Assembly: GCA_905221615.1 (NCBI GenBank)
Contig: CAJNDT010001857.1
Coordinates: forward strand, 1 to 64,000
DNA: 64,000 nt
Direction of reading: 5' to 3'
Source: Symbiodinium sp. CCMP2592
Taxonomy: Eukaryota; Sar; Dinophyceae; Suessiales; Symbiodiniaceae
The notes below the pieces were generated by a model. The model was not told where the DNA came from, made no database searches, and was given only the letters and a program-made list of their open reading frames with translations. Below are positions 1 to 64,000 of this stretch, piece after piece (within the stretch, counting starts at the first letter, position 1; each line of letters begins with the position of its first letter). The translations under genes were made by a program, and so were the position numbers.

Positions 1-528
1 TGCTTCGAATGTTTTTAGCTCAAGAAAAAGATCGAATGCTGCGCACTCTGTTTTTCTTGTTAGTGGACTTCTGAGAGCTGTAAAGCGCCACGGCCTCGCC
101 TGTGCAAGGTTCGAGTTGAGAGTTCTCCTAGAAGGTACCTGTGCCTGAGAAAGCATCGACTTTGACCTGTTTGGACCAGATCCTGTTTGGTCCCATGAGT
201 CCGCCTGCAACTCAAAGGCGGAAGTGTTCTGGCTGCTGTGTCTGGAACGTGTTCGGCCACCAGTGCCGCCGACGTCCACTTTCGGTGCGAACCAACTGCA
301 GCACACGCGGCTCCAAATGTGGGGTCGAACAAGCTTAGCAATTTTGGCTTCGCTTGAGTGGCCCCCCTCTGTTCTCTCATGTCTTCACTTCCACGGGCAA
401 GCTGTCTGTTGGAAATTCTTGTTGGAGAACGATTTTTCCACACTGGATGCCTGCCTGTGGGCGATCGCCTTGATGTAGCAGTGTGGAACGCACGGGCTTG
501 GGCTTGGGCCCCAAAATGAGGAATTCGC

Positions 529-571
529 GACCCCAAAATAGGGGCCGCCAAGCGGCCCCGATTTTGGGGTC
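529..571. other. Near-perfect 20-bp hairpin, present once per array segment
   Basis: GACCCCAAAATAGGGGCCGC is followed after CAA by its inverted complement with a single mismatch. Copies lie at 2179-2221, 2641-2683 and 4279-4321. A second, weaker G/C inverted repeat (GGGGCCG, spacer CGAGA, CGGCCCC) lies about 90 bp downstream in each copy. The function is unknown; it could be a structure in the RNA of the ancestral element or an amplification hotspot. Confidence 0.75.
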
Positions 572-2017
572 CTCTGGTTGCCAGTCAAAATATGTTGAAG
601 GAGGTTGACTGGATTTCGCGGCTCCTTTTTTGGGGCCGCGAGACGGCCCCATTTTTGGGGTCGCAAGTTTGATTCCTGCACCCACAGCGGCTGAATCTCG
701 TCAGCTGCGCATGTCATTGATTGTATTGACTTTGGGGAGCGTCTGGTGGAGGACCGTTTGGAAGGTCGGAACTTGTCCAAAGCAGCTGTGTTGCTCGCCC
801 TTAATAGTGCTGCAGCCAGCGGAATGCAACTGTGGAGGGCCGACCTCGCGAAGCCAGAATTGCTTGTGTTTTGCGGGCCTTAAAATGGGGTCGCCCGACA
901 GCCCCATAACTGTGCAGCTTTGAGATCGTACAAAGACAGGGAATTTTTGCCAGAGGTGACTCTAGCATTTCTGAACAGAGCAGATCAAGCCATGCAGAGT
1001 TATGGTATCGAGAAGGTGGGCCGGAACAGATCATACAAGAGCGGCGGAATTTTCTGGAAGGTATCTCCACCAGATCTGAACAGGACTTCTTGAGCTGTGT
1101 AGAGTTATGGTATCGAGAGGTGTGGCTGACGGTTCGGAATTTGTGCACGGTGCTTAACTCCAAAACCCCTCATGCACGACATGGGCTCACCTGGCTCTCG
1201 CCAGATTTTTTTTGCTCTTTTAGCAGAGACCCATTTGCAACATTCTTTGCCTCTGTCTTGCTTCTGATTGCATTTGCTGTTGCTAGACCAGTGGTTGCGT
1301 TCCCTCAAAAGACCAAACTGCACTTTTCGCTGTTCTCGGAGATTGCACCTCTGCTTCAATTTCTTTTTGCTCTCTGAGTCAGTTCCATCGTCAAATCGGG
1401 TCTTTTTTGCTTCATGGTTGCGTGTCTTTGCGCAGGATGGTTGCATCCGCTGTCACAAACCGACAAAAAAAAGATCGCTCGCAGCAGGCACTCCAACCGA
1501 CTTTGTTGCTCAGCAAATCCACATCTCTGCGCAACACAGACCCGTGCCGCTGCCGCTCCCGCAACACAGGTTTTTCGGTCTGCCTCAAATGGAAGAACTG
1601 CTTTTGAATCAGGTTAGTGACCGCACTCGTTTTGTCTCGTTTCGTTTTGCTTCGAATGTTTTTAGCTCAAGAAAAAGATCGAGTGCTGCGCACTCTGTTT
1701 TTCTTGTTAGTGGACTTCTGAGAGCTGTAAAGCGCCACGGCCTCGCCTGTGCAAGGTTCGAGTTGAGAGTTCTCCCAGAAGGTACCTGTGCCTGAGAAAG
1801 CATCGACTTTGACCTGTTTGGACCAGATCCTGTTTGGTCCCATGAGTCCGCCTGCAACTCAAAGGTGGAAGTGTTCTGGCTGCTGTGTCTGGAACGTGTT
1901 CGGCCACCAGTGCCGCCGACGTCCACTTTCGGTGCGAACCAACTGCAGCACACGCGGCTCCAAATGTGGGGTCGAACAAGCTTAGCAATTTTGGCTTCGC
2001 TTGAGTGGCCCCCCTCT

Positions 2018-2943
2018 GTTCTCTCATGTCTGTCACTTCCACGGGCAAGCTGTCTGTTGGAAATTCTTGTTGGAGAACGATTTTTCCACACTGGATGCCT
2101 GCCTGTGGGCGAGTCGCCTTGATGTAGCAGTGTGGAACGCACGGGCTTGGGCTTGGGCCCCAAAATGAGGAATTCGCGACCCCAAAATAGGGGCCGCCAA
2201 GCGGCCCCGATTTTGGGGTCCTCTGGTTGCCAGTCAAAATATGTTGAAGGAGGTTGACTGGATTTCGCGGCTCCTTTTCTGGGGCCGCGAGACGGCCCCA
2301 TTTTTGGGGTCGCAAGTTTGATTCCTGCACCCACAGCGGCTGAATCTCGTCAGCTGCGCATGTCATTGATTGTATTGACTTTGGGGAGCGTCTGGTGGAG
2401 GACCGTTTGGAAGGTCGGAACTTGTCCAAAGCAGCTGTGTTGCTCGCCCTTAATAGTGCTGCAGCCAGCGGAATGCAACTGTTCTCTCATGTCTGTCACT
2501 TCCACAGGCAAGCTGTCTGTTGGAAATTCTTGTTGGAGAACGATTTTTCCACACTGGATGCCTGCCTGTGGGCGAGTCGCCTTGATGTAGCAGTGTGGAA
2601 CGCACGGGCTTGGGCTTGGGCCCCAAAATGAGGAATTCGTGACCCCAAAATAGGGGCCGCCAAGCGGCCCCGATTTTGGGGTCCTCTGGTTGCCAGTCAA
2701 AATATGTTGAAGGAGGTTGACTGGATTTCGCGGCTCCTTTTCTGGGGCCGCGAGACGGCCCCATTTTTGGGGTCGCAAGTTTGATTCCTGCACCCACAGC
2801 GGCTGAATCTCGTCAGCTGCGCATGTCATTGATTGTATTGACTTTGGGGAGCGTCTGGTGGAGGACCGTTTGGAAGGTCGGAACTTGTCCAAAGCAGCTG
2901 TGTTGCTCGCCCTTAATAGTGCTGCAGCCAGCGGAATGCAACT
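2018..2943. repeat. 463-bp direct duplication inside array unit 2
   Basis: The segment beginning GTTCTCTCATGTCTGTCAC at 2018 recurs at 2481, and the second copy ends at about 2943. This accounts for unit 2 being about 460 bp longer than its neighbours. The two copies differ at only a few bases, for example CACGGGC against CACAGGC after the start, so the duplication is younger than or as young as the array. Confidence 0.9.
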
Positions 2944-5864
2944 GTGGAGGGCCGACCTCGCGAAGCCAGAATTGCTTGTGTTTTGCGGGCCTTAAAATGG
3001 GGTCGCCCGACAGCCCCATAACTGTGCAGCTTTGAGATCGTACAAAGACAGAGAATTTTTGCCAGAGGTGACTCTAGCATTTCTGAACAGAGCAGATCAA
3101 GCCATGCAGAGTTATGGTATCGAGAAGGTGGGCCGGAACAGATCATACAAGAGCGGCGGAATTTTCTGGAAGGTATCTCCACCAGATCTGAACAGGACTT
3201 CTTGAGCTGTGTAGAGTTATGGTATCGAGAGGTGTGGCTGACGGTTCGGAATTTGTGCACGGTGCTTAACTCCAAAACCCCTCATGCACGACATGGGCTC
3301 ACCTGGCTCTCGCCAGATTTTTTTTGCTCTTTTAGCAGAGACCCATTTGCAACATTCTTTGCCTCTGTCTTGCTTCTGATTGCATTTGCTGTTGCTAGAC
3401 CAGTGGTTGCGTTCCCTCAAAAGAACCAAACTGCACTTTTCGCTGTTCTCGGAGATTGCACCTCTGCTTCAATTTCTTTTTGCTCTCTGAGTCAGTTCCA
3501 TCGTCAAATCGGGTCTTTTTTGCTTCATGGTTGCGTGTGTCTTTGCGCAGGATGGTTGCATCCGCTGTCACAAACCGACAAAAAAAAGATCGCTCGCAGC
3601 AGGCGCTCCAACCGACTTTGTTGCTCAGCAAATCCACATCTCTGCGCAACACAGACCCGTGCCGCTGCCGCTCCCGCAACACAGGTTTTTCGGTCTGCCT
3701 CAAATGGAAGAACTGCTTTTGAATCAGGTTAGTGACCGCACTCGTTTTGTCTCGTTTCGTTTTTTCGCTCAAGAAAAAGATCGAGTGCTGCGCACTCTGT
3801 TTTTCTTGTCAGTGGACTTCTGAGAGCTGTGAAGCGCCACGGCCTCGCCTGTGCAAGGTTCGAGTTGAGAGTTCTCCCAGAAGGTACCTGTGCCTGAGAA
3901 AGCATCGACATTGACCTGTTTGGACCAGATCCTGTTTGTCCCATGAGTCCGCCTGCAGCTCAAAGGTGGAAGTGTTCTGGCTGCTGTGTCTGGAACGTGT
4001 TCGGCCACCAGTGCCGCCGACGTCCACTTTCGGTGCGGACCAACTGCAGCACACGCGGCTCCAAATGTGGGGTCGAACAAGCTTAGCAATTTTGGCTTCG
4101 CTTGAGTGGCCCCCCTCTGTTCTCTCATGTCTGTCACTTCCACAGGCAAGCTGTCTGTTGGAAATTCTTGTTGGAGAACGATTTTTCCACACTGGATGCC
4201 TGCCTGTGGGCGAGTCGCCTTGATGTAGCAGTGTGGAACGCACGGGCTTGGGCTTGGGCCCCAAAATGAGGAATTCGCGACCCCAAAATAGGGGCCGCCA
4301 AGCGGCCCCGATTTTGGGGTCCTCTGGTTGCCAGTCAAAATATGTTGAAGGAGGTTGACTGGATTTCGCGGCTCCTTTTCTGGGGCCGCGAGACGGCCCC
4401 ATTTTTGGGGTCGCAAGTTTGATTCCTGCACCCACAGCGGCTGAATCTCGTCAGCTGCGCATGTCATTGATTGTATTGACTTTGGGGAGCGTCTGGTGGA
4501 GGACCGTTTGGAAGGTCGGAACTTGTCCAAAGCAGCTGTGTTGCTTGCCCTTAATAGTGCTGCAGCCAGCGGAATGCAACTGTGGAGGGCCGACCTCGCG
4601 AAGCCAGAATTGCTTGTGTTTTGCGGGCCTTAAAATGGGGTCGCCCGACAGCCCCATAACTGTGCAGCTTTGAGATCGTACAAAGACAGAGAATTTTTGC
4701 CAGAGGTGACTCTAGCATTTCTGAACAGAGCAGATCAAGCCATGCAGAGTTATGGTATCGAGAAGGTGGGCCGGAACAGATCATACAAGAGCGGCGGAAT
4801 TTTCTGGAAGGTATCTCCACCAGATCTGAACAGGACTTCTTGAGCTGTGTAGAGTTATGGTATCGAGAGGTGTGGCTGACGGTTCGGAATTTGTGCACGG
4901 TGCTTAACTCCAAAACCCCTCATGCACGACATGGGCTCACCTGGCTCTCGCCAGATTTTTTTTGCTCTTTTAGCAGAGACCCATTTGCAACATTCTTTGC
5001 CTCTGTCTTGCTTCTGATTGCATTTGCTGTTGCTAGACCAGTGGTTGCGTTCCCTCAAAAGACCAAACTGCACTTTTCGCTGTTCTCGGAGATTGCACCT
5101 CTGCTTCAATTTCTTTTTGCTCTCTGAGTCAGTTCCATCGTCAAATCGGGTCTTTTTTGCTTCATGGTTGCGTGTGTCTTTGCGCAGGATGGTTGCATCC
5201 GCTGTCACAAACCGACAAAAAAAAGATCGCTCGCAGCAGGCGCTCCAACCGACTTTGTTGCTCAGCAAATCCACATCTCTGCGCAACACAGACCCGTGCC
5301 GCTGCTGCTCCCGCAACACAGGTTTTTCGGTCTGCCTCAAATGGAAGAACTGCTTTTGAATCAGGTTAGTGACCGCACTCGTTTTGTCTCGTTTCGTTTT
5401 GCTTCGAATGTTTTTAGCTCAAGAAAAAGATCGAGTGCTGCGCACTCTGTTTTTCTTGTTAGTGGACTTCTGAGAGCTGTAAAGCGCCACGGCCTCGCCT
5501 GTGCAAGGTTCGAGTTGAGAGTTCTCCTAGAAGGTACCTGTGCCTGAGAAAGCATCGACTTTGACCTGTTTGGACCAGATCCTGTTTGGTCCCATGAGTC
5601 CGCCTGCAACTCAAAGGTGGAAGTGTTCTGGCTGCTGTGTCTGGAACGTGTTCGGCCACCAGTGCCGCCGACGTCCACTTTCGGTGCGAACCAACTGCAG
5701 CACACGCGGCTCCAAATGTGGGGTCGAACAAGCTTAGCAATTTTGGCTTCGCTTGAGTGGCCCCCCTCTGTAACTAGATGCGCGAGCTTCGACAGCAAGA
5801 AAGGGACAACTTCCGCGGTCCAATCCGCCAAAGCCTGCGATGACAAGCCATACTGACGACTGAG

Positions 5865-6588
5865 CTAGCACGAAAGGTCAGGACCCATCGCCTCCTCGCG
5901 CTCGCAAGCATATTCTTGCCAGGTGTTGGTGTCTTGCAGTCGGTGCGGCAAAAGGCTTACGTCAGTATGACGACAGCCGGGCTCCTTAGCGAAAACGGAG
6001 AAACCACCCTGCGCGTCGGTGGAGGGCTCCGTGATAAAAATGACGCCAACGCATTCCCTTGAGCGGTGACAGGACACGCTGCCCTGCATGGGCTTCGTGG
6101 GAGCGAAGGACCATATAGAATCATCAGGCGGGCATGAGCAGGGCGTTGGAAGAAGCCTGCACATCCTGCGAGTCCAAGCACAGGTCCTGCAGGTCAGCCA
6201 CCTCAAACAACGCCGTAGGCGCAGCATCATGGTCCGACAGAATGATGTGTTTGCCAGGAAGCAGCGCTCGCATGGCCCACAGCACATAGACCTTTCCCCA
6301 CCAAACAACGGCCTTATCCAACCCCGACTCTCGCCTGAGTGGGAAGAAGACACACGCGTGCCGCTCGTGACGGCCTATCCAACAGCAACGGTTGATAATG
6401 TGCGGGAGGGGATGTCGTGTGTGGTCATACTCCTCTAAAGCCTCGGTGTCAGTGTCAGTGAAAACCCAGAGAGTGTGACAGCGAACTACCGCTGGGTCGG
6501 TGCAGAGCCACACTGCATAGCGAGCCAGCTTGCCCAGATTGACAGGCACTGTCGGCGTATAGGCGCGCGGAACCTCGGGCACTCCTGA
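5865..6588 (-). pseudogene. Broken gene fragment, possibly glycosyltransferase-like, cut by the LTR
   Basis: Read on the minus strand from the LTR edge, a coherent frame runs from PEVPRAYTP through LWVFTDTDTEALEE, WWGKVYVLWAMRALLPG and ILSDHDAAPTALFEVADL to a stop at 6124. The protein-like sequence then resumes in another frame (GVIFITEPSTDAQGGFSVF, then LQDTNTWQEYACERE) and ends near 5865. The acidic DTD and DHD motifs after hydrophobic strands resemble nucleotide-sugar-binding DxD sites of GT-A-type glycosyltransferases, but this is a resemblance only. The fragment has lost its N-terminal part at the LTR boundary (6586) and contains a frameshift near 6124, so it is probably dead. An intron rather than a frameshift cannot be excluded. 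The missing part is not visible beyond the right LTR at 27104. Confidence 0.4.
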
Positions 6589-6790
6589 TGTTTTCGGCAT
6601 GCTTGAAGCTGTGAGGAGTGCTTTTGAGTTAGGAAGTGACTGCACGTTCGTTTCGTCTCGTTTCGTTAGTGCTTGAAGTGTTTTGCTTGGAGACAGACAG
6701 CTGCAAGGTGTTTCACTGTCAGTCAGAGCCCGACGCGACTCCGCTTTGGCTCAAGAAAAAGACCGAGTGCTGCGCGCTCTGTTTTTCACA
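6586..6790 (+). repeat. 5' LTR
   Basis: This copy is identical to 26899-27103 except for GCTTGAAG against GCCTGAAG near the start and GAGTGCTG against GAGCGCTG near the end. It begins TG and ends CA, as expected for an LTR. It contains TTTCGTCTCGTTTCGTTAG and the spliced-leader-like string at 6744-6755. The near-identity indicates little divergence since the LTRs were last copied from one another. Confidence 0.9.
6744..6755 (+). other. Match to the 3' end of the dinoflagellate spliced leader inside the LTR
   Basis: CTTTGGCTCAAG matches the last 12 bases of the dinoflagellate spliced leader (established sequence ending TTTTGGCTCAAG) at 11 of 12 positions, and ACTCCG lies just upstream. The right LTR has the same string at 27057-27068. 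The diverged array copies read TTTTTAGCTCAAG (for example 12-24). A short match could be chance, but the element's transcripts would be expected to carry a leader, and leader relics in retroposed copies are known in dinoflagellates. Confidence 0.45.
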
Positions 6791-6808
6791 TGGTAGCGGA
6801 GCTCCTGA
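6791..6808 (+). other. Primer-binding site of the Copia element
   Basis: TGGTAGCGGAGCTCCTGA starts at the first base after the LTR. It resembles the TGGTATCAGAGC site used by many Copia elements, which pairs with the 3' end of initiator methionine tRNA. The position is exact; the identity of the tRNA is an inference. Confidence 0.7.
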
Positions 6809-6834
6809 GGACTTAGAAGGAGCTTTACAGCGCC

Positions 6835-9800
6835 ATGGCCTCGCCCTTGCAAGGTGGGAGTAGTGAGACTCCTGCTCAGAACGTCCCTGTGCCTGAGGAA
6901 GGCATGGACTTCGACCTGTTTGGACCAGGACCCGTGGGACCTGTAGGACCTGTGAACAGTCCTGTTGGGTCGCCGACAGCTCAGCAAGCAGCAGCGGCTG
7001 CACCTGCGAGTGGTTCTGCAACAGTGCCAGAAGGTGTGAGTGGTCCGGCTGTAGCGCCGGTGGCTCCTGCTCAGTGTCCGGTTCCTCCGAACCCCGCGTT
7101 GGGAGGTGAACAACTGCAGCAGTTGATGTTGCAGATGCTGAACAACCAGAACACGGCTTTGCAGCAACAGCAGAATCAGATGAACTTTCTGATGCAAGCT
7201 CAGAGTGCTCAGTTGACTCTCTTGAACCGCCGTTTGGACGAGAAAGAAGCCAGACGGAAAGCCGACGAGGATCGGCGAAAGGTGTCTTCGGACCCCTTTG
7301 CAGCTGCAGTGGCTGCTAGCAGTTCGGGAGCAGCGCCGACGGCGCCTACTGGGTCGCTTGTTGCCCCTCCGAGTGGGCCTGCTGCGAGTTCTGGAAGTTT
7401 TTCGAGTTTTGGTGGTCGTGCAGAGAAGTATCTGCCACCCCTGCCTCTCATCAATGCTGGTGAGATGAAGCAAGGCCGGATCCGGGAGCTTGAGGAGTTC
7501 CACCGCTTTCTGGAAGTGCTGTCCAGCTGGCTAGCATTGACCGATGACGCCTTTGTTGGCGAGCTAAGGCAGTGCTTGTTTGTTGCTGGTGAGATCCAGC
7601 AGGTTACTTTGCCCAGTGACACTGCGGGAAGAAGTGCACGTCTTTTTTACCTGTTGCAGCAAGCTTTGGCAAAGTGGGACAGAGGATTGGAGATCCTCCG
7701 GAGTGTTTCGACACGCCAGAGCAATGCAGCTGCAGGATATGAGGGTGTGAGAGAGCTTTACCGGCAGTACTCTGTGAACAGCCGCATGGAGGCGGTGTAT
7801 ATCAGAGACGAAATGCTAAAGCTCCACACAAAGACTGCAGCGCTGAAGCGCCCTCTGGAAGTTGTGCGTTTCCTCGAGGACGAAATCTCCAAGGGAGATA
7901 AAAAGCTGGTGCGTTTTCCCGACCTCTGCTTGAACGCCGCCGACAGATCGGCCATTTTGCTGCAAGCTGTGTCAGTGCAAGCCAGAGAGTACTTGGTGCT
8001 GCATGGCAAGACTGGCAGTTGGACCGAGATGGCGGAGAGTCTTCGTTTTTACGAGGAGCAGCTGCGCATGGTGGAGCTGCCAAGTGGTGGTTTGCGCGGT
8101 CTCAAAGGAGACAAAGGCGGGAAAGACGGCAAAGGCGCGAAAGGAGGAAAAGCCGGCGGTGCCAAGGACAAGTCCCAGATTGTCTGCTGGTACTGCGAGA
8201 AGAAAGGGCACTATCAAGAAGAGTGCCGCCAGAGGATCGCAGATGAGAAGAAGCAGGGCAAAGGCGACAAGAGCAACAAGCCCAAGGGCAAAGGCCAGGG
8301 CGACAAAGACAAAGGAAAGGGCAAAGAGAAAGGCAAAGGCAAGCATGGCAAGGATAAGGGCAAGGACAAGAAGAACAAGAAGCAGCACGCACGTGCTGTA
8401 GCGGATGGCGAAGCAGAAGAGGAGCCGGAGGGAGAGACGGTGATGGCCCTTCGCGCTTCTGGCGAGTTGGTTCCGGTTGATGCCCGTGGTGGCGTCTTGA
8501 GGACGACTCCTTCGACAACTGAGGTGCCTGCTGCGGCGCACCGAGTGACCGTTGAGCACAGAGTGTACTTAGTTGGCATTGAGTCGCAAGATAGCTACTG
8601 GCTAGTGGATAGCGGTGCTACTTCTCATTGCATGTCGGTCTCTTGCTTCGAGAAGTATGAAGTCCTTCGCACTTATGATTTTAAGCCCACGCTGTCGAAT
8701 GCCTCCAACGACATGATTGAAGTGTTGAAGGTGTGTGACGTTCGCGTTCGTTTTGGGAAGCTTGTGGTGGTGCTAGAGCATTGCTTGATCACGAACCTAG
8801 ATTTCAATGTCTTGTCACCGTTTGTGGCTTGGCAGAGAGGATGGCACACCATGCTCACCAACACACCTCATATTTTCAACAAGAAGAACAAGAAACGCAT
8901 TCGGTTGACTGTCAAGGATCGCGCTTGGTACGCGGTTGCTGCTTTGAAGGATTCTGGGGATAAGATGGAGGTTGATGCTTTGAAGCCCTCGTCGTCCCCG
9001 AAAGCAACGGAAAAGCCTGAAACCACGAAACCCCCGAAAGCCACGGAAAAGCCTGAAACCGCGAAACCCCCGAAAGCCACGAAAGCCCAGAAAGCCCAGA
9101 AAGCTCAGGAGCAAAGGTCTTTGGAGTCTGTGAAGAGCCTAGAGTACACGCCTTTTAAGTTTCTGCTGAGGAGCTTGAGGACGCACGGTGGTAGTGCCGT
9201 TTCGGTCTGTGAGGGTGCTGCTCTGGAGTCTCTTGAACGCTGTGATCTTGACCGCTTAGGCTGTGGTAGCAGAAGTGGCAAGAAAGATTCTGAGGCTCAG
9301 CCGTCGTGGACCGCTGGGTCGATGATGATAAGTGTTGTGAGCTTGTGGTGCATGGCTTGCGTTGGCGTGCTGTGCTCCCTGTGGACCTTAGCGAGTGAGT
9401 GTGCTTGCGAGGTTCCAGGGTTAGGGTTTCTTCAGGATTTGCGAGGCGGTTCCCTGCGGAGGCTGCAAGGTAGTGCAGTGCGTGTCGTGAGGGAGTGTGC
9501 TTGCAAGGTTTCAGGGTTAGGGTTTTGTCAGGATTTGCAAGGCGGTTCCTCGTGTAGGCTGCAAGGCAGTGAGTGCGCGAGGTCAGTACGGCGTAGGCTG
9601 CAAGGCAGTGAGTGCGCGAGGTCAGTACGGCGTAAGCTGCAAGGCAGTGAGTGCGCGAGGTCAGTGCAAGGTGGTTTCAAATGGAGACTGCAAGGGTGCG
9701 CAAGGGTCGTGCATCGTAGTTTGGTGCTCAAGCTTCTGTTTTTCGGGCTCCTCGTTTTGTGCGATGGGGCGTCGACGAAAGAAGCAGCCAGAGCCCCCGG

Positions 9801-12800
9801 TATCCTCGACGGACGAGGAAGCCAGGTCGTCGCAGGCGGCAGTGATGGCTCAGAGAATGGCGGATCTCACCGCTATGAAGAGCTCGGCTGCCGCGCGACG
9901 ATCCGATGTGGTGACAGTAGCATCGGTGATAGAAAGCACGGCTCGGGAGGAATCCGAGCGGAGGCAGATGGAGGAGCACGACCAGCTCACGAAGATTTGG
10001 CGCGAGTGGCACACAATGGCAGTGCTTTCACAGCCAAAATCGCCACTGCCAAAATCACCGCTGCCGTCAAAGCTGGAAGAAGAAGAGGAAGAAGGATGGG
10101 GCAAATGGCGCCCAGATTCTGGTGTGGCCACGGATGTTGCCGAGGCCCTGGATGCTGCAGAGAAATCCGTCGAGAAAGTGCCCAAGCGCAAGAAAAAACG
10201 GGCATCTCGTGCGACAAAGGAGGCCACGAAGGCCTTAAAGGAGGCACGTGGTGCGGCAAAGAAGGCCAAGCGGGCCTTGAAGGAGGCTGCAGCAACCGAG
10301 AAGGCCGAGGTGGACCCTGTGGACCCTACTTTTCCGAATCCACATTTGTTTGTCGCGCCCACCTCGAAGAAGAAGGCCCGGAAGCTGGAGGATGGTCCGG
10401 TGACTATGGGCTACAAGCGCCAGTTCATGAAACTGGACCAAGTGGTTCGCACGGAGAAGAAGGTCGTGAAAGCCAAGAGGCGTGCGAGAAAGGTGGCAAA
10501 GGGCAAAGCGCTTGCCGAAGGCGCCCTTGGATGGGTGCAAAGCCGCCTGGACGAAAGAGCCGAAGGCTTGCCGGCCCAGGAGCCGGAGCAGGGGGCAGTG
10601 GACCTACTTGTGGCGGTGGGGACTGCGGAAACCACTGTCGATGCCCAAGAAGCTGTTCCTGTACCTGCGAAGAAGAAGCGAAAGAAGAAGGAAGCCGCTG
10701 CCGAGGCTGTTGTGGAAGAGGTGGCGCCAGCTGCTGCCGAGGAGGAGGTGCCGATTACTCCGGCGCCCTCAGCTCCACGTGGAAAGCCTCGTTTGGCTCC
10801 AACGCCAAAGACAGCGAAGGCCAGGCCGGCTGTGACCTTGAAGCCGGCCGTTATCGTGATTCCGGATGGGCCACCGCAGCCAAAGGTGAAGCCGTCCAGG
10901 TCGCCGTCTTCGAGAAGAGTCGTGGCAAAGGCACCAGAGACCCCTGGAGCAGTGGATCCTGCTTTGGTGCCAGTGAAGGCTATGCCAGTGAGGCCAGTGC
11001 CATTGGCGGCGGCGCCTCCGAAGGTGGTGCCCGTGAAGGCCATGCCGGCATTGCCAGCGCCAGCATTGCCGTTGCCGCCGTTACCGCCCCCGCCGTTGGG
11101 GTACCAAGGATCGTTTTTGCTGGGACCGCAGCCGCCTCTGGGATACCACAGATCGCTTTTGCTGCAAGCCCCGCCGATCGATCCAAAGAGCAAGGCACCG
11201 ATCCGCCCAACACAACGGGTACTCGGTGGTTCGTATGGCCCTCCAGACCAAGGGTCAACGCAACAAGGACGCGGATCCAAGAGATCCCGGTCCCGCTCTG
11301 TTTCTATCTGAGATCTACCTCGCGACCAACCGCGGGACGCAAAAGAATGCATCTGAAGAGGAAGTGGAAGCGATCTTCTGTGAGAGTAGGTTGCTTTGAG
11401 TGTGGTGAGTGTCCGGGTGTGCTCGGTAGAAAGGGTGAAGTTCTGAGGTTGCAGCGTTATAGGGTTTTACGGGTTTTTGGGAAGGGTTTTGCAAGTGAGT
11501 GTGAGGCCCAGACCCCCACGGAAGCCTGGAGGCCCAGTGACGTGCTGCAAGTGTTTTGCGAGGGTTTTGTGAGAAAGGCTCAGGCTCTACTTAAAGCCTT
11601 GGGGCCCTCTGTGCGAGTGTGTTTGCCAGGGTACGCGCAAGAAGCCCCGAGAGCCCAAGCCCCCAAAGCGTCCAAAGTCACCGAGGCACCGAGAGTCAGC
11701 AAAGCACCAAAAGTCCCCGAAGCACCGAAAGCCAAAGCACCGAGAGCCAGCAAAGCACCGAGAGCCCCCGAAGCACCGAGAGCCAGCAAAGCACCGAGAG
11801 CCTCTGAAGCCGTGGAGTGTTTTGTGCTGGGTGTTGTGCGGCGTCTGCGGTCCTTGTGCTGTTGTGGCTTGGAGCGTGTGCGTGGCTTGTGGTTGTGTTG
11901 TGCTTGTGGCTGGGATGACCTAAGGTCGGAGCCTTTGAAGGTGAAAGGTGGCTGTGATGAGAAAGTGTCTGAGCCGCCACACCGTTTGTGCATGATGCGT
12001 GGACTTCCGGTGGAAGTGACGATTTCCGATGAAGAGTTGATTCCGGATGGTGATCCACCAAGGCAGGCGGAACCCGCACAAGCCTCAGCTCCGGCGCCGG
12101 TTGTTGAAGCAGAACCTGCTGCTGAAAATGCTGGGGATATTTCTGAAGAAGGGGAACTTCATGTTCCACTGGAGGATAAAGAGTATCAGGAGCACGTTGC
12201 TCGGGGCCATCAGCCCTATCTTCCTTCGTGTTCCTTGTGTGTGTCCAGTCGAGGAGTGATTCCAGCGCGAAGGCGCAAAGATCCTTCAATTCCGCAAGCG
12301 AGCTTCTTAAGCGACTTCTTGTTCTTTACGAAAGACCTGAGAGTGTGCATTGTGGTGCACGAGCTTAGCGGATATTGTTTCGCTGTGCCCTACCCCACAG
12401 GAGGTGATCCAGGGCATGTTGCACGGTGTATAAACGCCGAGCTGGCCGCCGCCGGTATTCAAGGTCAGCATGTTGTGGTGAGGATGGATAATGAAGGGTC
12501 TCTGATCTCGCTTTGGAACAAGGCGGGAAAAGACCGCTCATACCCAGGCCTCTCGTTGCACATAGACGCGGTGCCGAAAGGACGGCCGCAGTCGAAAGGG
12601 CTTGTGGAGGTAGGTGTGCGACACTTGAAGGAAGCCTTCTGGGTGAATTGGCTAACGCTAGAAACTACGCTGGAGAAGAAGCTCCGGCTGGGTGGTTTGT
12701 TGTACAAGGAAGCTTTGAGATATGTTGCTAGGACCAGGAACCTGCATGCGACCTCGAAGTCGCAAACCACGCCAATTGAAAGGCTGAGACGCCAACATCT

Positions 12801-14355
12801 TCCCGTGACGAAGACGTTTCCTTTTGGTTGCAAGGGTTTTGCCAAACCTGCGAAGCAGAAGCCTGAGAATCGAGGCCGCCGCCTCATCCCGTGTATGTAC
12901 CTAGGGCCTGCTAAGCCCAATGGTGGAGGAGTGCGTGTGCTCCCTCTTGATCGGCCTGATGAGGTCGAGGTGATGTCGGCCTTTCGGCCGGACCAGCCTT
13001 ATCTGTATCCTGAGGAGTTGGTGGTACAAGCCGCTGATTCGGGTGCCCCTTCTAGGCAAGACAACGTTTTAGAGCGTCCTGTTTCCTTAGACCTGAAGCC
13101 CCCCGAAGCCTTTCAGCCTGGAGAGCCTAAGGGTAATCTAGTTGAGAGGGGGAGTGCGGAGCCGGAGGCTCCAGCTGAGCTCTTGGAGGATGAGCTTATG
13201 GACTATGATCCTTCTCCAGTTGAGGAGGAAGAGGTACTCCCTGAAGGGCCCCCTGCAGGAGAGAACGAGGCCCCACCTTTGTACGATGTGGACATGCAGC
13301 CGGCCGACGATGATGATCCCATGGAGGTGGCGATCAGCTGGCTGGAGGACCATGCTTTGTACTCCATGTGTTCTAGACCTGAGGTTGTGTTCGCGGCAAA
13401 GGACGCTAAAGGGTCTAGGGCTGCCAAGTTGGAGTTTACTTTGAAGTTTGGAGGGTCCAAGGTGAAGGTTGAGGTTCCTTCTGGGGCTGCTGATGAGTAT
13501 ACTGGAGAGGTTCTTGAGGAGAAGAAACTTGGGGAAGGGATGCGTCTTGAAATGGAGGAACTGGACCACTTTGGTGTGTGCCAGGTTGTGTCGGAGAAGG
13601 AGGCGTTTCGCCTTGTGCGGGAGGCCAAGAGGAGAGTGCTTTCCACCAGGTGGGTGTTGCACTACAAGGACGGGCACAAGCGTGTGCGCTGCCGTTTGGT
13701 TGTGCGTGACTTTAAGGGGCCCACCTCTGCTTTAGCTGATGGCATCTATTCTCCTACTACTACCTTAGAGTCTGTGAGGTGTCTGTTGGGGATGTATGCG
13801 CATTTCGGAGGGAAGGTGATTTCGGGAGATATTTCTGTGGCCTTCATGCAGGCTAAGCTGTTTTCTACTGAGGTGGTGAAGCTGCCGGAGAACTGTAGGA
13901 CAGTGTCAGGTGAACGTGTGCATTGTCTCCTGAAGCGTGCCATGAATGGTTTGCGGATTGGGCCTTTGGCTTGGTTTCGTGAGCGAGGAGAAACACTGAG
14001 AAAACTTGGTTTCTTTGTCACTGCTGACAGCACTGTGTATCGCAAGGTGATCAAGGAGAAAGGCAAGGATGCCATTGTGTTGGTGTTGGCCTATGTAGAT
14101 GACATCTTGGTTTTCAGCACGGTTGCTAGTGTAGCTGAGAAAGTGTTTGAGGAACTGAGTAAAGTGTTCAAGATGAAGCGCACGGGAACGCTTCAACCGG
14201 GAGAGAAATCGGTGATCTCCTTTCTTGGGAGAAACATTTATCAGAGGAAGACCGGAGACTTGTACTTCGGACTCAAACCCGGGATGCTCCATAGCTGTGC
14301 GGAAGAGTATCAAATCACGAAGGGAGCCCAAGAGCTGATTTGCAGTTTGTTGTAG
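6835..14355 (+). CDS. Copia Gag-protease-integrase-RT polyprotein frame
   Basis: The 2506-codon frame starts 32 bases after the primer site. Residues 1-430 are Gag (Ala/Pro/Gly-rich head, then a helical part), followed by a K/G-rich linker and a CCHC knuckle (C451, C454, H459, C464). The aspartic protease site is D592-S-G-A. The integrase has a zinc motif (H1787, H1792, C1799, C1802) and acidic residues D1827, D1885 and E1925. Copia-type RT follows from about 2260, with YVDD at 2420-2423; the frame ends soon after RT. RNase H lies downstream in another frame. Between protease and integrase are about 950 residues (roughly 760-1710) with no recognised domain: low-complexity repeats, a short hydrophobic stretch near 825-845, and a 1.5-kb part whose sensible reading is in the +1 frame (9764-11311). 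Translation of this spacer as part of the polyprotein, or its removal by splicing, cannot be decided from the sequence. Confidence 0.85.
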   Translation: MASPLQGGSSETPAQNVPVPEEGMDFDLFGPGPVGPVGPVNSPVGSPTAQQAAAAAPASGSATVPEGVSGPAVAPVAPAQCPVPPNPALGGEQLQQLMLQMLNNQNTALQQQQNQMNFLMQAQSAQLTLLNRRLDEKEARRKADEDRRKVSSDPFAAAVAASSSGAAPTAPTGSLVAPPSGPAASSGSFSSFGGRAEKYLPPLPLINAGEMKQGRIRELEEFHRFLEVLSSWLALTDDAFVGELRQCLFVAGEIQQVTLPSDTAGRSARLFYLLQQALAKWDRGLEILRSVSTRQSNAAAGYEGVRELYRQYSVNSRMEAVYIRDEMLKLHTKTAALKRPLEVVRFLEDEISKGDKKLVRFPDLCLNAADRSAILLQAVSVQAREYLVLHGKTGSWTEMAESLRFYEEQLRMVELPSGGLRGLKGDKGGKDGKGAKGGKAGGAKDKSQIVCWYCEKKGHYQEECRQRIADEKKQGKGDKSNKPKGKGQGDKDKGKGKEKGKGKHGKDKGKDKKNKKQHARAVADGEAEEEPEGETVMALRASGELVPVDARGGVLRTTPSTTEVPAAAHRVTVEHRVYLVGIESQDSYWLVDSGATSHCMSVSCFEKYEVLRTYDFKPTLSNASNDMIEVLKVCDVRVRFGKLVVVLEHCLITNLDFNVLSPFVAWQRGWHTMLTNTPHIFNKKNKKRIRLTVKDRAWYAVAALKDSGDKMEVDALKPSSSPKATEKPETTKPPKATEKPETAKPPKATKAQKAQKAQEQRSLESVKSLEYTPFKFLLRSLRTHGGSAVSVCEGAALESLERCDLDRLGCGSRSGKKDSEAQPSWTAGSMMISVVSLWCMACVGVLCSLWTLASECACEVPGLGFLQDLRGGSLRRLQGSAVRVVRECACKVSGLGFCQDLQGGSSCRLQGSECARSVRRRLQGSECARSVRRKLQGSECARSVQGGFKWRLQGCARVVHRSLVLKLLFFGLLVLCDGASTKEAARAPGILDGRGSQVVAGGSDGSENGGSHRYEELGCRATIRCGDSSIGDRKHGSGGIRAEADGGARPAHEDLARVAHNGSAFTAKIATAKITAAVKAGRRRGRRMGQMAPRFWCGHGCCRGPGCCREIRRESAQAQEKTGISCDKGGHEGLKGGTWCGKEGQAGLEGGCSNREGRGGPCGPYFSESTFVCRAHLEEEGPEAGGWSGDYGLQAPVHETGPSGSHGEEGRESQEACEKGGKGQSACRRRPWMGAKPPGRKSRRLAGPGAGAGGSGPTCGGGDCGNHCRCPRSCSCTCEEEAKEEGSRCRGCCGRGGASCCRGGGADYSGALSSTWKASFGSNAKDSEGQAGCDLEAGRYRDSGWATAAKGEAVQVAVFEKSRGKGTRDPWSSGSCFGASEGYASEASAIGGGASEGGAREGHAGIASASIAVAAVTAPAVGVPRIVFAGTAAASGIPQIAFAASPADRSKEQGTDPPNTTGTRWFVWPSRPRVNATRTRIQEIPVPLCFYLRSTSRPTAGRKRMHLKRKWKRSSVRVGCFECGECPGVLGRKGEVLRLQRYRVLRVFGKGFASECEAQTPTEAWRPSDVLQVFCEGFVRKAQALLKALGPSVRVCLPGYAQEAPRAQAPKASKVTEAPRVSKAPKVPEAPKAKAPRASKAPRAPEAPRASKAPRASEAVECFVLGVVRRLRSLCCCGLERVRGLWLCCACGWDDLRSEPLKVKGGCDEKVSEPPHRLCMMRGLPVEVTISDEELIPDGDPPRQAEPAQASAPAPVVEAEPAAENAGDISEEGELHVPLEDKEYQEHVARGHQPYLPSCSLCVSSRGVIPARRRKDPSIPQASFLSDFLFFTKDLRVCIVVHELSGYCFAVPYPTGGDPGHVARCINAELAAAGIQGQHVVVRMDNEGSLISLWNKAGKDRSYPGLSLHIDAVPKGRPQSKGLVEVGVRHLKEAFWVNWLTLETTLEKKLRLGGLLYKEALRYVARTRNLHATSKSQTTPIERLRRQHLPVTKTFPFGCKGFAKPAKQKPENRGRRLIPCMYLGPAKPNGGGVRVLPLDRPDEVEVMSAFRPDQPYLYPEELVVQAADSGAPSRQDNVLERPVSLDLKPPEAFQPGEPKGNLVERGSAEPEAPAELLEDELMDYDPSPVEEEEVLPEGPPAGENEAPPLYDVDMQPADDDDPMEVAISWLEDHALYSMCSRPEVVFAAKDAKGSRAAKLEFTLKFGGSKVKVEVPSGAADEYTGEVLEEKKLGEGMRLEMEELDHFGVCQVVSEKEAFRLVREAKRRVLSTRWVLHYKDGHKRVRCRLVVRDFKGPTSALADGIYSPTTTLESVRCLLGMYAHFGGKVISGDISVAFMQAKLFSTEVVKLPENCRTVSGERVHCLLKRAMNGLRIGPLAWFRERGETLRKLGFFVTADSTVYRKVIKEKGKDAIVLVLAYVDDILVFSTVASVAEKVFEELSKVFKMKRTGTLQPGEKSVISFLGRNIYQRKTGDLYFGLKPGMLHSCAEEYQITKGAQELICSLL
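8998..9106 (+). repeat. In-frame 36-bp repeats in the Copia spacer (KATEKPET type)
   Basis: Units encoding KATEKPETTKPP and KATEKPETAKPP are followed by shorter KATKAQKAQKAQ units. The period is a multiple of three, so the polyprotein frame is kept. Confidence 0.8.
9397..9669 (+). repeat. 96-bp and 39-bp direct repeats in the Copia spacer
   Basis: A 96-bp unit starting GAGTGTGCTTGC at 9397 recurs at 9493. Each copy includes AGGGTTAGGGTTT, a telomere-like string. A 39-bp unit starting at about 9553 (GGCTGCAAGGCAGTGAGTGC) is present three times, to about 9669. Both periods are divisible by three. Confidence 0.85.
9764..11311 (+). CDS. Accessory Lys/Pro-rich protein frame nested in the Copia spacer
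   Basis: This 515-residue frame is shifted +1 relative to the polyprotein frame that runs through it. It starts MGRRRKKQPEPP; the frame is open further upstream to 9569, but that part only repeats a 39-bp unit. It has a charged helical segment with ERRQMEEHDQLTKIWREWH, a long Lys/Ala-rich segment (KRKKKRASRA, KKAKRALKEA), glycine-poor Pro/Val-rich repeats (PVKAMP three times, PLGYQGS and PLGYHRS), and an Arg/Ser tail KRSRSRSVSI that resembles RS domains or nuclear-localisation signals. The composition looks like a real protein, whereas the polyprotein frame over the same bases is irregular. Both frames lack stops over the whole stretch. I do not recognise a family. It may be a nuclear-targeting or nucleic-acid-binding accessory protein; that is inference from composition only. 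Confidence 0.5.
   Translation: MGRRRKKQPEPPVSSTDEEARSSQAAVMAQRMADLTAMKSSAAARRSDVVTVASVIESTAREESERRQMEEHDQLTKIWREWHTMAVLSQPKSPLPKSPLPSKLEEEEEEGWGKWRPDSGVATDVAEALDAAEKSVEKVPKRKKKRASRATKEATKALKEARGAAKKAKRALKEAAATEKAEVDPVDPTFPNPHLFVAPTSKKKARKLEDGPVTMGYKRQFMKLDQVVRTEKKVVKAKRRARKVAKGKALAEGALGWVQSRLDERAEGLPAQEPEQGAVDLLVAVGTAETTVDAQEAVPVPAKKKRKKKEAAAEAVVEEVAPAAAEEEVPITPAPSAPRGKPRLAPTPKTAKARPAVTLKPAVIVIPDGPPQPKVKPSRSPSSRRVVAKAPETPGAVDPALVPVKAMPVRPVPLAAAPPKVVPVKAMPALPAPALPLPPLPPPPLGYQGSFLLGPQPPLGYHRSLLLQAPPIDPKSKAPIRPTQRVLGGSYGPPDQGSTQQGRGSKRSRSRSVSI
11640..11815 (+). repeat. Imperfect repeats encoding AP-K/R-A/V-S/P units
   Basis: Strings such as GCACCGAGAGCCAGCAAA recur, alternating with AGCACCGAGAGCCCCCGA, and encode a chain of Ala-Pro-Arg/Lys units in the polyprotein frame. 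The stretch lies between the nested accessory frame and the integrase. Confidence 0.75.
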
Positions 14356-15746
14356 GTTTTCTGGCCTGGAGCCAGAGCAACCCAGACTCCAGGAGTGAAG
14401 CGTGTATTCGAGCTGTGCTGCGTTGGGTTCTCACGCTTGGGAATCGGGTTCAGCGGATCCCGGCACAGTGGGTGAACTATCGCCCTTCGGAAAGTATGCG
14501 CGTGATCGATTGTTTCTGTGATGCTAGCTGGAATTTGCCCTCTGTGAGTGGGGCGATTATCTGCTGGCAGTGCAACCTCCTGAAGAGTTTTAGCCGTAAA
14601 CAGACGGTTGTGGCCCTGAGCAGTGCCGAGGCTGAATTGAGTGCTTTGGTAGAGACTGTGAAAGAGGCTTTGTTTGCAGGGTTGCTTCAACAGTCGTTTT
14701 TGGAGGGATTGCCTGAGGATGATACCGGAAGCTTTTGGATCCGGATTTGTACCGATTCTGAGTCGGCAAAGGCGATTGCTTCAATGGAGGGACTCTTGAG
14801 AAGGGTTCGTCACCTGGAGTTGCGGTGTGCTTTCCTGCAGCAGATGGTTCAGTCGGGGAGAGTGATCCTCGAGTTTGTGGCCGGAGCATATAATGCCTCC
14901 GACGGCCTGACCAAGAGTATGGTCTTTCAGGAGCAGCTGGACAACCTCTACGAGGTAACCGGTTTGGTTTCTTTTGAAGACGAGTTGGGTGAGTTTGAGT
15001 TGGAACGCCTGACTGCAGAAGAGCCGGTAAACCGTTCTTTTGTTCCTGAGGAGTACGTTTCACTGTGTGAAGCTGTGGCGAAGAACCAGGTCACCTTTGT
15101 GGTCGTTGAACTGTTCTGCCAGGAAGAAAGTGCCTTACAGAAGGCATGTGAGAAGCTTGAGATTGCCTATGTGGGCGTCACTGAAAAGCTTGACTTTTGT
15201 TCTGAGCAGACGCAGTGTTTTCTGAAGGAGTTGTTTTCTGTGTTGAGTTGTGGCTTGAAGACTAAGATCTACTGCCATATCTCCACTCCCTGTACCACTG
15301 GGTGTCGTTTGCGTTACCGCGGGTGGCGCAAGTACAGTCAAGAGAAGTGGGAAGAGAAGAAGAAGTTGCATCAGCGTGCTTGGGAACTTCTTGAAGGTTT
15401 GTTGAAACCGGTTGCTCGGAGTGAACGCTTGTTGTTGACTCAAGAGTGGCCTCTGCAGAACGACCTCTGGAAGGACCCGCGGTATCTTCAGGTTGCTTCA
15501 GAATTGGGGCTTTCTGAGGGTATTGTGGTAGATCGCTGTGCGTACGACTGTGTGTTTAAACGGTGGTACTTTGCCACGAACAGTAAACGCTGGGTCCAAG
15601 TGTTTCCTAAAAGGGATTGTGACCAAGTGCATGAACATGTACAGGTGGAATTGAAAGATTCAGGGTTCTATCCTGAGAAGCTAGGTCTAGAGCTTGTAAA
15701 GTGTGCTCAAAAGACACTAGGTGCCGCATCAGTCCAAGAGGGGTAG
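14340..15746 (+). CDS. Frame-shifted Copia RNase H with a methyltransferase-like tail
   Basis: The frame is displaced by one base relative to the preceding polyprotein and overlaps its last 16 bases; numbering here starts at 14340, which is a TTG, not a true start. The RT-RNase H connection is recognisable (QFVVGFLAWSQ), then RNase H with D61 (FCDASW), E97 (SSAEAEL), D139 (CTDSES) and D188 (NASDGLTK). All four catalytic acids are kept, so decay is limited. No obvious slippery heptamer is seen at the junction, so a plain indel is as likely as programmed frameshifting. After RNase H come about 250 extra residues that start with VVVELFC (257-260) and contain HISTPCTTG (C318). These recall motif I and the Pro-Cys motif IV of cytosine-C5 methyltransferases, with TPC in place of PPC. 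The rest of the tail, rich in aromatic and charged residues, is not recognised. Confidence 0.7.
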   Translation: MQFVVGFLAWSQSNPDSRSEACIRAVLRWVLTLGNRVQRIPAQWVNYRPSESMRVIDCFCDASWNLPSVSGAIICWQCNLLKSFSRKQTVVALSSAEAELSALVETVKEALFAGLLQQSFLEGLPEDDTGSFWIRICTDSESAKAIASMEGLLRRVRHLELRCAFLQQMVQSGRVILEFVAGAYNASDGLTKSMVFQEQLDNLYEVTGLVSFEDELGEFELERLTAEEPVNRSFVPEEYVSLCEAVAKNQVTFVVVELFCQEESALQKACEKLEIAYVGVTEKLDFCSEQTQCFLKELFSVLSCGLKTKIYCHISTPCTTGCRLRYRGWRKYSQEKWEEKKKLHQRAWELLEGLLKPVARSERLLLTQEWPLQNDLWKDPRYLQVASELGLSEGIVVDRCAYDCVFKRWYFATNSKRWVQVFPKRDCDQVHEHVQVELKDSGFYPEKLGLELVKCAQKTLGAASVQEG

Positions 15747-15749
15747 GGG

Positions 15750-16625
15750 GTCTGTCTGGCACTGTCGAGAGCGGGCAAAGGTACACTGGGTCTCCAGTCA
15801 CAAAACTGCAGCCTACTTTGCTGAACGTGACATTCCGGAATGGAGGCGCTTGATCAATGCCACGACCTTTGTGGCAAACGTGCTGCACAGGCGTTCCGAG
15901 CTTCAAGCAGACCTAGGCTCACAGAGATTGATCAAGTTTGCGAGGATGTATGCTTGCATTTAGCCCGTAAGATTGGTCATGTTCTTCTGCACAAAAAAGA
16001 CAATGACTTTCCGTGGATTTTGCAACGCTGCAATAAGGAAGCTAGTGAGGTTGTCCCTGAGGGTGTCCCTAGGCCCTTGGTTGTCCCTAGTGCCGCCTTT
16101 TCTAAACCCAAACCCACTAAGGCGCCGAAGTCCAGAGCTCAGCGAGCTCATGATGTTCCGGCTGCTGAGAACCCTGGTCCCAGCTCTAGTGTTGCCAAGC
16201 CCTTAAACAAAAAACAGCGCATGTTGGAAAAGCTTGCAATGCCTGAGGATCCCTTGGGTCACCAGTGGATCAAAGGCGCTGAAGGCCCTACCAACTTAAC
16301 GATGAAATGTGGAAAATGCGGCTTGTACGTGCAACAGATTGCTGAACAGGCCAGTTTCAATCGCCTCATGTCCCATCATTGCATTGGTGGGGGTGAGATC
16401 TTGAAAGAGTGGGGCATTCACGAATCACATGCCATGGTCAACATGGGTGTGCAATGGTCATGTTCTAAATGTGGCAGGCTACAGCGGCCACACTCAGGTG
16501 TCGGAGCTAAGCAGCTGCAAAAACCTTGCGACGGCCGTGCAGCTGTCAGCCAACTGGGCAAGGTGGCACAAGGCTCGGGTAACACCACTTTTCTTAGGGG
16601 CGCATCTAATGCTTCTTCTAAGTAG
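15750..16625 (+). pseudogene. Decayed LINE 3' coding end (RNase H tail and zinc-ribbon-like part)
   Basis: The first part reads KVHWVSSHKTAAYFAERDIP and then EWRRLINA in one frame. This resembles the end of the RNase H domain of non-LTR elements, where a SH...N..AD pattern is typical. Near 15840-15900 the sensible frame changes, giving an open stretch to 16625. It contains a Lys/Pro-rich linker (PKPTKAPKSRAQRAHD) and two Cys pairs, MKCGKCGLYV with a distal HHC and WSCSKCGRLQ, which could form zinc ribbons. The reading is fragmentary: no RT is present and at least one frameshift is needed. It may instead be an accessory product of the surrounding Copia element. Confidence 0.4.
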
Positions 16626-16737
16626 GCTTCTTCGCAGCCGGGGCACCATTAAAGGAGCTAAATAAATCCTGGTAAAATCCTTCGCTGAACATGTGATAAA
16701 CTGGGTCCTCAGGTGGCTCAAGCATGCCAAGCTTTTT

Positions 16738-16900
16738 GTAGCCTTTTCTAGCCTTGCCTAGCTTTTCAATGGAATTCCTTAGCCGGGCCCCCGGCCCCAA
16801 ATCAGGAAAAATCTAACTTTTTCTAGCTTTATCTAGCTTTTTCTAGCTTTTTCTAGTTTTTTCTAGCTTTATCTAGCTTTTTCTAGCTTTTTCTAGTGGA
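16738..16900 (+). repeat. CTAGCTTTTT decamer array
   Basis: CTAGCTTTTT and CTAGCTTTAT units are repeated head to tail, most regularly at 16815-16900. A looser version (TTAGCTATTTATAGCTTTTT) appears at 17113-17170. The array follows the LINE-like remnant and could be its 3' tail. Confidence 0.8.
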
Positions 16901-16920
16901 TTGGAAAACGCACTGCATGC

Positions 16921-17095
16921 CACATAATTCGAGGAAAAATCCCCCGCTCAACTAACTGCCAACCCTAAAGCACCAAACAGAACCTTCAATCATACATCCG
17001 AAATCCGCCACCCTGAACCCTTTATCTTCATCCCAAAACCCTCGCCACTATCTCCAAACCCTGAACTCCTGAACCCAAAGCCACAGGTCCAATCG
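16921..17095. repeat. Degenerate telomere-like island (CCCTAAA/CCCTGAACCC)
   Basis: Scattered CCCTAAA, CCCTGAACCC, AAAACCCTCG and AAACCCTGAAC strings occur with irregular spacing. The plant/alga-type telomere unit is TTTAGGG. No perfect array is present, and no gene is seen here. Confidence 0.5.
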
Positions 17096-17221
17096 AGACG
17101 TCATTGCAGGAAATTATTAGTCTTTTTTAGCTATTTATAGCTTTTTATAGCTTTTCTTAGCCTTTACAAGCTTTGCCTATGTTTTTGACATGTTCCATGG
17201 TTTTCTTGTACTTTTCCTGCA

Positions 17222-17469
17222 ATGCTGAAGCGGCCCGCTTGGAAGAGACATGTGATGTGCTCCTATGAACTTTGGGCCAATCAGGTCCTGCTGTTCCCAA
17301 AACAAAAGCAGCAGTCCCTTTCGGCACCAAACGTGACGAGTCTACAGCACCAGAGGCGGGGCCCAAGCAGTCCCTCTTGGCTTTTGGGCAACCTTCCATG
17401 GTGGCGAAGCCCAAAAGCTCAAGCAAATCCAAACCTACGCCAAAACAAGTCAAGTTGTCCTTTACGTGA
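17222..17469 (+). pseudogene. Possible coding fragment of unknown origin
   Basis: From 17272 an open frame of 65 codons reads GPAVPKTKAAVPFGTKR and later KSSSKSKPTPKQVKLSFT before a stop. The basic, Pro/Ser-rich composition looks like a protein C-terminus. It is short, its upstream part changes frame, and it has no recognised domain. It lies directly left of the nested element and may be part of the Copia element's own 3' region. Confidence 0.2.
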
Positions 17470-17526
17470 GCACCGTGGTTGAGATGTGCCGCTTTTGCGC
17501 CTTGCTGGCTGCATTAGCGCTGCCTT

Positions 17527-17746
17527 GCTGCTTGGGTCCTACCAAAAGTGTGTTCGAGAGCCTTGAGGGGGGGTGGGGGGGGAAAAACAGTTCGACTCTG
17601 AACGCTTGAATCCTTGCGGACATGTGATTGACGATTTCACTTGAGCTTGATTTTACCTCGGCTTGATTTTAGATTGAGTGCTTGATCACTGTACAGTGTG
17701 AACGAGATCCTTGCACGGCAAAGTTACGACTCAAGTTCTTTTGTGA
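17527..17746 (+). repeat. Split direct repeat A1
   Basis: The repeat starts GCTGCTTGGGTCC and ends CTTTTGTGA. It is repeated at 25577-25797, which has one extra G in the G run. It includes G7-T-G8 (17567-17582), then AAAAACAGTTCGACTCTG. The recombinase frame starts 56 bases downstream, so A1 probably carries the promoter and leader. Confidence 0.95.
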
Positions 17747-17802
17747 GTGGGTGGGCGTAGGGGACCTCCGGCGCTATGGCTCACCATGAGTGAATTCCGG
17801 CA

Positions 17803-19797
17803 ATGGGCTCGGAGTGGCAGCAGCTTCGAGAGATCAACCCTGTTTTCTGCGAGCGTGTTTCGAAGGTCTTCTTGCATATTGGAAACTTTTGCTTGGCTGC
17901 AGCTACGCTTGAGGATGTACAGGCAATCGTGGATGATTCGATGAGTGATGTTCTTAAGATTGAGGATCGTGTGGCGCTTACAGAGTCAGTGCATAAGTGG
18001 TGCGCGCTTCATCAAGGGACAGTGGAAAGGACTGTTCGCGAGATCGGGCAGAATGTCCGACGTGGGCCTTATATCCGTCGTGGGCCCAGTGTGACGGCTG
18101 CCGATTTGTATGAGGGGCTTTTGGCTTCTGACCCTGTGCTGGGTTTGGCTGCTCTTGAGAAGAAGTTAAAGCTTCGCAAAGCTGGAACAGGGGCGCGTGT
18201 GGAAGCAGAGGACTTGTGCAGGCGCCGCTGGGGTCTCAAGCTCGCGGGCTACATCCAGGAGGCGGATCTGCCAGCATCTGAGAGAATTGGGTCGCTGGCT
18301 GACGCGGAATCGGCCTGGCTACGGGCTTTCGGTAGCAGGCGCGGCAAGACCTTGAAGAATCGGGCTCGCACGTGGGAGCCGGTGCGCGAGTGGATGATTC
18401 AGGCGACCGGGAAACCTTGGCCAGGAGACGCATCGCTGTTGCTGCAGTACTTTGATGAGAGGCATCAGATCAGGCCGATGGGGAAGACTGTTCCGCAGAG
18501 TATCTTGTCAAGCCTCGGTTTGCTGGAGCTGGTTGGGCAGAGGCCTTCAGCAGATAGGCTGTCGGAGGATCCTTTACTTGTGGAGTCTGTGAAGGCATGG
18601 ACGATGCAATTGGAGACAGGTGCCGAGCCGGTCAAGCAGGCGGAGCTCGTTACGGTGGCAATGGTGCTCTCGGCTGAGATTCTGCTGGTGAAGGTCGGGA
18701 CACCCCCGGGGCTGCGGTTCGGATGCTTCATTTTCTTGCTTATGTGTTGGGGAACGCTGCGATGTGACGATATACAGGGGATCGATCCTTCGAGTGTTAC
18801 GCTGTCACAGCTTGGAATGAAATTTGTTCTTTCCCGGACCAAGACCTCTGGACCTGGAAAACGGATCGGGCAGCTGCACGGATACCTTGTGAGGAGCATA
18901 AGCCTTTCTGGCTATGACTGGATTGCGCATTCATGCAAACTCTTGATGAGCGAGGATTTCAAGTTTGCTCGGGATTTCTTGTGTCCAGACATTGGTGAGT
19001 CGTGGGAAGTCAAATCGAGGGAGTACGTTGGAGCAGAGGGGGTCGCCAACCTTGTACGACGTGTGATCCTGGAGCTGCCGGTCCCGGGGAAGAAAGATGG
19101 AGTCTGGGGTCTGAGCAAGACAACGAAGCTGGTTCCAAAGGAGCTGGCGCTCTTCTGGTCCGGGCACTCGCCGAGGCATTTCCTTCCATCCTTGGCGGCA
19201 GCAATTGGGATCGACGAAAAGAAGCGCGACTTTCTCGGACGGTGGGCGGCTGCCCGGCAGGGGTCAACCGCTTATGTGCTGACGGCCAGACAAATTATAC
19301 AGCAAGTTCAGGCTGAGGTGTGCGAGACACTCTTGACTGGGAAGAACCAGCCCGGCTACATCGAGGAGGAGCTGCTTCTTCGCTTAAAGGCGTTTGCGGA
19401 GCAACATGGAGTTTCTAACGGGGCTGTTGCACGCCACAATGTCATGGTGTGGTGTGCACTCAACTTGTGCTGGAGTCTTCAAGGAAAGTTTCCGGCAATT
19501 GCAGTTGACCCCGGAAGCCATCAGCAAGCGGTGGCCGAGCCACCGAAGGACCAGCCGGCGCCTTCTCCGGAGGATGCAGATGCGCCATACTTTGTTGTTG
19601 TGAGTCGTAGTGGGCACAGACGTCTTCACATGTCGCGCACTTGTGCTGTAAGGCAGGAGCGTTGCTTGGAGACCATTCCTTTGTACAGCATCACTCAGGA
19701 TTCTGCAGATGCAATTTGTAAGTTATGCAGGCCCCGGCTAAAGGAGCAAGGGGCGGTCAGCAGTGAGTCCGCATCCTCAGATGCAGTGGAGCCGTGA
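17803..19797 (+). CDS. Tyrosine recombinase of the nested element
   Basis: The frame has 664 residues and is intact. The C-terminal half has the tyrosine-recombinase signature: R320 in WGTLRCDDI, lysines in RTKTSGPGKR (about 343-351) that could supply the catalytic Lys, H455-S-P-R458 in WSGHSPRH, W481 in the position of the second His, and Y491 in GSTAYVL as nucleophile. The N-terminal half (about 1-290) is helical and probably binds DNA; it is not otherwise recognised. After the catalytic domain a tail of about 170 residues ends in a His/Cys-rich part (RLHMSRTCAV, then AICKLCRPRL) that may bind zinc. The role is integration of the circular DNA copy through A/B repeat junctions. It lies directly behind A1 on the same strand as Gag and Pol. 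In the DIRS-order elements I know, the recombinase is usually last or on the other strand, so the order is odd. Confidence 0.88.
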   Translation: MGSEWQQLREINPVFCERVSKVFLHIGNFCLAAATLEDVQAIVDDSMSDVLKIEDRVALTESVHKWCALHQGTVERTVREIGQNVRRGPYIRRGPSVTAADLYEGLLASDPVLGLAALEKKLKLRKAGTGARVEAEDLCRRRWGLKLAGYIQEADLPASERIGSLADAESAWLRAFGSRRGKTLKNRARTWEPVREWMIQATGKPWPGDASLLLQYFDERHQIRPMGKTVPQSILSSLGLLELVGQRPSADRLSEDPLLVESVKAWTMQLETGAEPVKQAELVTVAMVLSAEILLVKVGTPPGLRFGCFIFLLMCWGTLRCDDIQGIDPSSVTLSQLGMKFVLSRTKTSGPGKRIGQLHGYLVRSISLSGYDWIAHSCKLLMSEDFKFARDFLCPDIGESWEVKSREYVGAEGVANLVRRVILELPVPGKKDGVWGLSKTTKLVPKELALFWSGHSPRHFLPSLAAAIGIDEKKRDFLGRWAAARQGSTAYVLTARQIIQQVQAEVCETLLTGKNQPGYIEEELLLRLKAFAEQHGVSNGAVARHNVMVWCALNLCWSLQGKFPAIAVDPGSHQQAVAEPPKDQPAPSPEDADAPYFVVVSRSGHRRLHMSRTCAVRQERCLETIPLYSITQDSADAICKLCRPRLKEQGAVSSESASSDAVEP

Positions 19798-20070
19798 CAC
19801 ATGAGGGGGTGAAAATTTCGTCGCATCAGGGGCTTGTCCCGTGAGTCAAAGCAGGAAGTACTTCGGTTGTGCCACGTCCCGTGAGCATCAGATTGGGACA
19901 TTGCATCAGATTGAGAAGAGCCGCAGTCACGTCAGTATCAGGTGCAGTGCTTTGACATGTCTTTCTTGTCTTAACGTTGTGCGAATTGAGGTGAGCCAAT
20001 CAGACTCTTCAGACACTGTGGCATTTCTTCACACAGTGTGTTCGGTGGTAGCTTGCAGTGAGTTCCAGAC
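19798..20070 (+). other. Spacer between recombinase and Gag
   Basis: The spacer is 273 bp and closed in the recombinase frame (TGA a few codons after the gene). Short direct repeats occur: GTCCCGTGAG twice (about 19836 and 19878) and GCATCAGATTG twice (about 19885 and 19903). It may hold a promoter or a trans-splicing acceptor for the Gag-Pol message; nothing specific can be shown. Confidence 0.4.
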
Positions 20071-21444
20071 ATGGATTTGCCAGCTGGAGTGAGTGAGGAA
20101 GCGGCTTCGAAGTTCTTGTCCAGTGAAGTCGATGCTGAACTTGCACACATCCTTCAGGAAGCTGGAGTCCCGCTTGGATTGCAGTACAAACTCACACAGT
20201 CTTTCAAGACTGTGAGGCGGTTTCAGTCTTATGAGGACACCCGTGCAGGGATACGAGATGCATTGAAGAACGATTTCGCTCTGGAGCCTACCACTCTTGA
20301 TAAGCGCGCTGGGATCTCAGCTGTGATTAGTGCTTGGGAGGCATGTCAACAATTTGCCGCGAAAGAGCAGGAGCTTCGCGCGGAAGCGCGCGTGTTGGGG
20401 GTTTCAAGGCCCGTCACACAGACAGATCGGAGTGCGATGAGAGCCGCCTTCGAGGCGACCCACGGCAGGCTTGAAGATGCACATGAGCCTTCCGAGGATT
20501 ACATCTCATGCAAGATGGAGGAGCTTGAGGCTCATGAGCCGACGGCTTCGCCGCTGTCCGAGGTTACATCACGCAAGACTGTGAAGACTCAGGGGATCCA
20601 GACTGCAGTCGATTCTTCAGGCCATGTTCGTATCGTGCGGACAAAGGTCAAGGGATCATTGCCTCAGGGCACTGAGGAATTGCGCACGGTGATGCGTGTT
20701 GAGTGCAACTTGTGGTGCTTCTTGGCGACCAAGTATCGCAACCGCGAGCTCTTGCGAGGCATGGACCCCGAGTGCTGGAATCAGTATGTTGCTTTTCTGC
20801 TGTCTGACAAGGTTTACCTTCTGAAGGTGCCGATGGCAGGGGGCAAGGGCAATCAGACCGAACATGTACCATTGCGGCCCCCTTGGTCAGTGTTGCTGAA
20901 TTTCGAGTTTGAGTTGCGAAAGGAGGCAATCAAACGGGCTGTACAGGGCAATCGGCCTTTGAAGGATACACTCGTGGAGGTGACGTCCGATGCTCAGCTC
21001 AAGGAGCAGTATTTCACATCGCCCATTGCCCTTCAGCAGGTTGCACCTCCACCGCGGCCAGATCCTTTCTGGCCACAGCGACGGTTCCGACAGTGGGACA
21101 ATGATTGGTCCGAGAGCCCGGCCAAGTGGCAGCGAACAGGCAAAGGACGTGGCCATGGAAAGGGCAAGAACGGCAAGGGGGGCAAGGCCAACCGCGATGA
21201 ATCCAAGGGCGATGGCAAGGGCCTCGGCGGTGGCAAGGGCAAGAGTGATCATGCGCTCTGGACACACACGCCGGATGGACGTCAGATTTGTTTTCCATAT
21301 AACGCTCAGGGTTGTGATGGCAGCTGCGGTCGAGTTCATGTATGTCGCGTCCGAGGGTGCATGCAGTCCCATCCGATGTGGCAGCATTTCCAGAGCTTGG
21401 CAGCAAAGGCGGCAGCACCGACCGGGGCGCAAGCCACCAACTGA
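20071..21444 (+). CDS. Gag-like protein of the nested element
   Basis: The frame has 457 residues and starts MDLPAGVSEEAA. A helical N-terminal part (1-130) is followed by an acidic linker. A folded part (about 190-320) has WCFLATKYRNRELLRGM and WNQYVAFLLSDKVYLLKV. A basic G/K-rich segment (about 350-392) leads to a CCCH-type finger: C407, C415, C419, H423 (spacing 7-3-3), followed by further Cys and His residues (CRVRGCMQSH). A basic segment plus a zinc finger fits an RNA-binding nucleocapsid. The stop is UGA followed by C, and Pol continues in the same frame directly after it, so a Gag-Pol fusion of 1722 residues would arise by readthrough. I chose the ATG at 20071 because it is the first one followed by a continuous frame. 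Confidence 0.75.
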   Translation: MDLPAGVSEEAASKFLSSEVDAELAHILQEAGVPLGLQYKLTQSFKTVRRFQSYEDTRAGIRDALKNDFALEPTTLDKRAGISAVISAWEACQQFAAKEQELRAEARVLGVSRPVTQTDRSAMRAAFEATHGRLEDAHEPSEDYISCKMEELEAHEPTASPLSEVTSRKTVKTQGIQTAVDSSGHVRIVRTKVKGSLPQGTEELRTVMRVECNLWCFLATKYRNRELLRGMDPECWNQYVAFLLSDKVYLLKVPMAGGKGNQTEHVPLRPPWSVLLNFEFELRKEAIKRAVQGNRPLKDTLVEVTSDAQLKEQYFTSPIALQQVAPPPRPDPFWPQRRFRQWDNDWSESPAKWQRTGKGRGHGKGKNGKGGKANRDESKGDGKGLGGGKGKSDHALWTHTPDGRQICFPYNAQGCDGSCGRVHVCRVRGCMQSHPMWQHFQSLAAKAAAPTGAQATN

Positions 21445-21447
21445 CGT
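21442..21447 (+). promoter_or_regulatory. Candidate UGA readthrough site between Gag and Pol
   Basis: TGACGT: the Gag stop is TGA followed by C, the context known to be leakiest for eukaryotic readthrough. Pol is in the same frame, and there is no other stop down to 25237. In the Pol frame the first ATG is at 22003, after the methyltransferase motifs, so an AUG-initiated Pol would lack that domain. A GTG at 21460 is the only near-start before motif I. Confidence 0.55.
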
Positions 21448-24400
21448 TCCAAACTCACCGTGCTGTATCTTTTCGCTGGGCAGGCACGGGATGGAGATAT
21501 CCGATCACACTTACAGCAGCTCTGCACGTCGCGGGGACTGGATTTAATTTTGCATGAGTTTGATTTGCTGCGGGGTCCTGAACAGGACCTATCGTCGCAC
21601 AGGCTTTGGGAGCGTCTTTTCAAGGACATTTCATCTGGAGCCTATGATATCCTTATTTTGAGCCCGCCTTGTTCCACTTTTTCGCGGGCTAGACATCGTT
21701 TTGCGGGGGCATTTGGCCCACGCCCACTTCGTTCACATGGCCATCTGCTGGGTTTTCCTTGGTTGCGTGATTCAGATCGCACAAAAGTTGAGCTGGCGAA
21801 TTTCTTCGTGCAACAATCTTTTGAGGCCATCCGTTTACAGAGGCAGCAGGGCTTGTACTTCATTCTGGAGCACCCTGAGGATCTGGGCCGTGTGCCGTCT
21901 GGTGAGAGGCCTGCTTCCATTTGGTCTTTTGATGAGGTTCGTCAGATTTGCGCTGGAGGCGATGTCAGTTGCTGGGCATTGCATCAATGCCTTTTCGGGG
22001 CTATGTCTTGCAAACCCACTCGCTTGTTATCCAATCTGCCCGGAGCATTGAACTTTGGGATACAGATGCCATGTTTCAATGATGACGGGGACTACGTGGG
22101 GCCGCTCTTGCGCTGTCCGCATTCACATGCAGATCGAGCCTGCGGTTTTCAGGATGGCACTTGGAAATCGGCCGCCACGGCGGCTTACCCTTCGGAGTTC
22201 GCTGCTTTCTTCGCCCGTCTCTCTTTGAGTGTGATGCCTGAGCTGAGGGCCGTGGCTGACTCCGACCTGATCCCAGCCAACATCCCTTCATCCGCCGAGG
22301 CCTTTGCCACGGAGTGCATCGCACGCGGTTCTTTCGATCGTGCTTCAGTTCAGATTCTTTTCGACTTGCTTCCTAAGACTCGGCCTCATAAGATCACGGG
22401 CAGTGCAGAACCTGGCACCGCTTTCTTTGGAGGCACTGTGCACCAGGAGGGTCTCACCGCACCGCGGTCCACTTGTTTTACATTCCCCGAGTCCATGCGT
22501 GTGATCAATGCTTTTCTTCACTCCGTGGACCCGCACCACCGTTACGCTGCTTTTGTTCTCACAAAGAACGTGACTAGTGAGGTTCATCGTGATCCGCGAA
22601 ATGCAGCTGTGCCCAACATGATTGTGGCAATTTCCTCCTTTACTGATGGTGGCATTTGGATACAGGATGACTCAGGTACCCAGGTGCGATCCTTTCACGG
22701 CTCGCCCGTCACAGGCACTGTACACTCCTTACAAGATGGACCCGTCTACCTGGATGCCCGTGGATGTTTGCATGCTACCCAACCTTGGGTTGGGGATCGT
22801 CTCATCGCCATTGCATACACCCCTCAGTACATGCACCTGCTCTCTGTTGATGATTCGGCTTTTCTGGCTTCATTGGGCTTTCCTGTCTTGGATTCCTCTC
22901 CTGCGGGGGGGGAGGCACCAGCGGAATCCTTCGTTTCCTCAGACAACTTCACCTTGGCTGCAGCAGTGCCGGCGATAGACAACTCAGGCACTGGAGATGC
23001 TCAGGAGGTCGTGGTGATCGATCATGAGGAGTCGGCCAGGGAAGCTTTTGACCCCAAGACTAGTCGCGCTTTCGGGCAGCCCATGATCTGCAAGTTTGAA
23101 ATGGGCAAGCAAGAGTTTGTGGACGGCTTCGGGTTGTGTTCGCCTGGCCGTTGGGCTCCCGAGGCGAGAGAGAAGTTGGCGTCGAGTGATGAGGTGGCAC
23201 ATGCAGAGGGAATTCGCGGATTGCTACGAGACTTTGTGATTGATCAGCTGAAAGACCCCAAGGACATGGCGTTCCGTCTCGCGACGGGCCATGTGAAGAA
23301 TTCTCCTTTCGCGGAGTCTGCCTTGCAGAAGTTGAGGCAGAGGATCGTCGGGTTGATCCCAGGGGCGCCTTCAGACCTGTTGCGTGTTCCCGAGCGGCAG
23401 CCGTTCCACTTGTACTTGCTGGCCGAGTCGCTGAGGCTACTTGGTGACCCCGACTGGGAGATTCTTGTGCAGGGGGAAGAGTGTTATGCCGAGGGGATGC
23501 CGGTGGGCTTCGACTCGCCACTGCCAACGGCGCCGCAGGTGTTCCGGCCGAGGGACCGCTTCCGCAAGCTGGATGAGAGTGAGTTTGAACCGCAGATGCA
23601 GAACTACTCTTCTGCCGAGCTGTCTTCAGATAAGATCGAAGAGCACTTCAGGGCTGAGGAGCGGGAAGGCTTGATGGTGGCGACGACTGAAGGGGCCGTG
23701 AAGGCGGAGTACGGCGAGGGGCGACTTCTGGTGGCCGCCATGGGGGCCATTCTTAAACCAAGTGGTGATGTCCGCCCTCTTCACGACGCCACCCACGGCG
23801 TCCGCTTGAACAATGGTATAAGGATTGCAGACAAACTCGAAGTGCCTGGACCTGCGGAAATCATCGAGACCGTGTCCAGGGCGCGGCAGGATTTCGGCGT
23901 CCCCTTCTCCATTGCGGCGGACATTGCCAAGGCACACAGGAGGTCCAAAATACGACGATGCGACTGGCCTTTGTTGGGCTGCCGGACTTCGTCTGCATCT
24001 AAAGTGATTTGGCTTAATTGCGTAGGAACTTTCGGGGTAAGTTCAGCTGCGATCCTTTGGGCCAGATTGTTCGGATGCATCGGACGCTGGGTCTTGAGAG
24101 TGATGGGACGGCTCTGGAATGTGCAGATTGTGTACGTTGATGACCTTCATATCGTGGTGACTGGTCCCGACAAATACGTGGTGCTCTGGATGATCTTGGC
24201 TGCTTACGAGGTGCTGGGCACGCCGTTTTCTTACCGGAAGTTTCACGGTGGTGTTGAATGCGAGTTCGTGGGCTACTGGCTTTCTTACCGAGAGAGTGCC
24301 GCCGGGATTTCGCTCAAGAGGACGCGCTGGGTTCTTGATTGGATCGACAATGCCGAGGCGAACAACTGGTTCGTCACGGGTCGGCGCTTTGCCGAATTCC

Positions 24401-25239
24401 TTGGACGGCTCAACTTTGTTTCCAGGGTGTTGACTTGGATCAAACCTTTTCTTGCACCGCTGTATGCTTTTGATGCCGTCTTGCAGAAGGGGACTGTGGC
24501 GAGGATTCCGGAGATGGTCTTCGTGTCGCTTGTTTATATCAGGGAACAGCTTGCGGAGTCCAGGGGACTCCACAGTGTGCTCCAGGATTGGCGGGCGCCG
24601 CGCGAGAGTTTCAGGACGGATGCCAAATGCACAAACGGCTTGGTGGTGCTCGGCGGCTACTCGCTTGAGAATGGGACGGACCCGTCAGTTGCACGCTGGT
24701 TCTGCCTCGATGTGTCGCAACAGGATCTGCCTTGCCTCTTCAAAGATGACGGCGATAGCCAATGGGCATCGACGAGTGCGGAGTTGCTGGCCTCGCTTGC
24801 TGCGTTGAAAGTTTTCGATCACCTGGAAAAGGAGACGTCGGGTGTGCACGACAACATCAGGACTGTGGTTTGCGGCGGAACTGACAATTCTTCGACTGGC
24901 AAGCTGCAGAAGAAGGGCTCGAGCACTAAGTGGCCGTTGATGGGCATCCAGATGGCTTGTGCAGCGGCTTTGCATAAAGTGAACAAGCAGCTCACGCTGC
25001 AGTGGAGGCCTAGAGATGAGAACACTTTGTCGGATGCCATCACCAACCACGACTTCTCGAGTTTCTGCCCGGAGCTGAGAGTTCCTTTGAAGCTGGACGA
25101 TCTGCCGCTTGATATTTTCCTTCGCATGGTCCACTCCAGGAGTGCTTTCTTGGATTCGCGTGTCAGCTTGCAGCGATTGGTTTCGAGGGAGTCGGCAATG
25201 TCTCGCCGGGAGAAGGAGACGAGCAAAACACCTTGGTGA
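21445..25239 (+). CDS. Pol: C5-methyltransferase-like, TET/JBP-like dioxygenase-like, RT, RNase H
   Basis: Numbering is from the GTG at 21460 (1259 residues). Residues 1-250 are methyltransferase-like: motif I LYLFAGQARDGD (2-13), motif IV SPPCSTFSRA with catalytic-type C71, motif VI FILEHPED with E137; motifs VIII-X are not recognised. Residues about 330-470 resemble a 2-oxoglutarate/Fe(II) dioxygenase of the TET/JBP type: H376-R-D378 then N381, a strand with SSFTDGGIWIQDD, then H438 and R447 in HATQPWVGDRLIAIAYTP. Residues about 470-735 are a linker of unknown role. RT lies at about 740-960, with ILKPSGDVRPLHD, D821 in SIAADIAKAHR and YVDD at 892-895. RNase H lies at about 1045-1200, with D1054, E1108, D1142 and D1192. 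No break is seen. Expected roles are reverse transcription and RNA removal; methylation or oxidation of cytosine in the DNA copy is inference. Confidence 0.85.
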   Translation, partial: RSKLTVLYLFAGQARDGDIRSHLQQLCTSRGLDLILHEFDLLRGPEQDLSSHRLWERLFKDISSGAYDILILSPPCSTFSRARHRFAGAFGPRPLRSHGHLLGFPWLRDSDRTKVELANFFVQQSFEAIRLQRQQGLYFILEHPEDLGRVPSGERPASIWSFDEVRQICAGGDVSCWALHQCLFGAMSCKPTRLLSNLPGALNFGIQMPCFNDDGDYVGPLLRCPHSHADRACGFQDGTWKSAATAAYPSEFAAFFARLSLSVMPELRAVADSDLIPANIPSSAEAFATECIARGSFDRASVQILFDLLPKTRPHKITGSAEPGTAFFGGTVHQEGLTAPRSTCFTFPESMRVINAFLHSVDPHHRYAAFVLTKNVTSEVHRDPRNAAVPNMIVAISSFTDGGIWIQDDSGTQVRSFHGSPVTGTVHSLQDGPVYLDARGCLHATQPWVGDRLIAIAYTPQYMHLLSVDDSAFLASLGFPVLDSSPAGGEAPAESFVSSDNFTLAAAVPAIDNSGTGDAQEVVVIDHEESAREAFDPKTSRAFGQPMICKFEMGKQEFVDGFGLCSPGRWAPEAREKLASSDEVAHAEGIRGLLRDFVIDQLKDPKDMAFRLATGHVKNSPFAESALQKLRQRIVGLIPGAPSDLLRVPERQPFHLYLLAESLRLLGDPDWEILVQGEECYAEGMPVGFDSPLPTAPQVFRPRDRFRKLDESEFEPQMQNYSSAELSSDKIEEHFRAEEREGLMVATTEGAVKAEYGEGRLLVAAMGAILKPSGDVRPLHDATHGVRLNNGIRIADKLEVPGPAEIIETVSRARQDFGVPFSIAADIAKAHRRSKIRRCDWPLLGCRTSSASKVIWLNCVGTFGVSSAAILWARLFGCIGRWVLRVMGRLWNVQIVYVDDLHIVVTGPDKYVVLWMILAAYEVLGTPFSYRKFHGGVECEFVGYWLSYRESAAGISLKRTRWVLDWIDNAEANNWFVTGRRFAEFLGRLNFVSRVLTWIKPFLAPLYAFDAVLQKGTVARIPEMVFVSLVYIREQLAESRGLHSVLQDWRAPRESFRTDAKCTNGLVVLGGYSLENGTDPSVARWFCLDVSQQDLPCLFKDDGDSQWASTSAELLASLAALKVFDHLEKETSGVHDNIRTVVCGGTDNSSTGKLQKKGSSTKWPLMGIQMACAAALHKVNKQLTLQWRPRDENTLSDAITNHDFSSFCPELRVPLKLDDLPLDIFLRMVHSRSAFLDSRVSLQRLVSRESAMSRREKETSKTPW

Positions 25240-25274
25240 TCCTTCACATGTCGGACTGGCTGCCTTCCTTCGGG

Positions 25275-25576
25275 GGGGGTCTCGAGGCAACTGCGACCGT
25301 CATGTGAACATGTGGTCCAGGCTTCAGACGGCAAGATCCAGTTCGACGCACCGATTGAAAACAATGGTCTTCGAGTATGCCTTCGATTGCGCGATGCCTC
25401 AAGAGTGATTCTGAGCAACTGCATGTTCGATCGTTTACTGCTTGAGCTTTGGTGTGGAACCTTGGTGAATGCATTCGAGCGTCAGATGCAGTTGATTTTC
25501 CAACGACTTTGATTTCCCTTAAAAACCCGACCCTAACCCTCAAGGCTCAAAGGTTCGACTCAAGGCGTGAGAACAC
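25275..25576 (+). repeat. Split direct repeat B1
   Basis: The repeat starts GGGGGTCTCGAGGCAACTGC about 35 bases after the Pol stop and ends GGCGTGAGAACAC, directly abutting A2. It is repeated at 25814-26114 with one A fewer in the ACCCGACC region. It contains GACCCTAACCCTCAAGG, a telomere-like string. Confidence 0.95.
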
Positions 25577-25797
25577 GCTGCTTGGGTCCTACCAAAAGTG
25601 TGTTCGAGAGCCTTGAGGGGGGGTGGGGGGGGGAAAAACAGTTCGACTCTGAACGCTTGAATCCTTGCGGACATGTGATTGACGATTTCACTTGAGCTTG
25701 ATTTTACCTCGGCTTGATTTTAGATTGAGTGCTTGATCACTGTACAGTGTGAACGAGATCCTTGCACGGCAAAGTTACGACTCAAGTTCTTTTGTGA
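25577..25797 (+). repeat. Split direct repeat A2
   Basis: This is the second copy of A1 (221 bp, G7-T-G9 in place of G7-T-G8). It follows B1 without a gap, so the internal B1-A2 block is the head-to-tail junction expected of the element's circular form. Confidence 0.95.
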
Positions 25798-25813
25798 CCC
25801 GCCCTCCCACACC
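25798..25813 (+). other. 16-bp spacer between A2 and B2
   Basis: CCCGCCCTCCCACACC. Its CGCCCTCCCAC is the inverted complement, with one mismatch in 11, of GTGGGTGGGCG that directly follows A1 (17747-17757). It may mark the core where recombination joins the repeats. Confidence 0.5.
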
Positions 25814-26114
25814 GGGGGTCTCGAGGCAACTGCGACCGTCATGTGAACATGTGGTCCAGGCTTCAGACGGCAAGATCCAGTTCGACGCACCGATTGAAAA
25901 CAATGGTCTTCGAGTATGCCTTCGATTGCGCGATGCCTCAAGAGTGATTCTGAGCAACTGCATGTTCGATCGTTTACTGCTTGAGCTTTGGTGTGGAACC
26001 TTGGTGAATGCATTCGAGCGTCAGATGCAGTTGATTTTCCAACGACTTTGATTTCCCTTAAAACCCGACCCTAACCCTCAAGGCTCAAAGGTTCGACTCA
26101 AGGCGTGAGAACAC
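25814..26114 (+). repeat. Split direct repeat B2 (right end of the nested element)
   Basis: This is the second copy of B1 and ends GAGAACAC at 26114, after which the sequence diverges (CCACTTGAGCC). That divergence sets the right boundary of the element. Confidence 0.95.
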
Positions 26115-26898
26115 CCACTTGAGCCTGCTAGGCGCTTGGTTTGCAATAAAATTTGGTGTAAGTGTAAATCTTGTTACGTGGTCACGTGTATGTGGCCTTG
26201 GCCACTGCAGCTGCTGCCTGTGCTGGCACTTTCCTTGCATGCGCTCCCATGGTGAGCAGCAGTCGGGTATCACCCGGTGGTTTGATGAATATGTGCACTT
26301 CTTCCTAAGACCACCCTCAATGCCTTCAGCTGCTACCTGTGCTGGGCATGGTTCTGGTTTTCTGGTTCGAAACTTGTCAAAAACTACGCTGGAAACTCAC
26401 AAGTGATGGCGTGGGCACTTGGCGTGTTCATGCGATCACTTGTTGGCGCTGTGTACAGTCGGCGGTAGTTTGTTAGGTGTAGAAAGTGTACAAAGGCTGC
26501 TGCTGCTGGTTTTCGGCGAACTCTCTTACTGAAGTTGCCATTCTGGCAACACCAGAGCCTCAAGCTGCACAGCTCTGCTCGTATGCAGGGCTCCTTGACC
26601 TCAGGTACACCAGTCACGTGTCACACTGGTGCAGACGTCCTTGTAAGGATTGAAATTACGAGGTGGCTTGCCGTGCATGCCCGTTGAATTTGTCGGCCCC
26701 CACCCGCTTGCTTCGTGGTCCAGCTAGCTCACGCGTGCAACAGCAAGACTCTATGGCCTGTGGGCAGTAGAGTTTTGCTTCCGTAGCTAGGCTGTCAGAT
26801 CCGTAGCTCTGCTAGTTGCCTTCTTGTACTGTTAGGCCTTGGAGCCGCGTGTATTTTGCGACGCTCGGAGAGAAAATCCCATTTGACCTTGGATGTCC
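26115..26898. other. Gene-free stretch between nested element and right LTR
   Basis: No convincing frame is seen. TCCGTAGC, the first bases of the dinoflagellate spliced leader, occurs twice near 26780 and 26800, which may be chance. A purine run GGAGAGAAAA near 26868 is about 22 bases from the LTR and is the only polypurine candidate. Confidence 0.5.
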
Positions 26899-27103
26899 TG
26901 ATGTTTTCGGCATGCCTGAAGCTGTGAGGAGTGCTTTTGAGTTAGGAAGTGACTGCACGTTCGTTTCGTCTCGTTTCGTTAGTGCTTGAAGTGTTTTGCT
27001 TGGAGACAGACAGCTGCAAGGTGTTTCACTGTCAGTCAGAGCCCGACGCGACTCCGCTTTGGCTCAAGAAAAAGACCGAGCGCTGCGCGCTCTGTTTTTC
27101 ACA
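26899..27103 (+). repeat. 3' LTR
   Basis: 205 bp, TGATG to CACA, two differences from 6586-6790. The downstream sequence (CTGTGCGGCC) lacks the primer site, confirming that this is the right end or a solo copy. Confidence 0.88.
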
Positions 27104-27330
27104 CTGTGCGGCCCAAAACAACAGTTTTTTTTTCTGGCGTGAATGGGTCTTGTCGACACTCGGTCCCCACAAACAAACAGACTACAAACAAGCAACAAAA
27201 ACTGCAAAGCGGCAAGACTAAAGGCGAAGCTCTACAAGGGCTGCGGCGCATGCTTTGCCGGTGTTAGCCGTTCAACCCATCTACGGAGCCTCAGCGACCT
27301 ATCAGAAGCAACAAAAGCCGTCCCTCTGAG

Positions 27331-27390
27331 CTGCCCAAAGCAACAGGTGGAGCCAAGACCAAGCTCTAGCCGCCGTTCTAGTCTCGTCAA
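27331..27390 (+). repeat. Direct repeat flanking a 2-kb minus-strand coding trace (left copy)
   Basis: AACAGGTGGAGCCAAGACC with CAAGCTC and TTCTAGTCTCG recurs at 29412-29470 in the same orientation with a few differences and a four-base gap. A shorter piece, GGCCCAAAACAACAG, also follows the right LTR at 27110. Confidence 0.7.
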
Positions 27391-27645
27391 ACAACGGGCA
27401 GCCGGCTCTTTGTTGCTCCGGACCGGTTGCTGAGGATCCGTAGAGCTTTTTTTTTTCAGTTTCACCGGTTTTTTGTAGATTTGATGTTTCGTCTGCTTGT
27501 TTGTGGAGACCGAGTACTACAGCAGTCCACGAGGCCCAGTCAAGCCAAAAAAAAGCTTATTGACCGGTGTACAGTAGACGCAAATGGGCGGTGCGGGCCA
27601 CGAAGGGCTCCGCCACGGGTGGCGTCATGTGTCTTTTCGATACGC

Positions 27646-29708
27646 TTACAAGCTCCAGGACGGCGTTTGTGATATGGAGAACTCCTGGTGTGCAAAAGTT
27701 AGCGATCGAACCTCAACGACGTATGTCGTCGGTCGGCGTGTCATCAGATTGAGGCTCTCCGGACCAGAAGAATGAGCCGCCGAGCCAGCATAATCGAACA
27801 GTGGATGCAGAGCGAAAGGATACAACCTGTCCGTCTTGTGAGACGCAATGTTCTTCAGGAGACAGAGCATTTGACAGTCTCTTCGTTGTACATTTCCTTC
27901 AAGCGTGAGTAGGAGTATTAGTTGTCGTGGTTCTCACTATGAAGGTTTGGCATCAGTTCCGTGGATATGTAGGAAAGTTGGAAGCCGGGTCCGAGACTCC
28001 TTCTTCTCTGAGGAATTCACGCTCCGCAGCCTTCCAGCTATCCTGTGCCTGAGAGTGCTCCAGCCTGATCCAGGGAGCGTGTGCCGTCCGGTGGTAGCAG
28101 TGCTCGGCCCTCCTTCTGGGCCCAACCTTTGAAGGAGAGCCATCGCTTTGGCCTCCACTGCGTCGAAGTGCGCAAAGCGCCACAGGCGGGTCGGAAAGTA
28201 AAATTTCTTTTTCTTGCGGCCCACGAATCCAGTAGGCGATAACCGCGCGGAGAGACGCCACAGGGCGCTGTGCAGTAACCCGGCAGCTTGAATCGCAAGC
28301 GACGGCTGAGCTTGTAACCCCAGCGGAATATCCGCAAGCGGGAAGAGCAGTCGAAAAGTGCCGCGATAGAAGCTAGGATACGTGAACATGCGCGGTTCAA
28401 ACTCACTGCGTCTGGCTAGAAGGAGTGTCTGCAATGGCAATCTGAGGACGGCCTGCCAAGTCAGCTGGAACCTTGCATGTAACCCGCACTTCAACATGTT
28501 GGCCGTCTCGGACTGGAGTAACGTTGGTGAGCTGCAGGAGTGGGACGGCTAAAGAGTCGTCGGCTTGCGCTCGGGTGAGAAAGAACAACAGCTACACAGC
28601 ACGCCGCAATGTTGTAATGGTGTGCTCTGTGTCACCTCAGCACTCGTGCTGCCTCCTCTGATGTTGCGCCGTTGGCTAGAACCAGCGCTCCGTCGGCTTT
28701 TGCTGGCAGTGGATCTGGTTTGGCAGTGGAGTCACGCTTGGGAGCCAAGAACATCTGCATCAGGCTGCCATCTCCGACGGGGAACTTGCGCCCTTCAAGA
28801 GCCCGGGAAAGCGAGCCCTTAAGTCGCGCAAGTTCATCAAGGAGCAGCCACCACCAAATCTCAGAACGGGCAAGTTCGTACCAGGCAAGGTCGAAAATCT
28901 GTCGTAGAACTGGTTCACAGAACTGTGCCAGTGCCACAGACACAGCAAGCAGTGGTGTCAAGCAGACGCAAAAGGCTTCACTCTCAGTCAGCGCCGCAAC
29001 ATGAGGGCTCGATCGGCAAAATCCACGACTTTCACTCCAAAGTTCTGGAGGCTGAGTTGACTTCACAGGCGGGCAGCAAGCACAGCTTTGACTGCGCAGC
29101 TCGGCGGTTAGCGTCGGATCCTCTTTGGCAAGCACTCCGGTGTCCGGGTCCGGGCGTACTGCTCCCGCCGGATCATATAGGGCACGTGGAAGGCCCGTAG
29201 TAGCCACCGGCGGTAGCAAGGCCGCTTCAGGGCAGGAATGGCGTATGTGCGACGACACATAACGCTGTAACCTCCCAAGCAGCTTGGTGTTGACCGTGTC
29301 AGAGGCGATGGCATAGAGATAAAATGCTCCCGGCACGGCAATGACTGTCGACTCCAAAGCACCAGCTTGGCCCCGGCACACGGTCGCTGGCTCAGCGCAA
29401 GGCATGTGTGACCTGCCGCCCAAAACAACAGGTGGAGCCAAGACCAAGCTCCGGCAGTTCTAGTCTCGCCAGATGTGTTTTGTTCCGTCACGATCGTGCA
29501 CACCAAAATCCAAAAGTCCAATGCTCTCTGTGGTGAGCGGCTTCCAGACCTGATGCGATGCGAACGCACTCCAAGGACGAATACCGGTCAATGAGCCCCT
29601 GTGGAGAGCGCCTTGGGTGGACTCGTGCCGCTGCTTTTTCAAGAAGGTGACACCTCTAAGCTTGAACTGACCAAGAGCCTCATGTGTTCCGCAGATGGAA
29701 GCGTGCAA
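27646..29708 (-). pseudogene. Minus-strand coding traces of unknown family
   Basis: Several minus-strand frames look protein-like. 29460-29708 includes LGQFKLRGVTFLKKQRHEST and LLDFGVHDRDGTKHIW. 28632-29447 (271 codons) includes IFDLAWYELARSEIWWWLL and GRKFPVGDGSLMQMFLAPKR. 28403-28588 includes VPLLQLTNVTPVRDGQHVEV. 27953-28497 includes SFYRGTFRLLFPLADIPLGL. 27646-27870 includes RPTTYVVEVRSLTFAHQEF. They lie in the order expected of one gene read on the minus strand but in different frames, so either introns separate them or the gene is broken. No domain is recognised, and the middle frame includes stretches that may be chance. Confidence 0.3.
29412..29470 (+). repeat. Direct repeat flanking a 2-kb minus-strand coding trace (right copy)
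   Basis: This is the partner of 27331-27390. The two copies are about 2.08 kb apart and enclose most of the coding-like minus-strand sequence, so they may be ends of an unrecognised element or of a segmental duplication. Confidence 0.7.
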
Positions 29709-29799
29709 GATGCAGGAGAACTGCAGCGCAAACTATTTTCGGAGGACTGATGTTTCTTTCCTCTTGGGCACCACGTAAGACAGCACATTGCCATTGTCA

Positions 29800-29832
29800 T
29801 CTCTCTCTCTGTCTCTCTCTGTCTCTCTCTCT
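29800..29832. repeat. TCTC/TCTG microsatellite
   Basis: CTCTCTCTGTCTCTCTCTGT pattern. The surrounding 29709-30867 holds no gene I can support. Confidence 0.9.
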
Positions 29833-30869
29833 TCGTGTGCTCGGAAAATTGAGAACAGGACGTGAGTCGGTTTTTCTTGTTTAACCTACAGCTTTGGCTC
29901 TTCCAAGCAACATAGACCCATCAGGCTCACGGTTTTTCTCTCTTCTCATATCCGTCTGCACTGCTGCCAACGCATGCAAGTGTGGCAGTATCGATGCTTC
30001 CAACAAAACTTGCATGCCTCGAACAGCCTCAGCTAGCCACTTGTCAGGCTCGTAGTTGCTTCATTCGGAAGCGCGCTTCTTGCCCTCGGAGCCTCAAGTG
30101 GTGGAGCGGGGGCTCTGTTGAGCACACTGCTCTGTGGCATGCCTGCTTCAGGCAGTGTCTCTTAGGGGGCTCGCGGCAACGGTGCAAAACTTGCTCTAAC
30201 TGTTCAAGCCGAAACTGGGTTGGCAGCTCACCATCCGGACACTAAGCTCCGCTTGCACGGGCTCGGAGGTTCAAAGAAGCTCTGGGCCAATTGCCAGGCA
30301 TGTGCGGCATCGTCCTGGGAATTCTTATGGGCTGGCAGAGCAGGCGTTGGGGTCCGTGCAGCCAGTATGCGCGCTTCAACCAGGCCACTTCGTCTTCTGA
30401 TCCAGGTATGGCCTGAGGCTGGTGCCTCAGCGTCTTTCACGGTGAAAGGCGCCATGGAGCTGGCGAATCGACTGCATCTTTCCTTGGCGGTTGCACGGGT
30501 TGTGGCTGTCAGACTTCCGCCAAGGTCCTCCTTGCGTGTCGGTGAGAAGCCATCTGTGTTCCCGGTGCACGGCTCTGTGAAGACAGTCGCCACCAGCAAG
30601 CGGCCTGGTGGCGCGTTTGGCCACTTTGTTACAGTAGTGGCTTGTCATGCAGGGTCACGGAAGGTTTGTCGGCTCAGAAGAGACCGTGTGATGCATCCTC
30701 TAGCGTCTCCAATGCCCAGGCTTCTTGCGTTGGGTCAGCCTGCGTTTTTTTCGTCGGCACGTTCTCGTTGTTCGTCCAGCAACATGGAGTGTGCAGTCCC
30801 CTCTGTTATGGAGGGGCCAACGGCTGCTCCGTCGGCAAGTATTTGCGCAGTGTGTCAACCACTGGGCTA

Positions 30870-31000
30870 GAGAGAGACAGAGAGACAGAGAGACAGAGAG
30901 ACAGAGACAAAGAGACAGAGAGACAGAGAGACAGAGAGACAGAGAGACAGAGAGACAGACAGAGAGACAGAGAGACACAGAGACAGAGAGACAGAGAGAC
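30870..31000. repeat. AGACAGAG minisatellite
   Basis: About 130 bp of AGAGACAG units, some with CAGACAGAGA variants. Both strands give long open but meaningless frames here. Confidence 0.95.
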
Positions 31001-31687
31001 GAGTGTCCAGAATATTGCTTGGATCGGCCCGGGCAGGTTTGCTGTGGAAGTACAGTCAGTCCAGATGTGCGGCTGAACCATTGCATCGGTGTAGTAGGAA
31101 TTTCTTCTCAACAAGGTCTATGAGTCTATGCCGTGAGTAGGGCAAGATCACAAACAGACAAGTCTGATCTCAGCGCTTGTGCTGCGCTGTAGTGTTTGAC
31201 CTTCAGCTTGCAGATGTGAATTTGAATGGTATTGTCGCACATGGTGTCTCGTGAAACGAGTGTTGCTTCTGCCACAATCGTCGGACAGGTTGACCAGTTT
31301 AGCAGACGTGTAGGAATTGAAACACGGAACAATGCAGAAACTGCCAGCACTGAGCACAGCTTTGTCCTGGTGAACGCTGTGCGCCATTGCTTGTGAAGAG
31401 GCCAGATGCTAGGGTGCCGCAGTTCATTTCTGCGTTGCTTGGTCGGCATTCTTTGCTGTTCTAAATCTTGAGCCTGCTGCGCTGGTCCTTCGAAGCCATT
31501 TTCCGGCCCTTGCTGCAAGCTGGACATGCTGGGTTCTGCTAGATACACAGGATTGAGCCATGGTTGTTGAGCGATTAGGGTATAGGGAACAAGCTGTATA
31601 GGGTGTCGGCTAAGTAGATCACAGTAGTATTTCTCAGAGTTCCCTTTATGAATTGCAGTGCAATATATCCCCAAGCTATGCTGCCCT

Positions 31688-33203
31688 GCGAATGTACAGT
31701 GACCTCGAGGTTCCAGTCCCCGCAGTCTACAGAGGTCTGGTTATCGGGAAAGGTGGCGGGACTTTCAAGCAGCTGGAGGACGAGTTCCTCGTCAGAGTCA
31801 TTGTCCCAAAAGAGGACGCGGACCCTTCGCGGCCGGTGCGAGTCAAAGGCCCCATGAGCAAGTGCCAGGCATGCGCCGACGAAATTCAGAAGATGATTCA
31901 GAAGCAAGGTCGAGCTCCGAAAAGAGGTACCAGTAAGTCAAAGAAGCCCGCACATCGCAGATATCATTCCTCGTACCCGCCACAGTGCCCGCTTTTGCAA
32001 GTCCATGATGAACTCCAAACGCCAGGCCCTGCTACACCTTACGAGCTCCAAGCATCAGACAGCCGTGCTCGATGCATGCTCCGACTTTTACAAGGGCAAG
32101 ACTTTGGATCTGCAGGAAGTGCAGGGCTTGTTGAAGGTACAAGTGTATAGGGATCTTCATTCAGCGCACGGATTCAAGACTGAAGATCTTCTCGCTGAGG
32201 CAGCTGTGGAGCTTCAGAAACTGTCAAAGGTGCGGGAGATACATGAACACTCGCTGCGCCTGAACGCAGATCCGGCATGGCTGAAGGTCGAGGGCCGTAG
32301 AAAATACGTGGAGTGGAATGACACACTGGCCTTGCCTCCGGGATTGGTGGAGCCTGACATGGCGCGACGCACGCCAGCTCCAGAGTGCGCCCCAGACTTG
32401 GTGGACATGATGGCGCGTTGCCGCCTGCAGGCGCCTCCAGTCGCAAGGGTCCCAGCAGTGCTCCTGGCTGATCTTCCGCGGAGAAACCCCAAGCAAAAGG
32501 GCAAGGACATGCTGATAGGTGCTCACAGGTATCCTGGCGAACCTGCAAGTGGCCGTCTGGGCATTGCCATCATGCGGAAGTTTGGTGTGCCGGAGTGCGA
32601 CATTGTGTGTGGCACGTCATTTATTCAAGCCTTTGCTGGTGATTCACGCAGAGTCAAAGATTCGTTCTACTTGCAGAAATTTAAGAACACAGTTTGCGTG
32701 TTGCACGTTCCCAAGCATTTCCACGATCAAGACGATGCAGGGAATGCAGTAGAGCGCTTACTTTGTGGCGAAGCGGCAGTCTGCCAGTTTGCTGCTACGA
32801 CGCTGCGGATAGACGGCGCGAGCTTCTTCGTTACTTCAGAGGTGGACGCAGTGGACGAATCTGGGGAGTTGCTGGAGATCACGGGAAGGCCGTTTCCAAA
32901 GAGGGAGTCTTAGAGACGCTTGTGAATGGGTCGGAAGCGTTCCTTTGCTGCAGACTGGATGAGGGGCAAACGAAGCTTCTTGGTGCGTGGCGAGTTCCTG
33001 CGAAGCAAGCTCAGCAGGAACACCGACAAAGCCTGATCTACTACGGGCAGCGTGCGCGGTTCATGCTGGCCAAGGTGCTCCAGCATTTCATGGAGAATCA
33101 GAGCACAGCGGAGGTGTGGAAGCTGACGTTTGATGATTCCAAGCTGCCTGTCTTTGACTTGTCAGAGACTGTGCAAGTCTTGCCGCTGAGGCTGGATTCG
33201 TAG
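31688..33203 (+). CDS. KH-domain protein with a possible DXO/Rai1-like C-terminal part (several exons or broken)
   Basis: The first segment (31688 to about 31925) encodes a KH domain: VPAVYRGLVIGKGGGTFKQL with the G-x-x-G loop, then FLVRVIVPKED and CQACADEIQKMIQKQ. The next (about 32005-32910) is open for 302 codons, with LLAEAAVELQKLSKVREIHE, FYLQKFKNTVCVLHVPKHF and FFVTSEVDAVDESGELLEI. The last (about 32900-33203) is in a third frame: GVLETLVNGSEAFLCCRLDE, AWRVPAKQAQQEHRQSLIYY, then WKLTFDDSKLPVFDL and a stop. EVD followed ten residues later by ELLEI is like motifs III and IV (ExD, E-x-hydrophobic-K) of DXO/Rai1 RNA-decapping nucleases, although the Lys is not in the frame as read. Frame changes near 31930-32005 and 32885-32900 may be introns; splice sites are not convincing. 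The KH domain is firm; the nuclease idea is tentative. Confidence 0.5.
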
Positions 33204-35187
33204 ATCTCTCGACTGGCATTACGTGTATTTCTTTGCAGTGACGCTGCACAGACGCTGCAGCTCTTGTTGCGATTTTGCCTGAGGCTGTGTGCTTCGCATG
33301 TATAGGATTAGGGTTTAGGGCTGGAAGGTGAGACTCGCAGCCAGATCTGAAAGCACTTCGGTGTAAGACCCGCGCTGCCACGCCATGATCCAGGAGCTGA
33401 CCTGCAGCAAGGAATTCTGGAGCGCAAAAGACGCTTCAGTAAACTCCATCCCTGTAGCAGGCTTTTGCACTGCGCTTGTCTCACACGTGCGGATACAGTA
33501 TTTCTCTCTCGCGGAGTCTCAAACGCCAGAGACCTGGCCAAACTGAATCAAACTCACTGATCGAAACTCTGCTGGCAACCTTGTGTCCCTCTACGGTAGC
33601 TGCTCTGCTTTTGTCTACTCCCCAGAGCCCGAGACAAGCATCTTCGGCCAGCTTCTGCAATCGGCTACCGAGCCCCATCTGGGCCTTTCCAAGCTTTTGG
33701 TGCCAAGCCCTGTGGCGACAGACATAAGGCGACGTTGTCCTCTCGGTAGACGTTGAACATGTGTATGCTTCTCGCCTTCTGTCTGTCTCGGTTACAGCTG
33801 GCTGCGCCAGAATCGGCCGAGCGCAGGCGCAGATCCTGTCGGCTCTGGGCTGGTGAAAGTCAACCACCTTAATGCTGCTCGTGGCCCCAAAAGATAAAAC
33901 TAATGCTGGATCGGCTTTGAGGGATGCTTTGTATGCACAGCTCGAGTCTCGATGAATGTTTGTGCTGACTGATCGCATTGCCCGCTTTTGCTTCTCAGGC
34001 CCTCTCGCTCCGGATGCCCTGGAGGCCACCAGCTGCTCGCTTGTCAGTGCGCTCCAATGCAGCGCAGCAAGACGTCTGATTGTGCCAGGCTGAACGTACA
34101 TGTTCTGCAAGCGTCATTCCACAAGCAAGAACTCCGATCGTTGTTATTGTTGGCTCAGCTCAAGAGCGACGAATGGGACAAAGTGCAGGTCCGAAAGCCC
34201 ATAGTTCGTTCTGTCTGCCTGACACAACTCTCAACCAGTTCCGCAGACGTGATTTACGTGCTCTCCGTTTGCTCAAGCGGACAGGTGATGGCCATAGCGC
34301 GAGAGCCCTGTGCACAGCTGCTGAGCTGAAGACGTAGACCTAGTTTGCTACTGGCTAGTCGGCTAGTGTCATCGGATGCAGCTGCAACGGGTGCTTGCTC
34401 GCTTGCTTGCCTGGGTTTCCTGAAACCGCAATCCCGAACCGTAAATTCAAGTGAGCCGCTCACGTGCCCCACCCAGGATTGGACCTCTTCTGCTGTACTG
34501 CTCGAAGGCATCCCGCGTTCTCATTTTTGGAGTTCTTGTCGCAGGCATTCAGGTTTCCTGTTGAAACTGCGTGCTTGTCGTTGCGTGTTGTTCTATCGGA
34601 CTGCAGGCATGGTTTTTCCGTGTGTTGCGGTTTCGAAGCCTTTCAATCTTGGCAGGGCTATTCATGGTGTAAGAGATTCTCCTCACACCATCCACTCGAA
34701 CACACGGCTCCCGGTTGAACGGCATTTATCCAATGGCCCTGCAAACTTGGTGCGTTGCTTGGTATTGGTCTTTTCTGAGATCGATGCCGCGAGTGGACAG
34801 ACAGCTCCAATCACAAGCACAGCATTCTGGTTTGCTATCGAAGGATTCTGGAGAAAGTGAAGGGTGGGAAAGATCATCGACCCACCTGTCAGGTCGCAGC
34901 TTCTCCCAGATGCAAGTGCGAGATGGTCGGGAAAATGTGTGGCGATGCCGTCTCAAAGCTTCAGAGTTGTGGTACGTGTTATGTGAAATTCCTTTCGGGA
35001 TTGATGGATCGATTTCAGGCTAGAGCACCTGAAAGAGGCCATGACAAGCTTCAGGTAGAAAAATGGCGTAATTCCCCTGGAGCTCAAGATGTGGTCACGG
35101 CTTCAGCGTACAGATGTTGGGTGTGCAGGTAAGCCACTCTGCAACCATAAGCCATTGGGTCCCGGAGCAGGTCGCATTGTAGCTGTC

Positions 35188-35210
35188 TGTGTGTGTGTGT
35201 GTGTGTGTGT
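35188..35210. repeat. GT dinucleotide run
   Basis: Uninterrupted TG repeats followed by CTGTGTC. Confidence 0.95.
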
Positions 35211-35400
35211 CTGTGTCTTGCTGGAACTTGTCTGTGCTAGAGGCAGCAGTGAAGACTCTGTGCAGGTCCGTTCCCAATGTTGCTTGAGTCGACGTTTACT
35301 GCCCGCATGCTTTGGTTCAGCAGTTTGGTGATGGTGACAGCCGGACATGCTCGCAGTTAAATGGCCCTCCGATGGCTGTACAAGCTCGTGACCCGGCAGG

Positions 35401-35416
35401 CACACACACACACACA

Positions 35417-35451
<35 letters not shown>

Positions 35452-35474
35452 ACACACACACACACACACACACG
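35401..35474. repeat. Compound CA-TA-CA microsatellite
   Basis: A CA run, then about 28 bp of TA repeats, then a second CA run. The TA core is nearly self-complementary and could extrude as a hairpin. Confidence 0.95.
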
Positions 35475-35602
35475 CATAAGCTTCTTCGTGTATTCGCTTT
35501 GTGCAAGTACTGAGTGGTTGTTTCTATACGAGGCGGCACATCGGCCTATGTTCTGCCCTGCGATGAGTTTTGTGCTGCGTCGGCTGAGCCTCTGCACGTG
35601 CC

Positions 35603-37366
35603 ATGTGGAGCAGAATCCGAGCCTTGCTTGGATTCTGCGTTTCTGCATGTCAAGCGGCAGACAGCTTCGGCGAGCAGTTGCAGCACGAGGATGTGAGTCT
35701 GCATCACGACACAGCTTGCAAGTCTCTACAAGGAGTAGATGCGGTCACCATGCTGATGCGTGCTCGTGTCTACTACCGCACGGGTTTGTTTGAGCTGGCA
35801 GATGCAGATCGGATCGCCTATGTTTTGGCGGACTTGGACAGTATCTCTCAAGTCTGTCCGGCCGTGGCGCTACAAGCGCTGCTCCTGAAGCTCGAAGACA
35901 ACATCGTCGTCCAACCTGGCGCGTTCGAGGCTTTAATGTCGCGGTATACCTCGATTCTGCACCAGGCTATTCGGGACCAGACGATCACGCCTCAGAACAT
36001 GAAAATTTGGCCCCTCGACTACGGAGTAGAGCGGGTCCTGAACATAAGCCGAGCCCTTGCCATTCCACGACGCTTGACGGTTGCTGTCGTTATGAACTAC
36101 TGCCAGGTGGTGGACCGATGGGGCACCAGCCAGCTTCTGACCTGGTTGGTCGAGCCTCCATTCGGTGAGCCGATCGAGGGCGTCGCAGAGTCGGGCTTGC
36201 TGAGAAATGCCGAGCTTTTCATCTACCAGGTGGACTGGCCCTGGTGTCAGCCTCTGGCAGAAGAGGTCTTGGAACAATTGCGCGGGTCCGTGAAGGAACT
36301 CCATGTGGTGACATACCGTGGTGGACCGCGGCGGGAGGAGCAGACGGCCTACTTCAAGTACATATTGGACCACTGGGACAACCTGCCTGATTTCACCATC
36401 TTCGTACATCCCGATGCTGATGAGCACCAGGGCCAGAGGTTTCTAGCCCTGACGCGCGCACTGAAGCTGATCAACACGCAGTCGCAGTTCGCAAGCGACA
36501 CACTCGGATATTATCCCCTTGCACAGCAGATGGTGGTTGACCCCAGGAGGACGTGGGGTCATCGAAACGCAGACACCTTTGCATCGACGTGGCGCAGGTT
36601 TTGGCGTCGGGTCTTCGGGTACGACTGGGAGGACCTGGGCTTCGAGGAGCCGCGGTGCATGTGGGAGAAGCACGTTGGAAAGTTTCTGCCCAAACACGCC
36701 GACGGGATCTCCCGGAGGCACAGTTTGCCGGATGCCAAGCTGGTTTGTGTTCGCCTTGGGAACGCCTGCCGTGGAGTCACCTGCGGCACCTCCGTGGATG
36801 CTTCCGAATTGGAGGGTCAGGAGAAGTTTGCCCAAGCATCCTGCACCGTTCGGGAAGGTCCGGGTGGACTCTCGGCCTCCCCTGAAGCCGGTGAGTTAAG
36901 CTACGTGAAGACATGCAGAGGCAAGCCTTCTGATTCTGACGGGCAGAAGGAAGCCGTAGCAAAGTCAACATATCAGGCAGCGAAAAGCAGCTTTTTGCTG
37001 GGTTTCGCTGCAGAGGACTCGGCGACGAGAGGCGAAGCAGAAGCACGGAGGCGATGTGATGAGCTGGGTGATCTCTGCACCGGCTTCACGTGTGAGAAGA
37101 GCATCCAAGTGACTCCAGAGATGACGAAGAAGGACTACCAAGAAGCTCAGAACGCCCAGTCATGCACAGTCAGAGCCGGCTCTTCGAGCTCCAAGCTTTT
37201 CGAGAGCCCCACGGGGGAGCTCACCTTCGTCAAGGTCGCTCCAAGCCCCAAGCTACAGGAGGCCGTCCTTCGTAAGACCACCAAGCCAGATGCGAATGTT
37301 CTCTTTCAGTTCTACACTGGCTCTCAGTCCGTGGTCCGGAAGGACAGCCGCAGCTTCGGCGTTTGA
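35603..37366 (+). CDS. DUF3431-like protein with two C-terminal cysteine repeats
   Basis: An unbroken 587-residue frame. The start is MWSRIRALLGFCVSACQAAD, which has the look of a signal peptide with cleavage near 19-20. Residues about 225-360 match the pattern of DUF3431: LHVVTYRGGPRREEQTAYF, YILDHWDNLPDFTIFVHPDA, then a conserved-looking RRTWGHRNADTFASTWRRFW. DUF3431 proteins are thought to be secretory-pathway, possibly sugar-transfer related, but this is not established. The C-terminal third has two related units of about 80 residues: CVRLGNACRGVTC to CTVREGPGGLSASPEAGELS, and CDELGDLCTGFTC to CTVRAGSSSSKLFESPTGEL. Each has four cysteines, a PAN/apple-like arrangement. The stop at 37364 may not be the natural end: a coding-like stretch (LRWWLREEIEAFAADGVW) continues in another frame at 37440-37570. 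The start could also be an internal exon. Confidence 0.7.
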   Translation: MWSRIRALLGFCVSACQAADSFGEQLQHEDVSLHHDTACKSLQGVDAVTMLMRARVYYRTGLFELADADRIAYVLADLDSISQVCPAVALQALLLKLEDNIVVQPGAFEALMSRYTSILHQAIRDQTITPQNMKIWPLDYGVERVLNISRALAIPRRLTVAVVMNYCQVVDRWGTSQLLTWLVEPPFGEPIEGVAESGLLRNAELFIYQVDWPWCQPLAEEVLEQLRGSVKELHVVTYRGGPRREEQTAYFKYILDHWDNLPDFTIFVHPDADEHQGQRFLALTRALKLINTQSQFASDTLGYYPLAQQMVVDPRRTWGHRNADTFASTWRRFWRRVFGYDWEDLGFEEPRCMWEKHVGKFLPKHADGISRRHSLPDAKLVCVRLGNACRGVTCGTSVDASELEGQEKFAQASCTVREGPGGLSASPEAGELSYVKTCRGKPSDSDGQKEAVAKSTYQAAKSSFLLGFAAEDSATRGEAEARRRCDELGDLCTGFTCEKSIQVTPEMTKKDYQEAQNAQSCTVRAGSSSSKLFESPTGELTFVKVAPSPKLQEAVLRKTTKPDANVLFQFYTGSQSVVRKDSRSFGV

Positions 37367-39484
37367 CAGCATCTGTGAAGCTGAGTGCTGGCAGCCTGAA
37401 GTCCCAAAGCCAAAGCCGCAGCCCTCCCCTCCGACAGGACCGACTGAGATGGTGGCTGCGCGAGGAGATCGAGGCCTTCGCCGCGGACGGCGTGTGGTGT
37501 TCGGACACGACCGGCTTGGTGGAGGCCTTGAGCCACTTCAACTCCGGTCTGGGGTTGCTGCGGAAGAATGAAGAGAACTGTTGCTGTGCTGAGAAGTGTT
37601 GCTGTTGTTGTCACGATTGCGACCTGCATTATGGCAGTCCTGGGTCCTAGCCGCAGTGACATGCAGGGCAGTCAATGCTTGCTGACACCGGGATGTCCTG
37701 TGTAAGCTTCCAGGCAGTCTGGCATCGGCTTTTTGGGGAGCCGCTCTCCCAGCACGCTCGGCAAGAGGATCCGGCATTGTGCCTTTGTCCTGCGTTCGCT
37801 GTGCCACGCCTGAAATTTTGCGCAGCCTGCTAGGGGTCCACATTCTGCCCATGCCAGGCCTCTATTTTTAAAGTGGGGCATTCCTACCTTCTTCTCCTAC
37901 GGCGACGAGGGAGTGGTATGAGATGGCGCAGGGTTTCCGCGTGTGGCAGCTGACAGCTGATGGTGCACCTCGGTTGCATTGGCCTGAGCATGACTACAGC
38001 AACAGGACGGCGAGGCGGAGATTTTTCAAGCATACCTTTTTCCCGAGTGCATCAGTGCTTCATGCAGCCATGGCAGCCAAGGGCAAAGCTTCAGCATTAC
38101 AGTCCTGGCTTTCCATGATCTTGGGCTCCTGACGTGAGAGCTTCCGTGCCTGGAGTCACAAGCGGCTGTTAGAGCAGTCAGCCTTACAGCCATGTGAAGA
38201 GCCCTGGCCGGCGTCGCATTGCTCCTGGACCCGAGTGGCATGTACTTCGTGCCCGGCGGACGTATAGGTAGTCAAGTCATCCTTGGCTTAAAAAAGTCGC
38301 GTGCAGCTGTGTCCAACTTGCCGGGAAAGCGACCACAGGCCCAGCTCAGTTCAGCGCACTCGTGTTGTGCGTCAAGCAATTTGGATCAGCTCCACAGAAG
38401 TTGCTCCGTAACGGAGACTCATCGCGAGGGGCTACTCGTAGTAGGCGCGCCCCTTGCATGTGACAAGTGGCTTTAATGTTCCAACTCCAACCCTTACCTC
38501 GCACCCATTCTCGTCCTGCTTCTAGGTGAATGGCGTTGCACAGCATTGTACAGCTGAGGGAGGCACAGGCCACGAAGGGTCTCTTTCTGAGTTGATGGTT
38601 TCGGGAGTTTCAGTCTGTGGGCGCCTGCATCATTGCAGCTATTGCTGTACCCAGCTCCAAGGGGCCCAAGGCCCGTATCCTGCGAACGGCATGGTATGAG
38701 TCGGATGCTTCTGCCAGTGGGCAGGCTTCCTCGTAGGTCAGCCTCCCTAGCTTCGCGTCTCTGTGGAGTGTCGAAGTTGTGAGACACAGAAACCTAATGC
38801 CGGAAGCATGGTGCCAGGCACACACCCTGTGCTTTCGTCCTCCACCGGGCCTTGAGACCTTCGGCCCAGGTGGGAGCGGGTGGGAGCTGAGGTCGAGGTT
38901 TCCAGAGAGGTTGAAGCTTTCCGCTGCGGAGGGATCTCTTTCTTCGCAGGACCTTTGATCTCTGCACCCCCTGGAATGAAGGCCAAGGCCTGGGGGGAGG
39001 TGCTGCCGCGCCCTCAAAGCTAAGTCATCATCACTGTTTCGACAGGAGCTCGACGCCTTCTCCGAGGCCCGTGATGTTTCTTGTTGCCTTGTTCAGGTAA
39101 GCACTCACGCTCAGCTTAGCACTGCCCTCCGACCAGACCTCCGAGTGCAGCACAACAGTGCCAGCCTCTCCGCCCGGCGAGCTGGGCCAGGTGCACGGGG
39201 CCCGGGTACAGGGATGGGGAGCTGGGCTCGCAGCCCAGCTTGAGAGGGGGGTAGTCAGCCTCATACTCGCAGTGCAGAATGCTTGACACAATGCAGGTGT
39301 TGCAGGCCTCAGCAGCTTTAGTGTTCAAGGCGCGTCCGGGACACTGTTTGCTGCACTTGCATGCCTTCGGGTTCTCTTTGCTCATGTGTGTATGGTTGGC
39401 CATCCGCGAGTCTGCTTAGTGCGAAGCAGGGCTACTGTCTTGTCTAGCGTCCGTTCCACTCGACGATGCCGACAACAGTTTGGT

Positions 39485-39655
39485 CCAAAGCCCTAAAGCA
39501 AAGAAGCAAACCCTGAACCCTAAAGAACCCTGAACCAAACCAACTCCGTGCTCTCATCAAGCTCAAATCCTAAACCCCGAAGAGTAAACCCCCACGTCCT
39601 AAACCCAAAGAAAGAACCCCAAACCTTAATCCCATACTCTGAACACGCTCCGAAA
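39485..39655. repeat. Degenerate telomere-like island
   Basis: Repeated CCCTAAAG, AACCCTGAACCC, CCTAAACCC and CCCAAACCTTAATCCC strings with irregular spacing. Confidence 0.6.
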
Positions 39656-39759
39656 TTTCAACAGATTCTTCTTCAACATTTGCTGTATTTCATTCCCTGC
39701 GCTGGATGACACCACGTTCGCATCATGCTGCGTTACATTGCGCCAGCAGCTGCTGTTGC

Positions 39760-39760
<1 letters not shown>

Positions 39761-39793
<33 letters not shown>
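39761..39793. repeat. GCT/CTG trinucleotide run
   Basis: Eleven CTG-type triplets in a row. Confidence 0.95.
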
Positions 39794-40914
39794 AGTGCTC
39801 TTCCTCCTCCCATTCCTCGTCCACCACGTGCTACGGCGTGCTGCCACAGGTAGTGGCGCTCCCACCCGAAGGCAAAACCAATTCGAGACTCTCACTGCCA
39901 CTGCTCCCGCTCTGTCAGCCTCCGCTTCGACTGCAGCTCGACGAGATGCTTCCAGAGGTGCAGCGGGATCCGCTGCTAAGGGAGGCTTCGGGCTCCAAAG
40001 GGAAAGGGGGCTCCTCTTTCTTCCAACTGGGGCAAAGGCTCATAAGCTGGCGTAGGCCAAGGAAAGCATGGGGTGTGAGTTCTACGTTCGACTTGGCATG
40101 GCCATCACCCGGCGATAGAAGCAATTTCCAGGGCACAAAGAGTTCTCTCGGACGCTGAAGACCGCGAAAGCTAACACAAGCTCCAAGCGAAACCTTAGCA
40201 GCACTTCGCAGGACACGGCTACTGAGTCCCCACCATGGCCCTCGCTTGGCTCTGCTGCACATGGTGGGGGCATCCCATTTGGAGCCAAAGTTTTGGAATC
40301 TGGGATGCCCTAGGCCCTAGAAGCCCTTGAGCTGCTTGCTGTCATTTGTTGAATATACAGGAGCGGTACATGTCTGCAGCCCGTGGGCTTTCTGACGCTT
40401 GCGGGTGTTTGTAAAAATCGGATCCACCGCCTCTTGACGCTTTGCAGGCCTTGGTCTTTGCAAGCCTTGTGATTTCGAACATCGCACCAAATGCAGGTGC
40501 GAAGCGGGTTGCAGGGACTCTGTGTGGAGACTCTACTTGCCCGTCTGCCAGGTCTGGATACAAATGTCAATTTTGCCATCTCTGTCCACCCGGTGAAAAC
40601 CGTCGCCGTAAAAAGCAGAAGCAGGCAGCGGATGCTGGGACTCTCCTGGCTCTTCGAGGGAGTTGGGATGGCCTTAGGTTTCGGAGGCATCAACGGTTTC
40701 TATGTACGACGCCATGAGGCGCTACTCTTCTCCAATCACCTGTTTGCCTCGTAGTCGAGGAAGGCCTTCTAATCTATCTGGACGATGTATGGAATCATTC
40801 TCTCTTCCCCTCATATGTGTCACCTTCTCTTTCTGAGCGCTTTAGATACATAAGTGCACAGGCGCACACGCGCGAAGACGTGCATGAACTGCATGAGCTA
40901 TCTATGATCTGTTT

Positions 40915-41100
40915 TTTCATGTTATACAGTTATACATACATATCCACATCTAGCTATCCACCAGTCTTAAGGTCCTTGTGTCTCCTTATCAAGCTGTCTA
41001 TGGTTGTTCCTATCAAGCTATCGATCAGTCTATCGATGTGTCTTTCCATCTTTCCATCTGTCTGTCTATGTGTTCATCCGTCTATCCATATCTTTCTAGC
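40915..41100. repeat. Irregular TATC/CTAT/CTGTC-rich low-complexity stretch
   Basis: Many ATCTATC, TATCAAGCTAT and CATCTTTCCATCTGTC strings, resembling a decayed tetranucleotide microsatellite. Confidence 0.6.
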
Positions 41101-44100
41101 ATGCATGCAAAACTGGCACACCAGTCCACATATGCAGACCGTACATCCTATTTTGCAAGTGTGCGCACATATTATCTTGCTTGCTTGTCCAGGTCAGCCG
41201 CGATCAGCTGAAGATGAAACCCCTCATCCTCTTCAAGCCATACCCCCCTTGGCAACATCCTGAATCGCGAAGGTCCCCAAAAAACCCAAAGTTTCCGAGA
41301 GATTCCAGGCTGCCGCGAAGCTTCGCCAGCGCATGGAGGCGAAGGGACTCGAGGCAAAGCTCTAGACGGAGGGTTCAGGGCCTCAAGGCCTGAATGCCTC
41401 AAGGTTTATAGGGCTGAGTGACTTTTGTGTTTTAGAATCCGGCAAGCTCGCAGTGTTCAGGCACCCAGCGTGACAGAATTGATGGCAGCCATGAAACTGG
41501 CTGAGCAAGCTGATCGCAACTGATGTGACTCTCTCGTGAAAAAGCCCCTTCTCAGTGGGTCTGCGGAATGTAGATTCGAAGCCAAGAGGAAGTCATTGCC
41601 GTCGAGTTATGTATAAGATCTTATCTCCAGAGGGTCGCGAGCGCACAAGGTTGCTTTTGGGAAGCAGGCACGAAGGCCAAATCTTTCCTCCTGTTCCATG
41701 CATACAGCCTTGTGCTTCTGTTGAGTTGGAACAGCCAGCATGCCTCAGCCTATCGGTCTGACACGAAGTGTGGCATGCCTTGAGCCTGTCTTTTCATGGT
41801 GGCTGGCTGGACGGACTCGCCCAAATTTGCATCACCGAAAGATGGTGTGCAGCGTAGTGAACAGACGTAAAGTCCTGCCCGAGAGCTTGGGAGTGTGGCT
41901 CTAGTTGCTGCAGGTGCACCGCACAGCTGCTGCGCTTAGGCTGGTGGAACAAACCCCGGCTGACAGCGTTGGCCGGTGGATCTGCGGTAGCTAGATTTGT
42001 AGGCGCCACGCCGTCTTCTGCGAGCAGACCGGGAGACCGTGCGTCATTCCGGGTGCCTCGTTGCAATCTGTCCTGTGAAGGCAGTGCAAAACCGGGCGTG
42101 CGGTGTAATCAATATAAAAATTCGTCCTCTGGCTTGATCCCCGAAAAGGGAAGGCTGTAGACCGAACAGGATGAGCCTGACAAGCTTTTCCCAGGAATGC
42201 TTAGCAGCCAGAGATTGCAAAGTTTTGACCCAAGGAGTACAGAGTGCTGCGGGGTTCGCAACAAATGTGTCAGAGGTTTGGCTTCCTTGCCGTGCACTAA
42301 GACTCTTAAAATGAGAAGGCAGTTCGTGTATGGCTCTTTGGTTGCCTGGAGGGCAATTGAAAGAGTCGGTTGCGAATCCTGGTGGCCGCACTGCTGATTG
42401 CAGTTGAAGGCCAGCCGGGTATGAGTACTCCTATCTTGGTGCGTGGTCCAGGGCCGACCGGCCCGCAGACAGAAGGATCATGGGAATCCAAGGTACTTTA
42501 CAATGACCTTGCGTCGAAATTCCACCAAGGGGTTGAGCGGGAGTCCCGAACATCAACATGCAGCTGAGCGGCCTTTGCGGGAGGGACAGGCGAATCGGAT
42601 GATTGTCTGTCATCGTCTGCCCTGGCGTGGCAGTGATGTAGCAGTGTAGCACTCAACCGGTCCTGCATTATCAGCTTCCAAGCTAGATTTTCGGAGCTTG
42701 CTGCCACGCAACCCGTCAGAAGGGCCTAAATCTGTGATTGTGCATGGTGTGAACTTTGAAGATCTCTCGCTCCCCGTGGAGCTGCCACAGAGCTTTACTT
42801 GCTGGCGACGTGTGGAAACTCTTTTTCATTGGTCGACTGTAGGGGCTTTTTGAGAATCTCGTGCTGCAACTTGCAACCACTGCCAGTGGACATTGCACTC
42901 CGGTGTAGAACGGTGGGGATGGGAACATGCTCGAGGGCACAGTTGTCCTCTTGGTTCATGTCACTGGGCGAAGCGCAGCAGTAGTGCCCAGTCAACAGAC
43001 AAGGCACATCTTCCAACATCTACAATCACAACAGCCTCTTCGCTCTAAATGTTGGAGGATATACTCTCAATCCGAGACATATTTGATTGAGCTCGTCTCT
43101 GAAGGCTTGGCCTGAAGCAGCCGGCAAGTATCGCTGCCAAGGTTTTGTGAGGCCGTTGTTGGCCTAAAGGTTCACCATCGACCAATGGACGGAGCCGAAG
43201 GAGCCCCGCAAACTTCCCGATTCGCTTAACCTGCTATGAGGTTTTAGGGTTTAAGCCCGATTCTCCCAATCCCCCCAGCCCAAAAGAGCGCCGCTGGTCG
43301 TGGCTTCGAACCTTGCAGAAATCTGGACCCTCTGCCTCGAAGCCTCTTTCTGCTTTGCTGCTTCTTGTGTCACGTCTGGTCTTGGTAGAGGATCGGCGAG
43401 AATTCGCGTGCCGATCTTCAAGCAAGAGGCAACTGCATAAGCCATGGAGACCTTGTGTCCACAAAAGCTGCTCGGACGTTTCTCAGGGGTTTTCAGGATG
43501 AGAGACACCGGCATACGAAGGCCACGAGTGAGCAGGCTTGCATCTCTGGAGCATGTGAAGCCCAAGTCTCAGCGCCGCATTCCTGTCCAGTCTTCCGTTG
43601 CCCTTCCCCCGGCTGTATCCCTGATTAAGCTTCAGGCTGCCACGTGTGAGCCAATCTGCAAGCCCAAATACCTCAGCATGTGCTGTGCACCGGAAGCCTA
43701 AAATGCACCCCATGGCCCGATTTTCGATGCTCGATGGAAAGCTATACCCGGCAGCTGTGGTTTGGGGGTCGACTCATTGAAGCTACAAGGTCTGCCTCAA
43801 GTCTTATAAGACCGGGTACGGGTGCCCACTGTTCAGGGACCAGGTTCAGCACATCAGGCACATAGTGACTTAGTTGTGAATACACAGACCACAAGGCTTT
43901 TGCAATAAATTAAGAGCAGAGCCCACTGGCGATGGCCGCTGCAACGTCACCATCAGATGCTGCCGGAGGCAGGGCACGTCTCTTGCTTCCGTGGTCACTG
44001 GTCACTCGGTGGCGGGCTCGACAAGGCCCAAGGCCTCATTTTGCAGACGTCCTCTCGCTCGCTGCAACCATGCAGTCCTGAGCCCCGACACGCTGAACAC

Positions 44101-44459
44101 GCGACCTGTCAGAGACGTGCAGGTGCCTTGTCGCACGTCTCCTCGGCGCCTGCCTTAGAAAGGTCAGATGGGCCAGCCCCGTCCCGTCATGGAGGGCCTT
44201 GTGTGGGATGACCCACGAAGAGATTCAAGCACCAGCTTTCGGCCTGCGGGTTTCAAGGTGTCAGATTTCGCAAAAATCCGAGGCGGAGCCGGATGTCTCG
44301 CTTCGGCTCACGCATGCGCTGAGACCCCGGAATTCACACAGTGAGATTGCTTCAAAAGCCTTCAGGCCCTGAAGCTTGTGATCAGCCTTATGGTCGAAGT
44401 GCCTGCCAAATCATGGTTGCAACATGACTAGCAGCAGCACTTCCAGTTGCAGTTGAAGG

Positions 44460-44462
<3 letters not shown>

Positions 44463-44500
<38 letters not shown>

Positions 44501-44507
44501 CAGCAGC

Positions 44508-44542
<35 letters not shown>

Positions 44543-44599
44543 TGGTAGTGGTAGTGGTAGTGGTAGTAGTGGTAGTGGTAGTGGTAGTGGTAGTAGTAT

Positions 44600-44641
<42 letters not shown>

Positions 44642-44866
44642 CAGTAGTAGCAGTAGCAGTAGCAGTAGCAGCAGCAGTAGCAGTAGCAGTAGTAGTAGTA
44701 TTAGTAGTAGTAGTAGTAGTAGCAGTAGTAGCAGTAGTAGCAGTAGCAGTAGCAGTAGTAGTAGTATTATTAGTAGTAGTAGTAGTAGGAGGAAGAGCAG
44801 CAGTAGCAGTAGCAGCAGCAGTAGCAGCAGCAGTAGCAGTAGCAGTAGCAGTAGCAGCATTAGTAT
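44463..44866. repeat. Long TAG/CAG trinucleotide repeat (about 400 bp)
   Basis: AGT repeats with AGC and GGT variants over about 400 bp. Both strands are open in several frames (poly-Thr, poly-Leu, poly-Val), which is a property of the repeat and not evidence of a gene. Confidence 0.97.
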
Positions 44867-45018
44867 GTGTAGTAGTCGTCGTGGTGGTTGTGCGTGCAGA
44901 CAGGTAGTGATACTTCCGGAGCAGCTTGACATGGACATGCAGACTAGCAGCACAAGCGAGCTTGCCATCCAGTTGGACCAAGCTTATAGTTATGGTGCGT
45001 GGATAAGAAGATGGGAAG

Positions 45019-45118
45019 ACATACATGCATACATGTATGCATGTATGTCTGCATATATGTATGTACATACTATGTACGTATGTATGTACATACATACATA
45101 TGTGTATGTATCTAACTA
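45019..45118. repeat. CATA/GTAT microsatellite
   Basis: Mixed ACAT and GTAT units with internal inverted symmetry (ATACATGTAT). It directly abuts the 5' truncated end of the LINE. Confidence 0.95.
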
Positions 45119-45121
45119 ATA

Positions 45122-47361
45122 GTACTCTTCGGATCTTGCCGAGAAGGGGTGCCTCACACAGCTCCCATTCTCCCCGGAGATGCTTGACACCATTTTCCCT
45201 TGCAGTGCATCCGCCCAACTGCTCAACTTGGCTGATGCCACCTGGATGGACGACCTTGCTCTGATGCTCCTTGGGCAATCTGCTGAGAAGATCACTGAAC
45301 AGGCTGCCACTGCGGCTGGGTCACTTCTTGATGCCTGTCTGTCTAGAGCCCTCTTGCCCAATCTTACCCGAGGTAAGACGGAGCTCATTCTCGTGCCCGC
45401 GGGTCCGGGGTCTAGGACGGTTAGGTCTCAACTCTTTAGAACTAAAGATCCGACCCTTGCCGTCCCGTCACGCCTTTGGCCAGAGGCGAGGATTCGCTAA
45501 GTCAATTCGTACAAACATCTAGGGGGGATCATCCACTTTACAGGGGATTTGGCAAAGGAAACTCGCACTAGGATTGGCATGGCTCACGACGCGTTTCAGA
45601 AGCGCAAGCGGCAGGTCTTCGCGTCACCTTCTGTGCCCTACGCTGCGAAGGCCACCCTCTATTGTTCCTTGATTTTGTCGGTGCTTCTACATGGTGCTGG
45701 CACTTGGCCTACGCCAAGCAACTCGGTGCTTTTGTCTTTGAGCTCTGCGCATGAGCGGATGGCCGGGCACATGTGCCGGCCTACCTGGGATTTTGAGGAG
45801 GCCATCCATGCAGGGCGTGACCAGACCCTGGCCCTCCTTGGTCTGCCATCTTTGCAGGTTCTGCTGCATCTTGCCCGACTCCGGCATTTAATGCTGTTCA
45901 TTAGGCTTGGCCTGAAGGAGCTATTGGCCTTGGCGCATTGGGAGGGACAGTGGCTTGCAGCCGCTAGGTCCTCCCTTGAATGGTTGTGGGCCCTCACCGA
46001 GTCGCAACACACTTCTCCGACATGGATGACGGTGTGGCCGTCCTGGCTGCAGATGATCCAGAGGACGCCTGGTCGGTGGAAGGCCCTTCTTAGACGGGCC
46101 CAACAGCAAGCGGTTGTACGGGAGCAATGGGTTGCCGCCAGACAAAAACACCACGCCCTCCTTGTCAAACAGCTCAACGCGCATGGAGCTGTTGTGCATG
46201 GGGCGGCCCAAGACCATCAAGATTCAGTCCACTGCTGCGCTCCATGCGGAATGGTGTTCGCCAACAAGCAGCGTTGGTCTGTCCATGCCTTTTGGCCGAG
46301 GCATTCTGCCAGGGTTTCAATGCCAAGCCTGTATGCGCACATACGCAAGCAACATACGCCTCTGTCGACATCTCCATCACTCCAGCTCATGCCGTAACCA
46401 GCTCCTTGCCATGGGTCACTCATGTGACGTACAGCCCGGGGTTGGTCACCGCAAAGAGGATGACAACAGTGCTGGGATGTGCCCAACCCTCCTAGGAGCG
46501 GGGCCCACTCTCCCCCCCCCTACTGCCGTGTTGGAGGACAGAGCCCTCCTGCCCATAGCAGAAGTCTGGGACTGCCTGCAATGTGTGGAGTTTGATTGTC
46601 CGGCCACTCTTCTTTCTTCGGCGGAATTGTGGGCACGACTACGACAGGCTTTCTCATGTGTTTGCGCTTCCACGGACCGACTTCGAGTCACCGCCATAGA
46701 ATGGCACAGCCAACTGCAGGGACGCCCCCCAGGAGACCCCCTGCTCCAGGGTGCTTCTTGGATTTCTCAAGCCGATCTTGTACAATGGCTAGTGCCTTCA
46801 CCGGTCACCCAACCGAGTGCCTTCCGAACTTTCCGAGATTCGGAGTCAGTGTTGAGTATCATTGATGTGGCACCCATTCGCTGTGCGGCGAGTGAGGTTG
46901 ACCCAGATACCCTGACTGTGGTCCATGTCAAGCCTGATCAAGGTCATAGTCATCAGGGCACTGACGAGTGCCGCACTTTGGACTACAGTCACACCGAATG
47001 TCTGGAAGGTTTTCGTTCGGGGCATCCTCCCTCCTTCTTTGACGGCCCCTTTGATGGAGTGGCCTTTGTCCTGGACTTATCGGGCCTCCCTTCGCTCTCC
47101 TACGACCTTGACACGGCCCTGAATATCAAGGCGGCTTCATCTGCACGGGAGCACGCGACCCTTGCAGCCGACCTTGTCCGATTCTTTCTCAGAGTTGTCC
47201 TCCTCCAGGTGCCCGCACTCCTGCTTGTGTCTGGCACGGCTGATGTCGCCGTACATGCCGTTGCGTCACTCCAGGGTGTCCGCACAAATGTACAGAAAGG
47301 GTCGACGATACTCTCCGTTGCCGGGACGCCGGCTTTTCTGTTTCACTTTTTCAATCTTTAA
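45122..47361 (+). pseudogene. 5'-truncated LINE (non-LTR retrotransposon) ORF2 remnant
   Basis: The first frame (to about 45500) begins within RT: WMDDLALMLLGQSAEKI holds the catalytic DD, and a thumb-like part follows. After a frameshift near 45500-45549, KHLGGIIHFTGDLAKETRTR (read across the change) leads to ATLYCSLILSVLLHGAGTWP, the usual LINE sequence after RT. There follow zinc-finger-like motifs (CAPCGMVFANKQRWSVHAFW; CQACMRTYASNIRLCRHLHH) and a second frame change near 46300-46390. The final frame runs to 47361 and ends FLFHFFNL. No endonuclease or RT fingers/palm N-terminal part is present: the element starts next to a microsatellite, as expected for incomplete target-primed reverse transcription. 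The frame changes show that it is dead. The clade cannot be told. Confidence 0.85.
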
Positions 47362-47439
47362 TTAATGCAAGCCAACGGGCTGCAGCCAACTTGGATTCTG
47401 TGCCCCAAAAGCGAGAAAAGCGAGAACTAATAGTACGAT

Positions 47440-47770
47440 AGCATTTTCTATTCTGTTGTGTTGTGTTGTGTTTTATTAGTGTGTTCTCTCATGTTATGCT
47501 GTATGGTTTCATTTCATATCATACTGGCTTATACGATGTTGTATGGCATTTTTCATAGTTTGTTCCCATTATATTGTGTTGTATCACATTACGGTACATC
47601 ATGCTACACTATATGATTATAATATACAATCTTATATCATATTATATCATAGTACATTATACTTCATTAGACTTTACTATATATCACATATTATTGTTTA
47701 CCATTATACCATATTGCTTTTTAATATAATATCATGTCATCTTTGTCTAGTTTATTTCAGTATGTTTCAT
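47440..47770. repeat. AT-rich low-complexity stretch 3' of the LINE
   Basis: Repeated TTGTGTTGTGTT, ATATCATA, TTATATCATA and TACATTATAC strings. It is much richer in A and T than the rest of the window. It may be the 3' tail of the LINE or an independent decayed microsatellite. Confidence 0.6.
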
Positions 47771-48206
47771 TAGATAGTATGTATGATGTATGTGCATCCA
47801 CGTGAGAGTAGTGCCTGCACCTATGTACTGCAGTTGGAAGCATACCGGCACCATCACCAGACAAAACAGTCATCATCTAAGTCCAGGTCTGATTTGCAGG
47901 AAGACGCTACTGCAAACTGTTGCAGTCGCTTGAACGAATTTGGTAACAGCGCCAAGCCCGACAAATAGAACCTTTCGGAAAGGTCGACTGTACCTCGAAA
48001 GAACCTGAAACCGTTTAGACCCCAGGTTTGGGGTCTATCCGAGCCTCATCAAAGATGCTGCGGGGTGCCTAGCCTTGCCTTCGACTGCCGAGGCCTGGGT
48101 GAAGATACTTACAGAGGCATGATCTGCATGTTAAGGTGTGTACGTACTTACCTGTCTGTAGACGGATCGAAAGATAGAGGATGAGACAGACACAGAGAGA
48201 CAGACA

Positions 48207-48322
48207 AAGAGAGAGAGAGAGAGAGCGCGGTGGAGGGGAACTTCCGCTTCGCCATAGCCCTGACGAAAGAGAGAGAGAGAGAGAGAGACAGAGAGAGATA
48301 GCGCGAGAGAGAGAGAGAGAGA
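48207..48322. repeat. GA/GACA microsatellite
   Basis: Interrupted GAGA runs with GACAGAGA and GCGCGAGA variants. Confidence 0.9.
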
Positions 48323-48537
48323 GACATTTCAAGCATGCTTTTCCCCTCGTGCACACAACCTTTTACAATGTCGGTGATTGTACTGGTGCAAACACGCGAA
48401 CTCCCCACACGGGGGAACAAAGCTTCGGAGCACCCAAGGTTATACAGCCGAGCCCATCCTCTGAAAATCAGGGATGGGTTGCTCGAACGAGCGGGCCACA
48501 GGGACTGCCTGTGGCTCATGCCCCGGAGCAAAGCAAA

Positions 48538-48645
48538 GCAAAGAGAGACACAGTAAGAAAGAAAGAAAGAACTAAATACAGAAACAAGGAAAGACAGAAA
48601 TAAAGAAACAAAGAAATAAAAAAAGAGAGAGAGAGAGAGAGAGAG
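48538..48645. repeat. Purine-rich AAGA/AAAT microsatellite
   Basis: AAGAAAGAAAGAAAG and AAATAAAGAAAC strings end in a GAGA run. Confidence 0.9.
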
Positions 48646-51600
48646 CTCGGGCACGTGGTACATAGTCCCGATGCCCGGGATCAACCCTCCGGCATCACAG
48701 CCTGGCCCGGCAGTGGAGACGGCGGCTAAGCCCACCGATTCCAGAAAGGTCAAGCCTGGGGACACCAGCGAAGCAGAAGGTCTCAAGACGCGACAATGGA
48801 AGCCCTGGAGGGCCCAACGCCGCGACGACCTCGCCGTCTACAACACGACCCGGGACCACAGCCACAGCCGACCCGGGGCTACGACACCGGAGCCCGCAGG
48901 GGCTGCCAAGAGGGCACAGCGCCGCTGAACGCGGCATGCAGTACCTTGGGGGTACGCATAGGCGTCGCCACATGCGCGCGGCCTTTGACAGCGATTAGGG
49001 ACCCGACCTGTTGCAGTTTGTCGTTTGTGCTCTGCTGAAATACTATGGGACCCGGTGTTTTTTTTCGTGGGGTTCAAACCTTGGTTTGTCACTACATTAT
49101 GGCTCACATTGGCCTGCAGCTTGTTACCAACAGTGCTCCCGTTCTGGCACCCGCAGGGAGCCCCAAAAACAGGGGGACAAAAAACGCGGCCACAATAAAA
49201 GGAGTGGGGGTCGACACGAGCGAGCTGGACAAGTCGGGTTTGTTATAGCTAGCATGGGGCATTGTGCATTGTTCGTGGAGACAAAACTGCTCCAGCTCGA
49301 CTCAACGACCCCAGAATGTTCCAGACAGACAGAACTTGGACACTCGGCGTAGCGCTGGCGCTCAGCGTTAGAGGGGTTACGCCCTTTAGCCTACACGTCG
49401 TGCTCATGCCCCTGAGCATAGCACAGCAAAGAGAGCGACAGAGTGTGATGGTCGTATGTTGTGCAAATGTGAGCCTGGTAGCTGATCTCATCTCCAAGCC
49501 ACCATGGTTGCGGGGCAAGTGCAAGTGTGAGCCCCAGGATTCGTGCTGGGAAGGGGGGTTCTCAAGTGTTCATATCCGAACCTTGTCCGACCGGGGAAAG
49601 CTAGCACAGACAGGCCGTGAGACCAGGGCGTGTCCCGCATGCGGGGAGGGCGGGGCTTCCTGCTCTCCATTGGCTGTGTGGAAGAAGAGCGAGCAAGAGG
49701 AAGAGATATAGAGAGAGAGAGAGAGAGAGACAGATCTGGACAGAGACATGCATAAGGATATGTACGATTTTCACGATCCCTGCTTCTTGCTCGATGCATT
49801 CGAGCTACTGGTACTCGCCTTTGTGCTCACGCCATGCCTGCTTTCAGCGTCTGTCTTCCCAGACCCAACGGTTCTCGCCTTCCCAGTACTCTGCGCCTTC
49901 TCACGGGTTTTCTTCTTGCTGCGTCCTCGGCTCGATGTCGGTCGTAAGTCCGCTGTATACCGAGATAAATCAGTTGTCATGTGACATCGCAGTTTATGTC
50001 AAACCGTCCTGAAATCGAAGCTCATCAATATCGAGCCTGAACCGCTTGTCCTTTCGGTCATCCACGTCTCCTCAGGTCATCTCCTTGGGAGACGACGCCT
50101 TTGCCTTCTGTGTAGGCCCAGAGCATACGACACGCCCTCCACTGCATGGATTTGAGCAGCAGCTTGAGTTGTCACTAGCGAAAACATGTCCAAACTTCTG
50201 CTGCAACCTCCGATGTGGAGTCTGGAGGTCGGCACATTGCCCTTTGCCACCAAAGTCGGCAGAGGTTAGGCTTCCTTGGTCGGGACACAAGGCCAGGCAA
50301 CAAGTTGGCTTCGAGTTTAACACCCTCGCAGATTCTGCATGAGCGCAGGCATAGAACCATCACTGCCATGACCAAGCTGCGTCCCTAGAATCGGTAATCG
50401 GGGTGCTCACTGCTGCGCAGCGGGATTGCCGTCTCCGAGGTCTGCGAATGGCAAGCTGATAGCCGTAGGCGAGCGTGTTGGGTCTGCAGCTCAGGAGTTC
50501 CCCATTAGCTTCAGCCACGAAGTGGGTCATGTGTGCTTTGTTGTCATGTTCCACGTGGGTCGAGGTCGGATGACGGCTCCAATCAGCATGCTCTGGACCA
50601 AGAGAACCTGCGAGACAGTAACCATTGTGCTACCCGGGCTGTGCTGGCCAGGAGAACCAGGTGTTGCGCCCGAGGGTAAGACACAGGTTTCCGAGCCCAA
50701 GCACGAGTCATCTGGTTTTGAGAAGCTCTGCTGTTTCCGGAGCCACAGGTTCAAGGTCGAGCATTGAAACCTTTGCTTGAATCGTGCTCGACACCTCAAA
50801 CAGAAGGACTACCACAAGCGAACAAGCGGCGAAAAGCTCAGGATTGACGCGGTCATAGGTCCGCCTGAGCCGAGGCTTCGCAGATCAGTGTGCTCAGCCT
50901 GCCGAAGGCCGGGCGGCCGTGCATAAAGAGTTGGCAGAGTCGTTCTTTGCACCAGTTGCTTTCACCTTCTGTTATCAGAATGGGCCTGAACGAAGGACAT
51001 GCAGCATGCATCAGCATGCTGAGAGGGAGACTCTTGCGAGTAGCATGCGCGAGCGGCAGCCTTCCAGTAAGTCTGTGCAGAAGCTCCATGTCATGTGGCA
51101 TCGATGCTTTGGATGACTGTTCCTCTTGCGGACCAGGTGGAGAGCATCGGAGAAAGCAAGGCCGTCACCCTTTGGTCGAGTGTCATGCATCTAGATGCCA
51201 GGTAAACACAAGTGCCCATGGGCTTGTTGGTAATTAGAACTGTCGCCTGTTGGCACTGCCGTCAGGATGCGAGATAGTGAGACCTCGTATCGCACATTTT
51301 CAAGCACAAATTGGGAGAAGCTGAGTTGCAGCCTTCTGGCAGGACATGAAAGACGAGTCCTTGAAAGTTCTCCACCCGACGAACAAGCGACTTGACATCG
51401 TAGGTGCGCAGCGTTAGCTGTAACGACTTCACGTTCCTGCGGGGTGTTGTAGCCGCAAGAACATCTGAACGAGCATGTGCGCCTCAATGCCGAATTCTGC
51501 ACTTCGTTTCTCGGAAGGGACATTCCTGCTGTGCCTCTTGCGGTGTGGCTTGGTGTGGCCTGCAGGCGTCAGGTCTTAATGTCGATTCTGCCTGCCCAAG

Positions 51601-51949
51601 CTGGTCGTGTTCGATGTGTTCGAAGTTCTTCAGCGCGGAAACGATTTGAGTCTTTTTGAGTCTTTGCGTGCGTGTTAGCAGCTTAGCATGTGCCGAGAGC
51701 CTATAGCTTGCTCTGCAGGCTTACCGCGTGATGGCCAGCTCAAGCCGTCGTAAGTCTCCGTTGCATTGCTTGCAGTTCCCATAGGTCCAGGTTTATGCTT
51801 TTCAAGGTGAGGCCCAGAAAACAGCTCGTCATTTTGGCACCCGGCGGCATCTTACGCAAGCCATTCGATGCACTCAAAACCAAGACCCAAGATTTGAGGC
51901 TAAAGGCTTAGGCCTTAGGGTGTGAATCCAGAGTGAGACCCAGCCAACT

Positions 51950-51990
51950 CGATACCCCCCTCAACCCAAAACCCTGATAAACCCTGATCC
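51950..51990. repeat. Small telomere-like island
   Basis: AACCCAAAACCCTGATAAAC followed by CCTGATCC. Confidence 0.45.
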
Positions 51991-52987
51991 GAAGAGTTAG
52001 ATCTGTTGCCAGACCTCGCCTTCACGGCGGATGGCAAGCACCTCGTGTCCCTCTCTAGCATGCCGGACTCGACGGTGTGACGCCCATCTTGCGCTTTGCT
52101 TTGTTGTGTGAGGGGTTCAGAAGTCCAAGGCTTTGATGGATTTGTGACTGGGCTCAGGGAACCGAGTAATTATGAAGGGGACGTCCACGGAGTTGAGGCT
52201 GTAGGGACTTGAGCACGCAGAGACTTGGGTTCCGTCATTCCTGTTTGTCGCAATGTGTGCCCGGATTGTTAATCGAAAAGGTCCTAGTTGAGAATCCGTG
52301 CTTGGATTTGAAGAATCTTTCTCAACTACGGTTGTGGAGTGTCTGGGTATCAGCGGCAGGATGCCTTGCGTTTCGACGCAGGTTTCCTACTGGCGCTGGG
52401 ATGTTGAGAAGCTGATGTCCTCGCATGACATGCAGATTCCAGCCGCGTGCTCGGCGACAATTCAATGGCCACGAAGGCACGAAGTTCTGCAAAGGACCCA
52501 ACCAACAAGTTGAAGAAGTGCTGTTGATATCGAAGGTCTACAAGCCAAATCACCCGAATCAGGCTCGAGTTATGCTAAATTGCGCGGTCTCAACTCTCAG
52601 TCCTGAGCATCGTATGCGGCAATTGCTTTTGGCTCTCCGGCTGATCGAGAAGATGTGATGAGCCGAGGTCAACCGGGTGTTGGTGAACCCAAGCAACGTG
52701 ACACAGTTCTCCGTCGGAGGGTCCCTCGCTTATCCACGGGCTGAGTACGCGTGAATTACTGTTCGCTTCATGCGCAATGCTGATCTGTGGCTGATATCGT
52801 TTTGGTTTGGATGTCTTGATGAAGAAGCAGTATCTGGCGTGCCAAGGTACTCCTACTTCAGACTTTGGGACTACAATCCCAATGCACAAGCCTCGGCTCC
52901 TCGTTGCTTGTGACTCACTCAAGCTAGTCGCGGCTAATGCTCATTCTCTTATTCATCGTCGTTATGCTGGAGCTGGTTAGCGACGAC

Positions 52988-53290
52988 GTTGCATCATAAT
53001 AGAACACATGACAGGCATGACGATGATCATGAAGCTGGTGATGACGACTATCACGACGACCACGACGATGGTGATATCGACCACAATTGCAGCACTGATT
53101 GTGATGCAGACCATGATGGTCATGAGCATGAGAATCATGAACACGAGGATTACGAACATGATGGTCATGGAGGTGACGCTCATCAGCATAATGGCGATGT
53201 TGACGAGGACGATGATGGTGCTGATGGTGGTGGCGATGGTGATGAGAATGGCGACAGCGATAGCGATGTCGCAATGTCGTCCTCATCTTT
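52988..53290. repeat. GATGAT/CATGAC-rich low-complexity stretch
   Basis: Irregular GATGGT, CATGAT, GACGAC and GATGACGA units. The open frames on both strands (His/Asp-rich, Met/Thr-rich) follow from the repeat. Confidence 0.8.
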
Positions 53291-53689
53291 ATCAGTATCA
53301 TCCTCATGGCCACGATGGTCAAAGCTCCTGCGTGGTCAGGACCATGGTCTGAACGAGAACCCATCCCTGTTCCCGCTGAAGCAGGAGAAGCAGATGAAGG
53401 CCGGCGGAGAAGATCCGGGATCTCACTATCGATAATGAGCATGCCATCAAGCCTGGGCACGGATCGTAATCATGACATCATGACATCCTTCTTCTGCATC
53501 GTCATACTTGTATCACTCGAGTGAAATGTCCTCATTGGTATTACTCGTCTTAGTCTCCGTGTTTGCAGGATGTTCATCAGCGTCTTCATCATCATCCTCA
53601 TCACCCGACATCGGCAGCATTTGATGCACACCAGTTCTCACTAGTTTGTTTCTTGTGTCAGATAGCCTTTGTCGTTCTTGCTGTTGGAT

Positions 53690-53885
53690 TCACCCGGATG
53701 GTTTATGTTCATCTTCGCCGTCGTTGTTCTCGTGGTCGTCTTTGTCGTCGCATGTCCTGGTCGTCATGTCGTCGCAGTTGTCGTGGTCGTCCTGGTGTTC
53801 GCGGACGTCGTGATCGTGCTCGTTGTCGTCGTTGCGGTGGTGGTGGGGGTGGTGGTGGTGGTGGCGGTGGTGGTGGTGGTTTTAT
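53690..53885. repeat. GTCGTC/GGTGGT low-complexity stretch
   Basis: GTCGTCGT-type units run into GGTGGTGGTGG-type units. Long poly-Val, poly-Gly and poly-Pro frames are shadows of the repeat. Confidence 0.85.
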
Positions 53886-54542
53886 GTTGCGGTTGTTGTC
53901 CTGCCTCTTTTGTTTCTGTAATAAGCAATCATACTGATGATGCAATCACAGTTTCCTGTGTTGCTCCACCTTCGTGCCGTCTTCATGACCCGTACATGGT
54001 TGTTACGAGCATGAAGACTTTCAGGCTCTTGTTGCTGCTGCGGCTTGCGGTGCTCCTTGTTCTAACAGCAGTCATGCCCTCTTCCCAAGTCTGTGGGCGA
54101 GGTCGTGGACCACTGCTGGGTGCTCTCCGTCTTCCTGTGTGCTGCTTCAGAGGCAGTGGTGCTGCTGCTGCCTAGGATTTATCTTCGGAAGCCTGAGATC
54201 GTGTTCTGGCAGGATGGGCGCGTCTTCGTTTTCGAAGATGGGGAGCTTCGCGAGGACTTTCTGGAACTCGCTGTTTTTACCTGAAACTGAAGATGCACTG
54301 ATCCGAAATGTCGGTGCCACTTTTCACCTTTCGACTCCTGCGAAGATCTCCATAGCAGACGTCACCGGGGTCAAGAGTCATAGATGCATGTCTTGCAAAT
54401 TCATGGGGCAGATGTCATAAGACATTGCTGTCGGCTCTGCACAGCTTTGCAACAGGTCAGCACGTTTCGTTCCAGCTTGGTGAGGATGTCGATGTCCGTG
54501 CTCATATTGAGAAAGACGAGTCCACTGGCCGGGCTCCCTTCT

Positions 54543-54563
54543 ACCCCCCTCTCTCTCTCTCTC
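54543..54563. repeat. CT run
   Basis: About ten CT units after a run of C. Confidence 0.9.
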
Positions 54564-54609
54564 GCTTCGTTGCCGTGGTAATCGACTGAAGGTGGGTTGG
54601 GCTTGTCGT

Positions 54610-54870
54610 TGAACCCTCAATCCTAGGCTCGAAAACCTAAATCCTAAGCCTTGAGCCCATCCTTCGGCTTCCTCCCACCAGCATTATCTATCCCAGCAGA
54701 TTCTCTGCTGCGCTGTGAGGCCCCAAAGCCGTCGAACGGGAGCAGGCCGGCCGATGTACTAGGGTTTAAGTCGGTTGAAGGGTTCGGGTTGCGGGTTGCA
54801 GGTTTCGGGGTGCAGGGTTTAGGGATTTGAGGGTTTAAGGTTTCAGGTTTAGGGTTTTGGGGTTGGAGGA
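54610..54870. repeat. Degenerate telomere-like island, both orientations
   Basis: The left part has AACCCTCAATCCTAGG and CCTAAATCCTAAGCC; the right part has GGGTTTAAG, GCAGGGTTTAGGGATTTG and TTTAGGGTTTTGGGGTT. The orientation changes from the C-rich to the G-rich strand within 150 bp. Confidence 0.6.
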
Positions 54871-54971
54871 CGTATGCCCTCCGCACTACCAAAGCGCTCT
54901 GCAGTTCTGCTCATGCCTGCGGGCTGGCAATTTCAGGATTCCCGATGGCTTCGGAGAAACAGGATGCGTTC

Positions 54972-55424
54972 AAAATGACTCGCCGAGGCAAAGGAGCTGG
55001 CAAAGATCATGGGCGAGGCAGTGGCGCAGAGTTTGTTGATGTTGGGAACAAGCACTATCCGAAAGGGTAAGGACCTGTGCTTTGTCGGAAAGGCAGGGCC
55101 TACAACCGCTTCGGAGCCGCCGCCGGTGCGGCTCACCGCGGTAACGGCGCGAAGGGCTTGGGCTGGGATTGGGGTTTCAGAGTTTCATCTGCAGCCGACT
55201 TGCGCCTACAATTCTTGAAGCCTGCGCCTACACCACACAGACCCGGGCCTGAGAAATGACGAATGACACTCAGAGCTTCAGCAAGTTTCCATTCTGCAAG
55301 CTGGCAGGCCTGGCTACAGGGCTTCGTCGTCGGGGGGGACCAGGGCTACATCGGCGTCTTCCGAGTGGACGCCAAAGCTCGCGCCACTGCCTTATCACCA
55401 CTTGAGCTCACAGCTGAAATCTGA
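54972..55424 (+). CDS. Possible exon cluster, unknown product
   Basis: Two short protein-like readings lie here. One from about 54976 encodes MTRRGKGAGKDHGRG and AEFVDVGNKHYPKG before a stop. The other, 55263-55424, encodes 53 residues including SWQAWLQGFVVGGDQGYIGV and FRVDAKARATAL. They are in different frames, have no recognised domain, and could be small exons of a host gene or chance. Confidence 0.2.
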
Positions 55425-56974
55425 AAGGTGACGATTTACAGCGTTCCTCCGGTCTAGGGTTTGGGTCTGGTTGTGTTTTTGGCTTTCGGCGCTCCGATTC
55501 TTCGCTTTCCAAGCCCATGCTCGTCACAGAGCGGCCTTGACTGCAGGTGGAGTCCATCGGCACTTTCCGCATGCCGGGCGAGAAGGCATCGCGGTTCTTT
55601 CCGGCAGCATTAGCTCTGCGGATTCGCGGGTTTCGGCACTTGGGCTGCGTGCTTCGGTCTTCTGAAGACTTGGCTGAGATGCGTCCTTCGTGTGCTACAT
55701 GACATCACGACCCATGACGAGTTATCAGTGGGTCTTCTGTTCCCTCAAGTTTTTGTCTATATGAGGCGACGATGTGGAACATGAGCACCAGCACCGAGGA
55801 CTCTTCAGAGACAGCAAATGGGAGGTAAGATCTTAGGATGTTGCCCCACTCCCAGGGTCTATGCAGGTGCGCCAAGATCCAACCCTGTCCTGTGCTAGCA
55901 ATCGCTGCCTTGAGCCATAAGGTCACTAGACAGGCGTCAAGGGTGACAGGAGTGTAGCTTGGCAGCCGTTTGCCTCAAGGAGAGCAGCTTGGTGATACTG
56001 TCCTATGAGGAACATGAGCCAGAGGCCCCTGCATCAGAACTTGACAGAAGCCGCTCTGCTTGCATAATTGAACTCGTCTGTCCGCAGTCCCTCGGGAGCA
56101 GCAGCGGCATTCGCTCGCGTGGGAATAGCGCCTCGCGCCAGTCAACTGTGCCAGACACCCAGCACGCAAGAGGCATAGACTGCTCAAGATCCATCGAGGC
56201 TTGAAAGCCCCTGTCCTCAGCTGTGAATGCCAAAAGCGTAGTGTTTGCATCTCTCATTTTAAGAGCTTTCCCTGAGTTCCTTTCAAGATCGCCTGTCCTT
56301 TCAACACCGAACTGGCTGAGGTCCCGAGCCTCCTCAGCAACGGGACGTCAGCGGAACCCGTTGGCCAAGTGGGCACTGCACACGCCCGGAACCTCAGCGA
56401 GAAAAACCTTAACTGTAGCCCCCCAACCACAATGAAATGCACGGAGATATTTGCGTTGTGCCTCCCTGGCATCAGGTTCCCGATTTCCCAGGCCGACCTC
56501 GCGGTGACTGGGCAGTGCCGGACCTATCCGCAGTGTTCCAAAGCCCTGAGTTTGGCTCAGTCCGCCAATGCGCAAGCCGAGCCGGTCGTCTCTGTCTGAG
56601 GGCGATGGCAGAGTTTCCATAACCTCGCGCTCTCACACCTTTGGTCCCGTCATCTCTGCAGATCCCAAGAGCTGCAGCTCAAAAGCCTCAGAGTCGCATG
56701 TGTCATGATGTGAAGACGCTGATCTGGTAAACCCCTTCCTCCACAGGATACGGGCTTTTGGTGTAAGCTTGAGGCCTAAACACGAATCTTAATTCCAAAT
56801 CTTAACCCAAAACCCCGGACCCCAAGACCACAAGCGTGAACACGCGACCCAGGCTGGAAGTGTTTACCCCGGTCTTCCGCTTTGGGACTCATCAAGGGCT
56901 CATTACCGCCAGGGCCTCTGCCTGCAGCGAGAACTAAGAGTGAGTAGAACTTAAGATCATATCTCACTAGTGCT

Positions 56975-57105
56975 GGTGCTACTCCTCTTGCTCCTGCTTC
57001 TGCGCCTGCTACTGCCACTGCTACTGCTGCTGCTGCCAGTACTACTACTGCTGCTACTACTGCTGCTACTACTGCGACCACGACTACTGTTACTGCGACT
57101 TACTA
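56975..57105. repeat. CTGCTACTG trinucleotide-type repeat
   Basis: Irregular CTG, CTA and CTC triplets over about 130 bp, open on both strands as poly-Leu or poly-Ser. Confidence 0.9.
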
Positions 57106-60100
57106 CTCCAGCCGCTGCCATGACAGTGTTTTGGCAGTACGGGTGTAATACCACCAATGACAGTTCTGTAGCCTGAATGGACACAAAGCAGGGACATATT
57201 CAGCACAGACTAGGATCTGGACTTGGTCTTGGACAGGGAGGACTTCAACCTGTAGTGCCCAAAGTACAGCGGCCTCTTCGATGTAAAGATCCCTTAACTA
57301 TCACTCTCGAGGCCTCAAGGGCATCCAAAGAGGCCGGTACTCGTAGCTGTCCTTGGAAGGACAATGCAGGTAGAAGCTTCAAGTGAAGCTGCATGGGTGG
57401 GGTGGAGTTCATGTCCGAACCAACAAAAGAAGACAAGTACTGTTTACGCACCCCTGTTGCCGTGAGCATGAGGCAATGAAGCCGGCTTTCAGCCAGCGCC
57501 TTATGTGGCTTCATGGACACAAGAATTCTAGAAATTTAGAAGCTTAAGGGCCTGGCTTTGGAAGTTTATTGGTTCTGGAGATGAGCAACCTGTGCAATTT
57601 TATCGGTGTCAGATGGGTGTTGTCCCTTGTCCCGCACTATGAAAATCTGTGCAATCGGCAATACTCGCAAAGAGGCATAGACTTCTGCCGTCGGTTCGTT
57701 TCCCGCATCTCGTAGCTTTGATACATGTGCCCACCTGTCCAGATCGACGCATCATCGCCAGCACCGCAGAGGACCTGTATCTGCGCACCCTGCTGACAGC
57801 GATCGTGGGTTTGGTGCTTGGGCTTTGAATTTGTTTGCAACTATTCAGCCGTCACGGAAGGGTGGTAATGGGCTCTGCGACGGGGGGGAAAAAGAGGCTT
57901 TTCATCAGTCATCGTCCATGTCAATGTGGTGGGGCATCCCGCCTTCATTCAATAACAAGGCTTCGCCTTGCCCATTGATGCATCGGTGCGATGTCATGAT
58001 TTCCAACCGTTTCAACATGTTCCAAGTGACGATGGCCCCGAATGCAGGACAAGATGCTCAAAGTGTGGAGCTTCCCCACGGAAGAGGGAGAGGACCGTGG
58101 GGTAATGGGACAGCATGAAGCTTCCTGTTCGTGCACGCATCTAGCTGAGCCCTGCAAACATGGTTTTGTCTGCAGCAGCACTACCCTTGTCGCCGTCTTC
58201 TCCCCAGTCTCACACAGGCGTTCGCCCGCGTCACGCAAAACTCTGGTCAACCAATAGTCAGGAAACAAAAGCAGCGAATGTGATCTACAGTTGAGAAAAG
58301 CTTGCAACTGTGCTGTCGCTCGAGGCGATGCCGATGGCATTTTCTCCAGAGCTGAGCATACAGGCGGGGGGGCGTGATGTGCATTGGCTTGGACTTTTGG
58401 ACATCATTTGCCATGAAGTTGTCGACCAAGTGGCATCCCGAGCACTAGAGATTTCCATACGAGTGGAATGGGCGACGGCAAAAATCTCGATACACTCCCA
58501 CCCCAAAGCCTGCTCATTTTTTTGTGTGAAATCAACACATTTCCTTTGTCGCAGGTCTCCCCATATGAGTGCGCCAGTGCTATGGCAGTGCCCCTGCCCT
58601 GGAACTCTGGTCCGTGGGTGCGATGCACAGCATCAGCTCAGAATATCATGCATGGAATATCTGTATGATGCTATCCACCGGAGCCCAATAAGCTTGTCAT
58701 GCCTGCTTGTTGCTAGTCTTCCTCCTTGTGGATCGTGCTTCATGCTTATGTGGCCATATCTTGATGACTGCGTACAGCGACACATTGTCTTCGTGCTCTT
58801 TCCTTGTTTACCTTATGCCAGCTGCCTGGGATCTTCAGGCACCCACTCGGCTTTCAGGTCGCTGTGATCCTGGAGGCAGGCTGGTGAGAGCAGGGACGAA
58901 CTGTCGGTGTTGCCATACTCAGAGCACTGATGTGAGGACACGGTTCGGATCTTCCACCTCACGCTGTCGTCTCAGAGTGCAGCATCCTACGCGGACTTGC
59001 GTTCAGAGTTCAGGGCTTCCAGGCTTTTTCAGGGATACAGCGAGGCTCCAAGTGTGCAAAATGCTGAGGCCACCCCAGGCTTCTCGGACGCATTTCGCAA
59101 CGAGCTCAGCATCCATCTTTCAAACCACAGCCTGATCTAGGGGGGCTTTGGGCTTGGGCTCGGCTTTGGGCTCCTGAGCTCGGGCCTTGCTTGAGCGTCC
59201 CTTCAGCTAAGTGCCTCGTTTTTCACGGCGAGTGTCAGCGGAACCGCAGAGAATTGGTAGTGGCATTGGGGGGTCTCCAGGATAGATTAGCTGTTTTGTC
59301 ATAATCTGCTGTCACAGTGTTACATACATGATGTTCAGGAGAGCCAAAGCAGATACCACCGCAAGCCCTGCATGGGTGCCAGCCATGTTGCTGATCCAGA
59401 GGTCACGATAATTACCCTTCCGTCTTGCGTACGCCGAGCAATTCAGTCGCCCATCATTGACAACCTCCAGCAGAAGCACTGTCATCGTTCAGCAAGTAGT
59501 CACCCACGGTGAACAATGCATCCTGGCGTGCTGGGGACACTCTTTCAAGGATCTGGCCTTGAAGAACCCGGGCGGCGTTGCCTACTCGCACGGTGGGAGG
59601 GCTCCTCAGCAGTTTTCCCGAAGCCGTGAGCCACCAGGTTCGGTATCGCGAAGGAATCTCGGTGAGTGCAGAAGGAAGGTATGTAACCGTGTAGCCGGCT
59701 CTGGAACGATTATTGCGTTGTTGGCAACATTGTAATTTCGGGAGCTGAGCTGCTCGTTGCTAGGGTGCACCAGCTACGATCTGGCCGCTTCGCTGAAACG
59801 CTCAGGAGTCTTCTTGCGGTCTCCTCGGACAACGATGTGGTCCGGCTCTGAGCTTCCCTGCCATGCGATGTCGTGAAACCGCACAGTTGCCTCAGCAGCT
59901 GAAGGCATCCAGATGTCACAGTAAGATTCCGAATTCCATTCTGCCATACAAGCATCTCTGAGTCCGCCATCCCCCACACTCCACTTCCACTTCTATGCTT
60001 GCAAACTGTACATTGCAATCTTCGGCGAGGCGTTGATCGATCCGTGGCGAGCGGTGGTGATCCACCTGCATGGCCCTTAAGGACAGAGAAGATGGAAGTT

Positions 60101-61387
60101 GACAGAGTCCTGTGTTACTTGCCCTCCTCATGTCTGAGAGCTGTGGCGTGGGATTTCTGAACCGCTACTCCGGAACGGAAGGCTTCCGAGAGGGGGCCTC
60201 TTTGCTTTTTCTCCGTGAAGGCCTCCAAAAAGGGCTCGGCAAGTTCTCCCACCCGCTTCACTTCACGAAACACCGCGAGCACGATTGGAAGTCATCCGCT
60301 TACTTTCACCATCCCGCACAGATTTGCTGAAACGCTGGCTGGGCGGAGGCTCCTAGGGAAACAAAGAGTCGAACGAGTCGAACCCACCCTCTGCTGCGGT
60401 TCTGGTTCACTCTAGGTGCTAATGGCTGGGCCTCAAGTAAGCGATTCACTTTTTGGCAGGTTCCTACACAATGCCATCGATTAAAGGCAGGAAACCATTC
60501 TGGCCCAAACCTCAACGATGTCTCGAACCTGAGTTTTAACCCAAGCTCCAATGCAGAGGCTCTCGAAGCCAAGCTGAGCGCTTTGTCTTGAGGTTCAGTG
60601 GGCGAGGTGGTGGACATGTTTCCACAGTGAATGAGGTCCTCTTCTCGCAGGCAGGGTGCAGCACGTCGTGCCTGACGTTAATCCAGAGGGTCGAGTTTGG
60701 GGGTGCTTTCGACGGTTGTTTGCTTGACACTGCACGGTTTGAAAAGACTCTTGTGTGGGCTTTCGTGTTCATGCCCGATGCCCCATGATGACCCCGAGGA
60801 TGACCGACTTCTGCTTTCCAGCGGCATAGCCCCACACGGGGCCATCTATGGCCACGGCGCCCAAAGGGAAGGGCCTCAAGGATCGAGTTTAATGCCTGAA
60901 GCCTTGAAGGGGCGCTTTGGTTGAGTGCATTGTTCGACTCTAAGGGGTGGCTGTTCTGAGCTTCACCCACTGATATTGCGGAAGCTTGGGGGAAAATGTC
61001 TTTGCTGAATTCCTACAGTAGCATGAGCTACGCGGCCCGCTGTCTCCGCTTCTCCAGGTCGTAGTGGCTCCCAGACACTACTGCATAAACTTCAAGACCT
61101 GACTCCCAAGCCCTTATATCCCAAATGCCTCAAAAAGCGCTTAGCGCCCTAGAAGCCCACAAAGCCCTGTGCACCGCCGGAACTGGTCAGCTGCAGTTTG
61201 TTTCAAGGTTGGGATCTCTGCTCAGACACCCGGGAGCGGGCCTTCGAGCATGTACGGGACCTATGGGAGGGCGTCACAGCTGTTTAGTACTGGTGCTGAT
61301 GGGCAAAAGCCTTCATTGCCTTCCCGTGCTAGATTCTAGATGACGTAGGATTTTGTCTATCGGTCTTGTACTCGAGTGTTCCCCAGA

Positions 61388-61412
61388 TGCCACTACCACG
61401 ACCACGACCACT

Positions 61413-61445
<33 letters not shown>

Positions 61446-61568
61446 GCGACCACCACCACTTCCACTATCACGACCACTACCACTAGCATGACCACCACCA
61501 CCACGACCACGACCACCACCCCTAATATCACCACTACCACCACCCCTAATATCACCACTACCACTAGC

Positions 61569-61599
<31 letters not shown>

Positions 61600-61790
61600 C
61601 CACCACCACCACCACCACCACCACCACCACCACCACCACCACCACTGCCACTGCCACTGCCACTGCCACTGCCACTGCCACTGCCACTGCCACGACCACT
61701 ACCACTACCACTACCACTACCACTACCACTACTTGGTACCACTACCACTACCACTACCACACCACTACCCTTCTACTACTGACTACGACG
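61388..61790. repeat. Long CAC/CGA/ACC trinucleotide repeat (about 400 bp)
   Basis: ACCACGACCACGACC units run into a pure CAC run of about 70 bp (about 61575-61645), then CCACTG and CCACTA hexamers. Poly-Thr and poly-Val frames here are shadows. Confidence 0.97.
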
Positions 61791-62534
61791 TCGACTGCTG
61801 CTGCTACAACGACTGCTGCTCCGCTTCTGCCATGCCGCTGCCATCCGGCTAGTGCTACCGCCTCTGCCACGGCTACTGCCACTGCTGAGGGTACAGTTCC
61901 TGTGACTGGCGAAAGCTGATTTCTCCGAACGACATCTCTGTTTCCTCTGTGTCCGAGACCAATGAAGCAGCATCAAACTACAAAAGAATACGTTGCCCGG
62001 CTTGTCGACCCTTACAAAAGGTCCCTCCCAGTAAAGCTACCTGCTACTTTCGAGCACCTGCCGAGATCTGCAAGCACGCGACCTACACAGACCTGAGCTT
62101 CGACTGTCAGAGAAAGCGAGCTCCTGAGCCCATTTCGCATCGAGAGGATTAATGGACAAAGAAGTTCGTCGTGTTTGCTGTTCACTGGGCTTGTTCTCTG
62201 GCCTCTGACCGTGTTGGCTGATGACCCATCCCTCGGGCCCTGGCCTGCTGCGAAGGAGAGTAGCCCAAAGCCTTTGACAGCCTTGCATACCGAGACCATC
62301 TAAGGCTCACCGTGGCCTGTGTCCAACCCGAGGGCAACCTAAGGGTGGAGGGCTGAGATGCGGACTGGGCTGTGATGTTGTTGTTGTGATCATCGCAGGA
62401 GCTATGGACAGAGTGTCCAAATAAGACCACAGCCACGGGCACACCTGCGATGAAGTTCTCGGAGACAGATGCTGCGGAAGCATTCAGCCAGTGCTCAACA
62501 TAAAGCAGGATACAGCACAATGCAACACCGGGTC

Positions 62535-62554
62535 TGTGTGTGTGTGTGTGTGTG
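62535..62554. repeat. GT dinucleotide run
   Basis: About ten GT units. Confidence 0.95.
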
Positions 62555-64000
62555 TAGAGAGAAGCTGACTTTCCCAGACCACGGCGGGAACAAGTCGCAC
62601 GGTTCAACTCACTTCATACACTATGCAATTACTGGAAACTCGAACACGAGCTAGCTCCAGGTGATTGGCCACCTCAGCTCTCCACAGCTTGAGGCCCTTC
62701 CGTGGATCCTCGGAGTTCCTTTGGAACCGGGAGGGTCTGCTGGCACAGTCTTGGGATCAGAAGTTTCAGAAAGCAGCATGCACTGGGCCAGTTGTCAATG
62801 CTCCTGAACAGATCCATGCGGACAACAAGCTCAACGTTTACACCTCCAACTGCCTCGCCGGCAGCTCGGGAAGTCGGAGACATCTCCTAGGTTCTCATGT
62901 GCACTTCTGTTGCGGCGACGAGTGCCACTGAAGAAGGAGAGCCCAAGGGCCCACCTGGAGTTACGGAGATATGGATTGTGTACACTCAGCGACCTAGGAA
63001 AAGCAGAAGTTCAACCCCGGACCGCACACCAAAAATGTAACCCGTCACGACTAGTTTCTCGAACAGTGCCCTAAAAGACTCGACGTATTGGGTGGGGTAC
63101 GGCGCGAAATCGTGGACGTCAAAGCCTCAGTTTCGCTGCAGGCCTCTGCGCTGGGGCTTCTCTTCGCTGGAATGAGACAAGGCTTTCAATCCAAATTCGG
63201 AAGCCGAGATCCTTCAAAGCTGCAGCCTAACTCCGTTTGGTCGCCGTGCCAGGCGGTGTGCGTGTCTTTCGCTGGCCCCCGAACGAGGTTGCCGAGCAAG
63301 TGATTGCTATCGGTAGTGGTATCAGGAACAAACGTAGTAGTCATGATTGGGTGCGTGCTTGTAACATTGGTATTCATTGCAATAAGCAGCACTCGTAAAG
63401 CTAGCTAGCTGTACTCGTGTTGTCGTCGTATCACGACTTGTAGCTGTGCTTGTGATTGCAGTATGAATAGTATAGTAGTAGCAGTAGCCGTGTCTAATGA
63501 TTCGCGGCTATGTAATGGTCGCAAGGGCATCAGCTGCCGCAGTTCTATTGCAATTTTCTAGATGTGCGGAGAGTATTTCAGGCAAAGATGGCAGTGATGC
63601 TTGCAATATGGGCTTGTGGTTGTTGCAGTCGTAACAGTGGCAGTGATAGCAATCGTTGTAAGGTTCCGTGCTGTGCAGGGCGCACTTGTGCGCATGTTTT
63701 TCTAGTTTCCGTTTTGGTTTCTCCACCTCCTAAGTCCTAAGGTCTTTGCCAGTGTTCTGAAGAGGCTTCTTTTTGGTTTCGCAAAGAGGCGGCCACTGAC
63801 AGCTGTTAGGAATCAGGGTTGATGGGACAGGCACAGCGGCACATGTTCGCTTCGTTCCTGTTTTGATTCGGAGCGTTCGATTGGGCACAAACTCAAGCCA
63901 ACAACCACAAGCGCTTGCTTGAGCCCTGCCAGCACATTTGACCGCAGGGTGGTGTCGCCCTCCTCACAGAACTTTCCCTGCACGCTGGGGCCTTGTCCGA

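Follow-up and report, generated by a model that had tools for sequence, protein, structure and literature searches.

A Symbiodinium retrotransposon of DIRS order whose Pol carries a C5-methyltransferase-like domain beside a putative TET/JBP-type dioxygenase domain

The element described here lies at positions 17527-26114, on the + strand, of a 64,000-nucleotide stretch of DNA from the dinoflagellate Symbiodinium sp. CCMP2592 (the window) and is an apparently intact, recently inserted tyrosine-recombinase retrotransposon. Alignment of both pairs of split direct repeats gave the DIRS order A1-ORFs-B1-A2-B2, with three long ORFs, coding for a recombinase, Gag and Pol, between A1 and B1. The left repeat A1 (17527..17746, +) and its partner A2 (25577..25797, +) are identical in 220 of 221 columns, with one 1-nt indel, and B1 (25275..25576, +), which A2 abuts directly, matches B2 at the right end (25814..26114, +) in 301 of 302. 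Both pairs recur in L009, L012, L014 and L015, four of the seven relatives examined; L010 and L016 have one pair, and the examined stretch of L022 has none. The same 1.1 Gb genome holds eight full-length, stop-free copies of Pol, the window's included, at 97-100% identity, as well as further Pol families at 35-53% identity, which varies by region. Exact dinoflagellate spliced-leader motifs numbered 429, vs 0 in a reversed control. The preliminary description of an intact tyrosine-recombinase retrotransposon, made from the letters of the window, is thus borne out by the near-identical repeats, the Gag and Pol ORFs and a recombinase with six presumed catalytic positions.

Tyrosine recombinases share the signature R-K-HxxR-W/H-Y. 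The 664-aa recombinase ORF (17803..19797, +) carries R320, K347, H455xxR458, W481 and Y491, positions that we take to be catalytic and that are invariant in six of six aligned sequences (the window and five relatives); the assignment is by motif only, because the protein has no Pfam match and no significant PDB profile match. Gag (20071..21444, +; 457 aa), with a Gly/Lys-rich stretch and a Cys/His cluster at its C-terminus, is followed in the same frame by a Pol ORF of 1264 codons (21445..25239, +), behind a single in-frame TGA at the Gag/Pol boundary (21442..21444, +), a probable readthrough site. This TGA, in the same frame, was found at all 14 loci checked (about six families; L002 and L017 left out), and the first Met of Pol is codon 187 in the window and codon 6 to 168 in the other loci. 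A single message probably serves for both proteins, with Pol produced by UGA readthrough.

Pol comprises, in this order, a C5-methyltransferase-like domain, a TET/JBP-type dioxygenase domain and RT-RNase H (residues counted from position 21445). The reverse transcriptase core (23710..24420, +), with YVDD, matches RVT_1 at E 0.32 and, by tblastn, reaches E 3.8e-12 against an ORF that itself matches RVT_1 at E 3.2e-4; VDD is invariant in 10 of 10 Pols. So are D1059, E1113, D1147 and D1197 of the region at 24610..25044 (+), which by its motif presumably belongs to the RNase H family. Reverse transcriptase and RNase H thus both lie in Pol, as in DIRS elements. The RT-RNase H profile built here had no significant match in the PDB, and when the window proteins were run as single sequences through profile scans of Pfam, NCBIfam, PHROGs and the PDB, nothing significant was returned either; at looser thresholds, the window Pol matched no Pfam family at E 5, and its N-terminal region none at E 1.

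The first Pol domain (21454..22230, +; Pol 4-262) bears FAG at 10-12 (motif I), PPC with Cys76 (motif IV) and Glu142 (motif VI), and FAG, PPC and E(HP) follow one another in the window and in all seven near-identical copies. Canonical C5 enzymes have the Asn of ENV where the window domain has His. In profile-profile comparison (hhalign) with six canonical DNMTs, the score was 36.7 at a probability of 35%, motifs I and IV each being aligned to their counterparts; this score was reached by none of 100 column shuffles and, with motif IV masked, by none of 40. Methyltransferase-like domains from other elements of the same genome, in which they and the dioxygenase stand in reversed order, scored 21.3 by themselves, equalled by 2 of 100 shuffles. 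PHROGs DNA-methyltransferase families matched four of nine methyltransferase-like domains scanned, at E 0.007-0.1. Pfam DNA_methylase (PF00145) matched no Pol scanned, and the window Pol is absent among the PF00145 matches listed for the genome (at least 124; 123 of 1338 candidates scored). Against the PDB, the methyltransferase-like profiles gave nothing significant; Dnmt2, at E 1.1 and 0.67, ranked below unrelated proteins or was interspersed with them. Taken together, these comparisons support, with the qualification that the match is remote, a descent of the first domain from C5 cytosine methyltransferases. The adenine methylase of classical DIRS elements was rejected as a candidate, the I-IV-VI order with PPC fitting C5 enzymes. 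Locus L054, considered as a possible SymbioDIRS-Dnmt3 Pol, proved to encode the last part of a canonical DNMT, shortly followed by a stop; against the methyltransferase-like domains it reaches E 0.75 at best.

Conservation of this domain differs between families. Among same-order sister families, the motif-VI Glu is gone in four of four sampled and the catalytic Cys in two; counted by Pol, Glu is absent in 9 of 10 and Cys has become Ala in 4 of 10 (one family), and the Cys is also lost in L022 and L052. Reversed-order sequences have ENP in six of six and PC in five of six, the residue set being complete in five of six; when their tandem was used as query, 82 of 85 matches extended into both domains. 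In the window subfamily, dN/dS was 0.06 for the methyltransferase, 0.15 for the dioxygenase, 0.08 for RT-RNase H and 0.28 for the linker (seven copies, with the window as reference and shared changes counted repeatedly), and its domains are under purifying selection. In the sister families losing residues, values for the methyltransferase-like domain were 0.13, 0.20, 0.24, 0.52 and 0.94, the last two resting on 11 and 8 changes.

The second domain (22294..22890, +; Pol 284-482) is a 2-oxoglutarate/Fe(II) dioxygenase candidate with H381, D383, N386, H443 and R452. These residues and G450 are invariant in 10 of 10 Pols, and the residue set, that is, the HxD...H Fe(II) ligands and the 2OG-binding Arg of TET/JBP (PF12851), is shared without exception by the 13 aligned domains of both orders, from about eleven families. 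The alignments of 13 dioxygenase and 12 methyltransferase-like domains exclude near-duplicates and broken window-type copies (L002-L008, L011, L012, L015, L017-L021, L023, L025-L027), and the latter also L016; the former still holds two close pairs, L009/L016 and L010/L013. L012 lacks about 10 residues inside its dioxygenase domain. A six-frame search of the whole genome with the Tet_JBP profile, in which 150 of 155 candidates were scored, gave four matches at E 2.2e-4 to 3.0e-4; among the matches listed, each lies in a copy of one retroelement family. That the profile found retroelements only may be due to the short exons of host genes, and a host TET/JBP gene could have escaped a search of this kind. 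In single-protein Pfam scans, Tet_JBP matched L024 at E 7.8e-7 and L051 at E 5.4e-5, with 28.9 and 22.9 bits, below the curated cut-off of 34.9; no other dioxygenase family appeared in either scan, and in the one that matched L051, taken up to E 10, Tet_JBP was the sole 2OG family and four of the six proteins had no hit. The window dioxygenase is 36% identical to that of L024 (tblastn E 5.7e-30), for which the top three phmmer matches in the PDB are TET2 sequences, weak at E 0.17. Both iron motifs are aligned there, AHRDTHNM on AHRDLHNM and LHATLP on LHATTP, and the better-aligned stretch has E 10 by itself. A profile of the 13 domains retrieved no TET structure and nothing significant from the PDB. 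By way of its relatives, the second domain is therefore supported as TET/JBP-type.

The motifs first reported for Pol are all present (SPPCSTFS 73-80, LEHPED 141-146, HRDPRN 381-386, HATQPWVGDR 443-452), and the full-length copies, the other families and the invariant dioxygenase residues show that they are not accidental. The proposal that they mark a methyltransferase-like and a TET/JBP-like domain fared well for the latter and in part for the former, which is C5-related by profile-profile score with a remote match; by HMM, Tet_JBP was found in L024 and L051 but not in the window itself, and DNA_methylase in none of the Pols scanned.

Kinetoplastid JBP thymine hydroxylases belong to the same dioxygenase superfamily and are, to our knowledge, host genes without fusion to a reverse transcriptase. 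A close counterpart in architecture is SymbioDIRS-Dnmt3, a dinoflagellate DIRS-like retrotransposon with a C5-methyltransferase, which shares the A-coding-B-A-B repeats, the recombinase in its own ORF and the methyltransferase within the RT-bearing Pol ORF (de Mendoza et al., 2018; PMC5890265). By its published description it is set apart by a Pfam-detectable Dnmt3, whereas the window Pol has no PF00145 match, and the main text of that paper contains none of the whole words TET, JBP or dioxygenase (PMC5890265). Fungal elements also carry their own TET/JBP dioxygenases, with types differing by lineage, but these are DNA transposons and Helitrons, whereas here the domain belongs to a retrotransposon Pol and sits beside a methyltransferase-like one; the fungal survey states that it found no TET/JBP retrotransposon (Kojima, 2025; PMC12730594). 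Our searches of the open-licence literature yielded no retrotransposon that has a TET/JBP-type dioxygenase, with or without a neighbouring methyltransferase-like domain in Pol. Phage hypermodification likewise pairs a C5-methyltransferase as writer with a TET oxidase, proposed to act on the phage's own DNA, but works with glycosyltransferases (PMC12730594), whereas the present domains belong to a retroelement polyprotein. No glycosyltransferase was recognised among the ORFs of the element, and no relatives were found in viral contigs or, by tblastn at E 1, in phage records.

We put at roughly one in two the probability that the domain pair is a base-modification module for carbon 5 of pyrimidines, acting on the element's own new DNA. 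It would target this DNA in its double-stranded, probably circular, form, ahead of insertion by the recombinase. By analogy with the phages that pair methyltransferase and TET enzymes, 5mC would in the window subfamily be set by the first domain and then oxidised by the second, to 5hmC or beyond; where a sister family has a damaged first domain, the dioxygenase would work by itself, its substrate being 5mC made by the host, or thymine. New copies might thereby resemble host chromatin DNA or escape silencing. The original suggestion that the element may write and then modify methyl marks can apply at most to the window subfamily and the reversed-order families, since the four same-order sister families sampled have lost the motif-VI Glu and two of them the Cys. 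The element extends the 2018 finding of methyltransferase capture by dinoflagellate retrotransposons in that it carries the putative oxidising half too.

It is possible, though on balance unlikely, that a JBP-like thymine hydroxylase introduces 5hmU into the DNA of the element, and perhaps of repeats generally, with the methyltransferase-like domain mainly binding DNA or flipping bases. JBP hydroxylates thymine (PMC12730594), and 5hmU, its product, replaces 12-68% of thymine in dinoflagellates; in Breviolum minutum, 5hmU pull-down was enriched about 2x in multimapping reads, read by the authors as repeats and transposable elements (PMC11071213). Families that have lost methyltransferase residues still retain those of the dioxygenase, and CpG decay is not strong: among seven copies, 22 of 507 CpG positions had changed vs 42 of 1598 others (p 0.054; counted without L007, which has a 9-base deletion), no clear decay, and CpG decay was dropped as support. 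Against thymine as substrate, TET2, which acts on 5mC, gives the best alignment to the motifs of one relative; in addition, the window subfamily has a full set of methyltransferase residues under purifying selection, and five of six reversed-order sequences also have the full set, which mere DNA binding would not need.

The domain combination may contribute to an explanation of the unusual modified bases of dinoflagellate DNA, and it offers candidate enzymes for an old puzzle, namely what makes 5hmU and why it lies on repeats. That retroelement Pol dioxygenases of this large class, matched at 150 or more places in a single search, are themselves writers of repeat-marking 5hmU and oxidised 5mC in dinoflagellates is a rather doubtful extension; if true, a genome-wide base modification would be made by retrotransposon enzymes and not by a host gene.

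Anti-silencing in trans, in which the dioxygenase would remove or mask host 5mC on integrated copies and so keep them transcribed, with the methyltransferase-like domain as targeting module, seems improbable. Fungal DNA transposons with TET/JBP genes have been proposed to act in this way (PMC12730594), and the Symbiodinium genome is mostly methylated at CG; most DNMT retrotransposons are, however, reported silent (PMC5890265). Moreover, the domain lies within Gag-Pol and would be expected mainly in particles with cDNA. About as improbable is the reading in which neither domain is active, or their substrate is RNA, Gag or a chromatin protein, with the residues retained for structural reasons: HxD..H..R 2OG enzymes do act on many different substrates and the four same-order sister families sampled all lack part of the methyltransferase residue set, but Tet_JBP is the only 2OG family recovered by the Pfam scan up to E 10, and none of the 13 aligned domains departs from the metal and 2OG ligands.

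The retrotransposon at 17527–26114 is a real and intact element of a known kind, and the pair of accessory domains in its Pol is new. Its anatomy, which can be described with high confidence, follows the layout A1-ORFs-B1-A2-B2. Repeat A1 (17527–17746) matches A2 (25577–25797) in 220 of 221 columns, and B1 (25275–25576), which adjoins A2 directly, matches its partner B2 (25814–26114) in 301 of 302, with a single 1-base indel in each pair; this near-identity indicates a recent insertion. Together with ORFs for a recombinase (664 aa), a Gag (457 aa) and a Pol (1264 codons), these repeats confirm the intact element with split direct repeats of the preliminary description. The recombinase residues R320, K347, H455xxR458, W481 and Y491, which we take to be the tyrosine recombinase positions, are invariant in 6/6 aligned sequences. 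The putative RT and RNase H segment of Pol is assigned mainly by motif: VDD in the YVDD box is invariant in 10/10 Pols, as are four acidic residues of RNase H. The window RT comes no closer to RVT_1 than an E value of 0.32, but Pol retrieves by tblastn (E 3.8e-12) an ORF of the related locus L048 that itself matches RVT_1 (E 3.2e-4). SymbioDIRS-Dnmt3, described by De Mendoza et al. 2018, has the same repeat layout and bears Dnmt3 in its Pol, and in the main text of that article TET, JBP, dioxygenase and hydroxymethyl do not occur as whole words (PMC5890265). Accessory domains have been reviewed (PMC6338049). Kojima (2025) describes TET/JBP dioxygenases carried by fungal DNA transposons and Helitrons, and states that the survey of fungi detected none on a retrotransposon (PMC12730594). 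The domain combination was not found on a retrotransposon in the open-licence literature, and reports outside that literature are possible.

The dioxygenase domain (Pol 284–482, residues counted from window position 21445) bears the motifs H381xD383..N386 and H443...G450 D451 R452, and very probably belongs to the TET/JBP type. H381, D383, N386, H443, G450 and R452 are invariant in 10/10 Pols, and their equivalents in 13/13 domains from about eleven families, including those in which the dioxygenase comes first (reversed order). The Pfam Tet_JBP profile gave at least 4 matches in the whole genome (150 of 155 candidates scored; E 2.2e-4 to 3.0e-4, under the curated cut-off), and all four listed (L024–L027) are copies of a single retroelement family, different from that of the window. 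The domain of L024 shares 36% identity with that of the window (tblastn E 5.7e-30). In single-protein Pfam scans Tet_JBP was found in L024 (E 7.8e-7) and in a further related locus, L051 (E 5.4e-5), with no further dioxygenase family; four of six proteins scanned, L051 among the six, had no match. The TET/JBP assignment initially proposed thus holds through the relatives L024 and L051, below cut-off, but not through the window's own domain, which has no Pfam match. Against PDB, the top three hits of the L024 domain are TET2 sequences (whole-sequence E 0.17, better stretch alone E 10), aligning CTVAHRDTHNM on CAHAHRDLHNM and SALHATLP on RELHATTP; at these sites the window reads VHRDPRN and LHATQP. 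In TET2, the Asn that lies three positions past the Asp is a substrate-contact residue. Against the assignment, a 13-sequence dioxygenase profile found no TET chain in PDB.

The first Pol domain (Pol 4–262), with FAG as motif I, PPCSTFS as motif IV and EHPED at the motif VI position, is probably of C5-methyltransferase origin. No scanned member matches Pfam DNA_methylase, and the window Pol is absent among the PF00145 matches listed (at least 124 in the genome; 123 of 1338 candidates scored). The methyltransferase-like domain proposed at the outset lacks a Pfam match, but gains support from the comparison of profiles: 12 such domains align with six canonical DNMTs taken from this assembly at a score of 36.7 and a probability of 35%, with motifs I and IV each placed on their counterparts, and 0/100 column shuffles reach that score (largest 18.4). 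The score of a control dioxygenase profile against the DNMTs was reached by 70/100 shuffles. Masking motif IV lowers the score to 20.6, still reached by 0/40 shuffles. Taken separately, same-order domains (methyltransferase-like first, as in the window) score 35.6 (0/40 shuffles, largest 28.2) and reversed-order domains 21.3 (2/100). PHROGs DNA-methyltransferase families match 4/9 such domains (E 0.007–0.1). Profile-profile, shuffle and PHROGs results together make homology with DNMTs likely, but remote.

By sequence, the two-domain pairing is systematic. In the L024/L048 retroelement (G000:C485, about 46246–54500), the order is dioxygenase, methyltransferase-like domain, RT-RNase H; this stretch has no match to the window recombinase, and its RT part matches RVT_1 (E 0.0044) but not, at a threshold of E 1, the window Pol. 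The unmatched RT parts argue that the module occurs, in opposite orders, in two separate types of retroelement, the other reversed-order sequences being known here from the dioxygenase-methyltransferase tandem alone. The L024 tandem (506 aa) gave 85 matches, of which 82 alignments extend into both domains. Queried singly, the dioxygenase gave at least 150 matches (best 150 of 5038 candidates) and the methyltransferase at least 139 (best 139 of 1820); many sit in open frames of more than 1000 codons, and these counts are of domain matches alone.

Judged from its residues, conservation of the methyltransferase as an enzyme is limited to some families. FAG, PPC and E-HP are all kept in the window element and its seven near-identical copies. 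Among the nine further Pols of the alignment, which represent three families, 9/9 have Ile or Val in place of the motif VI Glu, four (all of one family) have Ala in place of the Cys, and five have lost motif I; in L022, from a fourth family, the motif IV triplet is PPS and the motif VI Glu is missing. Six reversed-order sequences have ENP in 6/6 and PC in 5/6. Summed over seven copies against the window, with shared changes counted repeatedly, dN/dS comes to 0.062 in the methyltransferase-like domain, 0.154 in the dioxygenase, 0.285 in the linker and 0.078 in RT-RNase H; the corresponding values for L010/L013 are 0.198, 0.180, 0.418 and 0.036. In the other damaged-family pairs, the methyltransferase-like domain gives 0.13 (L009/L016), 0.24 (L016/L017), 0.52 (L014/L015, 11 changes) and 0.94 (L010/L012, 8 changes). 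Residue conservation and dN/dS thus point to the dioxygenase as the constant partner.

DIRS cDNA becomes circular double-stranded DNA, which is then inserted by the recombinase. Pyrimidine-C5 enzymes carried on Gag-Pol would lie beside this new element DNA, and the module would most likely mark the new copy; in the window subfamily, 5mC would be placed first, then oxidised. The probability of this chemistry is put at about 0.5. CpG decay among copies is not clear (22/507 CpG positions against 42/1598 others, p 0.054), a count that is neutral for the cytosine reading because the family is so young. The main rival is that the dioxygenase hydroxylates thymine, in favour of which 5hmU is described as making up 12–68% of thymine in dinoflagellates and as about twofold enriched in multimapping reads of B. 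minutum (PMC11071213). A further report of 5hmU in dinoflagellates regards TET-family enzymes as likely 5hmU makers in general (PMC6723414).

Exactly one TGA parts Gag from same-frame Pol in 14/14 loci of about six families (window 21442–21444 and 13 others). It is followed by C in 12 loci and by A in two (L024, L027), and reads TGA CTA in L014 and L015; TGA-C and TGA-CTA contexts favour readthrough. This junction UGA is conserved and is probably read through; given the spread of the first Met in Pol (codon 187 in the window, codons 6–168 elsewhere), Pol may start internally in some loci. Dioxygenase matches on contigs G000:C4960, C274, C113 and C3046 sit in open frames of 2085–2959 codons against the usual 1200–1360, perhaps Gag-Pol without the stop.

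In the assembly (1.098 Gb, 5383 contigs), at least 52 matches to Pol and at least 67 to the recombinase were obtained, both lower bounds from the best candidates scored. Eight Pol copies, the window's own counted, are full-length, stop-free and 97–100% identical; the remainder are fragments and other families, the latter with 35–53% identity to the window Pol, varying by region. Of seven relatives examined, L009, L012, L014 and L015 also have both repeat pairs (99–100% identity), L010 and L016 a single pair, and L022 none within the stretch examined. A spliced-leader motif, which we take to be the dinoflagellate one, has 217 + 212 exact occurrences in the assembly (reversed control 0), which identifies the host as a dinoflagellate, and none within the 64-kb window. 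Tandem arrays of 53–113 base units adjoin L010 and L012. In L022 (G000:C205:125800-135700), a window-type element ends near Pol residue 1182, fused in frame to an other-family Gag-Pol. Finally, an ORF at 14340–15746 (+), with no Pfam match at E 10, resembles a Copia-type RNase H end followed by methyltransferase-like motifs (VVELFCQEES ... STPCTTGCRLR), and is perhaps another retroelement with a methyltransferase-like domain.
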